Shown piece by piece: positions 1-64,000 of a stretch of DNA of 64,000 nucleotides (positions are counted from its first letter, which is position 1; every line of letters begins with the position of its first letter). The translations under genes and the position numbers were made by a program. This stretch comes from Mycobacteroides saopaulense (GTDB lineage: Bacteria > Actinomycetota > Actinomycetes > Mycobacteriales > Mycobacteriaceae). The DNA is taken from contig NZ_CP010271.1 in the NCBI RefSeq assembly GCF_001456355.1, forward strand, positions 2,542,001 through 2,606,000, read 5' to 3'. The notes beneath the pieces were generated by a model, which saw only the letters and a program-made list of their open reading frames with translations, was not told the DNA's origin and ran no database searches.

Positions 1-1134
1 CTCGATGATGTGCAGCCCGTATCCGTCCAATCCCACGCGCTTGGCGGGGTTGTTGGTCAACAGGCGCATCGACTTCACGCCCAGGTCCACCAAAATCTGT
101 GCGCCCAAACCATAGTCGCGCGCGTCAGCGGGCAGACCGAGCTTCAGGTTGGCGTCGACGGTGTCCTCACCGGCGTCCTGCAGCTGGTAGGCCTGCAGCT
201 TGTGCATCAGTCCGATGCCGCGGCCCTCATGGCCGCGCATGTACAACACGATGCCCCGGCCCTCTTTGGCCACCATCTCCATCGCGGCGTCCAGCTGCGG
301 ACCGCAATCACAACGCCGCGAACCGAATACGTCACCGGTCAAACACTCGGAGTGCACACGCACCAACACGTCGTTGCCGTCGCCGTCGGGGCCGGAGATG
401 TCCCCCAACACCAGGGCCACGTGCTCGACGTCGTCGTAAATGCTGGTGTAACCCACCGCACGGAACTCACCGTGCTGGGTGGGGATACGCGCCTCGGCGA
501 TCCGTTCGACATGCTTCTCGTGCTTACGCCGCCACTCGATCAGATCCGCGATCGACACCAGCGCCAGGTTGTGCTCATCGGCGAAGACCCTCAGCTCCTC
601 GGTCTGCGCCATCGCACCCTCGTCCTTCTGGCTGACGATCTCGCAGATCACCGCGGCGGGCCGCAGGCCCGCCAGCTTGGCCAGGTCAACCGATGCCTCG
701 GTGTGCCCTGGGCGTCGCAGCACCCCACCATCCTTGGCGCGCAGCGGAACAACGTGCCCCGGCTTGGTGAAGTCGTCGGCCGCGCTCTCCGCGTCGGCCA
801 GCAGTCGCATGGTCGCGGCGCGATCGGAGGCCGAAATCCCGGTTCCGATACCGTTTTTCGCGTCCACGGTCACGGTGTACGCCGTGCCGTGCTTGTCCTG
901 ATTTACCGCGTACTGGGGCAGCAGCCCAAGACGGTCGCAGTCCTCACCGGCCAACGGTACACAGAGGTACCCCGATGTGTACCGCACCATGAATGCCACC
1001 AATTCAGGGGTGGCCTTCTCCGCGGCGAAGATCAGATCGCCTTCGTTCTCCCGGTCCTCATCGTCGACGACGACGATGGCCTTACCGGCGGCGATATCGG
1101 CGACAGCGCGTTCAATGCTGTCCAACCTGGTCAT
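1..1134 (-). CDS. ribBA: GTP cyclohydrolase II / 3,4-dihydroxy-2-butanone-4-phosphate synthase (RibBA), C-terminus outside window
   Basis: Bifunctional cytoplasmic riboflavin enzyme that makes both precursors of lumazine: DHBP from ribulose-5-phosphate (N-terminal domain) and the pyrimidine from GTP (C-terminal domain). Reading the minus strand from the ATG at 1134 gives [11 protein letters not shown], then the DHBP synthase acidic signature [11 protein letters not shown]. Further on comes the zinc-binding cyclohydrolase II motif around 305-355 ([17 protein letters not shown]). The frame stays open to the left window edge, so the last part of the cyclohydrolase domain is missing here. It lies just downstream of ribC, as ribA2 does in M. 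tuberculosis, and is probably co-transcribed with it. Confidence 0.95.
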
Positions 1135-1231
1135 GGGGACCACTCTCGTTAGGGGCGTGTGGGCACTCTAAGTATGAACCACTGGGAATCGAACGATTCG
1201 AGCGCTGTTCACTCAGCGGATCCGGGCCCGC

Positions 1232-1828
1232 CTAGGAACGGTGTTCGAGCAGCCGTTCGACGTACTTGGCGATGACATCCACCTCGAGATTCACCGTCGT
1301 GCCGATGGTCGCCGTGCCCAGCGTGGTCAGGCCCAACGTCGTGGGGATCAACGACACCTCGAACCAGTCCGGTCCCAATCCCGACACCGTCAGTGACACC
1401 CCGTCTACGGTGATCGAGCCCTTTTCGACGACATATCTGGCCACTGCCTGCGGCAGGGAGACGCGCACGACCTCCCAATTCTCCGAAGGCGTCCGCACCA
1501 GCACCTGCCCGGTGCCGTCGACGTGCCCTTGCACGATGTGTCCACCCAGCCGGCTGTTGACCGCGGCCGCCCGCTCCAGATTGACCTTGGCGCCGGTGGC
1601 GATCTTGTCCAGGCTGGACCGCGAGAGCGTCTCGCCCATAACGTCGGTGGTGAAGACTCCCCCGGGCCGGACCTCGACCACCGTCAGGCAGACGCCATTG
1701 ACGGCGATCGAGTCGCCATGCTTCGCGTCCTCAACGACCAGGGGGCCGAGCACGGTGAGACGGGCAGCGTCGTCGAGATCTTCCCTGCCCAGGATCTCGC
1801 CAAGCTCCTCAACGATTCCGGTGAACAT
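1232..1828 (-). CDS. ribC: Riboflavin synthase alpha chain
   Basis: Dismutates two 6,7-dimethyl-8-ribityllumazine molecules into riboflavin and a pyrimidine. The 198-residue protein has the usual length and the two lumazine-binding repeats. The first starts with MFTGIVEELG. The second follows GGHIVQGHVDGTG (about residues 95-107) and ends in a helical C-terminus. The ATG start gives the canonical MFTGIVEE N-terminus, so it is secure. About 97 bases separate it from ribBA downstream, and a small secreted-protein gene lies 29 bases upstream on the same strand. Confidence 0.97.
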   Translation of the reverse strand: MFTGIVEELGEILGREDLDDAARLTVLGPLVVEDAKHGDSIAVNGVCLTVVEVRPGGVFTTDVMGETLSRSSLDKIATGAKVNLERAAAVNSRLGGHIVQGHVDGTGQVLVRTPSENWEVVRVSLPQAVARYVVEKGSITVDGVSLTVSGLGPDWFEVSLIPTTLGLTTLGTATIGTTVNLEVDVIAKYVERLLEHRS

Positions 1829-1857
1829 GCCGCCAAGCCTAGGACGCTTTCCTGGGA

Positions 1858-2412
1858 TTAGGCGTGCGTCCCTGCCTGCGCGCAGGCCATCTGGGCATTG
1901 TGCGCGTCGGTGTTCAGGTCGTTGGCCTTCCCGTTCACGCCGTCGACCGGTGCGCGCACACCCATGAGGATCATCAACTTATTGGCGTTCGTCGCCCATG
2001 AGCGCATCGGATCGGCGATCGCCGGATCCAGATCCGGGGTATTCGCAGCTTCGTTCGCGAACGAGGCCGCCTCACGCAGCGCGGTACGGCCGGTTCCATT
2101 GCTCGACGAGACATAGACATCGCTGTAGTTGCCCTCCATCCCCGCCAGGTTGTTGGCGAAGTCGGAGTAGTTCGTCGCGGCGTAATCCAGCGCGGTCGCG
2201 AACTTCGCGCACGCCTCGACGGCAGCAGGGGTCGCGGTGTCACTGGTCGGCGCGGCACCCGACACAATCGCGGGACCGGGCGCTACGGCCGGCTGGTCTG
2301 TGGGATCGGGTTGATCGGGCTCCGCATACGCTGCAGGAACAACCGCCAAGCCCATACCGATCGCGACCAGAGCCGGCACGGCCGCCTTGCGACACAGATG
2401 TAGTGGCCTCAT
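1858..2412 (-). CDS. Small secreted protein of unknown function
   Basis: Predicted 184-residue exported protein. The start at 2412 is chosen because GGAGAGG lies about 5 bases upstream and gives a clean Sec signal peptide (MRPLHLCRKAAVPALVAIG..., likely cleaved after AAYA). A longer reading to 2484 would put 24 charged residues before the signal. The mature part begins with a Pro/Asp-rich linker (EPDQPDPTDQP), followed by an Ala/Asn-rich helical domain with two cysteines, CAKFATALDYAATNYSDF near its start and MACAQ at its end. This resembles small mycobacterial secreted helical proteins of no assigned function. It is possibly co-transcribed with ribC downstream. Confidence 0.75.
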   Translation of the reverse strand: MRPLHLCRKAAVPALVAIGMGLAVVPAAYAEPDQPDPTDQPAVAPGPAIVSGAAPTSDTATPAAVEACAKFATALDYAATNYSDFANNLAGMEGNYSDVYVSSSNGTGRTALREAASFANEAANTPDLDPAIADPMRSWATNANKLMILMGVRAPVDGVNGKANDLNTDAHNAQMACAQAGTHA

Positions 2413-2862
2413 CGATTCCTCTCCAGGTTCCCTGGTGCTGTTCGGCCGTGACCGTACCCGCAATTCATCACGACGTCGCGTCAAGACAGCACCGACAACT
2501 GATAGTGAGTTGCGGAATTGTCACGAGTCTGAACCATTGTTGAACAACTGGTATATGACAGAGAATTCGCCTGACCGTTGAAAAGTGTGCTGGATACCCC
2601 TACCGGGTAGTCCCAAATGATCATGCGGGCGCGGTAACGACACCAGTGGTTTTCCTCACAACCGCCGAGGCAGAAGGCATTTCACGTTTCAAATCATCGC
2701 GGTTGGAACGGTGTGTACCGACGTAGGAAATGGATAGACATTGGGCGATAACTGTTGTCCGTCCATTAACCGTTTCGCAACGCGGCACCCCCAACATTCG
2801 TCGGGACAGCTTCCTCACAGAAGTCATGGACATCACCAAACAATGAGAGGCGCCACCGCACC
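2413..2862. promoter_or_regulatory. Divergent intergenic region between a secreted protein gene and the porin pair
   Basis: About 450 bases without a convincing gene, clearly more AT-rich than the flanking coding DNA. It must hold the promoter of the leftward secreted-protein gene and that of the rightward porin operon. The porin has a GAGAGG ribosome-binding site at about 2846-2851. The long distance fits the long untranslated leader known for mspA-type porin genes, but no promoter box was assigned with confidence. Confidence 0.5.
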
Positions 2863-3540
2863 ATGCTGAAAAGTCTTGTCACTCTGACTGCTGTCTGCGC
2901 GCTCGCCGCAACGGCGCCCCTCGCCCTGGCCGAACCCGGTGATGATCCGACGCCCGTACAGCCGGTGGCGGATGCACCACCGCCCCCTCCCGGCGATACC
3001 GGCGCAATGCCGTCGGCGGAGCCCGGCACCTTGTCCACCCCGGACGGCTGGATCCTCGCCGTCGCCGCGAAGGACGAGAGTCTGCTGCCGGTGGCACCGT
3101 TGACCACTGCGCTGTCCTCGCGCGAATACATCGTCGGCGGCACATTCATCGGTGGCGTGAAGGGTGGCGGCAAGACGAAACTCGCCGGTGGAACCCTGGA
3201 AGCCGGCTACCAGATCGGCTGCGGCATCACCGGTGGCCCCGTGGAGCTGATGGGTGGTGTCAGCCTCCAGCCGTCGATCAGCATGGCCGGTGTCCCCTCG
3301 GCCAGCGCCGGTGTGGTCGGCCAGATCAAGGTCGGTCTGAAGCCGGGCACGGTGACCATCGTCCCGGTCAACAAGAAGACCTTCGAGGGCACCACCACGC
3401 GTACCACCATCACCGGCTTCCGCATCAAGATCGACGGCTGCGTCGGTCAGTCCTTCATCCGGTCCTACGCGACCTTCACCAGCTCCACCGAGAACACCGA
3501 TGACGTGGTCACGTACATGGGTGTCACCAAGGCCGTCTGA
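2863..3540 (+). CDS. MspA-family outer-membrane porin, copy 1
   Basis: Water-filled channel of the mycobacterial outer (mycolate) membrane for small hydrophilic solutes. It is 225 residues with a signal peptide ending ALA about residue 23, then a Pro/Asp-rich N-terminal extension (about 24-50) that classical MspA lacks. MspA family hallmarks follow: TPDGWILAVAAKDE, SSREYIVGGTF, GTLEAGYQIGCGI and the C-terminal block IKIDGCVGQSFIRSYATF...TDDVVTYMGVTK. The two conserved cysteines of the C-terminal half are present. A highly similar paralogue lies 62 bases downstream, so the pair is probably co-transcribed. Confidence 0.93.
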   Translation: MLKSLVTLTAVCALAATAPLALAEPGDDPTPVQPVADAPPPPPGDTGAMPSAEPGTLSTPDGWILAVAAKDESLLPVAPLTTALSSREYIVGGTFIGGVKGGGKTKLAGGTLEAGYQIGCGITGGPVELMGGVSLQPSISMAGVPSASAGVVGQIKVGLKPGTVTIVPVNKKTFEGTTTRTTITGFRIKIDGCVGQSFIRSYATFTSSTENTDDVVTYMGVTKAV

Positions 3541-3602
3541 CATTGATGACCGAAACACCCACAGCCAGCCCACTGTTCAAGACCACGAGAGGCCTCAATC
3601 CC

Positions 3603-4289
3603 ATGCTCAAGAGTCTCGTCACCCTGACCGCCGCGTGCGCACTCGCGGCGTCGGCTCCGCTCGCCCTGGCGGACCCGTCCGACGACCCGCCACCCGTCCA
3701 GCCCGTGGCGGACGCCCCGCCTCCCGCTGACGGCCCACCGCCGGACAACGGCCTCGTCGGCTCCGAGGAACCAGGCATCGTTAAGACCCCCGACGGCTGG
3801 ACCCTCACAGTCGGTGCCAAGGATGAGACCCAGCTGCCCATCCCGCCGCTGACCACCGCCACCTCGTCGCGCGAGTACCTGGCCGGAGGCACGTTCACCG
3901 GCTCGGCCAAGGGCGGCGGCAGCACCAAGCTGTCCGGCGGCACCCTGGAGGCCGGCTACCAGATCGGTTGCGGCATCAGCCTGAACACCGTCAAGTTGAA
4001 CGGCTCCATCGGTCTCAACGTCGGCCTGACCACCGGCGGCATCGGTAGCCTCGGCCTGCCCATTCAGGGCCAGATCGAGGTACACCCGCAGCCCGGTGAG
4101 GTCATCAACGTCTCCGTCGACAAGAAGAAGTACAAGGGCAGCGAAGTGCGCATCACCCTCAAGGACGTGCACATCAAGATCGACGGTTGCATCGGCCAGT
4201 CGTTCTTGCGTTCGTACGCCGTGCTGACCAGTTCGTCGAAGGACAATGACGACATCGTCGCCTACTACGGCGTCACGAAGACCGTCTAG
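3603..4289 (+). CDS. MspA-family outer-membrane porin, copy 2
   Basis: Tandem paralogue of the preceding porin, 228 residues. The start at 3603 (MLKSLVTLTAACALAASAPLALA) matches the signal peptide of copy 1 almost residue for residue and has a GAGAGG site upstream. A longer frame back to 3543 would prefix 20 non-homologous residues. It shares the Pro-rich extension, TPDGWTLTVGAKDE, SSREYLAGGTF, GTLEAGYQIGCGI and IKIDGCIGQSFLRSYAV blocks. It differs most in the constriction-zone region (about residues 130-170, GSIGLNVGLTTGGIGSLGLP), so the two channels may differ in conductance or selectivity. Confidence 0.93.
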   Translation: MLKSLVTLTAACALAASAPLALADPSDDPPPVQPVADAPPPADGPPPDNGLVGSEEPGIVKTPDGWTLTVGAKDETQLPIPPLTTATSSREYLAGGTFTGSAKGGGSTKLSGGTLEAGYQIGCGISLNTVKLNGSIGLNVGLTTGGIGSLGLPIQGQIEVHPQPGEVINVSVDKKKYKGSEVRITLKDVHIKIDGCIGQSFLRSYAVLTSSSKDNDDIVAYYGVTKTV

Positions 4290-4331
4290 TTCAGACCGCC
4301 CGAACTGCCAAAGAACAGAGGAGACGCAGCC

Positions 4332-5048
4332 ATGAGGAACCCCGATCATCCGTCCATCGTGAAGATCGGGGTGGCTGCGGCTCTGGCCGCGGGTGCGTTA
4401 CTCGCTTCCGCGGCGACCGCCTCCGCAGATCCCGAACCCGATCCCGTGCCTGTGGCTCCTCCCGCACCTCCGGGACCACCGGAGCCTCCGCCGCCGTCTC
4501 AGATCGGCAACCCTCTGGCGCTGTCCGGTACCGAGCAGGGGCCCGGTGGCATCCCCACCAACCTCGCCATCGTGGGTAATCCGAACCTGATCGGCCAGAA
4601 CCCGGCACCAGCGGCGCCGGCCCCGCCGGGTGCCACTCCTCCGGTCGTCACCCCCAACACCCGGGCGCTGAACAACCAGTACCTGTTGCCGCAGAACCTC
4701 AAGCCCGCCGAGCCCGGCAAGGGCGAGGTGTACGGGGTCGCCCCCGGCGAAGAGAACGCCGACGTTTCCGGCGGCGAGTACCTGGGACGGCTCATCCGCG
4801 GGGTTCAGGACGGTCAGTGGCGCGGCGGCATCGTCGGCCGCGGTACCAAGGAATCGCTCAACCAGCCGCTGCCCGGAACCGCTCCGCCGCCCGGAACCCG
4901 CATTCCCGGCCTCGGCGATGACTCGCAGGGACCGGCCCCCGAGCAGTGGCACTGGACTCCACCCGAGCCACCCGAAGGCGCGCCGGCCGCTCCCCCCGCT
5001 CCCGGCTCACCCCTGCCTGCCGCGGCGCCGCCGACCCCTCCCGCATAA
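4332..5048 (+). CDS. Proline-rich secreted protein of unknown function
   Basis: 238-residue exported protein starting at the ATG with an upstream GAGGAGACG site. A Sec signal peptide ends about ATASA (residue 33). The mature protein is dominated by proline, with runs such as PEPDPVPVAPPAPPG near the N-terminus and PAAPPAPGSPLPAAAPP at the C-terminus. These flank a more ordered central part (NQYLLPQNLKPAEPGKGEVYGVAPGEENADVSG is the start of that part). Such tails often pass through or bind the cell wall. It lies directly downstream of the porin pair on the same strand, which suggests an envelope role; no enzymatic motif is visible. Confidence 0.8.
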   Translation: MRNPDHPSIVKIGVAAALAAGALLASAATASADPEPDPVPVAPPAPPGPPEPPPPSQIGNPLALSGTEQGPGGIPTNLAIVGNPNLIGQNPAPAAPAPPGATPPVVTPNTRALNNQYLLPQNLKPAEPGKGEVYGVAPGEENADVSGGEYLGRLIRGVQDGQWRGGIVGRGTKESLNQPLPGTAPPPGTRIPGLGDDSQGPAPEQWHWTPPEPPEGAPAAPPAPGSPLPAAAPPTPPA

Positions 5049-5711
5049 CTATCTCCGGAGCGCCTTGCGCGCCAGGTAGTTTCCGAAGAACTGCGCGGCC
5101 TGCACCAGCACGATGATGATGACTGTCGAGACGATCGTCACCTGCCAGTTGAAGCGCTGGTAGCCCTGCACGATGGCGAAGTCACCGAGGCCGCCACCGC
5201 CGACCAGGCCGGCCATCGCGGACATGTCGACGATGCCGATCAGTACAAAGGTGTAGCCGAGAATCAACGGCCCCAACGCTTCCGGTACCAACAGGGTCAC
5301 GATGATGCGCAGCGGGCCGGCGCCGACGGCGCGCGCTGCCTCGATGACGCCGGGATCGATGGTCACCAGGTTCTGTTCGACGATGCGGGCGATCGCGAAG
5401 GACGCGGCGACGATCATCACGAACACCACGGCCGTGGTGCCGATCGTCGTCCCCACCACCCCGAGAGTGATGGGCCCCAGCGCCGCGATCAGCACCACGA
5501 ACGGAATGGGCCGCACGATGTTCACCACTACGTTGAGCAGGGTGTGCAGCACCCGATTCTGCAGCAAGCCACCGGATCTGGTGGTGTACAACAGCACGCC
5601 CAGGCCCAACCCGATGAGGCCTCCCACCACCAGGGTGATCGACACCATGTACAAGGTGTCTCCGAAGGCCTCGAACAACTGCGGTCGCAACCGCTCCCAG
5701 TTGGTTGTCAT
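5049..5711 (-). CDS. metI: Methionine ABC transporter permease MetI
   Basis: Inner-membrane permease of the MetNIQ methionine importer. It is 220 residues with about five hydrophobic segments and the BPD_transp_1 EAA loop EAARAVGAGPLRIIVTLLVPEALGPL (starting about residue 124), which docks onto MetN. IVRPIPFVVLIAALGP and SAMAGLVGGGGLGDFAIVQGYQRF are typical of MetI. The start overlaps the end of metN by four bases. It is the last gene of a metQ-metN-metI operon and ends one base from the convergent proline-rich protein gene. Confidence 0.95.
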   Translation of the reverse strand: MTTNWERLRPQLFEAFGDTLYMVSITLVVGGLIGLGLGVLLYTTRSGGLLQNRVLHTLLNVVVNIVRPIPFVVLIAALGPITLGVVGTTIGTTAVVFVMIVAASFAIARIVEQNLVTIDPGVIEAARAVGAGPLRIIVTLLVPEALGPLILGYTFVLIGIVDMSAMAGLVGGGGLGDFAIVQGYQRFNWQVTIVSTVIIIVLVQAAQFFGNYLARKALRR

Positions 5712-6739
5712 CGCCCCACCTGCTGAACCGTGGTCACAGCCGATAAGTCTGAGATAACTTGCGCCACTTGATCGTCAGATCCTTCCAGCTCGAGTGTGAG
5801 ATTGCCGAAGGAGCGCGACTGCAGCGTGGTGATGCCCCCGTAGACCACCTCGAAGCGCACGCCGAGTTCGGTCGCGCGTGCTAGCGCGGGGCCGATCTGC
5901 ACACCCTCACTGATTTCGACGGATACGATCATTCCCTTGTGTCGCTGCGTTATTCGCGCGATATCTTCGCCGCTCGGGGTGTTCTGCAGCACCGTCCCGA
6001 CAAAACGCTTGCCGGCCTCACTCTGCGGCGTGGAGAACACGTCGAAAACGGTTCCGGTCTCGACGACCTTGCCGTCGGCCAGCACGGCGACACGGTCGGC
6101 GACCGTACGCACCACATCCATTTCGTGGGTGATCACCACGATGGTCACCCCGAACTCGTCGTTGACCGCCCGCAGTAGGCGCAGCACATCGCCGGTCGTT
6201 TCCGGGTCCAGCGCACTGGTCGCCTCATCGGCCAACAAGACCGACGGCGAGGTCGCCAGCGCCCGCGCTATCCCGACACGCTGTTTCTGTCCACCGGAGA
6301 GCTGGTCCGGATAACTCTTGGCCTTATCGGCCAGCCCGACGAACTCCAGCAGCTCGGCGACCCGCGCGTTGCGCTTGTCGGCGGACCACCCGGCAACCCG
6401 GAGCGGATAGGCGATGTTCCCCGCCACGGTTCGGGACCGGAACAGATTGAACTGCTGAAAAATCATGCCGATATCCGTACGCACACCGCGTAATTCGCGC
6501 TCCCCCAGAGCACTCACCTCGGCCCCGTCGACCACCACGCGGCCGGTGGTGGGGCGTTCCAGTCCGTTGATGAGGCGCACCAACGTACTCTTTCCGGCTC
6601 CGGAGTAGCCGATCATCGCGAACACCTCACCGGCGGCGATGTCGAGCGAGACGTCATCGACCGCGGTCACCGTCTTCTTGCCTACCTGGAAGGACTTGGT
6701 GACGTTCTCGAACCGGATCAGCGGCGTCGTACCGGTCAT
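5708..6739 (-). CDS. metN: Methionine ABC transporter ATP-binding protein MetN
   Basis: Cytoplasmic ATPase driving methionine uptake. It is 343 residues with Walker A GYSGAGKST (44-52), ABC signature LSGGQKQR (147-154) and Walker B VLLADE (167-172). A C-terminal NIL domain (about 265-343) in this family binds methionine and inhibits transport when the cell is replete. The ATG overlaps the metQ stop codon, so translation is likely coupled. The complete NIL domain identifies it as a true MetN rather than another amino-acid ATPase. Confidence 0.96.
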   Translation of the reverse strand: MTGTTPLIRFENVTKSFQVGKKTVTAVDDVSLDIAAGEVFAMIGYSGAGKSTLVRLINGLERPTTGRVVVDGAEVSALGERELRGVRTDIGMIFQQFNLFRSRTVAGNIAYPLRVAGWSADKRNARVAELLEFVGLADKAKSYPDQLSGGQKQRVGIARALATSPSVLLADEATSALDPETTGDVLRLLRAVNDEFGVTIVVITHEMDVVRTVADRVAVLADGKVVETGTVFDVFSTPQSEAGKRFVGTVLQNTPSGEDIARITQRHKGMIVSVEISEGVQIGPALARATELGVRFEVVYGGITTLQSRSFGNLTLELEGSDDQVAQVISDLSAVTTVQQVGR

Positions 6740-7602
6740 TTTTCGCTGCGAATCTGCTGCTCGATCCTCCCCAAGATGGCCGCGCAGTCGGGGCCGCTCT
6801 TTGTCACCGAAAGCTGAGTTCCCTTGCTTTCCTTGGCATATGCCTCGGTGACCGCCGGCGAATGAAAGACCTCGACAAGTTTTTGATACGTCGGGTTGTC
6901 CTTCTCCTCGGCGCGCGCCACGATGACGTTGATGTAGGGCTCGGCCCCCGGACTGGCCGGATCGTCGGCATAGAGCGCACTCTTGGGGTCGATGTTCGAC
7001 TGCGCCAGATAGGTGTTGTTGATGACGGCGCCATCGATCGATTTGAGCGACAACGGCGTCTGCGCCGCGTCCACCAGCGTCACGCTGACTCGGGAAGCCC
7101 CCTTGTCGATATCCCCGACACTGGGCGTCGTACGTTCGCCCTTGAGAGCGACGAGCCCGGCCGCCTTCAGCACGAACAGTGCCCGAGCCTGATTCGGCGG
7201 ATCATTGGGGATCGCGATCTGTCCGCCCTGCGGGATATCCGCAAGCGCCTTGTGCTTCTGCGAATACAGGCCCAGCGGCACGATATAGGTGGCACCTACC
7301 GGTGCAAGCGTCGCATTATCCGCGACGTTATATTCAGCCAGGAAACGAAGATGTTGAAATAGATTCACGTCGACCTGTTTTTGGGTGAGCGCCACATTCG
7401 GCTGGCTGTAGTCCGTAAAGTTGGTGGTGACGAGTTTGATTCCCGCTTTTCCAGCCTCGTCGACGAAAACATCCCAGGAGTCCTTGCCTGCCTCTGTCGT
7501 GCCGATACGCACGACATTTCCGCTGCTGCTATCGCCGCCAGAGCAGGCGACGCCGCCAAATCCTGCCGCGAGCAGGACCAGTGCAATAGCAATACGTCTC
7601 AT
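6736..7602 (-). CDS. metQ: Methionine-binding lipoprotein MetQ (NlpA family)
   Basis: Substrate-binding lipoprotein of the MetNIQ importer, 288 residues. The signal peptide ends in a lipobox with the acylated cysteine at about residue 20 (GGVAC). The NlpA/MetQ fold is recognisable from LVTTNFTDYSQPNVALTQKQVDVNLFQH, IAIPNDPPNQARALFVLKAAGL and INNTYLAQSNIDPKSALY (each a start of a family block). An AAAGG site precedes the ATG. It is first in the operon and lies behind a palindrome at 7628-7646 that may control it. Confidence 0.95.
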   Translation of the reverse strand: MRRIAIALVLLAAGFGGVACSGGDSSSGNVVRIGTTEAGKDSWDVFVDEAGKAGIKLVTTNFTDYSQPNVALTQKQVDVNLFQHLRFLAEYNVADNATLAPVGATYIVPLGLYSQKHKALADIPQGGQIAIPNDPPNQARALFVLKAAGLVALKGERTTPSVGDIDKGASRVSVTLVDAAQTPLSLKSIDGAVINNTYLAQSNIDPKSALYADDPASPGAEPYINVIVARAEEKDNPTYQKLVEVFHSPAVTEAYAKESKGTQLSVTKSGPDCAAILGRIEQQIRSEK

Positions 7603-7627
7603 ATCAGCCTTTCAAATTCAGCGTGAT

Positions 7628-7646
7628 CACAATGGTTGACATTGTG
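7628..7646. promoter_or_regulatory. Palindromic operator candidate upstream of metQNI
   Basis: Perfect inverted repeat CACAATG-N5-CATTGTG, 26-44 bases upstream of the metQ ATG on the minus strand, inside the only intergenic space available for the operon promoter. The position fits a repressor site overlapping the transcription start or the core promoter. Which regulator binds is not known from the sequence; a methionine- or sulfur-responsive repressor is a guess. Confidence 0.5.
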
Positions 7647-7756
7647 AAATATCTGAAGGCGCAGCAAATTGTTAATAGGCCTCAGAACGGCGCCACAGTA
7701 CCAGAAGGAAAAGCGCAGTGCGCCTTGTCGAAACGCGAGAATGAAACAGAATGAGA

Positions 7757-8524
7757 CTAGGACGCCGCGGGGACCGCCGACGGCAGCGGCGGCGCAGGCA
7801 ACTCGGGGCCACCATTACCCGGTCCGGCGGCCGGCATCTGCGCGACCAGCTGTGACTGCATCTGAGCCGATATCGCCGACCACGACATGGCGGCAGGCTT
7901 ACCGCCCCAGCGCAACGAATAGATACCCACCAGTAGGGCCTGTCCGGGTTGGGTGATGGTGTACACGGGTCCGCCCGAATCACCGTGCTGCCCACCGACA
8001 TCCGTCATGGTGAACCAACCGTTGTTGATCGCGTCGACCTTGCCGCAGGTTTCACCGGACACCGAGCCCATCAGGCACACCGGGAGCCCCGGCTCGGGGC
8101 CCGCGTTCTGCGTGATCCGCAGTGCGAGTCCGTTGGGCAGATTGCTGCTCAATTCCACCCCGGGCGCGAACGTGATGCCCTCGTAGTCCGAAACGACGTC
8201 TCCCGGGCCGATCGCACCGCCGGTTGGCAGGTTGCGACTCATCAACAAGACCTCGCCGACACGGTTCCCGCCCAGATCGGTGACCGCTCCGGTGGCGTTG
8301 CAATGTCCCGCCGTCAGGCCGATTCTCGATATCGGATCGACGTAGCCGAGCGTGCAACGACTGTCCCCCTGGACAATCGACATGCCCGGGAAAGCGACAA
8401 TCTTGGGAGGAGCTTCCGAGGCTGGATCGGCGGCTGAAAGCGCAGGTGAAGCAACAAGAATGCCAGCGACAGCGGCAACCGCGGACATGCCACATGCCAG
8501 TGCTCTGCTCACGTTTTTCACCAC
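7757..8524 (-). CDS. Secreted trypsin-like (S1 family) serine protease
   Basis: Exported chymotrypsin-fold protease of about 255 residues. The triad can be placed: His in GLTAGHCN, Asp in the DYEGITF segment, and Ser in GQHGDSGGPVY with the oxyanion GDSGGP. Cysteines around the His and Ser suggest disulfides. The signal peptide runs to about SPALSA. The start is uncertain: no ATG fits, and GTG at 8524 is preferred because CGAGGG lies six bases upstream; GTG at 8521 or 8512 is also possible. The C-terminus is a Pro/Ala-rich tail. Related S1 proteases in actinobacteria are mostly orphan secreted enzymes; the substrate is unknown. Confidence 0.85.
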   Translation of the reverse strand: MVKNVSRALACGMSAVAAVAGILVASPALSAADPASEAPPKIVAFPGMSIVQGDSRCTLGYVDPISRIGLTAGHCNATGAVTDLGGNRVGEVLLMSRNLPTGGAIGPGDVVSDYEGITFAPGVELSSNLPNGLALRITQNAGPEPGLPVCLMGSVSGETCGKVDAINNGWFTMTDVGGQHGDSGGPVYTITQPGQALLVGIYSLRWGGKPAAMSWSAISAQMQSQLVAQMPAAGPGNGGPELPAPPLPSAVPAAS

Positions 8525-8659
8525 AACCAGCCCTCGGTTGACAATCCCGCCCTGCAAATGAGCATGGCGTCGGATTGCTGGGGTGTCAATTTCATCGCCA
8601 GCAACATCGTCGTGTCGCGAGCCTCCCAGTGGTCGCGGTCAGCCTCTACGATCGGTCCC

Positions 8660-9349
8660 ATGCGCAACCGCATCCGACTCGTACTCGTCCCCTTAGCCAT
8701 CTCCCTAGCCGTCGCCGCCATCGCCCTGGCCGGCTGCTCCAAGACCGAGAAGGCCGACCCCAGCCTGCCCGAGGCCGCCACGCTGCTCAGCGAATCGGCG
8801 GCCACCACCAAAACCCAGACCAGCACGCACATCGTGCTCAAGGTCACCGGCGACAAGCCGACCCTGAAGCTGTCGGACCTGACCGGCGATCTGACCACCA
8901 CCCCGGCTGTGGCCGCCAAGGGCACCGCCAAGACCGGGGGGCTGGAACTGCCGTTCGTCGTGGTGGACGGTGAGTTGTTCGCCCAGCTCAGCACCACCTA
9001 CACGAGCATGGGACCGGTCAAGGACATCTACGACATCGGACTGATCCTCGACCCCAACAAGGGGCTGGCCAACCTGCTGTCGAACATCACCGATGCCAAG
9101 TCCCAAAAGGTCGAGACCGTCGACGGCGTCGATTCGGTTCTCGTGACCGGGACGATGAGCAAGGACGCCTTGAACACCTTCACCGGCGGCACCACGCTCA
9201 CCGCCGACATTCCGGCCAAGGCGTGGATCCAGAAGGACGGCAAGCACCTGCTGACCAAGATCAGCGTCGACACCTCGCCGGGTAACACCATCGAGATGTC
9301 GTTGTCCGACTGGGGCAAGCCGGTCACGGTCGACAAGCCCGCCCTGTGA
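8660..9349 (+). CDS. lprG: LprG lipoprotein, glycolipid/triacylglycerol carrier
   Basis: LppX/LprAFG-family lipoprotein, 229 residues. The start at 8660 gives a compact signal peptide with lipobox LAGC (Cys about residue 26). LprG binds triacylated glycolipids (LAM, LM, PIMs) and triacylglycerol in a hydrophobic pocket and works with P55 to place them in the outer envelope. Family markers are the conserved [20 protein letters not shown] region and the C-terminal [22 protein letters not shown]. Its stop codon overlaps the GTG start of p55 (GTGA), the classic lprG-p55 operon. It diverges from the serine protease. Confidence 0.96.
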
Positions 9350-10890
9350 CGCACACAGCGACGGAGCCCGGTACCTCCCTGCCCCTGCGGCATCGCAGCA
9401 TCGCCATCGGCGCCGGAAGCCTGGCGGTGCTCCTGGGTGCCCTGGATACCTATGTCGTAGTCAGTGTCTTCACCGACATCATGACTACCGTCGGCATCGC
9501 GCTGAACAACATCCAACAGGTCACTCCGATCGTCACGGGTTACCTACTCGGATATATCGCCGCGATGCCGCTGCTGGGACAGGCCTCCGATCGATTCGGG
9601 CGCCGTCTGATCCTGCAACTGGCACTGGCCGGGTTCGCCATCGGTTCTGTCGTCACAGCGCTGTCCACCGACCTGACGATGCTGGTCACGGGCCGCATCA
9701 TTCAGGGTGTAGCCAGCGGCGCGCTGCTTCCGGTCACGCTGGCTCTGGGCGCCGATCTGTGGGCGCAACGCAATCGCGCGACCGTTCTCGGTGGTATCGG
9801 TGCCGCCCAGGAACTGGGCAGCGTGCTCGGCCCGCTGTATGGCGTGCTGTGCGTGTGGCTGTTCGGCCACTGGACCGCCATCTTCTGGGTCAATGTGCCG
9901 TTGGCGATCATCGCCATCGTGTTGGTCCAGTTCAGCGTGCCCGCGCACCAGCACGACCCGAATCGACCGAAGGTGGACGTCGTCGGGGGTGCACTGCTGG
10001 CCGTCGCATTAGCGCTCCTGGTGGTGGGTTTGTACAGCCCCGATCCGAAAGTCTCGGCACTACCCGAGTGGGCCCTGCCGGTTCTGATCGGATCTGGGGT
10101 CGCATTCCTGGCGTTCATCGTCTGGGAATCCCGGGCCAAAACCCGGCTGATCAAGCCAGAAGGCGTTCGGTTCGGCCCGTTCTTCGCGGCGTTGGCCGCG
10201 TCCCTGGCCGCCGGTGCGGCTCTGATGGTGACACTGGTCAACATCGAGCTGCTCGGGCAGGGAGTGCTGCAGATGAACAAGGCCGACGCGGTCTTCCTGC
10301 TGTCCCGCTTCCTTGTCGCACTGCCGATCGGGGCGGTGATCGGCGGCTGGCTCGCGACCCGATTCGGCGACCGGATCATCGCGGTCGTCGGCCTGCTTAT
10401 CGCCGCGTTCGGGTACTACCTGATCTCCGGTTGGCCGGTAGATGTGTTGGATGCCGTGCACAACTTCGGGCTCTTCACGCTGCCTCGGCTCGACACCGAC
10501 CTGGTGGTCGCCGGTGTGGGTCTGGGCCTGGTGATCGGACCGCTGTCATCTGCGGCCCTGCGGGTTGTGCCCGCCGCTCAGCACGGCATCGCATCAGCAC
10601 TCGTGGTGGTGGCTCGAATGACGGGCATGCTCATCGGCATGGCTGCCCTCGGTGGTTGGGGCATTCACCGCTTCTACCAGAACTTCGATGCGCTGGCCGC
10701 CAAGGAACCCAAGCCGACCGGAAAGCCTAATTTCATCGAGCTGCAAATGCAGCTCCTGAACCGCAGCATCACCGCGTACAGCGAGATGTACAGCGAGATG
10801 TTCGCGATAACAGCAATCGTCTGTGTGATCGGCGCGGTGATCGCGCTGTTCATCGGTTCACACCGGAAGTCGCGGGACGAGGCTCAGTAG
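9346..10890 (+). CDS. P55 major facilitator efflux/lipid export transporter
   Basis: MFS membrane protein of 514 residues with about 14 predicted transmembrane segments, partner of LprG (Rv1410c/P55 type). In mycobacteria it exports triacylglycerols and affects drug susceptibility and envelope integrity. The MFS motif A-like loop [13 protein letters not shown] lies about residue 78, and motif C-like [15 protein letters not shown] about residue 148. Translation starts at GTG overlapping the lprG stop, giving [18 protein letters not shown]. Its last 33 bases overlap the 3' end of the convergent ribD gene. Confidence 0.94.
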
Positions 10891-11880
10891 CACGTCGGGG
10901 CCCATCCGCTCGATCTGGTCGTACTCCCAGTGCAGCGCTCGTGACAGGGTCGTGACGCCCACGTCCTCCACGGCGGGGACGTTGCCTCCCAGGAGCATCG
11001 GCGCCAGGTAGGCCAGGATTCGGTCCACCAGGCCGGCACGCAGGAATGCGCCCGCCAGTGTCGGGCCGCCCTCCAGGATGATGTCGGTGCGATCGCCCAG
11101 CGCCGCGATCACCTCGGCCGGGTCGTGTGTGCGGATCACCATGGTGTGCGAGTCGTCGTTCAAAACCTTTGCATCCGAGGACACCTCGCGCATTCCGATC
11201 ACCACACGCAATGGTTGGTGAGACAGCAGCACATTGTCGGGCGTGCGTGCGGTCAGCTGCGGGTCGTCCGCGAATACGGTGCCCGTGCCCACCAGAATGG
11301 CATCGGCGAATCCCCGCCGCCGGTGCACGTCGGCGCGGGACTGCTCGCTGGTGATCCATTGGCTGGTGCCGTCATTGGCGGCGCTGCGCCCGTCGACGCT
11401 GGCCCCGTACTTCCAGGTGACGTGAGGGCGCCCGGTGCGCTGTTTGTGCAGCCACTCTCGCAAGGGTCCGGCCGTGACGAGGTCAGCGGCGACACCGTCG
11501 ATTACCTCGATCCCCATCCCGCGCAGGCGCTCCGCTCCCCCGGCGGCCTGGGGATTGGGATCCGCGACCGCGTAGACGACGCGCGCCACACCGGCCGCGA
11601 CCAGAGCATCCACGCAGGGGCCCGTCCTGCCCTGGTGATTGCATGGCTCCAGGGTGACCACGGCGGTGCCACCCACCGCGGCATCACCGGCCTGCGCCAG
11701 CGCCACCACCTCGGCATGCTCTTGCCCCGGCGGGCGTGTGCCACCCGCCCCGACAACCGCTCCAGATGAATCCAGGATGACCGCGCCGACAGGCGGATTC
11801 GGATACGTGCTGCCTTTGACCTCTTCGGCTGCCCGGATCGCCAGATCCATCGCGGCGTCCAGGCCTATCGGGGCACCCAT
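10858..11880 (-). CDS. ribD: Bifunctional riboflavin deaminase/reductase RibD
   Basis: Converts the GTP cyclohydrolase II product by deamination (N-terminal domain) and side-chain reduction (C-terminal domain). It is 340 residues from the ATG at 11880, one base past the rpe stop and close to the usual mycobacterial length; a GTG at 11922 inside rpe is an alternative. The deaminase zinc site [11 protein letters not shown] and [11 protein letters not shown] is visible (about residues 50-90). The reductase half starts about residue 145 with [20 protein letters not shown]. It sits downstream of rpe, as in M. tuberculosis (ribG). Confidence 0.95.
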
Positions 11881-11881
11881 T

Positions 11882-12565
11882 TCAGCGGGCCAAATGTGTT
11901 GCCGCCCTGGCGGCTTGCTCACGCAGTGCCCGGACCGCCCCTCCGGGGTCCTGCGCCCCGTAGACGGCAGAACCCGCGACGAAACAGTCCACCCCCGCCT
12001 CCGCGGCTTGCTCGATGGTGTCGGCGTTTATTCCTCCGTCGATCTCCACCAGCACGGTCAGCTCTCCGGAATCGACGAGCCTGCGCACGGCGCGCACCTT
12101 GTCCAGAACACCCGCGATGAAGGACTGCCCGCCGAAGCCGGGCTCCACCGACATCACCAGCAGCGTGTCAAAGTCCTTGAGCACCTCAAGATATGGCTCC
12201 AGCGGTGTGCCCGGCTTGATGCTCAGTCCGGCCTTGGCCCCAGCGGCGCGAATGTCACGGGCGACGGCGATGGGGTTGTCGGTAGCCTCCGCGTGGAACG
12301 TCACGTTGTGCGCCCCCGCCTCGGCGTACCCAGGTGCCCAGCGATCCGGGTTGTCGATCATCAGGTGGCAGTCGATCGGGATATCTGTAGCGGCCAGCAG
12401 GCTGTCGACAACGGGTAGACCCAGCGTCAGGTTCGGTACGAAATGTCCGTCCATCACGTCCACATGCAGCCAGTCGGCCCCTTCCACGGCCGCCATCTCG
12501 TCGGCGAGGCGTGCGAAATCGGCGGAGAGGATCGACGGGGCGATCATGGGAACGCGGTGAGACAT
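11882..12565 (-). CDS. rpe: Ribulose-phosphate 3-epimerase
   Basis: Interconverts ribulose-5-phosphate and xylulose-5-phosphate in the pentose phosphate pathway and so supplies the RibBA substrate. It is 227 residues from ATG 12565 ([20 protein letters not shown]). TIM-barrel motifs include the metal-binding [16 protein letters not shown] and [11 protein letters not shown], the catalytic loop [13 protein letters not shown] and [11 protein letters not shown]. The frame is open upstream, but those residues overlap rsmB and are not homologous. It lies between rsmB and ribD, likely in one operon with fmt and rsmB. Confidence 0.97.
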
Positions 12566-12587
12566 GCCGTTCAGCTTATGTGCCGCT

Positions 12588-14003
12588 TCAGGGGTGTTTA
12601 CGCAGGAGGGCGGTGAACATGGCGTCAGTGCCGTGCCGGTGTGGCCACAGCTGTACCGCATCGCTGTCGCCGAGACCGTCCACTCCGGGGAACAGCACGC
12701 GAGCATCCTCGGCGGTTACCGCATGACGCCGCACCGCATCGGAGACCACTCCCACGGTTTCCGCTAGATGCGGTGAACAGGTGCTGTACACGACAACCCC
12801 GCCGGGCCGGGTCAACTCGATTGCGCTGGAGAGCAATTCGCGCTGTAGCTTGACCAGGCCCGGAATATCGCCCGGTTGGCGCCGCCACCGAGCCTCCGGG
12901 CGGCGCCGCAGCGCGCCGAGCCCGGTGCAGGGGGCGTCGACCAATACGCGATCGAATGAGGCGGGCGCCAACCCGCTCTCGCGCCCGTCGACGGTGAGCA
13001 CTGTCACCGGTAGGGATTTCGCGGCGGTGGCTACCAACTGCGCGCGGTGCGCGGCGACCTCGATAGCGGTGACCTGTGCGCCACGTTCGGCCGCCAACGC
13101 ACCCAACAACGCCGTCTTGCCGCCGGGACCGGCGCACAGGTCGAGCCACCGCTCGTCGGAACCGTCCAGCGGGGCCAGCGCGGTCGCACGTGCGATGAGC
13201 TGGCTGCCTTCGTCCTGCACCTGCGCGAGGCCGTCGCGCACGGGCTCCAACCGGCCCGGATCGCCGCCCGGCAGATACACGGCGAAGGGCGAGTACCGAC
13301 CGACGGTGCCGCCTACCGCCTCGGCCAGCGATTCGGCATCGATACGTCCCGGACGGGCCGCAAGGTGAACGAGCGGGCGCTCGTCGTCACTGGCCAACAC
13401 CTCGGCAAGTTCCGAACCTGCCGGTCCCAGCGCATCGGAAAACGCTTGAGCGATCCACCGGGGATGCGCCGTCGTGAAGGCCAACCGGCCGACTCTGTCC
13501 GATTCCGGAGGAGCCAGCTCGGCCACCCATCCCGACTCATCGCGGCCCGAGATGGTGCGCAACACCGCGTTGACGAAACCTGCTCTGCCCTGGTCGAATT
13601 CGACGGCAACCGCGTCCACGGTCGTCGACAATGCGGCATGAGGCTCGACGCGGGTGCGCAGCAGCTGGTAGGCACCCAATCGCAAGGGGTCGCGCAGCCC
13701 CTCGTCAACCTGGTCGATCGAGCGATCCGCTGCCGCAGCGATGATCGCGTCGAGAAGGCCCCGAGCCCTGCATGTTCCATAGGTGAGCTCGGTCGCGAAC
13801 GCGGCGTCGCGACCGGTGATGCCGCGCTCACGCAGCAGCGCGGGCAAGGCCAGGTTGGCGTAAGCGTCCTGACGGGACACCGCCCGCAGCACGTCGAGTG
13901 CGGCCTGGCGTGGTGGATCGAGCTTGCGGCGCGGACGATCCTGCGAGCGTGAAACCCGGCGAGAATCCTGATTGGGCCGGCGGCGCGGCGGACGCGTGCT
14001 CAC
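12588..14003 (-). CDS. rsmB: 16S rRNA (cytosine-5) methyltransferase RsmB (Fmu/Sun)
   Basis: Methylates C967-equivalent of 16S rRNA. It is 471 residues with a basic N-terminal tail (about 1-30), a NusB-like RNA-binding domain (about 30-160, [23 protein letters not shown] at its start) and a Rossmann SAM-dependent domain. The SAM site is [15 protein letters not shown], and catalytic motifs are [15 protein letters not shown] and YSTCSPH with the nucleophilic cysteine. The GTG start overlaps the fmt stop by four bases, so translation is probably coupled. Confidence 0.95.
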
Positions 14004-14923
14004 AGTGCGCGCACCTGCCCGTCCAGTCGTGCGCCACGCGCCCAGTCCGCGGCGTTCATCAGCTTCTTGCCCTGAGGCTGCACCTCGTTGAGTGCGACCG
14101 CCGTGGTGCCGGTGCCGACCAGTACGTCACGTTTGCGGACCGCGATGGCGCCGGGCACCAGTTCCTCACCGATCTCCACTCCCACCGGTCCGACCTTGAC
14201 CCGCGTCTGGCCGATCGTGGTCCAGGCGCCCGGTTCGGGAGTCATGGCCCGGACGTGGCGGTCGATCGCCTGTGCGGGCAGATCCCAGCGGATGCGCGCC
14301 TGCTCCACGGTGATCTTCGGAGCCGTGCTTACCCCGTCGGCCACTTGCGGCACCGCCACCAACGCGCCCTCCTCGATCCCGTCCATTGTCGATTCGAGCA
14401 GGCCCGCCCCGGATTCGGAGAGCCGACCCAGCAGCGCGCCTGCGGTGTCACTGGGTGTGATTCGTTCGGTGACCACTCCGTAGACGGGTCCGCTGTCCAA
14501 TGCGGGCTCGATGAGAAAGGTCGTCGCACCGGTGATCTCGTCGCCGGCCGCGATGGCTGCCTGCACGGGGGCAGCGCCCCGCCACGCAGGCAGCAGCGAG
14601 AAGTGCAGGTTCACCCAGCCGTGCGTGGGCACCCCCAGCAGCTCGGGTTTGAGCAGCGCTCCGTAGGCAACCACCGCACAGCAGTCCGGAGCCAATTCGG
14701 CCAGTTCACCGACGAACTCAGGATCATTGGGCCGCGCCGGGGTGAGCACCGGCAGTCCGTGTTCACGCGCCAACTCGGCGACCGGCGAGGCTGCCGAGGC
14801 CCGGCCCCTGCCCGCACGGGCATCGGGCCGGGTCAGCACGGCCACGACCTCGTGACGGGATGCCAGCAGCCTTCGCAGCGACGGCAATGCCGGAGCCGGA
14901 GTACCGGCGAACACTATGCGCAC
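14000..14923 (-). CDS. fmt: Methionyl-tRNA formyltransferase
   Basis: Transfers a formyl group from 10-formyl-THF to initiator Met-tRNA. It is 307 residues, a normal length, with the hydrolase-fold N-terminal domain ([15 protein letters not shown]) and the signature [17 protein letters not shown] (about residues 104-120) followed by [10 protein letters not shown]. The C-terminal OB-fold domain starts about residue 205. Translation begins at GTG 14923 directly before the conserved RIVFAGTP. It is first gene of the leftward fmt-rsmB-rpe-ribD run. Confidence 0.97.
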
Positions 14924-15041
14924 CGCGTCAGTCTAGGAAGGGCGCACCGTCCACATCGAATCCCGACGTACCGGCATCCCCGGGATCGGCCGCCAAGATT
15001 CGCCCAGGATAGGGATAGATAGTCTGGATACATCCGATAGC

Positions 15042-15668
15042 ATGATTTCGATGGCTACCAGAGGACGAGGCCGGCCGAGCGGCGCTCCCTACGATCGCAG
15101 ACTGCGAACCGAGGAGCTGCTCGATGCCGCAGAGCGGGCGATTCGCAACAGTGGAGGCACTGTCTCCATTGCCGAGGTAGCCAGGGAGGCCGGGTTCGCC
15201 AGGTCTGCCTGCTACGCGGTTTTCCCCACCAAGGCCGACCTCCTGCGCGCGCTGAGCAGGCGCCACGCCGACAGACTGATCTCCGGGGCATGGCAGGACC
15301 GCATGGTCGGCGATACGCGCGACCAGATCCGGGCATTTTCCGCTCTGGTCATCGACTGGATCAGCGCGGAACCGGAACTGTACATCGCACTCGATCGAGA
15401 CCTCACTGCCCAGGAACAGCTCGACCACGGGGTCTTCGACCTCATCGCGCAGGTGACAGAGGAGCATTTGCACGCACAGTTTCCCGACGAACACATGATC
15501 ATGCTGGCGCCGATCTGGTCCCGGCTGGCGGTGGGCGGCGTGCTGATGACCATCAACTGGTGGAGCGCATCTCGGGTTATCAGTAAGGAACAGCTCATCG
15601 GCTACATCGTCGAGACATTCGCAACGGGAATCGCCAACCAGCCCAATCTCGTCTCCGCAAATAGCTGA
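15042..15668 (+). CDS. TetR-family transcriptional regulator
   Basis: 208-residue TetR regulator with an N-terminal helix-turn-helix (about residues 18-65: LDAAERAIRNSGGTVSIAEVAREAGFARSACYAVFPTKADLLRAL in outline) and a variable ligand-binding C-terminal domain. The start may be ATG 15042 or 15051; no good ribosome-binding site precedes either. A short palindrome GGATACATCC at 15026-15035 lies six bases upstream and may be its own operator. Divergent from fmt and convergent with priA. Target genes and ligand are unknown. Confidence 0.88.
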   Translation: MISMATRGRGRPSGAPYDRRLRTEELLDAAERAIRNSGGTVSIAEVAREAGFARSACYAVFPTKADLLRALSRRHADRLISGAWQDRMVGDTRDQIRAFSALVIDWISAEPELYIALDRDLTAQEQLDHGVFDLIAQVTEEHLHAQFPDEHMIMLAPIWSRLAVGGVLMTINWWSASRVISKEQLIGYIVETFATGIANQPNLVSANS

Positions 15669-15679
15669 TATTCGCCGGA

Positions 15680-17695
15680 TCACCCCACGTGTAGCGGATC
15701 GATCTGAATCCTGACGGGTTCGGCGTCGCGCCGTGCGCTCAGCGTTGCCACTCCACGGCGCAAAGCCGCGGCCATCTCGAGGCCTGCGGTGCGTCGAACC
15801 CGCACCAGCATGCGCACCACCTCGACGCCATCGGATATCCCGGCAGGTCGCCGCGCCCCTACCGGCAGGTCGACGGGGCCCAGCAGTTCCGCGCCCTCGG
15901 GAAGATCGGCGGTCTCGATGAGCGCACCCACCGCCGCCGAGGGCCCGTCGATGGCCGCGAGGTGCACCTGTGGGGGCAGACCGACCTCGGCGCGCGCCGC
16001 CAGCTCGGCGGCGGCATGCCCCACCGGATCCCACCGGATCAACGACTGCACCGTGGGAAGGGTGGCATCCGCGACCACCACAACCGTTCCCCCTTCCTCC
16101 TGCCCGCGCACCAGCGCGGCCGCGGCCATCCACTTGCGCAGGGTGTCCTCGGCGGCGCGTAAGTCCTGGCGACCCAGCAGCGCCCAGGCATCCAAGAGCA
16201 GCGCCGCGCCGTATCCATTGGGTGTCAAGGGTTCTGCGCCGGGCGTGCACACCACCAGGGTGGGCGGCCCGGTGACCGTGGCGTGAACCTCACCGCCGCC
16301 GGACGTCACCACCGGAACTCCCGGTAGCGCCCTGCCCAGCTCCTCAGCCGTTCTGCGGGCCCCCACCACCACGGCGCGTACCGCGGTGGAACCGCAGCGG
16401 GCGCATCGCAGGTCCGCGTCCACCCGTCCACACCATCGGCACGTAGGGCTGACGCCGTGGTGCGCCGCGCCGGGTCCTTCCAACGCCAGCGGGCCCGTGC
16501 AGTGCCGGCATCGCGCGACAGTCCGGCATTTCGTGCAGGCCAGTGCCGGCACATAGCCGCGGCGTGGAACCTGGACCAGCACCGAGTGCCCACGTTTGAG
16601 TGCGTCCCGGGCGGCCGTCAACGCGATCATCGGCAGGCGTGCCGATCGCGCTGCCGGATCGCGCTCCTGCGCGTACCCGCTGTCGTCCAGCGCGCTGATG
16701 CGCGCCGAGGCCTTCCGGACCACGGGCCGGGCAGCGACCAGGTCATGTGCCCAGCCGCTCTCCACCAGCGCCTGGGCCTCAGCCGTGCGCGCATACCCGC
16801 CGATCACCGCGGCGCAGCGCAGCTGATGTGCGCGCAGCATGGCGACGTCTCGGGCATGCGGGTATGGGGACCGGGGCTCGGCGAGGTTGTCGTCGCCGTC
16901 GTCCCACACCATCAGCAGACCCAGGTCGGCCACCGGCGCGAACACTGCAGCCCTGGTACCGATCACCACGGTCGCGGTACCGCGCAGCACCGCCAGCCAG
17001 CGCCGGTATCGCTCGGCAGGGCCCAGCTCTGCCGATAGCGCAATCACATGTTGTGCACCAACATGTTTCATGCATTCGGCGGACAACGCATCAATGTCTC
17101 GCTGGTCCGGGACCACCGCCAGCACTCCCCGGCCGGCGCTTGCCGTCGCCGCGGCGGCCTCGGCCAGCCGGTTGCACCAGGCCTCGCCCGGCAGCGCCTG
17201 CCACACCGCGCGTGCGGCCCGGCCCTGCGACAACGCCTCCATAAATCGCTCGCCGCGCTGATAGCGAGCCCAGCCCGAACCGTCCGGGGTCGGCACCGTG
17301 ACGCCCTCGTCGAAGGCCGCGCGAACTTCCTTCTCGACACGCGCGTGGCGCGGTGGCAGCGCCAGGCGCAGCACATCCGCACGGGTTCCCGCATAGCGAG
17401 CCGCCACCGCATCCACCAGCCTGTGGACATCGGGCGTGAGCACTTGGGTCGGCGATACCACCCGGTCCAGCCATCCGAGCTTGCCGGGATGATCGCTGGC
17501 CGAGCGGCGTTCCAACAGGATGGCGTCCACCAAGCGGCCGTGGAACCGTACCCGTACGCGCACTCCCGGCTGGGCGTCATCGGATTGTTCCGCCGACACC
17601 TGGTAGTCGAATTCGCGGTCCAGGTGCGGCACGGTGAGCAGCGGCAGCACCCGAGCAATGGGCTCGTGTTCGGCCACCACCCGCGTCGCAGTCAC
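15680..17695 (-). CDS. priA: PriA-like replication restart protein lacking an intact helicase P-loop
   Basis: 671-residue primosomal protein homologue from GTG 17695. The N-terminal 3'BD-like domain starts RVLPLLTVPHLDREFDYQV. Zinc-binding cysteines remain intact: CTKCRTVARCRHC and CRWCGRVDADLRCARCG (about residues 390-450). The canonical Walker A is not recognisable; its place is taken by LPGEAWCNRLAEAAAAT. The DEEH box is replaced by VWDDGDDN. This matches actinobacterial PriA proteins, which are annotated as probably lacking helicase activity. It probably still loads or organises replisome parts at stalled forks. Divergent from nlhH. Confidence 0.9.
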   Translation of the reverse strand: MTATRVVAEHEPIARVLPLLTVPHLDREFDYQVSAEQSDDAQPGVRVRVRFHGRLVDAILLERRSASDHPGKLGWLDRVVSPTQVLTPDVHRLVDAVAARYAGTRADVLRLALPPRHARVEKEVRAAFDEGVTVPTPDGSGWARYQRGERFMEALSQGRAARAVWQALPGEAWCNRLAEAAAATASAGRGVLAVVPDQRDIDALSAECMKHVGAQHVIALSAELGPAERYRRWLAVLRGTATVVIGTRAAVFAPVADLGLLMVWDDGDDNLAEPRSPYPHARDVAMLRAHQLRCAAVIGGYARTAEAQALVESGWAHDLVAARPVVRKASARISALDDSGYAQERDPAARSARLPMIALTAARDALKRGHSVLVQVPRRGYVPALACTKCRTVARCRHCTGPLALEGPGAAHHGVSPTCRWCGRVDADLRCARCGSTAVRAVVVGARRTAEELGRALPGVPVVTSGGGEVHATVTGPPTLVVCTPGAEPLTPNGYGAALLLDAWALLGRQDLRAAEDTLRKWMAAAALVRGQEEGGTVVVVADATLPTVQSLIRWDPVGHAAAELAARAEVGLPPQVHLAAIDGPSAAVGALIETADLPEGAELLGPVDLPVGARRPAGISDGVEVVRMLVRVRRTAGLEMAAALRRGVATLSARRDAEPVRIQIDPLHVG

Positions 17696-17751
17696 CTGGT
17701 CGTTGTAGCAGACGCGCCCGACGTCTCCGAGCGTGCCGCTAAGGTGAGGCC

Positions 17752-18687
17752 ATGACAGCCACCACCGGTATCGACCCGATCATCATCAAGATTCTGGAAG
17801 CTGTTCCGATTCAACTCGTTTCACCGGACGGTCCGCAGGCTTCCCGGGACGCGTATCGGGCCATCGCCACGGCGCGCGCGCCGTGGATCAAGGTTGCCAA
17901 GGTCGAAGACCGCACCATCCCGGGTCCCGCGGGCCAGATACCCGTTCGGATCTACTCGCCCGCCGAGGGCGGCATCCGTCCCGTTTTCGTGCTGATCCAC
18001 GGCGGTGGCTGGGTCATCGGCGACCTGGACACCCATGACGCGGTGGCACGTGCCGCGGCCGTACAGGCCGACGCCGTGGTGGTGTCGGTGGATTACCGGC
18101 TGGCACCCGAGCACCCCTACCCGGCCGCGGTCGAGGACTGCTGGGCCGCGCTGCAGTGGGTGCACGCACATGCCGCCGAGATCGGCGGTGACCCGAGCCG
18201 TCTTGCCGTGGGTGGCGACTCGGCCGGCGGAAATCTGTCGGCGGTCATGGCGCAACTGGCCCGCGACAATGGCATCGCGCTGGCCTTTCAGGTGCTCTGG
18301 TACCCGGCCACCACATTCGACACGACGCTGCCCTCGATGATCGAGAATGCCGAGGCGCCCGTCCTGGACTTCAAGACCGTGGCCTCACTGAGCAAGTGGT
18401 ACCTGGGCGAGACCAACCCCAACACCGCGGGCCCGACGCTGGTGCCGGCCCGTGCCGAAACCTTCGAAGGTCTCGCCCCGGCGTTCATCGGCACCGCGCA
18501 GTTCGATCCGCTACGCGACGACGGTGCCAAGTACGCGGAGCTGTTGAGTGGCGCCGGAGTGCCGGTGGAGTTGCACAACGCGCCGACGATGATCCACGGC
18601 TACCTCGGCTACGCCGACATCGTCCCGGCGGCTACCGAGGAACGCGACAGATCGCTGGCTGCGCTCAAGAAAGCTCTGCACGGCTAG
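17752..18687 (+). CDS. nlhH: NlhH/LipH-like carboxylesterase (hormone-sensitive lipase family)
   Basis: 311-residue alpha/beta hydrolase hydrolysing short-chain carboxyl esters. The oxyanion motif HGGGW is near residue 83, the nucleophile is in GGDSAGGN near 158, and acid/base residues lie in the DPLRDDG and MIHGYLGY blocks. SVDYRLAPEHPYPAAVEDCWAAL and GGDPSRLAV closely recall M. tuberculosis NlhH, encoded in the same neighbourhood near priA. The start ATG is followed by MTATTGIDPIIIKIL. Its end overlaps the NCS1 transporter gene by 23 bases in convergent orientation. Confidence 0.93.
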   Translation: MTATTGIDPIIIKILEAVPIQLVSPDGPQASRDAYRAIATARAPWIKVAKVEDRTIPGPAGQIPVRIYSPAEGGIRPVFVLIHGGGWVIGDLDTHDAVARAAAVQADAVVVSVDYRLAPEHPYPAAVEDCWAALQWVHAHAAEIGGDPSRLAVGGDSAGGNLSAVMAQLARDNGIALAFQVLWYPATTFDTTLPSMIENAEAPVLDFKTVASLSKWYLGETNPNTAGPTLVPARAETFEGLAPAFIGTAQFDPLRDDGAKYAELLSGAGVPVELHNAPTMIHGYLGYADIVPAATEERDRSLAALKKALHG

Positions 18688-20113
18688 TACCGCTCAGGCG
18701 TCGCCCCAGCAGATACATGAGGGCGGCGCCCAACAGTGCCCCCACCGGCCAGGAGAGGGCCGTCACGCTCTGCGCCCTCGGCAGCAGTGCGATGGCGACT
18801 GCCGCCGTCCCGGCGATGCCCAGCGAGATGAGTGCCGCTGGGTTGAACCCGCGGGTGTAGTGGTACGCGCCGGTGGCAGATTCCGAGTACAGGTCGGCGG
18901 TGTCCGTGTGCTGACGCCGCAGCAGGTAGTAGTCCACGATCAGGATGCCGAACACCGGCCCCATCAGTGCACCAACCCCGCCGAGGAAGTACACGATGGC
19001 CGCCTCGTTGCCCCAGATCTTCCAGGGCAGCACCGCGACCGAGAGTACCGCGGTGATGATGCCGCCGGTTCGGAAAGAGATGTACTTCGGTGCGACGTTG
19101 GAAATGTCGTACGACGGCGACACGAAGTTGAGCACCACGTTGATGCCGACCGTCGCGATCGCGAAGAGCACCGCCGCGACGACCACGATCGCATCGGAGT
19201 CGACATCCGCGACGAGTTCCACCGGGTCCGTCATCGCGCTGCCGTACTTCTTCAGTGCGGCAAGCGAAATGACGATCGATATCACCACGAAGGCGGTTTC
19301 GTTGAGCGGTATGCCCAGGGCGTTGCCCCGCAGTATCGCCGCTCTACTCGGTGCGAAACGCGCGAAATCCGCATAGTTGACCAGAGGCCCCGCCATGAAG
19401 GCGACCATCAGGAAGGCCACGCCGACGAAGGCCAGCACCGTGGCGCCCGCCGACAACGGTGCTCCGGCACGGGCACCGAAGTCGATGCTCCAGTCCACGC
19501 TGTCCAGCATCCATATCGCCAGTGCGATCATCCCGATCCAGACCACCGGGCCCGCCACGTCCGATGCCCTGCGCACGACCTCCATCCCGTAGTTGAGGAT
19601 CAGCAGCTGCACGGTCCACAGCGCCAGGAACGCCGCCCAACCCAGGGCGTGCAGTCCCAGGAATGTCGGTTCGGTCCAGGAGCGCAATCCCGGATCCAGT
19701 CGCAGGAGCAGGACGATGACCGCCGTGGAGGCCAGATAGGTCTGGATGCCGTACCAGAAGATGGCGACCAGCCCACGCAACAGCGCCGGGATATTGGCGC
19801 CGAAGACCCCAAAGGTGGCGCGCGCGAAGACCGGGAAGGGCACGCCCACCCGCTGACCGGCGATGCCGATCAGATTGCTTCCCGCCCAGAGCACCAACAC
19901 CCCCGTGAAGAGCGCCAGCATGGTCTGCCATCCCGTCAGCCCCAGCGCCAGCATCCCCACCGCGAACCCGTAGCTGCCCAGGCTGTGCGCCGACGTCATC
20001 CAGAGACAGAAAATGTCCCAGGTGCGCCAGGTGGCCTGTGCCGCGGTGGTGGGCGCCAGGTCTTCGTTGCTCAATCTGCCCGGCACCACCGCCGGGTCCA
20101 TCGCGTCTACCAC
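18665..20113 (-). CDS. NCS1-family nucleobase/hydantoin transporter
   Basis: 482-residue inner-membrane symporter with about 12 hydrophobic segments and the N-terminal NCS1 signature (LAPTTAAQATWRTWDIFCLWM, then GLTGWQTMLALFTGVLVLWAG and GVPFPVFARATFGVFGANIPALLRG, in outline). The family imports uracil, cytosine, allantoin or hydantoins with Na+ or H+. It is the last gene of a leftward operon with an LLM oxidoreductase, a hydantoinase and a beta-ureidopropionase, so the substrate is most likely hydantoin, uracil or a dihydropyrimidine. Confidence 0.92.
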   Translation of the reverse strand: MVDAMDPAVVPGRLSNEDLAPTTAAQATWRTWDIFCLWMTSAHSLGSYGFAVGMLALGLTGWQTMLALFTGVLVLWAGSNLIGIAGQRVGVPFPVFARATFGVFGANIPALLRGLVAIFWYGIQTYLASTAVIVLLLRLDPGLRSWTEPTFLGLHALGWAAFLALWTVQLLILNYGMEVVRRASDVAGPVVWIGMIALAIWMLDSVDWSIDFGARAGAPLSAGATVLAFVGVAFLMVAFMAGPLVNYADFARFAPSRAAILRGNALGIPLNETAFVVISIVISLAALKKYGSAMTDPVELVADVDSDAIVVVAAVLFAIATVGINVVLNFVSPSYDISNVAPKYISFRTGGIITAVLSVAVLPWKIWGNEAAIVYFLGGVGALMGPVFGILIVDYYLLRRQHTDTADLYSESATGAYHYTRGFNPAALISLGIAGTAAVAIALLPRAQSVTALSWPVGALLGAALMYLLGRRLSGTSRAELS

Positions 20114-20115
20114 CG

Positions 20116-21135
20116 CTAGCTGCTCTTCGCCGTGATGTGTTGCGACAAAGCGGGAATCACGGTTTCCCCGTATATCCGCAGCGTCTCTTCCTTGTTGTCG
20201 TGCTGCAGGTACCCCGCGAACTGATCCACGCCCAGTGCCCTGAGCTCGGAGAGTTTGGCGATGTGTTCATCGGCGGTACCCAGCACGCAAAATCGGTCTA
20301 CGACGTCATCACTGACGAATTCCGCGTGCGTGTTTCCCGCTCTGCCGTGCTGGTTGTAGTCGTATCCCTCACGCCCGGCGATGTAGTCGGTAAGAGACTG
20401 CGGTACTTGACCATTGGCGCCATAGCGGGCCACGATGTCGGCGACGTGGTTTCCCACCATGCCTCCGAACCACCGGCACTGACCGCGCATGTGCGCCCAG
20501 TCCGATCCCACGTACATGGGCGCCGCCACACAGATCCGTACCTCGGCGGGATCGCGCCTCGCGGCGACGGCGGCCTCGCGTACCGCGCCGATCATCCAGC
20601 GCGCGATATCCAGATCGGCAAGCTGCAGAATGAATCCGTCGGCGACCTCGCCGGCCAGCGCAAGGGCCTTGGGGCCGTACGCCGCCACCCACACCTCGAG
20701 CTCCGAACCCCGGCTCCAGGGGAATTGCATGGTGGCGCCGTGGTATTCGACGGGCCGCGAGTTCGCGAGTTCCCTGATGACGTGTATCGATTCACGCAGC
20801 GTGGCCAGGGTCGTCGGAGCCCCGCCCGTCACCCGAACCGCTGAGTCGCCGCGCCCGATGCCACAGATAGTGCGGTTGCCGTACATGTCGTTCAGGGTCG
20901 CGTACAGCGATGCGGTGACCGTCCAGTCTCGCGTGGCCGGATTGGTCACCATCGGCCCCACGACAATACGTCTGGTTTCATGCAGGATCTGGCTGTAGAG
21001 CACGTACGGCTCCTGCCAGAGCAGATGCGAGTCGAACGTCCACAGATGGCTGAAGCCATGGGCCTCGGCGAGTTTGGCGAGCTGCACGGTTCGCACCGCG
21101 GGTGGATCACATTGCAGGACAACTCCGAAGTCCAT
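20116..21135 (-). CDS. LLM-class flavin/F420-dependent oxidoreductase linked to hydantoin/pyrimidine catabolism
   Basis: 339-residue luciferase-like (TIM-barrel) oxidoreductase. The start at 21135 (MDFGVVLQCDPPAVRTVQLAKLAE) is the conserved N-terminus; the longer frame upstream adds 55 Arg-rich residues. Motifs: HLWTFDSHLLWQEPYVLYSQI, NPATRDWTVTASLYATLNDMYG and the AYGPKALALAGEVADGFILQ block. Relatives use FMN or F420; mycobacteria make F420, so F420 is plausible. Two bases upstream of the transporter and 26 downstream of the hydantoinase, so clearly one operon. It may oxidise or reduce a ring substrate before hydrolysis, taking the place of a classical dihydropyrimidine dehydrogenase, which is not seen here. 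Confidence 0.85.
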   Translation of the reverse strand: MDFGVVLQCDPPAVRTVQLAKLAEAHGFSHLWTFDSHLLWQEPYVLYSQILHETRRIVVGPMVTNPATRDWTVTASLYATLNDMYGNRTICGIGRGDSAVRVTGGAPTTLATLRESIHVIRELANSRPVEYHGATMQFPWSRGSELEVWVAAYGPKALALAGEVADGFILQLADLDIARWMIGAVREAAVAARRDPAEVRICVAAPMYVGSDWAHMRGQCRWFGGMVGNHVADIVARYGANGQVPQSLTDYIAGREGYDYNQHGRAGNTHAEFVSDDVVDRFCVLGTADEHIAKLSELRALGVDQFAGYLQHDNKEETLRIYGETVIPALSQHITAKSS

Positions 21136-21161
21136 GGCGAGGCCCTCTCTATCAACCAGGC

Positions 21162-22583
21162 TCAGATGAGGTACTGACACAGGTCGCGGCGCAGGAACGC
21201 TCCGTCCCCCTTGCTGCCAAGGTATTCGTCGCCGTCGACGATCACCTTTCCGCGGGAGAGCACGGTGTCGACATGCCCGTCGATCTCGTACCCTTCCCAC
21301 GCCGAGTGGTCCATGTTCATGTGGTGGGTCTTGCCCAACCCGATCGAGGTGTGCCCGTTGGGGTCATAGACCACGAGGTCCGCGTCGGCGCCCGGGGCAA
21401 TCACGCCCTTGCGCCCGTAGAGTCCGAACATCCGGGCCGGCGTCGTCGAGGTGATCTCGACCCACCGCTCCACGGTGATTCGGCCATTCACGACGCCCTG
21501 ATACAGCAGGTCCATCCGATGTTCGATCGATCCTATCCCGTTGGGAATCTTGGAGAAATCGCCGATGCCGATGTCCTTCTGGCCCTTCATGCAGAACGGG
21601 CAATGGTCGGTCGATACCATCTGGATGTCATTGGTGCGCAACGCACGCCACATTTCGTCTTGGTGGTGTTCGTGTTTGGAGCGCAGCGGCGTCGAACAAA
21701 CCCACTTGGCGCCCTCGAACCCAGGGGCGCCCAAGTTGTCCTCGAGTGACAGATACAGGTACTGCGGACACGTCTCTCCGTACACGTTCTGGCCCGCATC
21801 ACGCGCGGCCGCCAATTGGGCTACGGCCTGTTTCGCCGAAACATGCACCACGTACAGCGGTGCACCCGTCAGATTGGACAGCATGATGGCACGGTGCGTG
21901 GCCTCCTCCTCCAGCTGCCAGGCCCGCGCAATTCCGTGGTAGTACGGTTCGGTTTTGCCCGCGGCGAGCAGCTGGGCCACCAAAACATCTATGGCAGGGC
22001 CATTCTCGGCGTGCATCATCGTCATCAGCCCGGTATCGGCGCCCACCTGCATGGCACGCAGGATCTGCGCGTCATCACTGTAGAAGACCCCCGGGTACGC
22101 CATGAACATCTTGTAACTGGTGATGCCCTCGTCGGCGAGTTGGCGCAGTGCCGTCAGCGAGGCGTCGTTGACGTCTCCGACAATCTGATGGAACGAGTAA
22201 TCCACCGCGCACTGGCCGGCCGCCATCTCGTGCCATGCCTGCAGCGAATCCTGCAGCCGCTCACCGAACTTCTGCACCGCGAAGTCGATGATGGTGGTCG
22301 TGCCACCCCAGGCCGCCGCCCGTGTCCCGGTCTCGAAGTCATCGGATGCTGTGGTACCGCCAAAGGGCATGGACATGTGGGTATGTGCGTCGATGCCACC
22401 CGGGATGACGTACCGGCCACCCGCTTCGATCACCCGGTCGACGGTTTTGGCCAGGTCCACCCCGAGCACGGTGCTGCCGGGCAGCAGGACGGCGGCGATC
22501 TTCTCCCCGTCGACCAGGACGTCCGCGGCTCCACGTCCTGTCGCCGACACCACAGTGCCGCCCCGGATCAATGTCGTTGCCAT
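21162..22583 (-). CDS. Dihydropyrimidinase / D-hydantoinase
   Basis: 473-residue zinc amidohydrolase opening dihydropyrimidine or hydantoin rings to N-carbamoyl amino acids. ATG 22583 is chosen because AGGAGG lies five bases upstream (an in-frame GTG sits just before it). Binuclear metal motif GGIDAHTHMSMPFGG, the carboxylated lysine in ITSYKMFMAYPG, further ligand histidines in MMHAENG and VVHVSAKQA, and the catalytic-type aspartate in MVSTDHCPFC are all present. Length and motifs fit hydantoinase/dihydropyrimidinase rather than allantoinase. Its product is the substrate of the neighbouring beta-ureidopropionase. Confidence 0.95.
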   Translation of the reverse strand: MATTLIRGGTVVSATGRGAADVLVDGEKIAAVLLPGSTVLGVDLAKTVDRVIEAGGRYVIPGGIDAHTHMSMPFGGTTASDDFETGTRAAAWGGTTTIIDFAVQKFGERLQDSLQAWHEMAAGQCAVDYSFHQIVGDVNDASLTALRQLADEGITSYKMFMAYPGVFYSDDAQILRAMQVGADTGLMTMMHAENGPAIDVLVAQLLAAGKTEPYYHGIARAWQLEEEATHRAIMLSNLTGAPLYVVHVSAKQAVAQLAAARDAGQNVYGETCPQYLYLSLEDNLGAPGFEGAKWVCSTPLRSKHEHHQDEMWRALRTNDIQMVSTDHCPFCMKGQKDIGIGDFSKIPNGIGSIEHRMDLLYQGVVNGRITVERWVEITSTTPARMFGLYGRKGVIAPGADADLVVYDPNGHTSIGLGKTHHMNMDHSAWEGYEIDGHVDTVLSRGKVIVDGDEYLGSKGDGAFLRRDLCQYLI

Positions 22584-22592
22584 CACGGCCTC

Positions 22593-23441
22593 CTACGGCG
22601 CGGCGATCGGGCCGTAGGTATCGGGCCTGCGGTCCCGGTAGAACTGCCAGTCATCCCGCACCTCGCGGACCAGGGACAGATCCAGGTCCCGTATCACTAT
22701 CTCTTCACCACTCTCGGAAGCGATTTCGCCGACATAGTTGCCGCGCGGATCCACGAAGTAGGAACTGCCGTAGAAGGTGACTGCCTGGTCTCCGAACTCG
22801 CCACTTTCGGTGCCGATCCGGTTGTTGGCCCCGACGAAGTACTGATTGGCCGCCGCGGCGGCGGGCTGTTCGATTTCCCAAAGCCGGTTGGACAAACCGG
22901 GTTTGGTGGCCGATGGATTGAAGACCAGTTCCGCTCCCCCGAGTCCGTAGTTGCGCCAGCCCTCGGGGAAATGCCGGTCGTAACAGATGTAGACACCGAT
23001 CCTGCCGACCGCGGTATCGAAGACCGGATACCCGAGATTGCCCGGCCGGAAGTAGAACTTCTCCCAGAACCGGTCGAGATGAGGAATGTGATGCTTGCGG
23101 TACTTGCCCAGGTAGGTGCCGTCGGCGTCGACGACCGCGGCGGTGTTGTAGAGAACGCCCGGCTGCTCCTCCTCGTACACCGGCAACACCATGACCATGC
23201 GGTGTTCCCTGGCGAGCGCCGCGAATCGTTCGGTAACCGGCCCGGGTACGGACTCGGCGTAGTCGTAGTACTTCTTGTCCTGCACGATGCCGAAATACGG
23301 GCCGTAGAACAGCTCTTGGAAGCAGATCACCTGGGCGCCCAGCGACGCAGCCTCGACGACAAAGCGCTCGTGTTTGGCGAGCATCGATTCCTTGTCGCCA
23401 GTCCAAGTCGCTTGCGTCAGTGCGGCTCTGATCACCGTCAT
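22593..23441 (-). CDS. Beta-ureidopropionase / N-carbamoyl amidohydrolase (nitrilase superfamily)
   Basis: 282-residue carbon-nitrogen hydrolase. The Glu-Lys-Cys triad is visible as QELFYGPYF (Glu), KYRKHHIPH (Lys) and YICYDRHFPEGWR (Cys). It hydrolyses N-carbamoyl amino acids, for example N-carbamoyl-beta-alanine, to the amino acid, ammonia and CO2, completing reductive pyrimidine or hydantoin breakdown. It is the first gene of the catabolic operon: ATG 23441 lies just behind a 20-bp palindrome at 23455-23474, and ten bases separate it from the hydantoinase. Confidence 0.93.
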   Translation of the reverse strand: MTVIRAALTQATWTGDKESMLAKHERFVVEAASLGAQVICFQELFYGPYFGIVQDKKYYDYAESVPGPVTERFAALAREHRMVMVLPVYEEEQPGVLYNTAAVVDADGTYLGKYRKHHIPHLDRFWEKFYFRPGNLGYPVFDTAVGRIGVYICYDRHFPEGWRNYGLGGAELVFNPSATKPGLSNRLWEIEQPAAAAANQYFVGANNRIGTESGEFGDQAVTFYGSSYFVDPRGNYVGEIASESGEEIVIRDLDLSLVREVRDDWQFYRDRRPDTYGPIAAP

Positions 23442-23454
23442 TGACTGACCCTAT

Positions 23455-23508
23455 GCGCACTGCGCCCAGTGCGCGCGCCAATCGGTACAACCGTCGATCG
23501 GTAACCGA
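23455..23508. promoter_or_regulatory. Palindrome cluster upstream of the hydantoin/pyrimidine catabolic operon
   Basis: Three inverted repeats lie in the 171-base divergent gap. At 23455-23474 is a perfect GCGCACTG-N4-CAGTGCGC, 14 bases from the beta-ureidopropionase ATG. At 23483-23493 is CGGT-N3-ACCG, and at 23498-23508 TCGGT-A-ACCGA. The first could be a leader hairpin or an operator; the last two look like paired half-sites of one regulator controlling the catabolic operon and possibly the divergent reductase gene. No regulator gene is adjacent. Confidence 0.5.
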
Positions 23509-23612
23509 ACGGCCGGGCACTCGTTGGACAGTGCCGATGGGCGTGGTAGAACACGTTACAGTTTTGCGGTTCGCATCAGGGCGACGCCGCTCGCTCACCC
23601 TAGGAACACGCC

Positions 23613-24404
23613 ATGCATTGGTACACCGGCAACACCGTTTACGACACCGTGCTGACGGCAGCCTTCGGGTTCGCGGCATTCGTGGTCATCGGCGGCCTCT
23701 TCGCGCAAAGCTCGTATGGGCGCTTCTCGACGACGAAACTCGGACTCAATCTGAATCCGAAGCTCGGTTGGTGGCTCATGGAGATTCCGGCCACCGTGGT
23801 GTTTCTCGTCTGCTACCTGACCGGGCCCGCCCGGTTCGAGCCGACATCACTGGTGCTCACCGGGATCTGGCTGCTGCACTACGCCAACCGCGGCTGGTTC
23901 TTCCCACTGGCCATCCGCCAGGTACCCGGCAAGCGCAGTACCTTCAACGTCTCGGTCGTGGTCATGGGCATGCTCGTGACATCGATGCACGGGTACCTCA
24001 ACGGCACCCTTTTCAGCCACGACTTCTTCGGGCAGTACACCAGCGCCTGGCTGCGTGATCCGCGATTCCTGCTGGGCCTCGCGGTCTACCTGTGTGGATT
24101 CGCGCTGCTCCTCAGCTCCGAGTCGATCGTGCGCAATCTGCGTGACAAGAACAGCCCCGGCGAAGCCGAATACCGCATCCCGTTCGGCGGCGGATTCCGC
24201 TTTGTCACCAGCCCGGCGTACCTCGGCGAACTGATCGCCTGGTCCGGTTTCGCCCTGCTCACCTGGGCGCTGCCCGGCGTCGTCATCCTGCTGATCACCG
24301 CGGGCAACCTGATCCCCCGCGCGCTGGCCACCCATCGCTGGTACCGGAAGAAGTTCACCGACTACCCGACCGACCGGAAGGCGTTGATCCCCGGCATCCT
24401 CTGA
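23613..24404 (+). CDS. 3-oxo-5-alpha-steroid 4-dehydrogenase-like membrane reductase
   Basis: 263-residue integral membrane protein with about six hydrophobic segments, of the steroid 5-alpha-reductase family (NADPH-dependent reduction of enone double bonds in steroids or polyprenols). The C-terminal cofactor-binding half is well conserved: RIPFGGGFRFVTSPAYLGE, IAWSGFALLTW and RALATHRWYRKKFTDYP. LLHYANRGWFFPL in the N-terminal half also matches the family. It may act on sterol catabolites or other isoprenoids; no steroid-catabolic genes surround it. Followed by a strong shared terminator. Confidence 0.88.
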   Translation: MHWYTGNTVYDTVLTAAFGFAAFVVIGGLFAQSSYGRFSTTKLGLNLNPKLGWWLMEIPATVVFLVCYLTGPARFEPTSLVLTGIWLLHYANRGWFFPLAIRQVPGKRSTFNVSVVVMGMLVTSMHGYLNGTLFSHDFFGQYTSAWLRDPRFLLGLAVYLCGFALLLSSESIVRNLRDKNSPGEAEYRIPFGGGFRFVTSPAYLGELIAWSGFALLTWALPGVVILLITAGNLIPRALATHRWYRKKFTDYPTDRKALIPGIL

Positions 24405-24412
24405 GCGCGAAG

Positions 24413-24458
24413 AGACACAAAAGCCCCGAACACTCGGCGTGTCGGGGCTTTTGTGTCT
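24413..24458. terminator. Bidirectional intrinsic terminator between the steroid reductase gene and metK
   Basis: Perfect 17-bp inverted repeat, AGACACAAAAGCCCCGA (24413-24429) pairing with 24442-24458, around a 12-base loop in which CAC/GTG can pair further. The A-run on one arm becomes a T-run after the GC stem on either strand, so it can end transcription of the rightward reductase gene and of the leftward metK gene. It sits exactly in the convergent gap. Confidence 0.9.
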
Positions 24459-24474
24459 GTTCGGCAGAAAGGGA

Positions 24475-25677
24475 CTAGATCGCGGCCTTGAGCGCGTCGA
24501 CCCGATCGGTCCGCTCCCACGGCAGATCGATATCGGTGCGACCGAAGTGACCGTATGCGGCGGTCTGCGCGTAGATCGGCCGCAGCAGATCCAGATCGCG
24601 GATGATCGCGCCTGGGCGTAGGTCGAACACTTCGTTGATGGCTTTCTCGATCTTGGCCTGGTCGACCTTGTTGGTACCGAAGGTGTCGATGAACAGACCG
24701 ACCGGAGCGGCCTTGCCGATCGCGTAGGCGACCTGAACCTCTACCCGGTCCGCCAGCTCGGCGGCCACCACGTTCTTGGCCACCCAACGCATCGCGTATG
24801 CGGCCGAGCGGTCCACCTTTGACGGATCCTTGCCGGAGAACGCACCGCCACCATGGCGGGCCCAGCCGCCGTAGGTGTCGACGATGATCTTGCGTCCGGT
24901 CAGGCCGGCGTCGCCCATCGGTCCACCCAGCACGAACTTGCCGGTCGGGTTCACCAGCAGGCGGTAGTCGGAGATGTCCAGCGAGTCCTGACCCAACTCG
25001 TCGAGGACGGTGTTGACGACCTTCTCGCGGATGTCCGGGGTCAGCAGGTTGTCCAGGTCGATATCGGCGGCGTGCTGGGTGGAGAGCACCACGGTGTCCA
25101 GCCGCACGGCCTTGTAGCCGTCGTACTCGATGGTGACCTGGGTCTTGCCGTCGGGGCGCAGGTACGGCAGCAAGCCGTCCTTACGCACCTCGGTCAGCCG
25201 GCGTGCCAGGCGGTGTGCCAGCGCGATGGGCAGCGGCATCAGCTCGGGAGTGTCGTTGATGGCGTACCCGAACATCAGCCCCTGGTCACCGGCACCCTGA
25301 GAGTCCAGCGGGTCGGCCGCACCTTCGACGCGGGCCTCGTGTGCGGTGTCGACACCTTGGGCGATATCGGGTGACTGCGCGCCGATGGCGATGTTCACAC
25401 CGCAGGAGTGGCCGTCAAAGCCCTTCGAGGATGAGTCGTAGCCGATCTCCAGGACCCGATCGCGGACGATCTTGGGGATGTCGGCGTATGCGGAGGTGGT
25501 GACCTCTCCGGCCACGTGAACCTGACCGGTGGTCACCAGGGTCTCCACCGCGACCCGGGACCTGGGGTCCTGTTCGAGCAGGGCGTCGAGGATCGAGTCG
25601 CTGATGGCATCACAGATCTTGTCCGGGTGCCCCTCGGTCACCGATTCACTGGTGAAAAGCCGTCCCGCTGAGCTCAC
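24475..25677 (-). CDS. metK: S-adenosylmethionine synthetase
   Basis: Forms SAM from methionine and ATP; cytoplasmic tetramer. It is 400 residues with signature [20 protein letters not shown] near the N-terminus, [12 protein letters not shown] (about residues 128-139) and the glycine-rich phosphate loop [19 protein letters not shown] (about 280-298). A GGGG-type ribosome-binding site precedes the ATG. It is a single gene between coaBC and the terminator, in the same order as M. tuberculosis dfp-metK. Confidence 0.98.
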
Positions 25678-25751
25678 AGCGCAGCCCCTTTCAGATCGTT
25701 ACGTGTCCTAATCATTATGGCCGACGAGCCCATGCTCGCGCCATGTCAGCT

Positions 25752-26993
25752 TTACTGACAAAGTCCGACAACGGCATCCACAATACGGCTTGCCATCAGA
25801 ACCTTGGTGCCGTGCTCCAAGACAACTTCGGCGACCTCGCCATCGCCCTGGGCCGAAAGCAACCAACCATCGTTGCTGTCCACCTCGAAGGCGCGTCCCT
25901 CGCCAACAGCGTTGACCACCAACAGATCACAGCCTTTGCGCTTCAACTTGGCGCGGGCATGGAAGAGCACATCGCCATTCGCGTCACCGGTTTCGGCGGC
26001 AAATCCGACGATGGCGCGCATCTTCGGCAGCTGCCCGTCAGCGCGCGCGCGAACCACTCCGGCCAGCACATCGGCATTGCGCAGCAATTCGATGGGCGCA
26101 TCGCCGTCGGCGTTCTGGCTTTTTTTGATCTTGTTGGTCGCAACGTGGGCGGGGCGGAAATCGGCCACCGCAGCGGCCATGATCAGCGCCTCTGCCTCGG
26201 GAGCGTGTTTGGTGACCGCGTCCTGCAGTTGTGCCGCGGAGCTGATGTGCACCACGTCGACCCCGGCCGGGTCGGGCAGCCCGACGGTGTGCCCCGCGAT
26301 GAGGGTCACCTCTGCGCCACGCTGAGCGGCGACCCGGGCTATCGCGTATCCCTGCTTGCCCGAGCTGCGGTTTCCGATGAAGCGCACGGGATCCAGCGGC
26401 TCGCGGGTGCCGCCCGCGGTGACCAGGACGCGCACCCCTGCCAGATCGTGCGGCAAGGCGTCGGCGCGGGCCAGTAGTAGTTGCGCCAGGGTGGTGATCT
26501 CTTCGGCTTCGGGAAGGCGACCGGGACCGGTGTCGGCACCGGTAAGCCGCCCGGAGGCCGGTTCCAGCACCACGGCGCCGCGGTCGCGCAGCGTCGCGAC
26601 GTTGTGCTGCGTTGCGGCGTGCAGCCACATCTCGGTGTGCATTGCGGGGGCGAAGAGCACTGGACAACGCGCGGTCAGCAGCGTCGCGGTCAGCAGGTCG
26701 TCCGCGCGACCGCTGGCAGCACGGGCCAGCAGATCCGCGGTGGCAGGGGCAACCACGACCAGGTCGGCATCCTGGCCCAGCCGCACATGCGGCACCTCGG
26801 GAACATCCTCGAACACCCCGGTGCGGGCCGGCTCACCCGAGAGCGCCTCGAAGGTGGCGGCACCGACGAACTGCAGAGCGGACTCGGTGGGAATGACCCG
26901 GACGCTGTGCCCGGCCTCGGTGAGCTGGCGCACCACAGTACAGGCCTTGTAGGCGGCGATTCCCCCGCCCACTCCGACGATGATCCGCGACAC
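25752..26993 (-). CDS. coaBC: CoaBC: phosphopantothenoylcysteine decarboxylase / phosphopantothenate-cysteine ligase
   Basis: Bifunctional enzyme of coenzyme A synthesis; CoA is also the source of the 4'-phosphopantetheine arm of every ACP. It is 413 residues. The N-terminal FMN-dependent decarboxylase has GGIAAYKACTVVRQL, the APAMHTEMW active-site region and RPLTG-like ASGRLTGAD. The C-terminal ligase begins about residue 185 (VRVLVTAGGTREPLDPVRFIGNRSSGKQG in outline). GTG start at 26993. It lies downstream of rpoZ, separated by a copy of a 23-bp dispersed repeat. Confidence 0.96.
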   Translation of the reverse strand: MSRIIVGVGGGIAAYKACTVVRQLTEAGHSVRVIPTESALQFVGAATFEALSGEPARTGVFEDVPEVPHVRLGQDADLVVVAPATADLLARAASGRADDLLTATLLTARCPVLFAPAMHTEMWLHAATQHNVATLRDRGAVVLEPASGRLTGADTGPGRLPEAEEITTLAQLLLARADALPHDLAGVRVLVTAGGTREPLDPVRFIGNRSSGKQGYAIARVAAQRGAEVTLIAGHTVGLPDPAGVDVVHISSAAQLQDAVTKHAPEAEALIMAAAVADFRPAHVATNKIKKSQNADGDAPIELLRNADVLAGVVRARADGQLPKMRAIVGFAAETGDANGDVLFHARAKLKRKGCDLLVVNAVGEGRAFEVDSNDGWLLSAQGDGEVAEVVLEHGTKVLMASRIVDAVVGLCQ

Positions 26994-27015
26994 AGCCCGG
27001 ACCTCAGGCCCGATG

Positions 27016-27038
27016 CTCTTCGCGCGAGCCGCTCATCG
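27016..27038. repeat. Dispersed 23-bp repeat, copy 1 (rpoZ-coaBC gap)
   Basis: CTCTTCGCGCGAG followed by CCGCTCATCG on the plus strand. It contains a short GCTC...GAGC inverted repeat. Three further copies with the same orientation lie at 31017, 36005 and 59617, all at junctions of leftward genes; see findings. It differs by one base from the 36005 copy. Confidence 0.7.
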
Positions 27039-27044
27039 CAGCTT

Positions 27045-27353
27045 CTACTCGCCTTCGGTGTGCTCGAGCAGGTCGCCGTGGATCTCGCGCAGCGCGATCG
27101 ACAGCGGCTTCTCCTGCAGACCCGGCTCGACGAGCGGACCCACGTATTCGAGGATGCCGTCACCCAACTGGTTGTAGTAGTCGTTGATCTGGCGGGCACG
27201 CTTGGCCGCGTAGATCACCAGGGCGTACTTGCTCGACGCACGCGCCAGCAGCTCATCGATCGGCGGGTTGGTGATGCCCAGCGGCGTGTCGAGAGCGGCG
27301 TCGTAGCTGTCGGTGCCCGGTTCGACGATGACGTCGGTCTGGGAGGTGCTCAC
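27045..27353 (-). CDS. rpoZ: RNA polymerase omega subunit
   Basis: 102-residue assembly chaperone subunit of RNA polymerase that binds the beta-prime C-terminus. The mycobacterial-type N-terminal extension is followed by the conserved core [20 protein letters not shown] and [19 protein letters not shown] (in outline). The ATG is at 27353 after an AGGAGATTC ribosome-binding site. It lies between gmk and coaBC, as in all mycobacteria. Confidence 0.97.
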
Positions 27354-27431
27354 TAAAGAATCTCCTGGATAGGTATATGGCGCTGAATATGGCTGGCGCG
27401 GTACTCGCGGTGCTGTGCCGGTTGCGGCCGG

Positions 27432-28001
27432 TCAACGTCCGGCCAATAACGATACCAACTGTGCGCAGGCATTATCCAACTGGTCGTTGACGACGACGAC
27501 ATCAAAGTCGGTTTGAGCCGCCATTTCCACCTCGGCGGTTTCCAATCGCCGGGCGATCACGGCCTCCGATTCGGTGCCACGACCGGTCAGCCGCTCCACC
27601 AGCGCCTCCCAACTCGGTGGCGCCAGGAAGACACTGAGGGCCTGCGGGAGCGCGGCCTTGATGGCCCGCGCGCCGGCCAGGTCGACCTCGATCAGAGTCG
27701 GCCTCCCCGCCTCCATGGCCTCGTGGACGGGCGCGGCAGGAGTTCCCGAGCGCTGCAGTCCGCCGTGGATATCGGCCCATTCCAGCAGTGCACCGGTGTC
27801 GATCAGCCGCTGGAACTCCTCGGCGGTGACGAAGTGATAGTCCACGCCGTCCACCTCACCGGGCCGTGGAGCCCTGGTGGTGGCGGAGACGCTGAAGAAG
27901 AGCCCGTCGACGTCATCGCGTAGCCGACGTACGACGGTGGATTTACCGACGGCTGAGGGGCCGGATAGGACTACTACCCGGCCCCTCGTCGAAGCTGTCA
28001 T
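27432..28001 (-). CDS. gmk: Guanylate kinase
   Basis: Phosphorylates GMP to GDP with ATP. It is 189 residues from ATG 28001 ([22 protein letters not shown]). The P-loop is GPSAVGKS, the GMP-binding region has [17 protein letters not shown] and the lid region lies around [17 protein letters not shown]. The frame stays open upstream to 28067, but those residues overlap mihF and are not family-like. Ten bases downstream of mihF. Confidence 0.96.
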
Positions 28002-28011
28002 CTGGAGAAGA

Positions 28012-28329
28012 TCAGGAGAAGTCGAACCGCTCCAGCAGCGCCTTGCGCTGACGGTCGCCGAGGCCACGCAGACGGCGGGTCGGGGCGATCTCCAGCTCGG
28101 TCATGATCTCCTGCGCCTTCACCTTGCCAACCTTGGGCAGAGCCTCCAGCAGTGCGGAAACCTTCATCTTGCCCAGGACCTCGTCGGTCTCGGCGTCCTT
28201 GAGCACCTGCTTGAGATTGGTGCCACCTTTCTTGAGCTTCTCCTTGAGCTCGGCCCGGGCGCGGCGGGCGGCAGCCGCCTTCGCCAACGCGGCGGCGCGC
28301 TGCTCGTCAGTCAACTGTGGAAGGGCCAC
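28012..28329 (-). CDS. mihF: Mycobacterial integration host factor mIHF
   Basis: Small nucleoid-associated DNA-binding protein (105 residues), essential in mycobacteria and unrelated to the E. coli IHF heterodimer. It shows a basic Ala-rich N-terminal helix ([19 protein letters not shown]) and the helix-hairpin-helix-like [17 protein letters not shown] followed by [18 protein letters not shown]. It compacts DNA and also serves mycobacteriophage L5 integration. Its leader region upstream is about 450 bases long and holds hairpins, including a terminator-like one at 28455-28482. Confidence 0.97.
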
Positions 28330-28785
28330 GATTCCTCCGTCTCATACGAAACTCGTCGGTTTTTCTGATCGGCTGGAAAACAACCAGCCAGCGACAGCGA
28401 CCGTACCCACGCCAACCGACATATGTGAACCCCACCCCCCTGTTCTCGGTGAAAATCGCCTGCTAGAGGGGCCGCAGGCGATCCTGTCGAGCAACCATCA
28501 CATCCTTGCCATCTCACCCGGCATTTCACCAGGTCGCCGCTGAATTATGTTGCATCGCAATGTGTTTCGTGGAGACTTGACAACACCACCGATTTGTATA
28601 CCCGAACCGGAGACAAGCAAACCGTGATTGCCGTGAGGGCAAACTGAAAATCTCGTGTGAATCTCGTGTTGCGCGTGTCGCGACCCGTCAACGTTCAGTT
28701 GAAGAGACGCAGGTGAACGCGCCGACATCAGAGCACCGTGAAGGTGCTTAGCAAGGCATAGCAGTTGCTGGGTAGGGTGCCGAAT
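28330..28785. promoter_or_regulatory. Divergent regulatory region between mihF and the acyltransferase gene
   Basis: Gene-free AT-richer stretch of 456 bases. It contains GGCTGG-N7-CCAGCC at 28371-28389, a 9-bp stem hairpin with a T-run on the mihF strand at 28455-28482, and a direct repeat AATCTCGTGT at 28649-28658 and 28660-28669 (11-base period). It must hold the mihF promoter with a long leader and the divergent acyltransferase promoter (GGGTAGGG ribosome-binding site at 28771-28778). Confidence 0.55.
28455..28482 (-). terminator. Terminator-like hairpin in the mihF leader
   Basis: Perfect 9-bp inverted repeat ATCGCCTGC (28455-28463) and GCAGGCGAT (28474-28482) with a 10-base loop. On the minus strand the stem is followed directly by TTTT and then CACC. 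It lies about 125 bases upstream of the mihF start codon, with no leftward gene ending nearby, so it could be a leader attenuator or the 3' end of a small RNA. The T-run is short, so terminator function is uncertain. Confidence 0.5.
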
Positions 28786-30102
28786 ATGGGTGAGTCCGTG
28801 CGCCCATCACGTGAGCGTGATCGGGTTTTAGATGCCGTGAGGCTCGTGTCACTGGCCACCGTCGTGGCCTACCACGTCCTCGCGGGTAGCCCTACCCTCG
28901 TCAAGGGCAAACCAGCTATGTCGTCGAATTACAACGTGCACTGGCTGTTTTGGCTGATCCCACTGATGCCACTGTTCTTCTTCGCCGGAGCCGCAGCAAA
29001 CCTCCCTTCCTGGGAGTCCGGCAGGTCCTGGGGGCAGTTCCTGATGGGCCGGGCCACGCGACTCTTCCGCCCGGTGTTCTATTTCCTGGCCTTCGTGGCA
29101 CTGGCGACCACCTTGCTACGCATCACCATGGGCAACTCACCACAACTCCTGTATCTGGAGATGCGACACGTCGAGCTGCTCTGGTACGTGGGTGCCTACC
29201 TGCTGACGCTGGCATTCATGCCCTGGCTCGCTCGCATCGACAGCGGCGAGCGGCTCGGCTGGTTTGTAGCGGCAATGTGCCTGTTCACAGCCGTGATCGA
29301 CACCATCAGCGTCATCACCGATACGTGGGTGACGACAGGCTGGGTGAACATGATCTTCATGTGGCTGGTACCCGCGGCGTTGGGCATCGGATATCAGCGC
29401 AAGCTCATCCCCAGCGGGACCGCGTTGACGACCGCGGCGCTCGCCCTGGCAGCCACGGTCGCGCTGGCGACAATCGGCCCGTACCCGTCGGGACTGATCG
29501 CCAACATGCCGCCCACCTTGCTGCTGACCACCAGCGCCATCGTCGAATGCCTGGCTGTGGTCGCCTTTGCGCCGGCCATCGCACGCTGGCTGCAGGGTGC
29601 CCGGACATGGCGATTCCTGGAGCTGTGCAACAGCGGCAGCATGACGATCTACCTGTGGCACTGGGTGGTCACTTTCCTGCTGTCCTACGGGGTCTACCTG
29701 GTTCTTCGTGTCGGACTACTGAGTCAGCACGACCCGTGGTACTGGCCGGGAAACATACTGCGACTGGTCATCGTGTGCGCCATCGTGGCCGTCTTCTTCG
29801 TCCCTCTGCGGGCCACCGAGCGCCGAGCGCTCCCCTGGTGGGACCGACCGGTGCCGGCGATGGACAGAGGGCGCGATATCACCGTCGGCGTGCTCGTCCT
29901 GGCCTGCGCGATACTCACGCTCGTCTACACCCGCATCTACGTGATCAATCCCCACTGGGGCGGTTTCACCCCGATCGGGAGGTGGGTAGTGGTCGCCTCG
30001 CTGCTGCCGCTGGTCGCCGCGCGCTTCTTATGCCGAAACCCGTTGTCCGGCTACGTCTCTCAGACCAGTGGCCAACTGGCGATGACGCCGTCAGCGAGGT
30101 AG
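28786..30102 (+). CDS. Membrane acyltransferase (acyltransferase_3 family)
   Basis: 438-residue polytopic membrane protein with about ten hydrophobic segments. The start is placed at ATG 28786 (MGESVRPSRERDRVLDAVR), seven bases after GGGTAGGG. Family features: an N-terminal RDRVLDAVRLVSLATVVAYHV block with the catalytic-type histidine in the first membrane helix, MPLFFFAGAAAN, and a conserved SMTIYLWHWVVTF late helix. Such proteins O-acylate envelope sugars or lipids; the acceptor here is unknown. It interrupts the pyrF-mihF order at the site where M. tuberculosis carries PE15/PPE20. Confidence 0.87.
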   Translation: MGESVRPSRERDRVLDAVRLVSLATVVAYHVLAGSPTLVKGKPAMSSNYNVHWLFWLIPLMPLFFFAGAAANLPSWESGRSWGQFLMGRATRLFRPVFYFLAFVALATTLLRITMGNSPQLLYLEMRHVELLWYVGAYLLTLAFMPWLARIDSGERLGWFVAAMCLFTAVIDTISVITDTWVTTGWVNMIFMWLVPAALGIGYQRKLIPSGTALTTAALALAATVALATIGPYPSGLIANMPPTLLLTTSAIVECLAVVAFAPAIARWLQGARTWRFLELCNSGSMTIYLWHWVVTFLLSYGVYLVLRVGLLSQHDPWYWPGNILRLVIVCAIVAVFFVPLRATERRALPWWDRPVPAMDRGRDITVGVLVLACAILTLVYTRIYVINPHWGGFTPIGRWVVVASLLPLVAARFLCRNPLSGYVSQTSGQLAMTPSAR

Positions 30103-30113
30103 GAAGCCAGGGA

Positions 30114-30179
30114 TTTCAGTGTGCGGATTGTGTCGATTTTTCCATCGATTTTCGACCGGATTCGCACGCTCGACTGAAA
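30114..30179. terminator. Imperfect convergent hairpin, possible terminator
   Basis: Outer arms TTTCAGT (30114-30120) and ACTGAAA (30173-30179) enclose further complementary blocks and an inner TCGAT-N6-ATCGA (30133-30148). It lies in the 86-base gap between the convergent acyltransferase and pyrF genes. The stem has bulges and no long T-run, so a bidirectional terminator is plausible but not certain. Confidence 0.4.
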
Positions 30180-30188
30180 CCGCCCAGC

Positions 30189-31037
30189 TCAATCCCGCAG
30201 ATAGGCGACGCTGTCACGCAACCGGCCGACCGCGGCGCGCAGTGCCGTCACATCAGGTCCGGCACGCAGTACCTCGCGTGAGACCGCAGGCAGCAGCAAC
30301 GATCCCGCAGCCCCGCCCAATCCGCGCAGATCCTCGGGCCTACCGCCCTGTGCACCGAGCCCGGGAACGAGCACGGGTCCACCGATCGACGACAGATCGG
30401 GCGGATCGGCAACGGTCACCCCGACCACCACACCCACGGAACCCGGACCGGCCTCCTCGGCGTTCAGTGCGGCGACCTGGTCGACCATCGCCTGCGCGAC
30501 GGTCGACTCCCCGGCACGAGCCCGCTGCACCGGGGGTGCTTCTGGATTGGAGGTGGCGGCGAGCACGAAGACGCCGCGATCGCGTTCGCGTGCCAGCTCC
30601 AGCAGCGGCGACAACGATCCGAAGCCCAGGTACGGCGAAGCGGTCACCGCATCGGAGCTCAACGGCGAGGCGCCCACCCAGGCCTGCGCGTACGCGGCCA
30701 TGGTCGATCCGATGTCTCCACGCTTGGCATCGGCCAGCAGCAGCACACCGGCCTCACGCAATCCCGCGATGGCCCGCTCCAGTACCGAATAACCTGCGGC
30801 GCCGTAGGATTCGAAGAACGCAACCTGCGGCTTGACGATCGCAACATCGGCGAACGCCTCCACGCAGATATCGCTGAATCGGGCCAGCCCCGAAACGTCC
30901 GCCTCAAAACCCCACGAACGCAATAGCTCCGGGTGCGGATCGATCCCCACACACAGCGGGCCGCGCGCTGCAGTCGCGGCCTGTAACCGTGCACCGAAGG
31001 TCACCGCCCTCCCAGGCTCTTCGCCCGAGAGGCTCAT
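30189..31037 (-). CDS. pyrF: Orotidine 5'-phosphate decarboxylase (type 2)
   Basis: Last step of UMP synthesis. It is 282 residues from ATG 31037 ([18 protein letters not shown]), overlapping the carB stop by four bases (ATGA); the open frame upstream lies inside carB. The catalytic motif [14 protein letters not shown] is near residue 92, with [15 protein letters not shown] near the N-terminus, both typical of the longer mycobacterial type. The first codons fall inside one copy of the 23-bp dispersed repeat (31017-31039). It is the last gene of the pyr operon. Confidence 0.97.
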
Positions 31038-31039
31038 CG
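31017..31039. repeat. Dispersed 23-bp repeat, copy 2 (overlaps pyrF start)
   Basis: CTCTTCGCCCGAG then AGGCTCATCG on the plus strand. It covers the pyrF start codon and first codons (MSLSGEE). The copy is two or three bases divergent from those at 27016 and 36005, with the same orientation relative to the leftward genes. Confidence 0.6.
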
Positions 31040-34000
31040 CAGACCCGCGTGGAGTTCCTGTAGCGAGCGCACGCCGATATCGCCGCGGATGCCCGCCTCG
31101 ATGCCCTGCACCGCCGCCGAGGCGCCCTGCACCGTGGTGATGCACGGGATGTTCATCGAGACCGCGGCAGACCGGATCTCGTAGCCGTCGACGCGAGGAC
31201 CGGAATTCCCGTACGGGGTGTTGATCACCATCGCCACCTCGCCGGCCTTGATCACGTCCACCGCCGACTGTGCCGGCAGGCCGCCACCGGGCTCCTGGTA
31301 GTGCTTGCGCACCTCTTCACAGGGGATCCCGTTGCGGCGCAGCATCTCCGCCGTGCCTTCGGTCGCCAGCACCTTGAATCCGAGATCAGCCAGCCGCTTC
31401 ACCGGGAACACCAATGAACGCTTGTCGCGGTTGGCCACCGAGACGAATATGGTGCCCGCCTTGGGCAGCGACCCGTAGGCCGCGGTCTGGCTCTTGGCGA
31501 ACGCACTGCCGAAATCGGCGTCGATGCCCATGACCTCGCCGGTCGACTTCATCTCGGGCCCCAGCAGGGAGTCCACCCCGCTGCCATCGGCCTTGCGGAA
31601 GCGGTGGAACGGCAGCACGGCCTCCTTGACGGCGACCGGTGCACCTGGTGGCGAGGTGGCGCCGTCGCCCTGCGCGGGCAGCAGACCTTCCTCACGCAGA
31701 CCGGCAATGGTGGCGCCCAACATGATCCGGGAGCATGCCTTGGCCAACGGTACCGCCGTGGCCTTGGACACGAACGGCACCGTACGGCTCGCACGCGGGT
31801 TGGCCTCCAGCACGTACAGCACATCGTCCTTGAGCGCGTACTGCACATTGAGCAGACCCACCACACCGATGCCCTGCGCGATGGCCTCGGTGGCCTTGCG
31901 CACCTTTTCGATATCGCTGCGGCCCAGGGTGACCGGCGGCAGCGCACACGCGGAGTCACCGGAGTGAATACCGGCCTCCTCGATGTGCTCCATCACGCCC
32001 CCGAGGTAGATCTCGGTGCCGTCGCACAGCGCGTCCACGTCGATCTCGATGGCGTCTTCGAGGAAGCGGTCCACCAGCACCGGATGCTCGGGCGAGAGCT
32101 GAGTGGCGCGGGCGATGTAACCGTGCAGGGTCTCCTCGTCGTAGACGATCTCCATGCCGCGCCCACCCAGGACGTAGGAGGGACGCACCAAAACCGGATA
32201 TCCGATATCGGCGGCGATCTGCTTGGCCTGCTCGAAAGTCGTTGCGGTGCCGAAACGTGGCGCCGGCAGTCCCGCAGATACCAACAGATCCCCGAACACA
32301 CCACGGTCCTCTGCGCGATCGATGGCGGCGGGGCTGGTGCCCACCACCGGCACCCCGGCGTCGGCAAGGCGCTTGGCCAGGCCCAGCGGAGTCTGTCCGC
32401 CGAGCTGCACGATCACCCCGACCACACCTGGTCCGCCACGGCCGGATTCGGATTCGGCGTGGAAGACCTCGAGCACGTCCTCGAACGTCAGCGGCTCGAA
32501 GTAGAGGCGGTCGGCGGTGTCGTAATCGGTCGACACCGTCTCCGGGTTGCAGTTGACCATGATTGTCTCGAATCCAGCCTCCGACAACGTGGTTGCCGCA
32601 TGCACGCAGCTGTAGTCGAATTCGATGCCCTGACCGATGCGGTTCGGGCCCGAGCCCAGGATGAGCACCTTGGGGCGCTCGGTCTGCGGGGCCACCTCCG
32701 ACTCCGCCGCCGGGTCCAGCTCATAGCTGGAGTAGTGATACGGCGTCTTGGCCTCGAATTCGGCGGCACAGGTATCGACGGTCTTGTACACCGGACGGAT
32801 ACCCATCCGGTGGCGCAACGACCGAACACCGTTCTCCCCTGCCAATTCCGGACGCAGCGCGGCGATCTGACGATCGGAGAGCCCGTAGTGCTTGGCGCGC
32901 CGCAGCAGTTCCTCGTCCAGGATCGGCGCCTCGCGCAGCTCGGTGCCGAGCCGGTTGATCTGGGCGATTTCCTCCACGAACCAGGGATCGACACCGGTGA
33001 CCTCGGCCACCTGCTCGACGGGGGCACCCGCGGCCAGGGCACGTTCGATGCCGTAGAGCCGGCCGTCGCGCGGCACCTGCAACTCCTGCAGGAAGGCATC
33101 CAGATCCTCGATGGGTCCGGCGTTGTCCGTCCAGAATCCGGCCGCGGAAGTCTCCAGCGAGCGCATGACCTTCCCCAGCGCCTCGGCGAAGTTGCGGCCG
33201 AGGGACATCGCCTCGCCCACCGATTTCATGGTGGTGGTCAGGGTGGCGTCGGCGCCGGGGAACTTCTCGAAGGCGAACCGGGGCGCCTTGACGACGACGT
33301 AGTCCAGGGTCGGCTCGAAACAGGCCGGGGTCTCCTTGGTGATGTCGTTGACGATCTCGTCGAGCGTGTACCCGATGGCCAGTTTGGCCGCAATCTTGGC
33401 GATGGGGAAACCTGTTGCCTTGGAGGCCAGCGCACTTGAGCGCGACACGCGCGGGTTCATCTCGATGACGATGAGACGACCGTCGCGCGGGTTGATGGCG
33501 AACTGGATGTTGCAGCCACCGGTATCCACGCCGACCTCGCGCAGAATCGCGATACCGAGGTCGCGCATCTTCTGGTACTCACGGTCGGTCAGCGTCATGG
33601 CGGGCGCGACCGTCACCGAATCTCCAGTGTGCACGCCCATCGGGTCGACGTTCTCGATAGAACACACAACCACCACGTTGTCGCGGCCGTCGCGCATCAG
33701 TTCGAGCTCGAATTCCTTCCAGCCGTAAATGGATTCCTCGATCAGCACGTTCGCCGAGGGCGATGCCGAGAGCCCCTCCCCCGCCATCCGCTCGACGTCC
33801 TCGGGGGTGTAGGCCATGCCCGAGCCCAGGCCGCCCATGGTGAACGACGGGCGCACCACCACCGGCAGTCCGAGTTCCGAGACGGTTTCGCGGACCTCGT
33901 CCATGGTGAAACAGACCCGCGACTTCGCCGACTCGCCACCGACCTTGGCGACGATGTCCTTGAACCGCTGCCGGTCCTCACCGCGCTGGATCGCTTCGAA

Positions 34001-34372
34001 GTTGGCGCCGATGAGCTCCACGCCGTACCGATCCAGCGCACCGTTCTCATAAAGCGCGACCGCGGTGTTCAGCGCGGTCTGACCGCCCAGAGTCGGCAAT
34101 AGGGCGTCGATCTTGTTGCCCTTCTCTGCCTGCGCGGCAAGAACTTTCTCTACGAACTCGGCGGTGATCGGCTCGACATAAGTGTTGTCGGCGTACTCCG
34201 GGTCGGTCATGATCGTCGCCGGGTTCGAGTTGACGAGGCTGACCTGTAACCCCTCTGAACGCAGCACACGGCAGGCCTGGGTGCCCGAATAGTCGAACTC
34301 GCAGGCCTGGCCGATCACGATGGGGCCAGAACCGATGACCAGGATGTGGTTGAGGTCTGTGCGACGTGGCAT
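31034..34372 (-). CDS. carB: Carbamoyl-phosphate synthase large chain
   Basis: 1112 residues, the full length of the duplicated synthetase. The first carboxy-phosphate ATP-grasp half (about 1-400, starting [22 protein letters not shown] in outline), the oligomerisation region (about 400-555), the second carbamate-kinase ATP-grasp half (about 556-940, starting [23 protein letters not shown] in outline) and the C-terminal allosteric MGS-like domain (about 945-1112) are all intact. It uses glutamine-derived ammonia from CarA. The ATG overlaps the carA stop (TGATG). Feeds both pyrimidine and arginine synthesis. Confidence 0.98.
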
Positions 34373-35502
34373 CAGCGATTACCCCGATTCTCAAGTGCCG
34401 TGACGAACTGGTCAAAGAGGTACTCGGCGTCATGAGGACCCGCCGCCGCCTCCGGGTGGTACTGCACCGAGAAGGCCGATCCGTCCAACAGCCGGATTCC
34501 TTCCACCGTGCCATCGTTGGCGCAGGTGTGACTCACCTCGGCGCGCCCGAACGGCGTATCGAACTGCTCACCCGCCTCACCCTCGAGGGCGAAGCCGTGG
34601 TTCTGCGCGGTGATGGCGACCCGGCCGGTCGAGTGGTCGATGACCGGAATGTTGATGCCGCGATGACCGAACGTCATCTTGTAGGTGGAGCGGCCCAGCG
34701 CCCGGCCCAGCAACTGATTGCCGAAGCAGATGCCGAACAGCGGAATTCTGCGTTCCAGCACCGCCCGTGTCACCGCGACCACATGGTCCGCGGTGGCCGG
34801 GTCCCCCGGCCCATTGGACAGGAAGACGCCGTCGGGTGCGAGCGCGAGCAGCTCGTCCGGGCTGATGGACGAGGGCACCACCTGCACACGGATGCCGCGT
34901 CGCGCGAGATTGCGCGGGGTGTTGGTCTTGATGCCCAGGTCCAGCGCCGCGACGGTGAACCGGTGCGCGCCATCGGGTTCGACCACATACGTGTCGTCGG
35001 TGCTCACCTCGCCGGCCAGGTCCGCCCCCAGCATCGAGGCTTGCCCGTTGACACGGGAGAGCAGGAAGTCGGTGGGCGCGTCGGCCACCGTTCCGCTGAA
35101 GATCCCGGCCTTCATCGACCCGCGGGTGCGCAGGTGGCGCACCACGGCGCGGGTGTCGATGCCGGCGATACCGACGACGTGCTGCGCCTTGAGGGCGTCG
35201 TCGAGAGAGCCGTTGGCGCGCCAATTCGATACCCGGTTGGAGGGGTCGCGCACCGCGTAGCCGGCGACCCAGATCTTGCCGCCGCGGCTCTCGTCGTCCT
35301 CGTCGTTCCACCCGGTGTTACCGATCTGGGGTGCGGTCGCCACCACGATCTGACGGTGGTAGCTCGGGTCGGTCAGGGTTTCCTGGTATCCCGACATGGC
35401 CGTGCAGAACACCGCCTCACCGAGGGTTTCACCCACCGCGCCGAACGGCTTACCGGTGAAAACGCGCCCGTCTTCGAGAACGAGCACCGCCTTGTCACTC
35501 AT
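34372..35502 (-). CDS. carA: Carbamoyl-phosphate synthase small chain (glutaminase)
   Basis: Glutamine amidotransferase subunit, 376 residues from ATG 35502 ([22 protein letters not shown]). The CPSase small-subunit N-terminal domain has [20 protein letters not shown]. The class I GATase domain carries the nucleophile in [17 protein letters not shown] and the His/Glu pair in SVQYHPEA. The start overlaps the stop of the small membrane-protein gene by four bases, consistent with translational coupling along the operon. Confidence 0.98.
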
Positions 35503-35996
35503 GACGCCTGCTTCCATTCCTCGTATTCACTGCGCGGTCGGGCCAAAAATCCGGTGTCGATCTCGGTGCCCGACGGCAGCCGCCACCGGATCGCGAGAAT
35601 TCCCTCGTGGGTGAGCACCTTGCCCGCCAGCGCCTTGGCCGTGCGGATCTCGGTGATGACGTCGGCGGGGATCCAGATGTCACCGGTGCCACTGCGCTCC
35701 AACAAGATTCCCTGCGAGTAGCGGGTCAGCGTGGCATTGGATCGATAGCCCAGATCGCCCACCGCGATGCGGTCTTGCCAGTCCGGCGCGATGGTACTGC
35801 CGACATAGAGACCCTCCACGGGTTCGATGACGACGTCGCCCCGCTCGGCGGGCGTCATCGGCAGCTCGCCCACTACATCGGCCTGTCGCTGTGCGCGGGC
35901 GTGCCAGCCGCGCCACATCAGGCGAAAAAGCAGCACGGCCAAGGTCAGCGAGGCGCCCGCCATGATGAGCGCGCCGACAAAGTCCCCGTGGTTCAT
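35499..35996 (-). CDS. Conserved mycobacterial membrane-anchored protein of the pyr operon (Rv1382-like)
   Basis: 165-residue protein with one N-terminal hydrophobic segment (about 8-27: [20 protein letters not shown]) followed by a cytoplasmic beta-rich domain that looks PH-like ([38 protein letters not shown], each in outline). A protein of this size occurs between pyrC and carA in M. tuberculosis, so it is a conserved but unassigned member of the operon. Overlaps carA by four bases. No catalytic motif is seen; it could tether or scaffold pyrimidine enzymes at the membrane, which is only speculation. Confidence 0.88.
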
Positions 35997-36004
35997 AGTG
36001 AATC

Positions 36005-36027
36005 CTCTTCGCGCGAGCGGCTCATCG
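36005..36027. repeat. Dispersed 23-bp repeat, copy 3 (pyrC 3' end)
   Basis: CTCTTCGCGCGAG then CGGCTCATCG on the plus strand. It overlaps the pyrC stop codon (36022-36024) and fills most of the 25-base gap to the next gene. Only one base differs from the copy at 27016. Confidence 0.7.
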
Positions 36028-37322
36028 TTCGACCACCTTCCCGTCCCGTGCGGTGACGCGACCGCGCAACAGCGTGGCGGTCACCGTGGCGGGCAACGTC
36101 ATCGATTCGAATGGGGTGTTGGCCGACTTGCTGGCCAATCCGTCGCCGGTGACGGTCCAGGCGGCGTCGGGGTCGACGATGGTGAGGTTGGCCGGTTCAC
36201 CGACCGCCAGCGGACGCCCCTGATCGGGCAACCCGACGATCTGCGCCGGGCGCTCACTCATCACCCTGGCGACATCGCGCCAGGTGAGCAGCCCCGACTT
36301 CACCATGGTCTCCACGACCACCGAGAGCGCGGTCTGCAGCCCGAGCATTCCGGGGCGTGCCGCCGCGAACTCGCAACATTTCTCGTGATCGGCGTGCGGT
36401 GCGTGATCGGTTGCCACACAGTCGATCACCCCGTCGGCGAGGGCCTGGCGCAACGCTGCGGCATCAGAGGACTCCCGCAGCGGCGGGTTCACCCGATACA
36501 CACCTTCATACGACGCCAGTCGCCCGTCGTCGAGCAGCAGGTGGTGCGGCGTGACTTCGGCGGTGATGGAAATCCCTTGCCCCTTGGCCCATTTGAGCAG
36601 CTCGACAGTGCCCGCAGTGGAAGCGTGGCAGATGTGCACCGGGGCCCCGGTATCGCGGGACAAGATGGCATCACGCGCGACAATCGACTCCTCGGCGGCA
36701 CGTGGCCATCCGGTCAGGCCCAGCCGCGCCGCGTTGGCGCCTTCGTGCGCGACCGACCCGACGGTGAGTCGCGGCTCCTCGGCATGCTGGGCGATGAGAA
36801 CACCCAGCCCGTTGGCGTATTCCAGAGCGCGGCGCATCACCAGCGGGTCGTGTACGCACTTGCCGTCATCGGAGAACATCCGCACGCGGCCCGCTCCGCG
36901 CGCCATCATCGCCATCTCCGTGAGTTGCTTGCCCTCCAGCCCGACCGTCACGGCACCCACCGGATGCACGTCGACGAGTCCGACCTGCTGGCCACGCTGC
37001 CAGACGTGATCGGTCACCACAGGGCTGTCGGCCACCGGGTTGGTGTTAGCCATCGCGAACACCGCGGTATATCCACCCAAAGCCGCTGCCGCCGAACCGG
37101 AGTCGATGGTCTCGGTGTCTTCACGGCCCGGCTCGCGCAGGTGAGTGTGCAAGTCCACGAATCCGGGCAGCAGCACCTGGCCGGGTGCCTCGATGGCGGT
37201 ATCGACCTCCGTCTCGATGCCCGGGCCGATACCGGCCTCGATGCGGGTGATCTGCCCGTCCTCGACGAGGACGTCGACCTGCTCGCCCTCGCCATACAGG
37301 CGCACGCCCTTGATCAAGATGC

Positions 37323-37326
<4 letters not shown>
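36022..37326 (-). CDS. pyrC: Dihydroorotase
   Basis: Zinc amidohydrolase that closes carbamoyl-aspartate to dihydroorotate. It is 434 residues with the metal motif [19 protein letters not shown] (about residues 55-73), further ligands in QHAEEPRL and HICHAST, and the active-site aspartate in [13 protein letters not shown]. It overlaps pyrB by four bases. A class I dihydroorotase by length and motifs, distinct from the hydantoinase elsewhere in this window. Confidence 0.98.
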
Positions 37327-38893
<1,567 letters not shown>

Positions 38894-38956
38894 TCACTTA
38901 TCGCCAGGGAGCTTAGCATCCGGGCACCCGCCAGCCTCCGCTGACAGTATGGAGAG

Positions 38957-40177
38957 ATGGCCGAACCCGATTCCACCTTCGACGCTGCCCTCGCCCCGAT
39001 CCGTGCCGCGGTGGACGACCGCATCCTGGCGGGCGCGGTGACGCTGGTGTGGCAGGGCGGGCAGCTCAGACATCTGGGCGCCACCGGCTACCGCGATGTC
39101 GATGCCGGCCTGTCGATGACCGAGAACACCATTTTCCGCATCGCCTCCATGACAAAGCCCGTAATCAGCGCGGCGACGATGGCGCTGGTCGACGACGGCA
39201 CGATCCGTCTGAGTGACCCGATCACCACCTGGCTGCCGGAGTTCGCCGAGATGCGAGTGCTCAGAGACCCCGACGGCCCCCTGGATGACACATTCCGGGC
39301 ACCACGCGTGATCACGGTCGAGGATCTGCTGACCCACCGCAGCGGGCTGACCTACGACTTCATCTCGACCGGACCGATCGCGAAGGCCTATCACCCGTTG
39401 CACACCGCGGCGTTCAGCGAGCCCGATGAATGGATCGCTGCCATCGCCGCGCTGCCGCTCGTCTACCCGCCGGGAGAGCGCTTCCACTACAGCCATTCCA
39501 CCGATGTGCTCGGCCTCCTCATAGCCCGCGCGTCCGGGCTGCCGCTGAACACGCTGTTGCGTCGGCGCATACTGGACCCCCTCGGGATGAACGACACCGA
39601 CTTCTTCGTACCCGAGCACAAGGCGAGTCGACTGGCGCGCCTGTACGGCCTGGGAGACGACGACCGAATCGTGGTGGCCGACCATGGCTATCTGACCTCG
39701 ATGCCCACCTCGGCGCCCACGCTGTGCCGTGGCGGCGGCGCTCTGGCCAGCACCGCACGCGACTACCTGACCTTTGCGCGGGCCCTGCTGGGCGGTGGCC
39801 AGGCAGACGGAGTCCGCATCCTGTCCCCCGAATCGACGGCCGCGCTGCGCACCAACCGGCTCACTCCGGCCCAGCGCAAGCTGCCGTCTTTCGGCCTGCC
39901 GTACTGGACCGGGCGCGGGTTCGGTCTCGGCCTGTCCGTCGTCATGGACCCCAACGAGGCCGCGCTGTTCGGGCCGGGTGGCACCGGCACCTTCGGCTGG
40001 CCGGGAGCATTCGGCACCTGGTGGCACGCCGATCCGAAGGCCGACGCGATCCTGATGTTCTTGCCGCAGTGGCGCATGCCCGACCTTGATCCGAAGGCCG
40101 CGCTGGGGCGCACCGCGACAATTCGCCTGCAGCTGCTACACGTGCAGTTCGGGCAGGCGGTGTACGCCTCGCTCTAG
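38957..40177 (+). CDS. Serine beta-lactamase-like hydrolase (class C / esterase family)
   Basis: 406-residue protein of the beta-lactamase/penicillin-binding-protein transpeptidase-like superfamily. SxxK motif SMTK at 64-67, YSH (YxN-like) in ERFHYSHSTDVLG, and a C-terminal GTGTFGWPGAFGTWW block in place of the classical KTG. There is no signal peptide, so it is probably a cytoplasmic esterase (EstB/LovD-like type) rather than a drug-hydrolysing lactamase. It diverges from pyrR and marks the edge of the accessory island. LovD-type members transfer acyl groups in polyketide pathways, so a tailoring role is possible but unproven. Confidence 0.85.
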   Translation: MAEPDSTFDAALAPIRAAVDDRILAGAVTLVWQGGQLRHLGATGYRDVDAGLSMTENTIFRIASMTKPVISAATMALVDDGTIRLSDPITTWLPEFAEMRVLRDPDGPLDDTFRAPRVITVEDLLTHRSGLTYDFISTGPIAKAYHPLHTAAFSEPDEWIAAIAALPLVYPPGERFHYSHSTDVLGLLIARASGLPLNTLLRRRILDPLGMNDTDFFVPEHKASRLARLYGLGDDDRIVVADHGYLTSMPTSAPTLCRGGGALASTARDYLTFARALLGGGQADGVRILSPESTAALRTNRLTPAQRKLPSFGLPYWTGRGFGLGLSVVMDPNEAALFGPGGTGTFGWPGAFGTWWHADPKADAILMFLPQWRMPDLDPKAALGRTATIRLQLLHVQFGQAVYASL

Positions 40178-40273
40178 ACGCGGCGAGGCTCTGTAGGCGT
40201 TCTTGAGCCGTGGGTACCACCATTCAGACATCGCCTGTTCCACCGCCAACGCCGACCGACACGAGGTACGAAG

Positions 40274-41695
40274 ATGACGATCCTGGCTCCGGAGGCCGTC
40301 GATGAATCGCTCGATCCGCGTGATCCGTTGTTGCGGTTGAGCACGTTCTTCGATGACGGCAGTGTTGAGTTGTTGCATGAGCGGGACCGCTCGGGTGTGT
40401 TGGCTGCTGGTGGCACGGTCAACGGGGTCAGGACTATCGCTTTTTGCACCGATGGCACCGTGATGGGCGGGGCCATGGGGATCGAGGGCTGCCGCCACAT
40501 CGTGGCCGCCTACGACACCGCCATCGAGGAGCAGTCCCCGATTGTGGGGATCTGGCATTCCGGTGGTGCCCGTCTGGCCGAAGGGGTTTCGGCCCTGCAC
40601 GCCGTGGGGCTGGTCTTCGAGGCCATGATCCGCGCCTCCGGTTACATCCCGCAGATCTCGGTCGTGGTCGGCTTCGCCGCCGGCGGCGCCGCGTATGGCC
40701 CGGCACTGACCGACGTCATCATCATGGCCCCGGAAAGCCGCGTGTTCGTCACCGGACCCGACGTGGTCCGCAGCGTCACCGGCGAGGACGTCGACATGGC
40801 CACCCTGGGCGGCCCCGAAGCCCACCACAAAAAATCCGGTGTGTGCCACATCGTGGCCGACGATGAACTCGACGCCTACGCCCGCGGCCGCAAGCTGGTC
40901 GGATTCTTCTGCCAACAAGGCGTATTCGACCGCGGCCGCGCCGAAGCCGATCACACCGACCTGCGCGCACTGCTGCCCGAATCAGCCAAACGCGCCTACG
41001 ACGTACACCCCATCGTCAACGCCCTGCTCGACTCCGATGACCCGTTCGAGGAATTCCAGGGCAAATGGGCGCCGTCGATGGTCATCGGCCTGGGCCGCCT
41101 GGCCGGGCGAAGCGTCGGCGTGCTGGCCAACAACCCACTGCGTCTGGGGGGCTGCCTGAACTCCGAAAGCGCCGAAAAAGCCGCACGCTTCGTGCGCCTA
41201 TGCAACGCCTTCGGCATCCCGCTGATCGTGCTCGTGGACGTGCCCGGCTACCTACCCGGTGTCGGCCAAGAATGGGGCGGGGTGGTGCGCCGCGGCGCCA
41301 AACTCCTACACGCCTTCGGTGAAGCCACCGTTCCGCGCGTCACCCTGGTCACCCGCAAGATCTACGGCGGCGCCTACATCGCCATGAACTCCCGCTCACT
41401 GGGCGCCACCAAAGTCTTCGCCTGGCCGGACGCCGAGGTCGCCGTCATGGGCGCCAAAGCCGCCGTAGGCATCCTGCACAAAAAACAACTCGCCGCCGCC
41501 GCCCCCGAAGACCGCGAAGCCCTGCATGAGGAACTCGCCCTCGAACACGAACGCATCGCCGGCGGCGTCGACCGCGCCATCGAAATCGGCGTCGTCGACG
41601 AAGAAATCGAACCCTCACAAACCCGCGCAGTACTCACCCGCGCCCTCGCCGAAGCCCCCTCACGCCGCGGCCGCCACAAAAACATCCCCCTATAA
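40274..41695 (+). CDS. accD6: AccD6-type acetyl/propionyl-CoA carboxylase carboxyltransferase subunit
   Basis: 473-residue carboxyltransferase beta subunit that carboxylates acetyl-CoA (or propionyl-CoA) with a biotinylated alpha chain, producing malonyl-CoA. Oxyanion-forming glycine pairs lie in GGAMGIEGCRHI, HSGGARLAEG and FAAGGAAYGPALTD; the C-terminal half has YLPGVGQEWGGVVRRGAKLL. From memory it is very close to M. tuberculosis AccD6, normally the last gene of the FAS-II operon; here it stands next to a type II PKS instead, with no FAS-II genes. Codon use switches inside the gene (see findings). Tail to tail with marR, 16 bases apart. Confidence 0.93.
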   Translation: MTILAPEAVDESLDPRDPLLRLSTFFDDGSVELLHERDRSGVLAAGGTVNGVRTIAFCTDGTVMGGAMGIEGCRHIVAAYDTAIEEQSPIVGIWHSGGARLAEGVSALHAVGLVFEAMIRASGYIPQISVVVGFAAGGAAYGPALTDVIIMAPESRVFVTGPDVVRSVTGEDVDMATLGGPEAHHKKSGVCHIVADDELDAYARGRKLVGFFCQQGVFDRGRAEADHTDLRALLPESAKRAYDVHPIVNALLDSDDPFEEFQGKWAPSMVIGLGRLAGRSVGVLANNPLRLGGCLNSESAEKAARFVRLCNAFGIPLIVLVDVPGYLPGVGQEWGGVVRRGAKLLHAFGEATVPRVTLVTRKIYGGAYIAMNSRSLGATKVFAWPDAEVAVMGAKAAVGILHKKQLAAAAPEDREALHEELALEHERIAGGVDRAIEIGVVDEEIEPSQTRAVLTRALAEAPSRRGRHKNIPL

Positions 41696-41711
41696 ACATG
41701 GGACGCAGCCA

Positions 41712-42170
41712 TCATTTCTGATCGGGCATACTGAGTTGTGCCAGCAGGCTTTTGAGCCTTTCACGTTCTTCGCGCGTCAGGCCGGCCGTCACTCGGCGTT
41801 CTGCCACCGTGACCTGTCGGCGAGCTAGTTCCAGACGCTGCAATCCTTCTCCGGTGAGAGAGGCCGGCAATGTGCGCCCCTGCTCCGCAGCGGTTGGCCG
41901 GTCCACCAGCCCGTCGTCCTGAAGCTGTTGCAACACATCGCACATCGCCTGCCGACTCACATGCGCTCGACGCGCCAGCTCGGAATTGGACAATCCCGGA
42001 GCGGCGCACAGAATCTGCAGGCAAATGAAGGCCGGCAGCGACAGCCCAAGAGGCTCCAGCCGTACAGTCACGTGTTTTTGCAGCAGCGTCGCGGTACGGG
42101 TGAGCAAGTAGCCCAGGGGCACGCTCTCCTCGGTGTCGGCTGAACCGGCAGTAGAGCACTTGCCTGTCAC
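41712..42170 (-). CDS. MarR-family transcriptional regulator of the polyketide island
   Basis: 152-residue winged helix-turn-helix protein: LSLPAFICLQILCAAPGLSNSELARRAHVSRQAMCDVLQQLQDDGLVDRP (outline, about residues 40-95) carries the recognition helix and the start of the wing. GTG start overlaps the fabD stop (GTGA), so it is co-transcribed and likely autoregulated through the divergent promoter at 44242-44272. MarR proteins commonly sense phenolic compounds, which suits feedback by an aromatic polyketide; this is inference. Confidence 0.9.
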   Translation of the reverse strand: MTGKCSTAGSADTEESVPLGYLLTRTATLLQKHVTVRLEPLGLSLPAFICLQILCAAPGLSNSELARRAHVSRQAMCDVLQQLQDDGLVDRPTAAEQGRTLPASLTGEGLQRLELARRQVTVAERRVTAGLTREERERLKSLLAQLSMPDQK

Positions 42171-43111
42171 GACACCAGGCGCGGAGGCGATGCGGCACCC
42201 TCACGCCGGGTGAGAGCCTCCCGGACCAGCACCAGGGTTTCCGGCGCCGATGCTTGAATTGCCTGCGGTGCTGGGCTTTCCCGCCGTGTCAGCCCACTGA
42301 GCGCACCCTTGCCCAGCTCCACGCGAATATCGGCGCGGTACTGCCGGAGCGAACGGACGCAAAGATCCCACCGCACCTGGCGCGTCAACTGCCGGACCAG
42401 GCGGTGTTTGAGATCCAGCGGCCCGGTGACGAGCGTGCCATCGGCGTTCGACAGCAGCGGGTATCGGGACATCACGACAGCCGTGTTCTCGAGCGCGGCA
42501 CCGAATTCCTGTTCCGCAGAGGCCATGTACGGCGAATGGAAGGCCCCGGCCACCTGCAGCAGCTTTATCTGGGTATCGGGCGGCGGCGAGGCACGCAACT
42601 GATCCAGGTCCTCCAGCCGCCCGGCGGCCACCACCTGTCCCGGGCCGTTCACGTTCGCCACGAACAGTCCTAGTTCCTCGACCGCTCGAGTCACCTCGCA
42701 TAGGCCGCCGCCAACCACCGCCGCCATTCCGGTGGGCTCGTGGTCGCAGGCGCTGCGCATCGCCAGTCCCCTGAGCCTGGCCAACCGAACGGCATCGTGT
42801 GGGCTCATCGCACCGGCCGCCGCGGCGGCGGCCAGTTCTCCCACCGAGTGTCCGGCAAAGATCAACCGGTCCGGCAGCGTCAGCTCACTGCGAAGCCTGT
42901 CGAAGACCAGCAGCGACGTGGCCACGATGAGTGGTTGAGCGATCGCGGTATCAGTGATCTCGTCGTTCTCTGCCACTGTGCCGTAGTAGCGCAGGTCGAG
43001 ATCGGCAGCCTGCGAGAATTCGTCGATCAGGGCAGATCCCGCGTCATCCAGCCACGGTGTGATCATGCCCTTGCGCTGGGCTCCTTGTCCGGGCATCACC
43101 ATTGCGAACAT
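42167..43111 (-). CDS. fabD: Malonyl-CoA:ACP transacylase of the type II PKS cluster
   Basis: 314-residue acyltransferase loading malonyl units on ACP. The second ATG (43111) is chosen because AGGAGG ends six bases upstream; the first ATG at 43117 abuts it. Nucleophile motif FAGHSVGELAAAA (Ser about 89), the Arg of RLRGLAMRSACDHEPTGMAAVVGG and the catalytic His in VAGAFHSPYM are present. Type II clusters usually borrow the fatty-acid FabD, so a dedicated copy suggests a self-sufficient pathway. Middle gene of the operon nitroreductase fusion-fabD-marR. Confidence 0.92.
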   Translation of the reverse strand: MFAMVMPGQGAQRKGMITPWLDDAGSALIDEFSQAADLDLRYYGTVAENDEITDTAIAQPLIVATSLLVFDRLRSELTLPDRLIFAGHSVGELAAAAAAGAMSPHDAVRLARLRGLAMRSACDHEPTGMAAVVGGGLCEVTRAVEELGLFVANVNGPGQVVAAGRLEDLDQLRASPPPDTQIKLLQVAGAFHSPYMASAEQEFGAALENTAVVMSRYPLLSNADGTLVTGPLDLKHRLVRQLTRQVRWDLCVRSLRQYRADIRVELGKGALSGLTRRESPAPQAIQASAPETLVLVREALTRREGAASPPRLVS

Positions 43112-43131
43112 GTTCATCCTCCTGAGGACCG

Positions 43132-44181
43132 TTAGACGGAACTGACAACGTCGCGATAGGTGAGACGCGGCAATCTGGGGTGCCAGGCGTCGGGGCCGGG
43201 CTTGCCGATGTTCACCACCACCAGGGATTGATGCACCCCGTCCGGAAAGAACTCCTTGTCGACCTCACCGGCATCGAATCCGGTCATCGGTCCGGCCGCC
43301 AACCCGGCTGCCCGGATACCGAGGATGAAGTACCCGACCTGGATCAGCGCATTGGTCCGCGCGGACGCGGTGCGTGCGGACACATCCTCGAAATAGTCCT
43401 TGGCTTCCGGAAGGTGCGGAAACTGCGTCGGAAGCTCTTCGTGGAAATTCAAGTCAGCGGCCAGGATCGCCACCAATGGTGCGGACTGAGTCTTGGCCTG
43501 GTTGGCGCCGAGCATGTGCTGCACGAGCCGTGATCGCGCATCACCGGAACGGACCAGGACCACGCGCAACGGCTGCTGGTTCATGGACGTGGGCGCGAAC
43601 TTGATCAACTCGTAGACAGCCTGCATCTGCTCGTCGGATACCGGCTCGTCGGTGAACGTGTTGGCCGTCCGCGCCTCACGGAAGAGTAGATCTTGCGCGG
43701 CCGTGGGCAACGCCAACAACGCCGGCTCGGGCTCCGTTACCCCTTGCAGCAGTGGAGAATCACTGTCATACCTGACATGACGTGATTTGGTCTGCAGATC
43801 GCCGTCCACCCGGACGAGCACATCGTGGACCACACAGCTCGGATTGGCCTCCGCGGGCTTGCCCGGCCGGGTCTTGATGACCAGGCAGTAGACCGTGGAA
43901 CGAATCTCGTCCGCATCGATGTATTCGAGGTCGATCATCGAGAAGTAGTGCCGCTTCTGCACCGGATCGTGTTTGCCCATCTCGCGGAAGTCATACAGGT
44001 CGTTGATGATTCCGGCTCTCGTGACGCTGGCGGGCAGGGCCGTGGTGTGGTCGAAGATCGCATCCTCGGTGAAGGTCGCCGCATAGCCTTCGATGTCCTG
44101 CGCATCGAGCCGCTGCATCTGCCTGGCGTAGAACTGCTGCACCTCCGTGTAGAGGCTCGTGCTGATCTCAATGGTCGTCAT
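43132..44181 (-). CDS. NTF2/SnoaL-like domain fused to a nitroreductase-family flavoenzyme
   Basis: 349-residue two-domain protein. Residues about 1-150 form an NTF2-like cone (SnoaL_4 type): VQQFYARQMQRLDAQDIEGYAATFTEDAIFDH at the start and KSRHVRYDSD near its end; such domains act as polyketide cyclases or hydroxylases. Residues about 160-349 are an FMN nitroreductase of the RutE/malonic-semialdehyde-reductase type: FKFAPTSMNQQP-like LIKFAPTSMNQQPLRVVLV, then AAGLAAGPMTGFD and VVVNIGKPG. The linker is short. The fusion suggests ring closure or hydroxylation paired with flavin redox chemistry on one intermediate. AAGGGGA precedes the ATG; fabD follows after 20 bases. The function is inferred only. 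Confidence 0.85.
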   Translation of the reverse strand: MTTIEISTSLYTEVQQFYARQMQRLDAQDIEGYAATFTEDAIFDHTTALPASVTRAGIINDLYDFREMGKHDPVQKRHYFSMIDLEYIDADEIRSTVYCLVIKTRPGKPAEANPSCVVHDVLVRVDGDLQTKSRHVRYDSDSPLLQGVTEPEPALLALPTAAQDLLFREARTANTFTDEPVSDEQMQAVYELIKFAPTSMNQQPLRVVLVRSGDARSRLVQHMLGANQAKTQSAPLVAILAADLNFHEELPTQFPHLPEAKDYFEDVSARTASARTNALIQVGYFILGIRAAGLAAGPMTGFDAGEVDKEFFPDGVHQSLVVVNIGKPGPDAWHPRLPRLTYRDVVSSV

Positions 44182-44241
44182 GGTCGGTTCCCCTTGATCT
44201 CATCTTCGGTCTCGCCAGTTTCATTAGCGCAGCTCGAATCT

Positions 44242-44272
44242 CGGTCAAGGGCGGCATAGCAGGGCTTGACCG
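44242..44272. promoter_or_regulatory. Symmetric divergent promoter/operator between the ketoreductase and the nitroreductase-fabD-marR operon
   Basis: Perfect 8-bp inverted repeat CGGTCAAG (44242-44249) and CTTGACCG (44265-44272) separated by 15 bases. Each arm supplies a TTGACC -35 box facing outward. On the plus strand a TGCATA-like -10 follows 18 bases later, before the ketoreductase gene. On the minus strand a TAATGA -10 follows 16 bases later, before the nitroreductase fusion gene. One dimeric repressor on the repeat would shut both promoters; the MarR protein of the operon is the obvious candidate. Confidence 0.65.
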
Positions 44273-44304
44273 GAGCTATAGCGCCGCCGTGCATAGTCGC
44301 TTTC

Positions 44305-45093
44305 ATGACTTCGACAACGACTCGTAAAGTTGCTCTCATCACCGGTGCGACCAGTGGCATGGGTTTGACGATCGCGCAGCATCTGGCCAAGCAGGATTTC
44401 GCCGTTTTCCTGTGCGCCCGCAGCGAGGAGTCACTGGCCCAGACCATCAAGCAGCTGCAGACCGACGGCTACGAAGCCGACGGGGTGACCTGCGATGTGA
44501 CCGATCCCGAGCAGATACGCGCCTATGTCGCCGCTGCCGTGGATCGTTATGGACCAGTTGACATACTGGTCAACAACGCCGGCCGCAACGGCGGCGGAAT
44601 TACCAAGGACATCACCGACGAACTCTGGTTCGACGTCATCAACACCAATCTCAACAGCGTCTTCCTGATGACCAAGGCGGCACTGACCACCGGCGGAATG
44701 CTCGACCAGGGCTGGGGCCGAATCGTCAACATCGCCTCCACCGGCGGCAAGCAGGGTGTGCTCCACGGCGCACCGTACTCGGCGTCAAAGCACGGAATGG
44801 TCGGATTCACCAAGGCATTGGGCCTGGAACTGGCCAAGACCGGCGTGACGGTCAACGCCGTATGCCCCGGCTTCGTCGAGACGCCGATGGCAGAGCGTGT
44901 CCGCGAAACCTACGCCACGCTGTGGGGTGTGGATGCCGAGGAGGCTGGCAAGCGTGTCGCCGCGCGCGTACCCATCGGCCGATATGTGGACACCGAAGAG
45001 GTGGCGGCCATGGTCGATTACCTGATCAGCCCCGGCGCCAATGCGGTAACCGCACAAGCCCTCAATGTCTGTGGCGGGCTGGGGAATTACTGA
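44305..45093 (+). CDS. ActIII-like polyketide C9 ketoreductase
   Basis: 262-residue NADPH-dependent SDR, the same length as ActIII. TGATSGMG cofactor loop (14-21), NNAGRNGGG (90-98; ActIII has NAGRPGGG here), catalytic Ser145, Tyr158 and Lys162 in NIASTGG and PYSASK, and a C-terminal WGVDAEEAGKRVAARVPIGRYV block typical of aromatic-PKS ketoreductases. Reduces the C9 ketone of the nascent poly-beta-ketone on ACP, fixing the first ring fold. ATG 44305 is chosen over an upstream TTG at 44266. The only plus-strand gene inside the operon region; its end overlaps the lipocalin-like gene by seven bases. Confidence 0.93.
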   Translation: MTSTTTRKVALITGATSGMGLTIAQHLAKQDFAVFLCARSEESLAQTIKQLQTDGYEADGVTCDVTDPEQIRAYVAAAVDRYGPVDILVNNAGRNGGGITKDITDELWFDVINTNLNSVFLMTKAALTTGGMLDQGWGRIVNIASTGGKQGVLHGAPYSASKHGMVGFTKALGLELAKTGVTVNAVCPGFVETPMAERVRETYATLWGVDAEEAGKRVAARVPIGRYVDTEEVAAMVDYLISPGANAVTAQALNVCGGLGNY

Positions 45094-45485
45094 TTTCGCC
45101 GCCAGGTCAGTATGCGCCGCTGCTGCCTGTCACCCTGCTGGAGCGCACCGATCAACGTCAGCCTATCGACACCGAAGTCGTACTGACGGGTCTGCACGGT
45201 GCCAGCCCAGGCCGGATTGGAGCACACCGTGATGTGGTGCAGCACTATCGATCCGTCCACTTGCCAGTGCCCGGCGTATCCCATGAACGGGACCGCGCCG
45301 GGCACTGGTTCGCCACGCATCATGCTCACCGACAGCGCGCCCTCGGCACCGTAGTAAAGCAACCCCACCGGCGAGGGACCCAGCGGCCCCTCACTGGTGA
45401 CCCCGCTCTCGTCGAGATCGTAATAGGACTCCAATCGCCACTGCCCCACGAAGTCACGGGGCCGTACCGACTCACTGGACGGCAT
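45087..45485 (-). CDS. Lipocalin-like domain protein of the polyketide cluster
   Basis: 132-residue beta-barrel protein resembling the lipocalin-like family (Lipocalin_5 type): FVGQWRLESYYDLDESGVTSEGPLG at the start, GLLYYGAEGALSVSMMR and GYAGHWQVDGSIVLHHITVCSNP in the middle (in outline). ATG 45485 overlaps the hydrolase gene end by 14 bases. It has no signal peptide, so it is likely cytoplasmic and could bind a hydrophobic intermediate or act as a cyclase. Last gene of the main PKS operon. Confidence 0.82.
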   Translation of the reverse strand: MPSSESVRPRDFVGQWRLESYYDLDESGVTSEGPLGPSPVGLLYYGAEGALSVSMMRGEPVPGAVPFMGYAGHWQVDGSIVLHHITVCSNPAWAGTVQTRQYDFGVDRLTLIGALQQGDRQQRRILTWRRNQ

Positions 45486-46245
45486 GTGCGGACCCCCGGC
45501 GGGCGTGGGCTTGCACCAAGTCCGCAAGCGCCTCAGCCAGCTCGTCGGGCATGGTGATCATCGCGTCGTGCCCAGTCTCCAGTTCCCGGACGGGTTCGCC
45601 CACGGGCGGATAGGAACGCGGCATCAACTGCGCCCGCAGCGACGTCCATGCCTGGCCACCACCGGAACAGTGGATGTGCGCACGCGGGATGCCCTGCAGC
45701 CGTTCCGGATTGTTCAACCGCATGACATCGGTGAAGGTACGCAGCGACTGTGGGCTCTGCATCGAACGCACCCAACTCAGGTCGGGCTCGTCGGTCACGC
45801 CGTAGCAACCCTCGACGCCCGGGGGCATGCCGGCCACCGGCACCCGCCAGCCGTCGCCCTCGGACTGCGCCGCCTCGGCGAAGGCCTGCACGTTGACCGG
45901 AAGAATATCGGCCACAGCCTCGCCATCGCGCGCGACGAAGGTATCCAGATACACCAGTAACCCTATGCGGGAGGGAATCTGGTCCGCGACAGCCGTCACG
46001 ACGATGCCGGCGTAACTGTGCCCTACCAGGACCACGTCGGTCAGATCCTCGTCCGTGATCAGGCCCACGATGTCGTTGACGTGGACATCCAAACCCACCT
46101 GCGGCCCCAATTCGGACGCTCGCTCCCCCAGCCCGGTCAGGGAGGGGGCATAGACGTTGTGTCCCGCGGCTTCGAGCACCGGAGTCAGCCTTTCCCAGCA
46201 CCAACCACCGTGAAACGCACCATGTACCAACACATATGTCGTCAT
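45472..46245 (-). CDS. Alpha/beta hydrolase (methylesterase/salicylate-esterase-like)
   Basis: 257-residue esterase-fold protein from ATG 46245, two bases after the monooxygenase stop. N-terminal VLVHGAFHGGWCWERL, nucleophile elbow VGHSYAGIV (Ser about 76), acidic residue region and catalytic His in ELETGHDAMI. Resembles small cofactor-free esterases acting on aromatic esters. In this cluster it may release or cleave an ester or lactone of the polyketide. A much longer open frame continues upstream, but it lies antiparallel in frame with monooxygenase coding and is not part of this protein. Confidence 0.88.
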   Translation of the reverse strand: MTTYVLVHGAFHGGWCWERLTPVLEAAGHNVYAPSLTGLGERASELGPQVGLDVHVNDIVGLITDEDLTDVVLVGHSYAGIVVTAVADQIPSRIGLLVYLDTFVARDGEAVADILPVNVQAFAEAAQSEGDGWRVPVAGMPPGVEGCYGVTDEPDLSWVRSMQSPQSLRTFTDVMRLNNPERLQGIPRAHIHCSGGGQAWTSLRAQLMPRSYPPVGEPVRELETGHDAMITMPDELAEALADLVQAHARRGSAHAVQ

Positions 46246-46247
46246 GT

Positions 46248-47486
46248 CTAAGCCTCCATGGATTCGGAACGCATCCCCACCGCCGGCGGGGGCACTGGTT
46301 CGGGACGCAGGCCCCGGCCTATCACCCGGGCAATCAGTCTGGGCAACAAGGGAAATGCTCGGATCAGTCGTATCAGCAGCGGACGTTCGGCGGGCGGACG
46401 ACCGGCGGTCGGGTAAAGATCCGCCAGCAGATACAGCTGTGCCCACTGCACTATCTGGGCCGGATACTGGCGGCGGCGCTGCACACGGGCCAGCTGCGCC
46501 ACCGAGGGTCGAGCACCGGAAGCCAGCACCGGGCCCAGCATGCGTGCCGCGGCAACGGCGTCTTGCACGGCAAGGTTTATGCCCACGCCGCCGGCCGGCG
46601 ACATCGCATGTGCCGCATCGCCGATCGCCAACAAACCCGGTCGGTACCAGCGCCGCAATCGATCCACGCGTACATCGAGAAGGTGAAAGTCGCTCCAGTC
46701 GTCCAACTCTTCGGCCAGTCTGCCCGCGAACACCGGATAGATGGCGGCGATCGCGGTCTTCAGGGCGTCCAGCCCCTCGCGCCGGATCTGTTCGTAGCCA
46801 CCCTTGGGGATCATGTAGGCGATCTGCCAATAGTGTCCACGATTGAGGCAGACGATGAAGTAGCCCCTGCCGCTGCGGACCGCCGAAACCGGATCGTCGG
46901 CCGCACGGCTCAGCCGGAACCACAACACGTCCATCGGTGCCGTAGACGCGGCCAGGCCGAGTTCTCCGGTGGACCGCACGAGTGACCGCCGCCCGTCTGC
47001 CGCGATCACCAACTTGGCCCGAATCTGCAGCACGCCACCGGGGCCGCTGGCTCTCACCCCCACCACGTCCTCGCCCTCGTGAATCAACTCGGTGGCCTGA
47101 ACCTGCTGCAGGAGTTCAAATCCCGGATAGCGCCGGGCCGCGGAGGCGACGAAGTCCAGCACGTCCCACTGCGGCATGAAGGCCAGGTACCGGTATCTGC
47201 CAGGTAGCGCCCGGAAGTCCGCGAACAGCAATTGGCCGGAGTCGGTGGCGATCGGCAGAGTCTCGGCCTTTGCATGCGGCAGCTCGAGAAACTGGTCGAT
47301 CAGCCCCAGCTCGTCCATCGCCTGCAGTGTCGAAGGGTGAACCGTATCGCCGCGGAAGTCCCGGAGAAAATCGGAATGTTTCTCCACCACCGTCACATCG
47401 AGACCGAATCGGGCCAGCAGCAGACCGGCCATCAGACCGGCCGGGCCACCACCGATGACACACACGTCGACGGCTACGCCAGGCAT
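46248..47486 (-). CDS. FAD-dependent aromatic polyketide monooxygenase (PHBH-like)
   Basis: 412-residue group A flavoprotein monooxygenase. Dinucleotide loop CVIGGGPAGLMAGLLLARFG (about 9-28), the DG motif region AADGRRSLVRSTGEL (about 167-181) and the second FAD motif GLLAIGDAAHAMSPAGGVGINLAVQDA (about 283-309). Uses NAD(P)H and O2 to hydroxylate or epoxidise aromatic rings. Start overlaps the metallo-beta-lactamase gene by 13 bases. Likely introduces a hydroxyl or quinone oxygen on the cyclised polyketide. Confidence 0.92.
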   Translation of the reverse strand: MPGVAVDVCVIGGGPAGLMAGLLLARFGLDVTVVEKHSDFLRDFRGDTVHPSTLQAMDELGLIDQFLELPHAKAETLPIATDSGQLLFADFRALPGRYRYLAFMPQWDVLDFVASAARRYPGFELLQQVQATELIHEGEDVVGVRASGPGGVLQIRAKLVIAADGRRSLVRSTGELGLAASTAPMDVLWFRLSRAADDPVSAVRSGRGYFIVCLNRGHYWQIAYMIPKGGYEQIRREGLDALKTAIAAIYPVFAGRLAEELDDWSDFHLLDVRVDRLRRWYRPGLLAIGDAAHAMSPAGGVGINLAVQDAVAAARMLGPVLASGARPSVAQLARVQRRRQYPAQIVQWAQLYLLADLYPTAGRPPAERPLLIRLIRAFPLLPRLIARVIGRGLRPEPVPPPAVGMRSESMEA

Positions 47487-48412
47487 TCGGGCACCTGACC
47501 GTCGTTGTATCTGACCATGTCGTCGAACGCGGCCATCACGTCAAGCGGTACCCCAAACTCACCTTCGTGTGGTGCGGCACCGAGTTCGGCATAGGCGCGG
47601 TAGAGGTTACCCACGAGCCGTTCGGAGTCGATCAAGCCTGCGAATTCGCCCAATTCGGCACGGTGAGCGACCTCGAGCGGTCCGATGCCCTCGGCAGACC
47701 CCTCGGCAGCCAAGCGCTGGACCCAGGTCAAGTAGGCGATCGTCTGCTCGAATACCTCCGGCCCGGTCAGTGGACCGTGCCCGCACACCACCGTGGTGGC
47801 ACCGAACTCCGCGAGCCGGCGAATGACCTGTAGCGCTCCCGCCACCGAGCCCATCAGGTTGAACGGCGTCGCCCCCGAGAGCACGATGTCACCGGCGAAG
47901 AGAATCCGATCCTGCGGAAGCCAGACCACGGCATCGTTGGTGGTGTGTGCCGGACCAAGGTGTATCAACTCGGCCGCACGGTTCCCGATGTGCAGCTGCA
48001 AGCGCTCGGTGAAGGTCACCGACGGCAGGGTGACTCGGACGTCTCCCCATTCGACGTCGGGCCATAGCCGGGTGAGGGCAAGGCCGGCCTCGTCCATCTC
48101 CACTCGGGCGCGCTCGTGCGCGATGATCGTGGCCTGGGGGCCGAACAGATGGTTGCCGAAATGATGATCACCGTGGAAGTGGGTGTTGACAACGGTGCGC
48201 CGTGCACCGGGGGCCAGCCCGTCGACCGCCGCCACCAACCGCCGATTGCGGCTCTCGGTAGCGAGGGTGTCGATCACTACCGCCCCCTCCGGGCTCACCA
48301 CGATTCCCGAGTTACTGAGGCACCAGCCCCCGGGCAGCTGAAGATAGGCGTAGACCCCGTCCGCGATCTCGGTGATCCGATCGGTGTCCTGTGCCGCCAG
48401 CCCGCGGGTCAA
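47474..48412 (-). CDS. Metallo-beta-lactamase-fold cyclase/thioesterase (ActIV-like candidate)
   Basis: 312-residue zinc hydrolase with metal motif NTHFHGDHHFGNH (about 97-109), further ligands in LGPAHTTND and LFAGDIVLSG, and a final CGHGPL. It belongs to the group of MBL proteins that, in ActIV-type systems, close the second ring and release the chain from ACP. It starts at an unusual TTG (48412) that overlaps the aromatase stop as TTGA; no ATG or GTG fits. Position directly after the aromatase/cyclase supports a cyclisation/release role; a plain glyoxalase-like hydrolase cannot be excluded. Confidence 0.88.
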   Translation of the reverse strand: MTRGLAAQDTDRITEIADGVYAYLQLPGGWCLSNSGIVVSPEGAVVIDTLATESRNRRLVAAVDGLAPGARRTVVNTHFHGDHHFGNHLFGPQATIIAHERARVEMDEAGLALTRLWPDVEWGDVRVTLPSVTFTERLQLHIGNRAAELIHLGPAHTTNDAVVWLPQDRILFAGDIVLSGATPFNLMGSVAGALQVIRRLAEFGATTVVCGHGPLTGPEVFEQTIAYLTWVQRLAAEGSAEGIGPLEVAHRAELGEFAGLIDSERLVGNLYRAYAELGAAPHEGEFGVPLDVMAAFDDMVRYNDGQVPECLA

Positions 48413-49362
48413 GTGAGGTTTTCCGCGAGGGACTCTGCCCAGTACCCGGCATGGGTGAGGGTCGATCTACTATTGGCTCCCAGTGCATTACGCAGATACT
48501 GCTGTGCATCCGCGATGCCCTGCCCTTCGCCCAGCACGGTGGCTATCGCCGCCGGGTTGATCGCGACCATGTGTTGCGACCTGGCGACCGCCCCCTCCGG
48601 CCCGTCGGTGAACTCCCACACCCCGCTGTGCCCGAGCAGCAGTGCGGGCGGCAGTTGCTGTTTATACACAATCTTGCTGGGGCTGAAACACAACCTGACC
48701 GACCTGGTGGTGTGACTGCTGCCGTCGCCTGTGACGGTGTCCATCTCCATGTCTTGCACACCACCCGCGGCTTCGACGAGGTTGACCCGTCCCACGTGAG
48801 GCAAGCGTTGCGGCCATAGGTCGCTGCGTTCTACGAACGTGTAGATATCGGACGCCCGACCCGAGAGATGCACGGTGTCCTCGAACACCTGGATGATTTC
48901 CGCCGGCGCATAACCGCATTCGGCCACCAGTTTCAGCGCGGCCAGTTCTTTTTCACTGTTGGCGTTGACCGCCTCGACGATGGACTGCTGTGCGGCATCA
49001 TCGCCATCGACTGTGAAGTGGTGGTCGAGCACGACCTCCGTGCGGCCACCGGGACGCTGGGCAAAGCTCCAACTGCCTCCCATCGACGCTATCGGGGCGG
49101 CGCTGCGTTCTTGAGCGAACTCGACACGTTTCGCCTCAGGGTCGAAGGTCCTGCGAGAAACCCAATCCCGCACAACACCGTTGACTGTCGCCCAGATGTG
49201 AAAACGCTCCGCCTGTTGATCGTGCTCAAGCAGATCTACGTAGACCGTCGGACCGAAGATGACGGGCCAGCGGGTGACATCGGCCACCAGCGAATAGACC
49301 GACTCCACGGGGGCCGTCATCTCCAACGTGTGCGTCAGAGTATGCGTTGCCGGAGAAGTCAT
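48409..49362 (-). CDS. Didomain polyketide aromatase/cyclase (ActVII/GrisG type)
   Basis: 317-residue protein made of two START-fold (SRPBCC) halves, about 1-150 (ETAPVESVYSLVADVTRWPVIFGP-like start) and about 165-310 (VHLSGRASDIYTFVERSDLWPQRLPHV-like start). Didomain ARO/CYCs act on C9-reduced chains, closing and dehydrating the first ring; monodomain TcmN types act on unreduced chains. This agrees with the ketoreductase in the cluster. The ATG overlaps the ACP stop by four bases. Confidence 0.93.
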   Translation of the reverse strand: MTSPATHTLTHTLEMTAPVESVYSLVADVTRWPVIFGPTVYVDLLEHDQQAERFHIWATVNGVVRDWVSRRTFDPEAKRVEFAQERSAAPIASMGGSWSFAQRPGGRTEVVLDHHFTVDGDDAAQQSIVEAVNANSEKELAALKLVAECGYAPAEIIQVFEDTVHLSGRASDIYTFVERSDLWPQRLPHVGRVNLVEAAGGVQDMEMDTVTGDGSSHTTRSVRLCFSPSKIVYKQQLPPALLLGHSGVWEFTDGPEGAVARSQHMVAINPAAIATVLGEGQGIADAQQYLRNALGANSRSTLTHAGYWAESLAENLT

Positions 49363-49616
49363 GCCGCACCCGCCAATTGGGCGTTGATGACATCCAGCAT
49401 CTGCTGCGGCGTGGTGAGGTCGGCCAGCTCTTCTTCCGCGATATGCACTCCGTACTCGCGTTGCAGACGTGCAGCCGTTTCCATGAGAGCCAGGGAGTCG
49501 TAACCGAGCTCTTCGAATTCCGTTGTCGCACTCTCCGGGCTGATTTCGGTGTCGTCCTCACCACCGGCGCACGCCACCAGGATCTTATGCAGCTGAGCGA
49601 GGGTAATTTCGGCCAT
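49359..49616 (-). CDS. Type II polyketide acyl carrier protein
   Basis: 85-residue ACP from ATG 49616, with AAGGAG seven bases upstream (an ATG two codons earlier abuts the site). The phosphopantetheine attachment serine is Ser41 in LGYDSLALMETAARLQ, a typical aromatic-PKS form. Needs activation by a PPTase encoded elsewhere. It lies 29 bases after KS-beta, in the order KS-alpha, KS-beta, ACP that defines a minimal type II PKS. Confidence 0.95.
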   Translation of the reverse strand: MAEITLAQLHKILVACAGGEDDTEISPESATTEFEELGYDSLALMETAARLQREYGVHIAEEELADLTTPQQMLDVINAQLAGAA

Positions 49617-49645
49617 TTCCATTCTCCTTCGGTAATTTTGCGTGT

Positions 49646-50857
49646 TCAGCGGCGGACGACGACGGCAGAGTTGAAGCCCCACCGGCCGCGCGCCAGTATC
49701 AAGGCGGCCGACAATGACGCCTCGCGTGGTTGACCGTGAACGAGGTCGAGCTGGTATTGCTCGGGAACCTCGGTGGTACCGACCGTCGGTGGGATGACTC
49801 CGTCACGCAGCGACAACAACGCCGTTGCCACATCCAACGGTCCGCCCGCGGCATAGAGCCGACCGGTCATCGACTTCGGAGCCGTCACCGGCACGCCACG
49901 CGGCGAGAAGGTCGCCGCGATCGCCTCCGCTTCCGCTGCGTCGGCCCCGGTCACACCGGCCGCGTCCGCAAAGACCACATCGATATCGGCCGGGGTCAAC
50001 CCGGCATCGGCGATCGCCATCTGTGCGGCCCTGGCCAGCCCGCTGGGCAGCCCGAGTCCTGGCGCGGGATCGAATGTCGAGGCGTATCCGGCGATCTCCC
50101 CGTGAATGTTGGGAGCATTGCGCGCCGTCGCGGAGTCCGCGTCCTCACAGATGAGGATGCAGCCGCCCTCACCCGGTACGTATCCGTTTGCATGCTGATC
50201 GAACGGCAGATATCCCTCGGTCGGGTCCGTTGCCCTGGTGATGTTCCCGGTCGATATGTGCGACGTCCAGCCCCATGGGTCAAGAGCCGAATCCGCGCCA
50301 CCGGAAACCACCAGTGCGGTGCCGCGCCGAACTGTACGACGCGCGTGCCCAAGAGCATCCAGACCGCCCGCCTGCTCGGCCACCAAAGCGCTACTGGGGC
50401 CACGCATTCCGTGCCGAATCGAGATCTGCCCGGTGTTGACCGCGTAGAACCAGGCAAAAGATTCGTACACGCTGACATGCTCCGAACCCTGGGACCACAG
50501 TTTTTGGAATTCTCGGTGCGTGAACTCGAACCCGCCCGAGGCCGTCGAGGTGACCACGCCCATCTCGTAGTCGGTGAATTCCTCTGGATCCACCTTGGCA
50601 TCCCCCAGAGCCCACTCCGCGGCCACGAGCGCGAGCCGCGTCGAGACATCGGTCTGCGGCAGCAGCCGTCCGGGCAACAGTTCCTTGGCATTGAAATCCT
50701 TGAGCTGTCCGGCCAGGGTGCTTGAGTACCCGGAAACATCGAATCTATCCAGGGTTGAGATGCCGGTATGCCCAGATACCGTTGCTTCCCAGTAGTTTTC
50801 GGTACCCAAGCCGTTCGGCGCCAGCACGCCGATACCGGTGATCAAGACCCGCTTCAT
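49646..50857 (-). CDS. Ketosynthase beta / chain length factor (CLF)
   Basis: 403-residue KS-beta from ATG 50857, overlapping the KS-alpha stop by four bases. Thiolase fold throughout, but the active-site cysteine is replaced by Gln162 in [15 protein letters not shown], and the catalytic histidine motifs are lost ([17 protein letters not shown] where KS-alpha has an HGSGT). These changes define chain length factors, which decarboxylate malonyl-ACP to start the chain and set its length. Chain length cannot be read safely from sequence alone; partners suggest an octaketide or decaketide. Confidence 0.96.
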
Positions 50858-52131
50858 GCCGATGCTCCCAGCATCTCGGCCGGACGGCTCAGCACCATCG
50901 CGGTCTGGAAGCCACCGAACCCGCTGCCCACCGTCAGCACATGCTCCATCTTGTGATCGCGTGCCGTCACCGGCACATAGTCCAGATCGCATTCCGGGTC
51001 CGCCTCATGCAGATTCGCGGTCGGTGGGACAACTTGGTTCTTAAGGGCCAGTAACGAGGCCGCGATCTCCACGGACCCGATGGCTCCCAGGGAATGACCC
51101 ACCATCGACTTGATCGAACTGACCGGTGTGCTGTAGGCGTGCTCGCCCAAGCTGCGCTTGAAGGCCGCGGTCTCGTGACGATCGTTCTGCCGCGTACCCG
51201 ATCCGTGGGCATTGACGTAGTCGATCTTTGTCGGGTCGAGCCGCGCCTCGTCCAGGGCGATGGTGATCGCCTCGGCCATTTCCCGCCCGTCGATCTTCAG
51301 CCCGGTCATGTGATAGGCGTTGCAGCGGGTGGCATACCCGGACACCTCGGCGTATATCTGTGCACCGCGGGCCCGTGCGTGCTCGAACTCCTCCAGCACG
51401 AACATGGCCGCACCCTCGGCCAGCACGAATCCGTTGCGCGAACCGTCGAAGGGGCGCGACCCCGTCTCCGGGGTGTCGTTACGCGTGCTGGTGGCCTTGA
51501 TGGCATCGAAGCAAGCCACCACGATGGGTGTGATGGGCGTGTCCGAGGCACCGGTGAGCATCACGTCGGCACTGCCCTCGCGAATCAACGCCGCCGCATG
51601 GCCCACCGAGTCCAGTCCCGAGGTGCACCCGTTGGACACCATGGTCACCGGGCCCTGAGCCCCTACGGTCCAGGCCACCTCTGCGGGCATCACGCTAGGG
51701 ATCATGTAGTCAAACATGTGTGGCGACAACGCCTTTGGATCAGAGAGCCAGTCCCGCCCGGAATCCGACAGCACCAGATACTCCTGCTCCAGGCTGGTCG
51801 CCGCCGCAACCGCGCTACCAAGGCTGACCCCGAGGCGGTATGGGTCGAGCCCATCGACATCCAGCCCGCTGTCGGCCACCGCCTCGCGGGCGCAGACCAC
51901 TGCGAACTGGGTGGCGCGATCCATGCGTCGAATTTCCTTGTGCGACAGACCTTCTTGCTCGGCGTCGAAATCAGCCTCGGCGGCGATCCGAGACCGGTAG
52001 GGGGACGCATCGAAGTAGGAGATGCCACGGGTCGCAGTCCGTCCCGCGGCCAGCAGTTTCCAGAAATCGTCGGCGCCGCGACCACCGGGTGCGCGTACAC
52101 CGATGCCGGTGATGACTACTCGTCGGTTCAT
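50854..52131 (-). CDS. Ketosynthase alpha of type II polyketide synthase
   Basis: 425-residue condensing enzyme. Active-site Cys169 in [15 protein letters not shown], His motifs [14 protein letters not shown] and [16 protein letters not shown]-terminus [22 protein letters not shown] is typical of ActI-ORF1 relatives rather than FabF or KasA. Forms the heterodimer with KS-beta that extends acetyl/malonyl units into a poly-beta-ketone. First gene of the main operon; ribosome-binding site AGGTGGG before ATG 52131. The SARP-like direct repeat at 52189-52206 lies upstream. Confidence 0.97.
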
Positions 52132-52188
52132 CTCCCACCTCTCATTTTGTATCGTTATTACCGTCCGACCTATTGTGGAGAGGCCCTA

Positions 52189-52206
52189 CTCAAAGACCGC
52201 TCAAGC
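52189..52206 (-). promoter_or_regulatory. SARP-type direct repeat upstream of the KS-alpha operon
   Basis: Read on the minus strand, CTTGAGC and TTTGAGT heptamers occur with an exact 11-base period, one helical turn, as in DNA sites of ActII-ORF4/DnrI-type activators (which favour TCGAG-like or TTGAG-like heptamers). A CACAAT -10-like hexamer follows about ten bases later, then the KS-alpha leader. The SARP gene is the next gene upstream, so the activator and target are adjacent. Confidence 0.55.
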
Positions 52207-52250
52207 TGTCATATACGAGCCGAAAAACGCGAAGACCGGTGCCAATCAGC

Positions 52251-52282
52251 AAAAAAAATCCACCAGCGTTGCTGGTGGATTT
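52251..52282 (-). terminator. Intrinsic terminator of the SARP gene
   Basis: Perfect 12-bp stem AAATCCACCAGC (52256-52267) and GCTGGTGGATTT (52271-52282) with a 3-base loop. On the minus strand the stem runs into eight consecutive T residues (52258 to 52251). It starts 15 bases after the SARP stop codon and ends 120 bases before KS-alpha, separating the regulator from the PKS operon. Confidence 0.9.
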
Positions 52283-52297
52283 GATGAGCTTGTCTTG

Positions 52298-53179
52298 TCA
52301 GGAAACCTGAGACGTAAGTCCAGTAACAGTGTGCGGAATCAGACCGGTGAGATACCGGCCGTGTTCTGTTCTCATTCGATTGGCGACGGTATCGTCCGAT
52401 GAGGAAAGGATGTCGCCGTGCAATCTTTGCAGCTTTATGCAAGGCTCTAATCCGAGACCGGCGGCCAGTGTTTTCCTGGCCAACTGAAATACACCCAAGG
52501 CTTTGTCTCGCCAGCCCGCAAGACATAGCGCATACATATAATATGCGTATAACCGCTCGTGGTAAGGGAACCGAGAAACCCAGAGTGCCAGGTCGATGGC
52601 GGCTTCCCGATATCGCTCAAGGCGTAGTTGAGCCTCGATACGTAATTCGAGATTTGCCAGAAATATACACTCGAATTGATCTTTCTCCGATGCGAGCAGT
52701 CGCCCGACCTCGATGTCGACAAATGCCGGACCGGTCCATATCTTCTCGGCATTGCCGAACAGCAGAACCGCCTGATGATCGTTCCCGGACTCCTTGGCGC
52801 ATCGCGCCGACTCGATGCAACTTTGATACCTACGCAGGTCAAGGCTTATTTCTTGAGTGCTGAACAAGTAGCCCATGTTCTTGGTCTGCAGCATCGACGA
52901 GGCGACCTGAGTCACACTCATGTCGAATTCCTTGGCTATTGTCTTGCGAATACTCAGGATGTAGGTCTGCACAACGGTAGTGGCACTCTTGGGTGGTTCT
53001 TCATCCCATAGTTCGTCGATCAGCACCGCCGCCGGGACAAAACGTCCGGCCCGAGCCAGGAGCATGGCAAGGACCTGTCGTTGTTTTTTCGCCGACGGTG
53101 TGGCGTCCCGCTCCCCCGCGGGCAGAGATAACGTCAATGACAATGGACCGAGAATATTAGCCTCTGCGCGAATTACCAT
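52298..53179 (-). CDS. SARP-family pathway activator
   Basis: 293-residue Streptomyces antibiotic regulatory protein homologue. The N-terminal OmpR-like winged helix (about 8-100: ANILGPLSLTLS, KQRQVLAMLLARAGRFVPAAVLIDELWDEEPPKSA in outline) is followed by a bacterial transcriptional activation domain (about 105-250: LDLRRYQSCIESAR, FPYHERLYAYYMYALCLAGWRDKALGVFQ in outline). The GGAGGT site is eight bases from ATG. The gene is visibly more AT-rich than its neighbours, consistent with transfer from another actinobacterium. Likely the pathway-specific activator of the PKS operon. Confidence 0.92.
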   Translation of the reverse strand: MVIRAEANILGPLSLTLSLPAGERDATPSAKKQRQVLAMLLARAGRFVPAAVLIDELWDEEPPKSATTVVQTYILSIRKTIAKEFDMSVTQVASSMLQTKNMGYLFSTQEISLDLRRYQSCIESARCAKESGNDHQAVLLFGNAEKIWTGPAFVDIEVGRLLASEKDQFECIFLANLELRIEAQLRLERYREAAIDLALWVSRFPYHERLYAYYMYALCLAGWRDKALGVFQLARKTLAAGLGLEPCIKLQRLHGDILSSSDDTVANRMRTEHGRYLTGLIPHTVTGLTSQVS

Positions 53180-53309
53180 ACTTCACTACCTCCGCGTGGT
53201 ACCATTAAGGGGCACGCCAATGTGCTACTGATCTACGGTTATCGATATCCTCTCAGGATCTTCCAAGCCTAACTGGTTACATCCATTGCCGCTTGGCGTA
53301 TGCGTTACC

Positions 53310-53346
53310 GTACGATTAACATCGCATGATCTCGGCGATCGTACGT
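53310..53346. promoter_or_regulatory. Inverted repeat upstream of the SARP gene
   Basis: CGTACGAT (53310-53317) and ATCGTACG (53339-53346), perfect 8-bp arms separated by 21 bases, in the AT-rich 200-base gap between the SDR gene end and the SARP gene start. It could be an operator controlling the activator, about 130-170 bases upstream of its ATG. No binding protein can be assigned. Confidence 0.45.
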
Positions 53347-53379
53347 GACAATCTTCACCGCATATGACATATTCGAAGA

Positions 53380-54111
53380 TTACTTGTTGCCAAGCTCCGT
53401 TCCGCCATCCGCCGTAATGATCTGTCCGGTCATGTAACTGACTCTTTCACTGGCGAGAAATATCAGCATCTCTGCTATTTCTTCTGGGGTGCCTATTCGG
53501 CCGAGCAATGACGATTCGGCTTCCGCGCGACTCGCCGGGCTCAACCCGGCCACCAGATCGGTCTCGATCAGGCCTGGGGCCAGACCATTGACCAGAATCT
53601 GCGGAGCAAGTTCTTTGGCGAGTGCCACGGTGAAACTGTTGAGCGCCGCCTTCGACGCCGAGTAGGCCATTCCCCGTGCGGTGGCCATCGACAGATTCCC
53701 GCGCATGGACGAGACGTTGACGATCCGTGCACTGCCGTCACGCGGCATATGTGGCGCCACCGCTTGGCAGAAGTTGAATACACCAATCAGATTCGCGTTC
53801 AGATGCCGATCCCAGTCCTGTCTGGTCAGTTCGGCGAAGGCTCGGGGCGCTGCCACCCCGGCGCAGTTGACCAAAGAGTCAATGCGGCCGTGGACACGTA
53901 CAACCTCCCGGACCGCGTCGGCGACCTCGACAGAATCACCGACATCGGCCACCACGCACTGGCCGCCGATATCGGCTCCGTGTTGTCGCAGGGCATCGCT
54001 GTCGGTGCGACCATGCAAAACAACGTCCGCCCCGGCATCCTTCGCCAACCGTGCGGTCGCCAACCCGATCCCCCGCGAGGAGCCGGTGATGAGTACTACC
54101 CGACCCCGCAT
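53380..54111 (-). CDS. SDR-family oxidoreductase (FabG-like), edge of polyketide cluster
   Basis: 243-residue NAD(P)H-dependent short-chain dehydrogenase from ATG 54111. Cofactor loop TGSSRGIG (about 9-16), NCAGVA, catalytic Ser in VNVSSMRG and Tyr/Lys in AYSASKAALN, C-terminal GQIITADGGTELGNK. More FabG-like than ActIII-like, so it may be a second ketoreductase or a later tailoring enzyme. Same strand as the SARP and PKS operon but separated from SARP by 200 bases. A long frame upstream is open but not homologous. Confidence 0.87.
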   Translation of the reverse strand: MRGRVVLITGSSRGIGLATARLAKDAGADVVLHGRTDSDALRQHGADIGGQCVVADVGDSVEVADAVREVVRVHGRIDSLVNCAGVAAPRAFAELTRQDWDRHLNANLIGVFNFCQAVAPHMPRDGSARIVNVSSMRGNLSMATARGMAYSASKAALNSFTVALAKELAPQILVNGLAPGLIETDLVAGLSPASRAEAESSLLGRIGTPEEIAEMLIFLASERVSYMTGQIITADGGTELGNK

Positions 54112-54292
54112 AACACCCCGTCCTTGAGCTCTTGCCTTCCTTCGCCGTCTGTTGTGACCAATGTTCCGTCGATAGCTCAAGAACGACTCAAGCACCGTCC
54201 GGTGCGCCGCGCCGCGAACTGCGATCCTTCGCATTGCCGACCTCGGCTTTCAGCGCAGGCCGTAGGCTCGATACGCCACCGAGAGAATCGAG

Positions 54293-54727
54293 ATGACGAT
54301 GACCGATCCAGCAGGCACCGAGCAGTCGTTCAACGAGGCCAACATCGCCGAGTTCCGTGCCAACGGCGGCAAGGTCGGCGGCCAGTTCGAGGGTTTTCCG
54401 CTGATGCTGCTGACCAGCACCGGGGCCAAGTCGGGCGCGGAGCGGGTTAATCCCTTGGCGTACTTCGATATCGACGGCAAGGCCTACATCGTGGGCTCGT
54501 CGGCGGGCAGGCCCAAGAATCCGGCCTGGGTGGCGAACCTGCGCGCCAACCCCGACGTCGAAGTGGAGATCGGCGCCAAGCCGAAGGCTAGGGCCACCGC
54601 TGTTGAACTCCCCCGGGCCGAGCGCGACCGCATCTTCGAGGTCGTCAAGCAGCGAGCACCCGGCTTCGCCGAATACGAGACTCTCACCGACCGGGTGATC
54701 CCCGTGTTCGAGATTCGGCTCGGCTGA
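54293..54727 (+). CDS. Deazaflavin (F420)-dependent nitroreductase family protein (Ddn-like)
   Basis: 144-residue split-barrel protein of the DUF385/Ddn family. LMLLTSTGAKSGAERVNPLAY and the GSSAGRPKNPAWVANLRANPDVEVEIG region (in outline) are the F420-binding hallmarks. Members use reduced F420 for quinone, nitro or enone reduction; a quinone reductase role would fit protection against or processing of an aromatic polyketide, but members are very common in mycobacteria, so this may be chance. Convergent with nusB, one base apart. Confidence 0.9.
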   Translation: MTMTDPAGTEQSFNEANIAEFRANGGKVGGQFEGFPLMLLTSTGAKSGAERVNPLAYFDIDGKAYIVGSSAGRPKNPAWVANLRANPDVEVEIGAKPKARATAVELPRAERDRIFEVVKQRAPGFAEYETLTDRVIPVFEIRLG

Positions 54728-54728
54728 A

Positions 54729-55214
54729 TTACTCGGCGGAGCCGGAGGCCGAACCGCCGCGGATGTGCGGGGTCACCAGCATCAGCTGACCCAGGACCCC
54801 GTTCACGAAGGCCGGCGAGTCATCGGTGGAGAGCTGCTTGGCCAGCTCGACCGCCTCGTCGACGGCCACCACCTCGGGCACGTCCTCGGCGTGTAGCAGC
54901 TCCCACACCGCAACCCGCATGATCGCGCGGTCGACGGCGGGAAGCCGGGCCAGCGTCCAGCCCTGCAGATGCGAAGAAATCAGCTCGTCGATGTGCGCGG
55001 CATGCTCGGTGACACCGTGCGCGACCGTCAACGTGTACGGGTTAAGCGGATCCACGTCGGGCTTCGACTCCGCCAGCGCACGACGCTCCTCGGCCACCGC
55101 AGCGGCCGTCATATCGCGCGCCTCGGCCTCGAAGAGCAGGTCCACGGCCCGCTTACGCGCCTTGCGGCGGCCTCCCTTGGCCGACGCCCGGCCGGTCGAG
55201 CCGCTATCAGCCAT
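54729..55214 (-). CDS. nusB: Transcription antitermination factor NusB
   Basis: 161-residue all-helical RNA-binding factor acting with NusE/S10 at rRNA boxA sites. [23 protein letters not shown] at the N-terminus, [30 protein letters not shown] and [29 protein letters not shown] in the body (outline). A C-terminal Gly/Ser tail is typical of mycobacteria. Its ATG overlaps the efp stop region by eight bases. In many actinobacteria pyrR follows nusB closely; here the polyketide island lies between them. Confidence 0.97.
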
Positions 55215-55770
55215 TCACGCGGCCGAGGTAGCTGGCATCGCGGGTGTCGACCTTCAGCCGGTCGCCGGTGTTGATGAACAGCGGCACCTGAATCTCGGCA
55301 CCGGTTTCCACCGTCGCCGGCTTGGTGCCCGCGCTGGAACGGTCGCCCTGCAGACCCGGCTCGGTGTGCGTCACCACCAGCTCGACCGAAACCGGCAGCT
55401 CGATGTAGAGCGGCGCACCCTCGTTGAACGCCACCTGCACGGTCATGCTCTCCAGCAGGAATCGGTGTGCATCGCCCACCAGCTCCGGGGACAGGTGATG
55501 CTGCTCGTAGTCCTGGCTGTCCATGAAGACGAACGAGTCGCCGTCGCGGTACAGGTAGGTGGTGTCGCGGCGGTCGACGGTCGCGGTCTCGACCTTGACA
55601 CCTGCGTTGAACGTCTTGTCGACGACCTTGCCCGAGAGCACGTTCTTGAGCTTCGTACGCACGAAGGCCGGTCCCTTACCGGGCTTCACATGCTGGAACT
55701 CGGTGATCTGCCACAGCTGACCATCGATGTTGAGCACCAGGCCGTTCTTGAAATCGGCGGTTGAAGCCAC
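55207..55770 (-). CDS. efp: Elongation factor P
   Basis: 187-residue three-domain tRNA-mimic that rescues ribosomes stalled at polyproline. The tip loop [18 protein letters not shown] contains the lysine that is modified in some bacteria. Domain III ends [29 protein letters not shown] in outline. Its targets would include the proline-rich secreted proteins at the other end of the window. Start ATG after an AGGAGAC site; 25 bases downstream of pepQ. Confidence 0.98.
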
Positions 55771-55795
55771 GTGTTCAGTCTCCTCTTATCACTGC

Positions 55796-56896
55796 TCAGT
55801 CGATAACGATGAGTTCCTTGGGGAACCGGGTCAACAGCTCCGGCCCATCGGGCCGCACCACGAGCGTGTCCTCGATGCGGACTCCGCCCCGGTCGGGCAG
55901 GTAGACCCCTGGCTCGACGGTCACCGCCGAGCCAGCAAGCAGTGTACCGGTGGCTGCAGACCCGATGCCCGGTGCTTCGTGGATCTGCAGACCCACACCG
56001 TGTCCGAGGCCATGGCCGAAGTTCTGTCCGTATCCGGCGGCAGCGATGACATCACGTGCCGCCGCGTCGACGCCCTTCAGCGATGCTCCGGGCGCCAGGG
56101 CCGCCCGTCCCGCCGCCTGCGCGCTCAGCACCAGCTCGTAGATCTCCTGCTGCCAGGGCGCCACCGATCCCAGTACCAGGGTCCTGGTCATATCGGAGTG
56201 ATAGCCGCCGACCAGCGCACCGAAATCGATCTTGACGAAGTCGCCGGCAGCCAATACCGCCTCGGTGGGCCGGTGATGCGGGATCGCGGAGTTCGGCCCG
56301 GCGGCGACGATGGTCTCGAAGGACACACCGTCCGCGCCATGCTCACCCATGAGGTTCTCCAACTCACGCGCTACCTTGCGTTCCGTGCGCCCGGGCCGGA
56401 TCCCTCCGGTCTCGATGAGCGCCGACAAGGCGGTATCGGCTGCCGCACAAGCCCTTTCCAACAACAGAACCTCGGAGTCATCTTTAACTTCGCGGAGTTT
56501 CTCCACCCGGTTGGGCGCCCGCACCAGCTCGACTTCGCCGTCCGCGGCCGCCAGTTTGTCGAATCCGTCGACGGTTACCACGTGGCTTTCGAAACCCGCT
56601 CGCCCCGCTCCGGCGAGCGCCACCAGCGCCGCGCCATAGCCGCGGTCGATCAGGGCACGCAGATCCGGAACCTGCGCCGCGGCCTGGGTGCGGTACCGGC
56701 CGTCGGTGCACAACACGGTCGCCTTCTCATCGGGTCCGTCCGCGGCGGCGACCCACAGTGCCGCCGCGGATCCGCTGAAACCCGTCAGATAGCGAATGTT
56801 GATCAGGTCGGTCACCAGAAGCGCGTCGAGTCCGTCGGCGCGTAGCCCCTCGCGGAGCCGTTGCCTACGGTCGACGTGACTGCGGACGGTCGTCAT
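55796..56896 (-). CDS. pepQ: Xaa-Pro dipeptidase / M24 aminopeptidase PepQ
   Basis: 366-residue metallopeptidase from ATG 56896. N-terminal creatinase-like domain (about 1-135) and C-terminal pita-bread M24 domain with metal ligands in KIDFGALVGGYHSDMTRT, GHGLGHGVGLQIHEAP and VTVEPGVYLPDRGGVRIED. Cleaves X-Pro peptides. Loss of PepQ in M. tuberculosis is known to lower bedaquiline and clofazimine susceptibility, so this locus has drug-tolerance relevance. Operon with efp and nusB. Confidence 0.96.
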   Translation of the reverse strand: MTTVRSHVDRRQRLREGLRADGLDALLVTDLINIRYLTGFSGSAAALWVAAADGPDEKATVLCTDGRYRTQAAAQVPDLRALIDRGYGAALVALAGAGRAGFESHVVTVDGFDKLAAADGEVELVRAPNRVEKLREVKDDSEVLLLERACAAADTALSALIETGGIRPGRTERKVARELENLMGEHGADGVSFETIVAAGPNSAIPHHRPTEAVLAAGDFVKIDFGALVGGYHSDMTRTLVLGSVAPWQQEIYELVLSAQAAGRAALAPGASLKGVDAAARDVIAAAGYGQNFGHGLGHGVGLQIHEAPGIGSAATGTLLAGSAVTVEPGVYLPDRGGVRIEDTLVVRPDGPELLTRFPKELIVID

Positions 56897-56928
56897 AGGT
56901 GTCGACGCTACCGCGATACGCTGGGCCC

Positions 56929-57425
56929 ATGCCCGAAGCTGGAACACGTTCCATGACGACACAATGGCTCGCCCGCGGTGCCGTCTTCGCGGTCCTCATG
57001 GTGTTGATCCGTGTGGTGCAGGGATTGGCCATCAGCCTGTGGGAGACCCACGGCACGGCCATCAACGTCGTACTCGTCCTGGTCTTCATCGCGGCGGTGT
57101 CGGCATGGGCCGTCGCGGACGGCCGCGGGGATGCTCAGCGCAATCCCGATCCCGACCGTCGCGACGATCTGGCCATGTGGTGGCTGCTGGGCGGTATCTT
57201 CGCCGGCGTCGTCAGTGGTCTGGTGGTCTGGCTGATCAGCCTGTTCAACGACGGAATCTATGCCGCGAGCATTCTCGCCGAGCTCACCACCACCGCGGCG
57301 TTCGTGGCTCTCCTGGTGTTCGCGCCCGCCATGGTCGGCGTCTTCGTCGGTCGGCTGCTCGTGGATCGCAAGCACAAGGAGCACGCCGCTCTGCAGCAGT
57401 CCGATACCGACGTGTTTCAGGCCGT

Positions 57426-57453
<28 letters not shown>
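56929..57453 (+). CDS. Conserved mycobacterial membrane protein (B-type transporter-associated, Rv2536-like)
   Basis: 174-residue protein with four hydrophobic segments (about 15-35, 42-60, 85-108, 120-145) and charged termini ([27 protein letters not shown] at the C-end). ATG 56929 gives [18 protein letters not shown] membrane protein in the same place and orientation occurs between pepQ and aroQ in M. tuberculosis (Rv2536). The function is unknown. Its last 28 bases overlap the end of convergent aroQ. Confidence 0.85.
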
Positions 57454-59596
<2,143 letters not shown>

Positions 59597-59600
<4 letters not shown>

Positions 59601-60844
59601 CCCGCTGTATTAGCCGCTCTTCGCGCAGGCTGCTCATCGGAAGCCTCCCGGCGCGGCTCCCGCTGCGCCACCGCGTCCAGATACGCGCCGACGTTGGTCT
59701 TGGTCTCGGACAGGGAGTCGCCACCGAACTTCTCCAGGGCGGCGCGCGCCACCACCAGCGCCACCATCGCCTCGGCGACCACACCGGCGGCCGGAACCGC
59801 GCACACGTCCGAACGCTGATGAATGGCCACGGCCTCGTCGCCGGTGGACATGTCCACCGTCGCCAACGCCCGCGGAACGGTCGAGATGGGCTTCATGGCC
59901 GCGCGCACCCGCAGCGGCTGGCCGTTGGTCATGCCGCCTTCCAGGCCGCCGGCGCGATTGGTGGAGCGCAGGATGCCGTCGGGGCCGGGGTAGATCTCGT
60001 CGTGCGCGGCACTACCGCGACGACGCGCGGTGGTGAACCCGTCGCCGATCTCCACACCCTTGATGGCCTGGATGCCCATGATGGCGGCGGCCAGCTGGCT
60101 GTCCAGCCGGTCATTTCCGCTGATGAACGACCCCAGACCCACCGGCAGACCCGAGACCACGACCTCCACCACGCCGCCCAGGGTGTCGCCGTCCTTCTTG
60201 GCCGCCTCGATCTCGGTGATCATGGACTGTTCGGCCTGTGCGTCGAACGCCCGCACCGGGCTGGCATCGATGGCAGCCAGGTCCGCGGCACCGGGAACCG
60301 GCCCGTCGTAGGGATCGGAGTCGCCGATGGAAATGACGTGCGAGATGACATCGACGCCCAGGGCTTGTTTGAGGAAGGCCTTGGCGAGGGTCCCCACCGC
60401 CACACGTGCGGCGGTCTCGCGCGCACTGGCCCGTTCGAGCACCGGTCGGGCGTCATCGAATCCGTACTTGAGCATGCCGGCGTAGTCCGCATGGCCCGGC
60501 CGCGGCCGGGTCAGGGGCGCATTGCGCGCGATGTTCTCCAGCTCAGCGGGATCCACCGGGTCCGGGGACATCACGGTCTCCCACTTGGGCCATTCGGTGT
60601 TGCCGACCTCGATGGCCACCGGACCGCCCAGGGTCAGGCCGTGCCGGACGCCGCCCAGCATGGTGACCTGGTCGGCTTCGAAAGCCATGCGCGCGCCACG
60701 CCCATAGCCCAAGCGGCGGCGCGCCAGCTGCCTGCCGATGTCCTCCGATGTCAGTTCGACACCAGCGACCATGCCTTCCAAGACCGCGACCAACGCGCGT
60801 CCATGCGATTCACCTGCCGTGATCCAGCGCAACACGTGCACCAT
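59597..60844 (-). CDS. aroC: Chorismate synthase
   Basis: 415 residues; converts EPSP to chorismate with reduced FMN. Signatures [30 protein letters not shown] (about residues 48-59), [35 protein letters not shown] and [11 protein letters not shown] (outline). ATG 60844 gives [11 protein letters not shown]; the GTG three codons on, before [11 protein letters not shown], matches the M. tuberculosis start and is equally possible. First gene of the aro operon. Its C-terminal codons include a copy of the 23-bp repeat. Confidence 0.97.
59617..59639. repeat. Dispersed 23-bp repeat, copy 4 (aroC 3' end)
   Basis: CTCTTCGCGCAGG then CTGCTCATCG on the plus strand, inside the last codons of aroC (region encoding DEQPARRA). 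The most divergent copy; its orientation is the same as the other three. It may be coincidental degeneration of the element or a chance match. Confidence 0.45.
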
Positions 60845-60912
60845 TGTCCCATGCGGGCTGGCCGGTCCTCCAAATCGATCCGCACAGTGGTTGGTTCTTT
60901 GTCAGATGCTCC

Positions 60913-61353
60913 TCAGATACCCGGTGCAAGGGTGCACAGCCCGGCCGCCACCGCCGTCGCCAAGCACATCGACGGCCCATGCGGAACCGACACTTGCCGG
61001 CGGCCCAGTGCCAGCAGAACCACACCGATCAGCCCCGTCACCAGCGGCGCACCGATCGCCGCCAGAAACCAGGCGTCCACACCGAACGCCCCGGACAGGC
61101 CGCCGGTGCCGAGGGCGAGCTTCACGTCCCCCGCCCCCATCGCCCGCGGCGACAGCGCGTGCGCCACCAGATACATGACGGCCAGCCCCACCGCACCGGC
61201 CAGTGGCAGCGCACTGCGGTCGAGTACCGCCAGCACGACAACCACTGCCGCGGCGGACAGCGTGAGCCAGTTCGGCAGCCTGCGATACCTGATGTCGTAA
61301 TACGACAGTGCCGCCATCCAGCACAGCACCACCGCCCCCACCCCGTAAATCAT
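60913..61353 (-). CDS. Type IV prepilin peptidase-like A24 aspartic protease
   Basis: 146-residue polytopic membrane protease with about four to five hydrophobic segments. The paired aspartates are Asp20 in SYYDIRYRRLPN and Asp77 in the MGAGDVKLALG (GxGD-type) motif. It lacks the N-terminal methylase domain of PilD, as in TadV/FppA-like actinobacterial forms. It would process prepilins of the mycobacterial Flp/Tad pili, whose other genes are not in this window. Position downstream of aroC matches Rv2551c in M. tuberculosis. Confidence 0.9.
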   Translation of the reverse strand: MIYGVGAVVLCWMAALSYYDIRYRRLPNWLTLSAAAVVVVLAVLDRSALPLAGAVGLAVMYLVAHALSPRAMGAGDVKLALGTGGLSGAFGVDAWFLAAIGAPLVTGLIGVVLLALGRRQVSVPHGPSMCLATAVAAGLCTLAPGI

Positions 61354-61390
61354 GTGGGGAATGTAACGCCACGAGGCTAGATTTGGAGTA

Positions 61391-62179
61391 GTGACGAGAA
61401 CATTGTGGAGTCCGCAGGAATACAGCCGGTTCGGCGATGAGCGCAGTCGTCCGTTCTACGAACTTCTCGCCCGCGTTCCGGCCCCGAACCCACGCACCGT
61501 CGTCGATTTAGGTTGCGCCAGTGGCGCCTTGACGGTGGATCTGGCGAATCGCTGGCCGAACGCCTCGGTGCTCGGTCTGGATTCTTCCGCGGAACTGCTC
61601 GCGACGGCCCCCGCCGATCTACCCGCCAACCTTCGCCTTGAACAAGCCGATATCGCCGATTTCCATGCCACCGGAGTGGACGTGCTGTTTACCAATGCGG
61701 CCTTGCAATGGCTTCCGCAGCACCGCGAACTCATCGCCAGGTGGGCACAGCAGCTCAATCCCGGCGGGTGGCTCGCCTTCCAGGTTCCGGGCAACTTCGG
61801 TGCACCCTCGCACGCCCTGATGCGCCGGGTCGCCGAATCGCCACGCTGGGCATCGCGTTTGGATGGGGTCCTCCGCGGTACCGAGAGCACCGATACAGCC
61901 GAAAATTATGCGCGCCTGGCGATTTCCGCCGGCTTGGTTCCGGATGCCTGGGAAACGACGTACGTGCATCTGCTCAGTGGAGACGACCCGGTGCTGCGCT
62001 GGGTACACGGCACCGGTCTGCGGCCGGTGATCTCGGCGCTTACTCCCGACGAATTCGCCGAGTTCGAGCAGAAATACGCGGCACTGCTGCGGCACGCCTA
62101 CCCGCGCACGGGTGATGTGACACCGTTCGGATTCCGCCGAATCTTCTGTGTGGCTTCCAAGCCCGATACGGGTCGATAG
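61391..62179 (+). CDS. tam: Trans-aconitate 2-methyltransferase
   Basis: 262-residue SAM-dependent methyltransferase. Class I motif VVDLGCASGALTVDLANRWP (about residues 38-57), LGLDSSAELL, IADFHATGVDVLFTNAALQWLPQH and NPGGWLAFQVPGNFGAPSH (outline), all typical of Tam, which esterifies the aconitase inhibitor trans-aconitate. Starts at GTG 61391. A TetR gene follows nine bases downstream, so they are likely co-transcribed. Confidence 0.92.
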   Translation: MTRTLWSPQEYSRFGDERSRPFYELLARVPAPNPRTVVDLGCASGALTVDLANRWPNASVLGLDSSAELLATAPADLPANLRLEQADIADFHATGVDVLFTNAALQWLPQHRELIARWAQQLNPGGWLAFQVPGNFGAPSHALMRRVAESPRWASRLDGVLRGTESTDTAENYARLAISAGLVPDAWETTYVHLLSGDDPVLRWVHGTGLRPVISALTPDEFAEFEQKYAALLRHAYPRTGDVTPFGFRRIFCVASKPDTGR

Positions 62180-62188
62180 ACTCAGCCG

Positions 62189-62908
62189 GTGCCGGATACC
62201 AATGCCCAGGAACGCTCACTGACCGGGCATGAGGCCCGTTGGGAACGGCACAACTCGGCTCGGCAGACCCGAATCGTGGAATCAGCCGTCGAATTGCTCG
62301 ACGAAACGCCGCCCGGCACCGAGATTCCCGTGCAGTCGATCGCCAAGCGAGCCGGACTGGCCAAGTCGGTGGTGTACCGACAGTTCGAGGGACGCGAGGA
62401 CCTGGACCGCCGAATCCGCTCGTATCTGCTGCAGGACTTCGACGCGACAATCTCCTCACAGCTGGACGTCAACCGGGGTTCGATCATCGATATCGCCACC
62501 AGAACCATTCGGGCGGTTCTGGATTGGATGACCGACTACCCGCATCGTTATGAGTTCATGCGCTCCGGCGCCACCGACGAGGATCCCGGCGTCGACGCGA
62601 TCAGCACAGTCAAACTCCGCATGGAGCAACGTGTCCGAGGCGTTCTGATCCCGATCACCGAGATGCTCGGGATCGATTACAGCCCGTTCGAGTCGGTTAC
62701 CTATGCGGTGGTGACCATGGTCGAAGGTTCGCTGTCCCGATGGTTGCGCGAAGCCGAGCCCGTACGCAACCGCACCGAGATCGTCGAGGATCTCGCGAAC
62801 TACGTCTGGTACGTGTTGGACGGAGCGGGTGGTTCGGTCGGCGTGTCGCTGGACCCGACGACCGAACTCGTGACCGCACTGGCCAAACTGTCAGGCGCCA
62901 ACCGCTAG
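62189..62908 (+). CDS. TetR-family regulator, probable controller of the diiron oxygenase gene
   Basis: 239-residue TetR protein from GTG 62189. Helix-turn-helix at about 28-75: IVESAVELLDETPPGTEIPVQSIAKRAGLAKSVVYRQFEGREDL (outline). C-terminal ligand domain of TetR_C type with conserved VLDWMTDYPHRYEFMRSG. The gene's 3' end overlaps the convergent diiron oxygenase gene by 18 bases; two identical-type palindromes before that oxygenase (63936-63981) are plausible targets. Confidence 0.9.
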   Translation: MPDTNAQERSLTGHEARWERHNSARQTRIVESAVELLDETPPGTEIPVQSIAKRAGLAKSVVYRQFEGREDLDRRIRSYLLQDFDATISSQLDVNRGSIIDIATRTIRAVLDWMTDYPHRYEFMRSGATDEDPGVDAISTVKLRMEQRVRGVLIPITEMLGIDYSPFESVTYAVVTMVEGSLSRWLREAEPVRNRTEIVEDLANYVWYVLDGAGGSVGVSLDPTTELVTALAKLSGANR

Positions 62909-63904
62909 CGGCGTGCCCGCGGGCGAACGATCCGGCTCGCTGCGGTACCGCGACGGACGACCGTCGATGTGCAGCACCTTCCACAGCGGGCGCACCCACC
63001 ACGGCCGCATTCCGATGTCCTCGGTGAGCTTGCGCATATCCCCGAAATACTCGGCAAGAGTGTGACGGGCATGCGCGCTGCGCCAGAAGGCCTGCTTGAA
63101 AACCTCACGCGGGATACCGAACTCGGCGGCGAAGCTCCGTGGCGGAATCATGATCTCGTTGGCCAGCAGCTTCATGACGACCGGGAACAGCAGGGTGCAC
63201 AGAGCGCGTTTGCGCGCGCTCATCAGCGGCATGTGTACGCGCAGGAATTCACCGGCGAAGGAGATGTGCCGCGCCTCTTCGGCGACGTGGATTTCCATCG
63301 TGCGCCGGACGGCCGGCGGCAGGTCGACGTCCTTGCGGATCAACGACTTCTGGTAATGGTCGATGGGCTCTTCACCGCCGAGGATGCCGATGAACAGGAC
63401 CACATGGGCCCAACCGCCCGCTACACCGATTATCGGTGACAGCCTGCGGAACCACTTGCGCATGCCCGGCACGTCGTCACCGATGCGGTTGACGAGCTCC
63501 TGGAACATCTGGATGTGGTTGCACTCCTCGGTCATCTCGTGGAGGCAGTAGCGGAACTCAGGCGAGCCGTTCGGCAGCTTCATGAGGTACTGCATCATGC
63601 CGCGGATCAGAATGCTCTCGAAGGCGAGTCCGACCTTGACGCTGTTGGCCAATCGCCAGCGGCCGATCTCGATTTGACGGTCGAGGGGCAGATCCCGGTA
63701 CCACTGGGTGGCGCCGAGGGTGTCCAGCTCGGGGTTCAGCACCCAGCGGGGGTCGTTGCGATCGATTTGATAATCGGGCGCATCCCAGTCGATGTCCGTG
63801 AAGGGATCGAAGTGCAGACGCACCGAGCCTTCGGACAGCGTGTGCAGTGTCTGCAGGTACTCCGCGTCGAAATCGCTCGGCCCGGGGACGGTGTAAAGCG
63901 GCAT
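62891..63904 (-). CDS. AurF-like diiron oxygenase (PF11583 type)
   Basis: 337-residue helical diiron protein. Metal-ligand motifs HEMTEECNHIQMF (about 137-149) and EIHVAEEARHISFAGEF (about 207-223), plus the earlier LAFESILIRG helix supplying a further Glu. AurF itself N-oxygenates p-aminobenzoate; mycobacterial relatives are of unknown substrate and often sit beside a TetR gene. Start ATG after AGGAGGAAGC, a strong ribosome-binding site. Regulated presumably by the convergent TetR. Confidence 0.9.
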   Translation of the reverse strand: MPLYTVPGPSDFDAEYLQTLHTLSEGSVRLHFDPFTDIDWDAPDYQIDRNDPRWVLNPELDTLGATQWYRDLPLDRQIEIGRWRLANSVKVGLAFESILIRGMMQYLMKLPNGSPEFRYCLHEMTEECNHIQMFQELVNRIGDDVPGMRKWFRRLSPIIGVAGGWAHVVLFIGILGGEEPIDHYQKSLIRKDVDLPPAVRRTMEIHVAEEARHISFAGEFLRVHMPLMSARKRALCTLLFPVVMKLLANEIMIPPRSFAAEFGIPREVFKQAFWRSAHARHTLAEYFGDMRKLTEDIGMRPWWVRPLWKVLHIDGRPSRYRSEPDRSPAGTPLAVGA

Positions 63905-63935
63905 TGCTTCCTCCTCGAATTGCCTACCAATTTAC

Positions 63936-63981
63936 TGGGACGCGGCATCCCACGCAACATCTGATGGGACCGAAAGTCCCA
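63936..63981. promoter_or_regulatory. Twin 17-bp palindromes before the diiron oxygenase gene
   Basis: TGGGA-N7-TCCCA at 63936-63952 and TGGGAC-N5-GTCCCA at 63965-63981, both 17 bp with the same outer bases and centres 29 bp apart. They lie 32-77 bases upstream of the oxygenase ATG. The size, symmetry and tandem layout are typical of TetR operators; the neighbouring TetR (62189-62908) is the likely ligand-responsive repressor. Confidence 0.72.
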
Positions 63982-64000
63982 CAAATTTCATTACCGCAGG

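Follow-up and report, generated by a model that had tools for sequence, protein, structure and literature searches.

The 64,000-nucleotide stretch of the Mycobacteroides saopaulense chromosome analysed here (the window) contains, at 40274-54111, an intact island of about 14 kb bearing bacterial type II aromatic polyketide synthase (PKS) genes. The cluster is of a known type, and it is the host that is unexpected. What is known of secondary metabolism in mycobacteria concerns mainly type I and type III PKS lipids and siderophores, and aromatic quinone-type polyketide chemistry is usually tied to soil antibiotic producers. If true, an aromatic type II cluster that is complete and conserved across several related mycobacteria would represent a new product class for this group. 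We consider it likely that the island encodes a working synthase making probably a C16 quinone-type polyketide; its reactions, regulation, expression and product are all what we infer from sequence. A limited search of the open-access literature found no paper on this cluster.

Gene content and limits of the island

Comparison with four relatives that lack the cluster places the island between a beta-lactamase-like gene ending at 40177 and an F420 reductase gene starting at 54293. These limits agree with those in a preliminary description of this DNA, which had claimed a complete type II aromatic PKS cluster in a mycobacterial chromosome. That claim is borne out: all of the genes it named are present by Pfam and NCBIfam domain matches, which underlie all domain calls here (PDB matches are sequence matches). 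All 15 frames of the island are open from start to stop, and the chromosome is one contig of 4,649,175 bases.

The separate ketosynthase with a catalytic cysteine, the partner without one and the carrier protein that define a type II PKS are encoded together on the minus strand. They are KS-alpha (KSa; 50854-52131; PDB 1tqy_A, E 4.5e-211), the KS-beta or chain-length factor (CLF; 49646-50857; 1tqy_B, E 1.3e-182) and the acyl carrier protein (ACP; 49359-49622; PP-binding, E 8.6e-12). The aromatase/cyclase and ketoreductase of such a cluster are also present, as a didomain aromatase/cyclase (ARO; 48409-49362, minus; Polyketide_cyc; PDB BexL, E 5.6e-78 over residues 10-310, and StfQ, E 5.1e-58) and an ActIII-type ketoreductase (KR; 44305-45093, plus; PDB ActIII 2rh4, E 4.3e-114). 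Directly after ARO, as also in locus L072, comes a metallo-beta-lactamase (MBL)-fold protein (47474-48412, minus; Lactamase_B, E 5.7e-21). Its matches to PDB entries are weak (best 4.4e-18), and it carries a THFHGDH motif; the THxHxDH pattern is reported for ActIV-like MBL enzymes in PMC10265476. Motif and position make it a probable ActIV-like cyclase/thioesterase.

The candidate tailoring genes all lie on the minus strand. They encode an FAD-dependent monooxygenase (46248-47486; FAD_binding_3, E 2.6e-50; PDB 8uiu, 1.8e-44) that exceeds the NF004834 cut-off of 500 with 529.6 bits, an alpha/beta hydrolase of the hydroxynitrile-lyase/pyrethroid-hydrolase type (45472-46245; Abhydrolase_6, E 5.2e-24; PDB 5hk8, 4.2e-19), a lipocalin-like protein (45087-45527; Lipocalin_5, E 7.2e-22) whose ATG start is probably at 45485, and a fusion of a SnoaL-like domain with a RutE-type flavin reductase (43132-44181; SnoaL_4 and Nitroreductase; 254.5 bits to PRK05365, cut-off 152). 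A malonyl-CoA:ACP transacylase-like protein (MAT; 42167-43117, minus; Acyl_transf_1, E 3.3e-25) has a GHSVGE motif, and its best NCBIfam models, malonate_mdcH (187.9 bits) and fabD (175.3 bits), each score under their own cut-offs. At the left edge lies an AccD6-type carboxyltransferase, here AccD6' (40274-41695, plus; Carboxyl_trans, E 6.2e-127), followed by a MarR-family regulator (41712-42170, minus; MarR_2, E 2.7e-10). The right side holds a SARP activator of 54% GC (52298-53179, minus; Trans_reg_C and BTAD, the latter at E 5.2e-28) and a second, FabG-like short-chain dehydrogenase/reductase (SDR; 53380-54111, minus; adh_short_C2, E 1.2e-56). Pfam and NCBIfam found no exporter, P450, glycosyltransferase or methyltransferase families among the island proteins, and there were no defence-system families in the three proteins examined for them.

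The ketosynthase pair

The best PDB matches of KSa, CLF and KR, by sequence, are the actinorhodin enzymes, with 75% identity for KSa and 69% for CLF. KSa has Cys169 alongside H309, K341 and H346; in CLF, ActI position 161 (residue 162 of the window protein) is occupied by Gln; and the serine of the ACP DSL motif is residue 41, counting from MAEI. All three key residues are as first described. In a tree of 59 rows, the window KSa and CLF fall in the actinobacterial type II KSa and CLF clades, and two other ketosynthases of the same genome, one of them adjoining the host accD6, fall outside both, on long branches that may be misplaced. Grouping with KasA/KasB or FabF, which the preliminary description had named as the outcome that would tell against it, is not what the tree returned.

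The tree, the residues and the scores of the models led us to reject a fatty-acid or mycolic-acid origin of the KasA/KasB type, which we regard as having almost no chance of being correct. An accD6 paralogue and MAT do adjoin the pair, and KSa, at 429.5 bits, passes NF005589, a FabF-type model for beta-ketoacyl-ACP synthase II in general (cut-off 387). However, the KasA/KasB model, whose cut-off is 560 bits, gives KSa only 250 and CLF 131, the active-site cysteine of CLF is replaced, and ARO and an ActIII-type KR accompany the pair.

The chain-length residues listed in PMC4383371 are KSa F140 and L143 and CLF F109, T112, F116, W194 and G195, and six of these seven are as in ActI. The exception is KSa position 143, a Met and not Leu, as it also is in all four other KSa checked (L052, L053, L084 and L086). 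Because six of seven residues match actinorhodin, the product is most likely an octaketide of the quinone type.

Distribution, relatives and the accD6 paralogue

Four mycobacterial loci (the window, L041, L042 and L043) retain the cluster, with identities of 93-98% for KSa, CLF, ACP and KR, 92-94% for SARP and 72-89% for the remaining proteins; the nearest named loci are those of Mycobacteroides sp. LB1 and Mycobacterium spp. D16Q13 and D16Q14. It is rare in the genus: a close CLF occurs in three of 396 sampled genomes, and four relatives show a cluster-less site. All 396 have a ketosynthase match of some kind, at 95-100% identity in G000, G189 and G309; elsewhere in the genus the best (G083, E 5.9e-43) is weaker than the match of the window KSa to its own CLF (4.1e-47). 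Loci L014-L021, examined by tblastn and with a few placed in the tree, were not called as further type II PKS. At E<=1e-120, CLF relatives turn up in 12 of 301 sampled genomes of the family, nine of them within genus g2, and in 59 of 397 of the order, so the cluster type is not specific to Streptomyces. The view of type II PKS as a hallmark of Streptomyces-like producers thus needs widening, although its occurrence in mycobacteria is, as had been said, unusual.

Three Nocardia-group loci, L084 (G959), L085 (G935) and L086 (G879), share with the window the order SnoaL, reductase, KR, lipocalin, hydrolase, FAD monooxygenase, MBL, ARO, ACP, CLF, KSa and SARP. Identity to the window is 81-83% for KSa, 68-70% for CLF, 74-75% for KR, 73-74% for the reductase and 49-51% for SARP. 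In the tree, the window KSa forms a clade with three mycobacterial and three Nocardia-group rows (support 100/98). CLF does not support a Nocardia link: its fork in the tree is open, L070, which is not a Nocardia row, is closest to it by path among the non-mycobacterial rows, and searching protein sequences finds its best non-mycobacterial counterparts (72-73%) in Pseudonocardiaceae-type and unnamed sources, with Nocardia reaching 71%. Read frame by frame, L084 has SnoaL and reductase as separate frames, whereas the window has one fused frame. An apparent split of the same kind in LB1 (P0243, 198 aa) was rejected and taken as an annotation start, the LB1 DNA being one open frame.

By Pfam, L084 also has accDA (ACCA and Carboxyl_trans), biotin carboxylase (accC), luciferase-domain and HxlR genes. 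The window lacks accDA and accC of this kind and carries AccD6', MAT, MarR and the second SDR in place of these and the other extras. The only match to AccD6' in the three Nocardia-group loci is a distant carboxyltransferase (24-26%), located in each of them between KSa and SARP; MAT, MarR and the second SDR (best 33%) have no close match in them, and the SDR is 86% identical in L052, L053 and L042. In the absence of close Nocardia-group counterparts, a pathway role for these four proteins is argued from position.

The earlier label of AccD6-type carboxylase was right but too narrow, as the protein is a paralogue of the host's own FAS-II accD6 (G000:C1:1646769-1648189), with 470 of 473 residues identical. 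The two copies are not completely identical, differing at 94 bases over the full comparison. Since 86 codons differ synonymously and only 3 non-synonymously, AccD6' has been kept under constraint. In strain LB1, the 127 bases at the 3' end are the same in both copies, which suggests gene conversion between them. Apparently, a copy of one of the host's fatty-acid genes was recruited to feed the PKS, which ties a specialised pathway concretely to the supply of mycolate precursors. More tentatively, and with limited confidence, we suggest that after entering a Mycobacteroides ancestor the island traded a donor-type malonyl-CoA module for a copy of host accD6, that the copies still exchange sequence, and that the aromatic-polyketide and FAS-II mycolate pathways share one co-evolving carboxylase, the copy either feeding the PKS or buffering the burden of its product on AccD6.

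Proposed pathway, product and regulation

We propose that AccD6' would work with the remaining ACC subunits of the host to supply malonyl-CoA, which MAT would load onto ACP for extension by KSa/CLF to an octaketide. KR would reduce C9, the didomain ARO would close and aromatise the first ring, and the MBL enzyme would close the second and release the chain. The SnoaL-reductase, FAD monooxygenase, hydrolase and lipocalin-like protein could then give an oxidised quinone-type polyketide. SARP would turn on the KSa-to-lipocalin operon, and MarR probably governs the SnoaL-reductase/MAT side.

The early actinorhodin (act) pathway of Streptomyces coelicolor also uses an ActIII-type KR, a didomain ARO and an MBL-fold protein; its tailoring genes differ. 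An ActVI-1-like reductase of the hydroxyacyl-CoA-dehydrogenase type is a feature of benzoisochromanequinone (actinorhodin-like) pathways, and Pfam and NCBIfam found no 3-hydroxyacyl-CoA-dehydrogenase family among the island proteins. With KR, ARO and MBL cyclase present and benzoisochromanequinone tailoring genes absent, the product could be a simple act-type shunt anthraquinone of the DMAC/aloesaponarin II type; PMC6638757 reports both compounds from an octaketide system complemented with ActVII in E. coli. We think this rather unlikely, however, as the SnoaL, reductase, FAD enzyme, hydrolase and lipocalin genes are kept in the four mycobacterial and three Nocardia-group loci, which suggests a pathway going further.

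The FAD enzyme and RutE-type reductase could instead rearrange or oxidatively cleave the skeleton, giving something like an isofuranonaphthoquinone, erdacin/utahmycin or a tropolone, a possibility to which we give somewhat less than an even chance. The FAD enzyme is 63% identical to P0148 of 'uncultured soil bacterium V167', presumably the erdacin/utahmycin eDNA clone, a link made through this single protein. The reductase half matches IstO in the PDB (E 1.3e-68), an oxidoreductase of tropolone aglycones according to PMC9099902; however, IstO is the sole strong PDB match for a domain that NCBIfam calls RutE and is thus not a tropolone-specific pointer, so we judged a tropolone assignment too weak. 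The fnq/ifn clusters of Nocardia sp. CS682, as described in PMC11354674, likewise combine an octaketide PKS with SARP control, SnoaL-like, FAD and hydrolase genes, and make isofuranonaphthoquinones. The fnq cluster also includes a P450, ferredoxin and flavin reductase trio (FnqBCD), which is absent here, no P450 or ferredoxin family having been found in the island.

That the island is a silent relic making nothing seems improbable. An AT-rich SARP with TTA codons and the lack of an exporter family could be read in that way, but the frames are open, all four mycobacterial loci retain the cluster, AccD6' is under strong purifying selection, and TTA positions are not conserved between loci. The SARP gene has four TTA codons in the window, three in LB1, two in D16Q13 and none in D16Q14, and bldA-like control was dropped because of this variation in number and position. 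Four intergenic stretches held no SARP-type direct repeats of 11- or 22-base spacing at 6/7 matches. Promoter-like sites numbered 6, versus 2.8 (sd 1.4) in shuffles, and were given no weight. An intrinsic-terminator-like hairpin after SARP (52256-52282, minus; 12 pairs and a T run) has the longest stem among 12 terminator-like sites in 40100-54400, a count near chance (8.5 in shuffles, sd 3.1).

Organization and identity of the island genes

Frame reading and Pfam searches over the window, which forms part of a single 4,649,175-base contig (positions 2,542,001-2,606,000), revealed 15 genes at 40274-54111, all with open frames. A beta-lactamase-like gene occupies 38957-40177 on one side of the island; on the other, the gene of an F420-dependent reductase spans 54293-54727. 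On the minus strand, the genes for the KS-alpha (KSa), the chain-length factor (CLF), the ACP, the didomain aromatase/cyclase (ARO), the metallo-beta-lactamase-fold cyclase candidate (MBL), the FAD monooxygenase, the hydrolase and the lipocalin-like protein overlap or almost touch, arranged as a single operon would be, with the SARP activator gene and a second SDR gene (SDR2) situated upstream. Between SARP and KSa, at 52256-52282, lies a hairpin that resembles a terminator, with a 12-pair stem and a T run; its stem is the longest among the 12 sites found, and shuffled sequence averages 8.5 such sites. The SnoaL-reductase, MAT and MarR genes make up a second minus-strand run, and KR and accD6', encoding the island carboxyltransferase, are on the plus strand. 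The SARP gene (52298-53179) is AT-richer than its neighbours (54% GC, GC3 0.59) and contains four TTA codons at positions that are not conserved among relatives.

The KSa and CLF are 75% and 69% identical to the actinorhodin proteins, and their PDB matches to these have E values of 4.5e-211 and 1.3e-182, respectively. The Cys169 noted in the preliminary description of KSa is present, and C169, H309, K341 and H346 are all retained; the Cys-to-Gln162 change described for KS-beta was likewise found, at CLF residue 162, corresponding to ActI position 161. That description had also proposed a phylogeny as a check. In a tree of 59 rows, including two other ketosynthases of the same genome, KSa and CLF each fall within the actinobacterial KSa and CLF clades with support of 100/100, and both of the other ketosynthases (L010, and L049 beside the host accD6) fall apart from these clades, on long branches of a kind that may be misjoined. 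L049 presumably occupies the KasA/KasB position. No NCBIfam model specific to the window KSa or CLF was found; KSa passed the cut-off of the beta-ketoacyl-ACP synthase II subfamily NF005589 (429.5 bits, cut-off 387) and was below those of fabF (440 vs 494 bits) and KasA/KasB (250 vs 560). Among the accessory proteins, KR has a PDB match to ActIII and ARO matches BexL and StfQ across almost its full length. The MBL protein carries a THxHxDH motif, as reported for ActIV-like chain-releasing enzymes (PMC10265476), and has a relative at 51-64% identity in 11 of 20 non-mycobacterial type II PKS loci.

Distribution and relatives

Within the genus (396 genomes searched), CLF matches at 95-100% identity were seen only in the window's own genome, G189 and G309, the next-best genome having an E value of 5.9e-43. 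At E<=1e-120, CLF was matched in 59 of 397 genomes of the order and in 12 of 301 of the family (the window's own, nine of the Nocardia-group genus g2, one g3 and one g5); neither set of positives included G189 or G309. A contig scan based on short exact patterns, which may miss records very close to the window's genome, found eight loci: three at 95%, namely Mycobacteroides sp. LB1 (on the same contig as the G309 locus) and Mycobacterium spp. D16Q13 (the G189 locus) and D16Q14, one in Amycolatopsis keratiniphila at 52%, and four more at 31-32%. Among the best 120 of 5,690 protein matches, the CLFs ranking next after the 95% entry P0001 had 72-73% identity and came from Umezawaea, other Pseudonocardiaceae and further sources, with Nocardia CLFs reaching 71%. 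Ketosynthases 31-33% identical to CLF also lie beside SDR and distant carboxyltransferase-like frames in four mycobacterial genomes (L014-L017, in G083, G261, G055 and G385); as type II PKS these were rejected on score.

The 20 loci compared, mostly high-scoring, were fetched from the 68 other CLF-positive genomes of the order and family samples. Three Nocardia-group loci (L084-L086, all from genus g2) share with the window the order SnoaL, reductase, KR, lipocalin, hydrolase, FAD enzyme, MBL, ARO, ACP, CLF, KSa, SARP, and only in these three, among the 20 loci of 20 kb each, did the FAD enzyme, hydrolase and reductase all exceed 59% identity. Their KSa forms one clade with the mycobacterial KSa (support 100/98); the CLF fork was left open in the tree, and the nearest non-mycobacterial row by path was L070. 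L084 differs: between its KSa and SARP genes it carries accDA as a fusion, together with a gene for biotin carboxylase. The window has neither at that spot, and in their place has AccD6', MAT and MarR at the opposite end. SnoaL and reductase are separate frames in L084, whereas a single open frame covers both in the window, LB1, D16Q13 and D16Q14. The fusion was matched at E<=1e-60 in 12 of 100 relatives, at full length only in the window's own genome and confined to the reductase half in the other 11. Among the best 120 of 6,841 proteins, only P0241 and P0242 contain both Pfam domains, the latter an 88% cluster of 33 member sequences named Mycobacteroides salmoniphilum. SDR2 (53380-54111) is 86% identical in the three other mycobacterial loci and has no close match within L084-L086.

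Judged by title and opening of the abstract, none of the papers listed in searches of the open-licence literature concerned this cluster, which does not prove that none exists. A type II label had already been applied to some mycobacterial cluster, since a legend in a paper on mycobacterial CYP139A clusters explains 'T2pks' (PMC6600245); the main text of PMC10132072, which catalogues type II PKS clusters, does not contain 'mycobacter'.

Insertion site and the two accD6 genes

Four cluster-free relatives (G087, G091, G219 and G242) have the order pyrR, beta-lactamase-like, F420 reductase, nusB. In the two with frames listed, the genes between the two island flanks are one methyltransferase (G219) or a methyltransferase and a DUF4259 gene (G087). 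The comparison with the other carriers covers the F420-reductase flank, their contigs ending at or before accD6'. There the cluster directly adjoins the reductase gene in LB1, and D16Q13 and D16Q14 have approximately 1.7 kb more between SDR2 and the reductase, one frame of which, in D16Q13, had no Pfam match. LB1 also has approximately 6 kb of additional sequence between the F420 reductase gene and nusB. From these extra stretches the insertion site looks like a variable spot. For the cluster, the simplest reading is a single acquisition by a common ancestor.

The genome also carries a FAS-II accD6 (1,646,769-1,648,189), of which AccD6' is a paralogue; the two differ at 94 of 1422 bases (86 synonymous and 3 non-synonymous codons). 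The differences are patchy, from 0 to 20 per 100 bases, and lie mostly past base 1200. It speaks against AccD6' being a recent copy that the housekeeping gene is about as far from its G087 counterpart (96 bases) as from AccD6'. In LB1, where the housekeeping locus is recognised by a flank with 85% identity to the accD6 locus of the window's genome, both accD6 loci reach contig ends within the gene and share an identical end of 127 bases. This end matches the window's cluster copy at 120 of 127 bases, its housekeeping copy at 104 and the copies of four relatives at 103-109. The plain reading is gene conversion of the housekeeping accD6 by accD6', though misassembly of a collapsed repeat may also have produced the identical ends. 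The D16Q13 and D16Q14 contigs end just ahead of accD6', which is compatible with near-identical copies but no proof of them. The two copies in the window's genome are 93% identical in DNA, so homogenisation is not complete in every genome.

Predicted chain length and product

Seven residues have been proposed as chain-length determinants (PMC4383371), and since the window equals ActI at six of the seven, they point to an octaketide. At position 143 the window KSa has Met, a residue shared by all four further KSa rows checked, from mycobacterial and Nocardia-group loci. The octaketide stays a prediction, because understanding of chain-length fidelity is described as limited (PMC12664062).

For the pathway, the evidence consists of the gene set. 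We suggest that a C16 chain would be built, reduced at C9 and aromatised, that the MBL enzyme would close a ring and release the chain, and that oxidation would follow this release. An anthraquinone of the DMAC/aloesaponarin type appears a rather doubtful product. A cleaved or rearranged skeleton is conceivable, at somewhat less than even chances: the FAD enzyme is 63% identical to a protein from 'uncultured soil bacterium V167', which we take to be the erdacin/utahmycin clone, giving a lead to these compounds. For utahmycin A, an origin in the erdacin pathway has been predicted (PMC11212599). A Nocardia octaketide cluster has been activated by its own SARP (PMC11354674) and offers a useful model for the window cluster.
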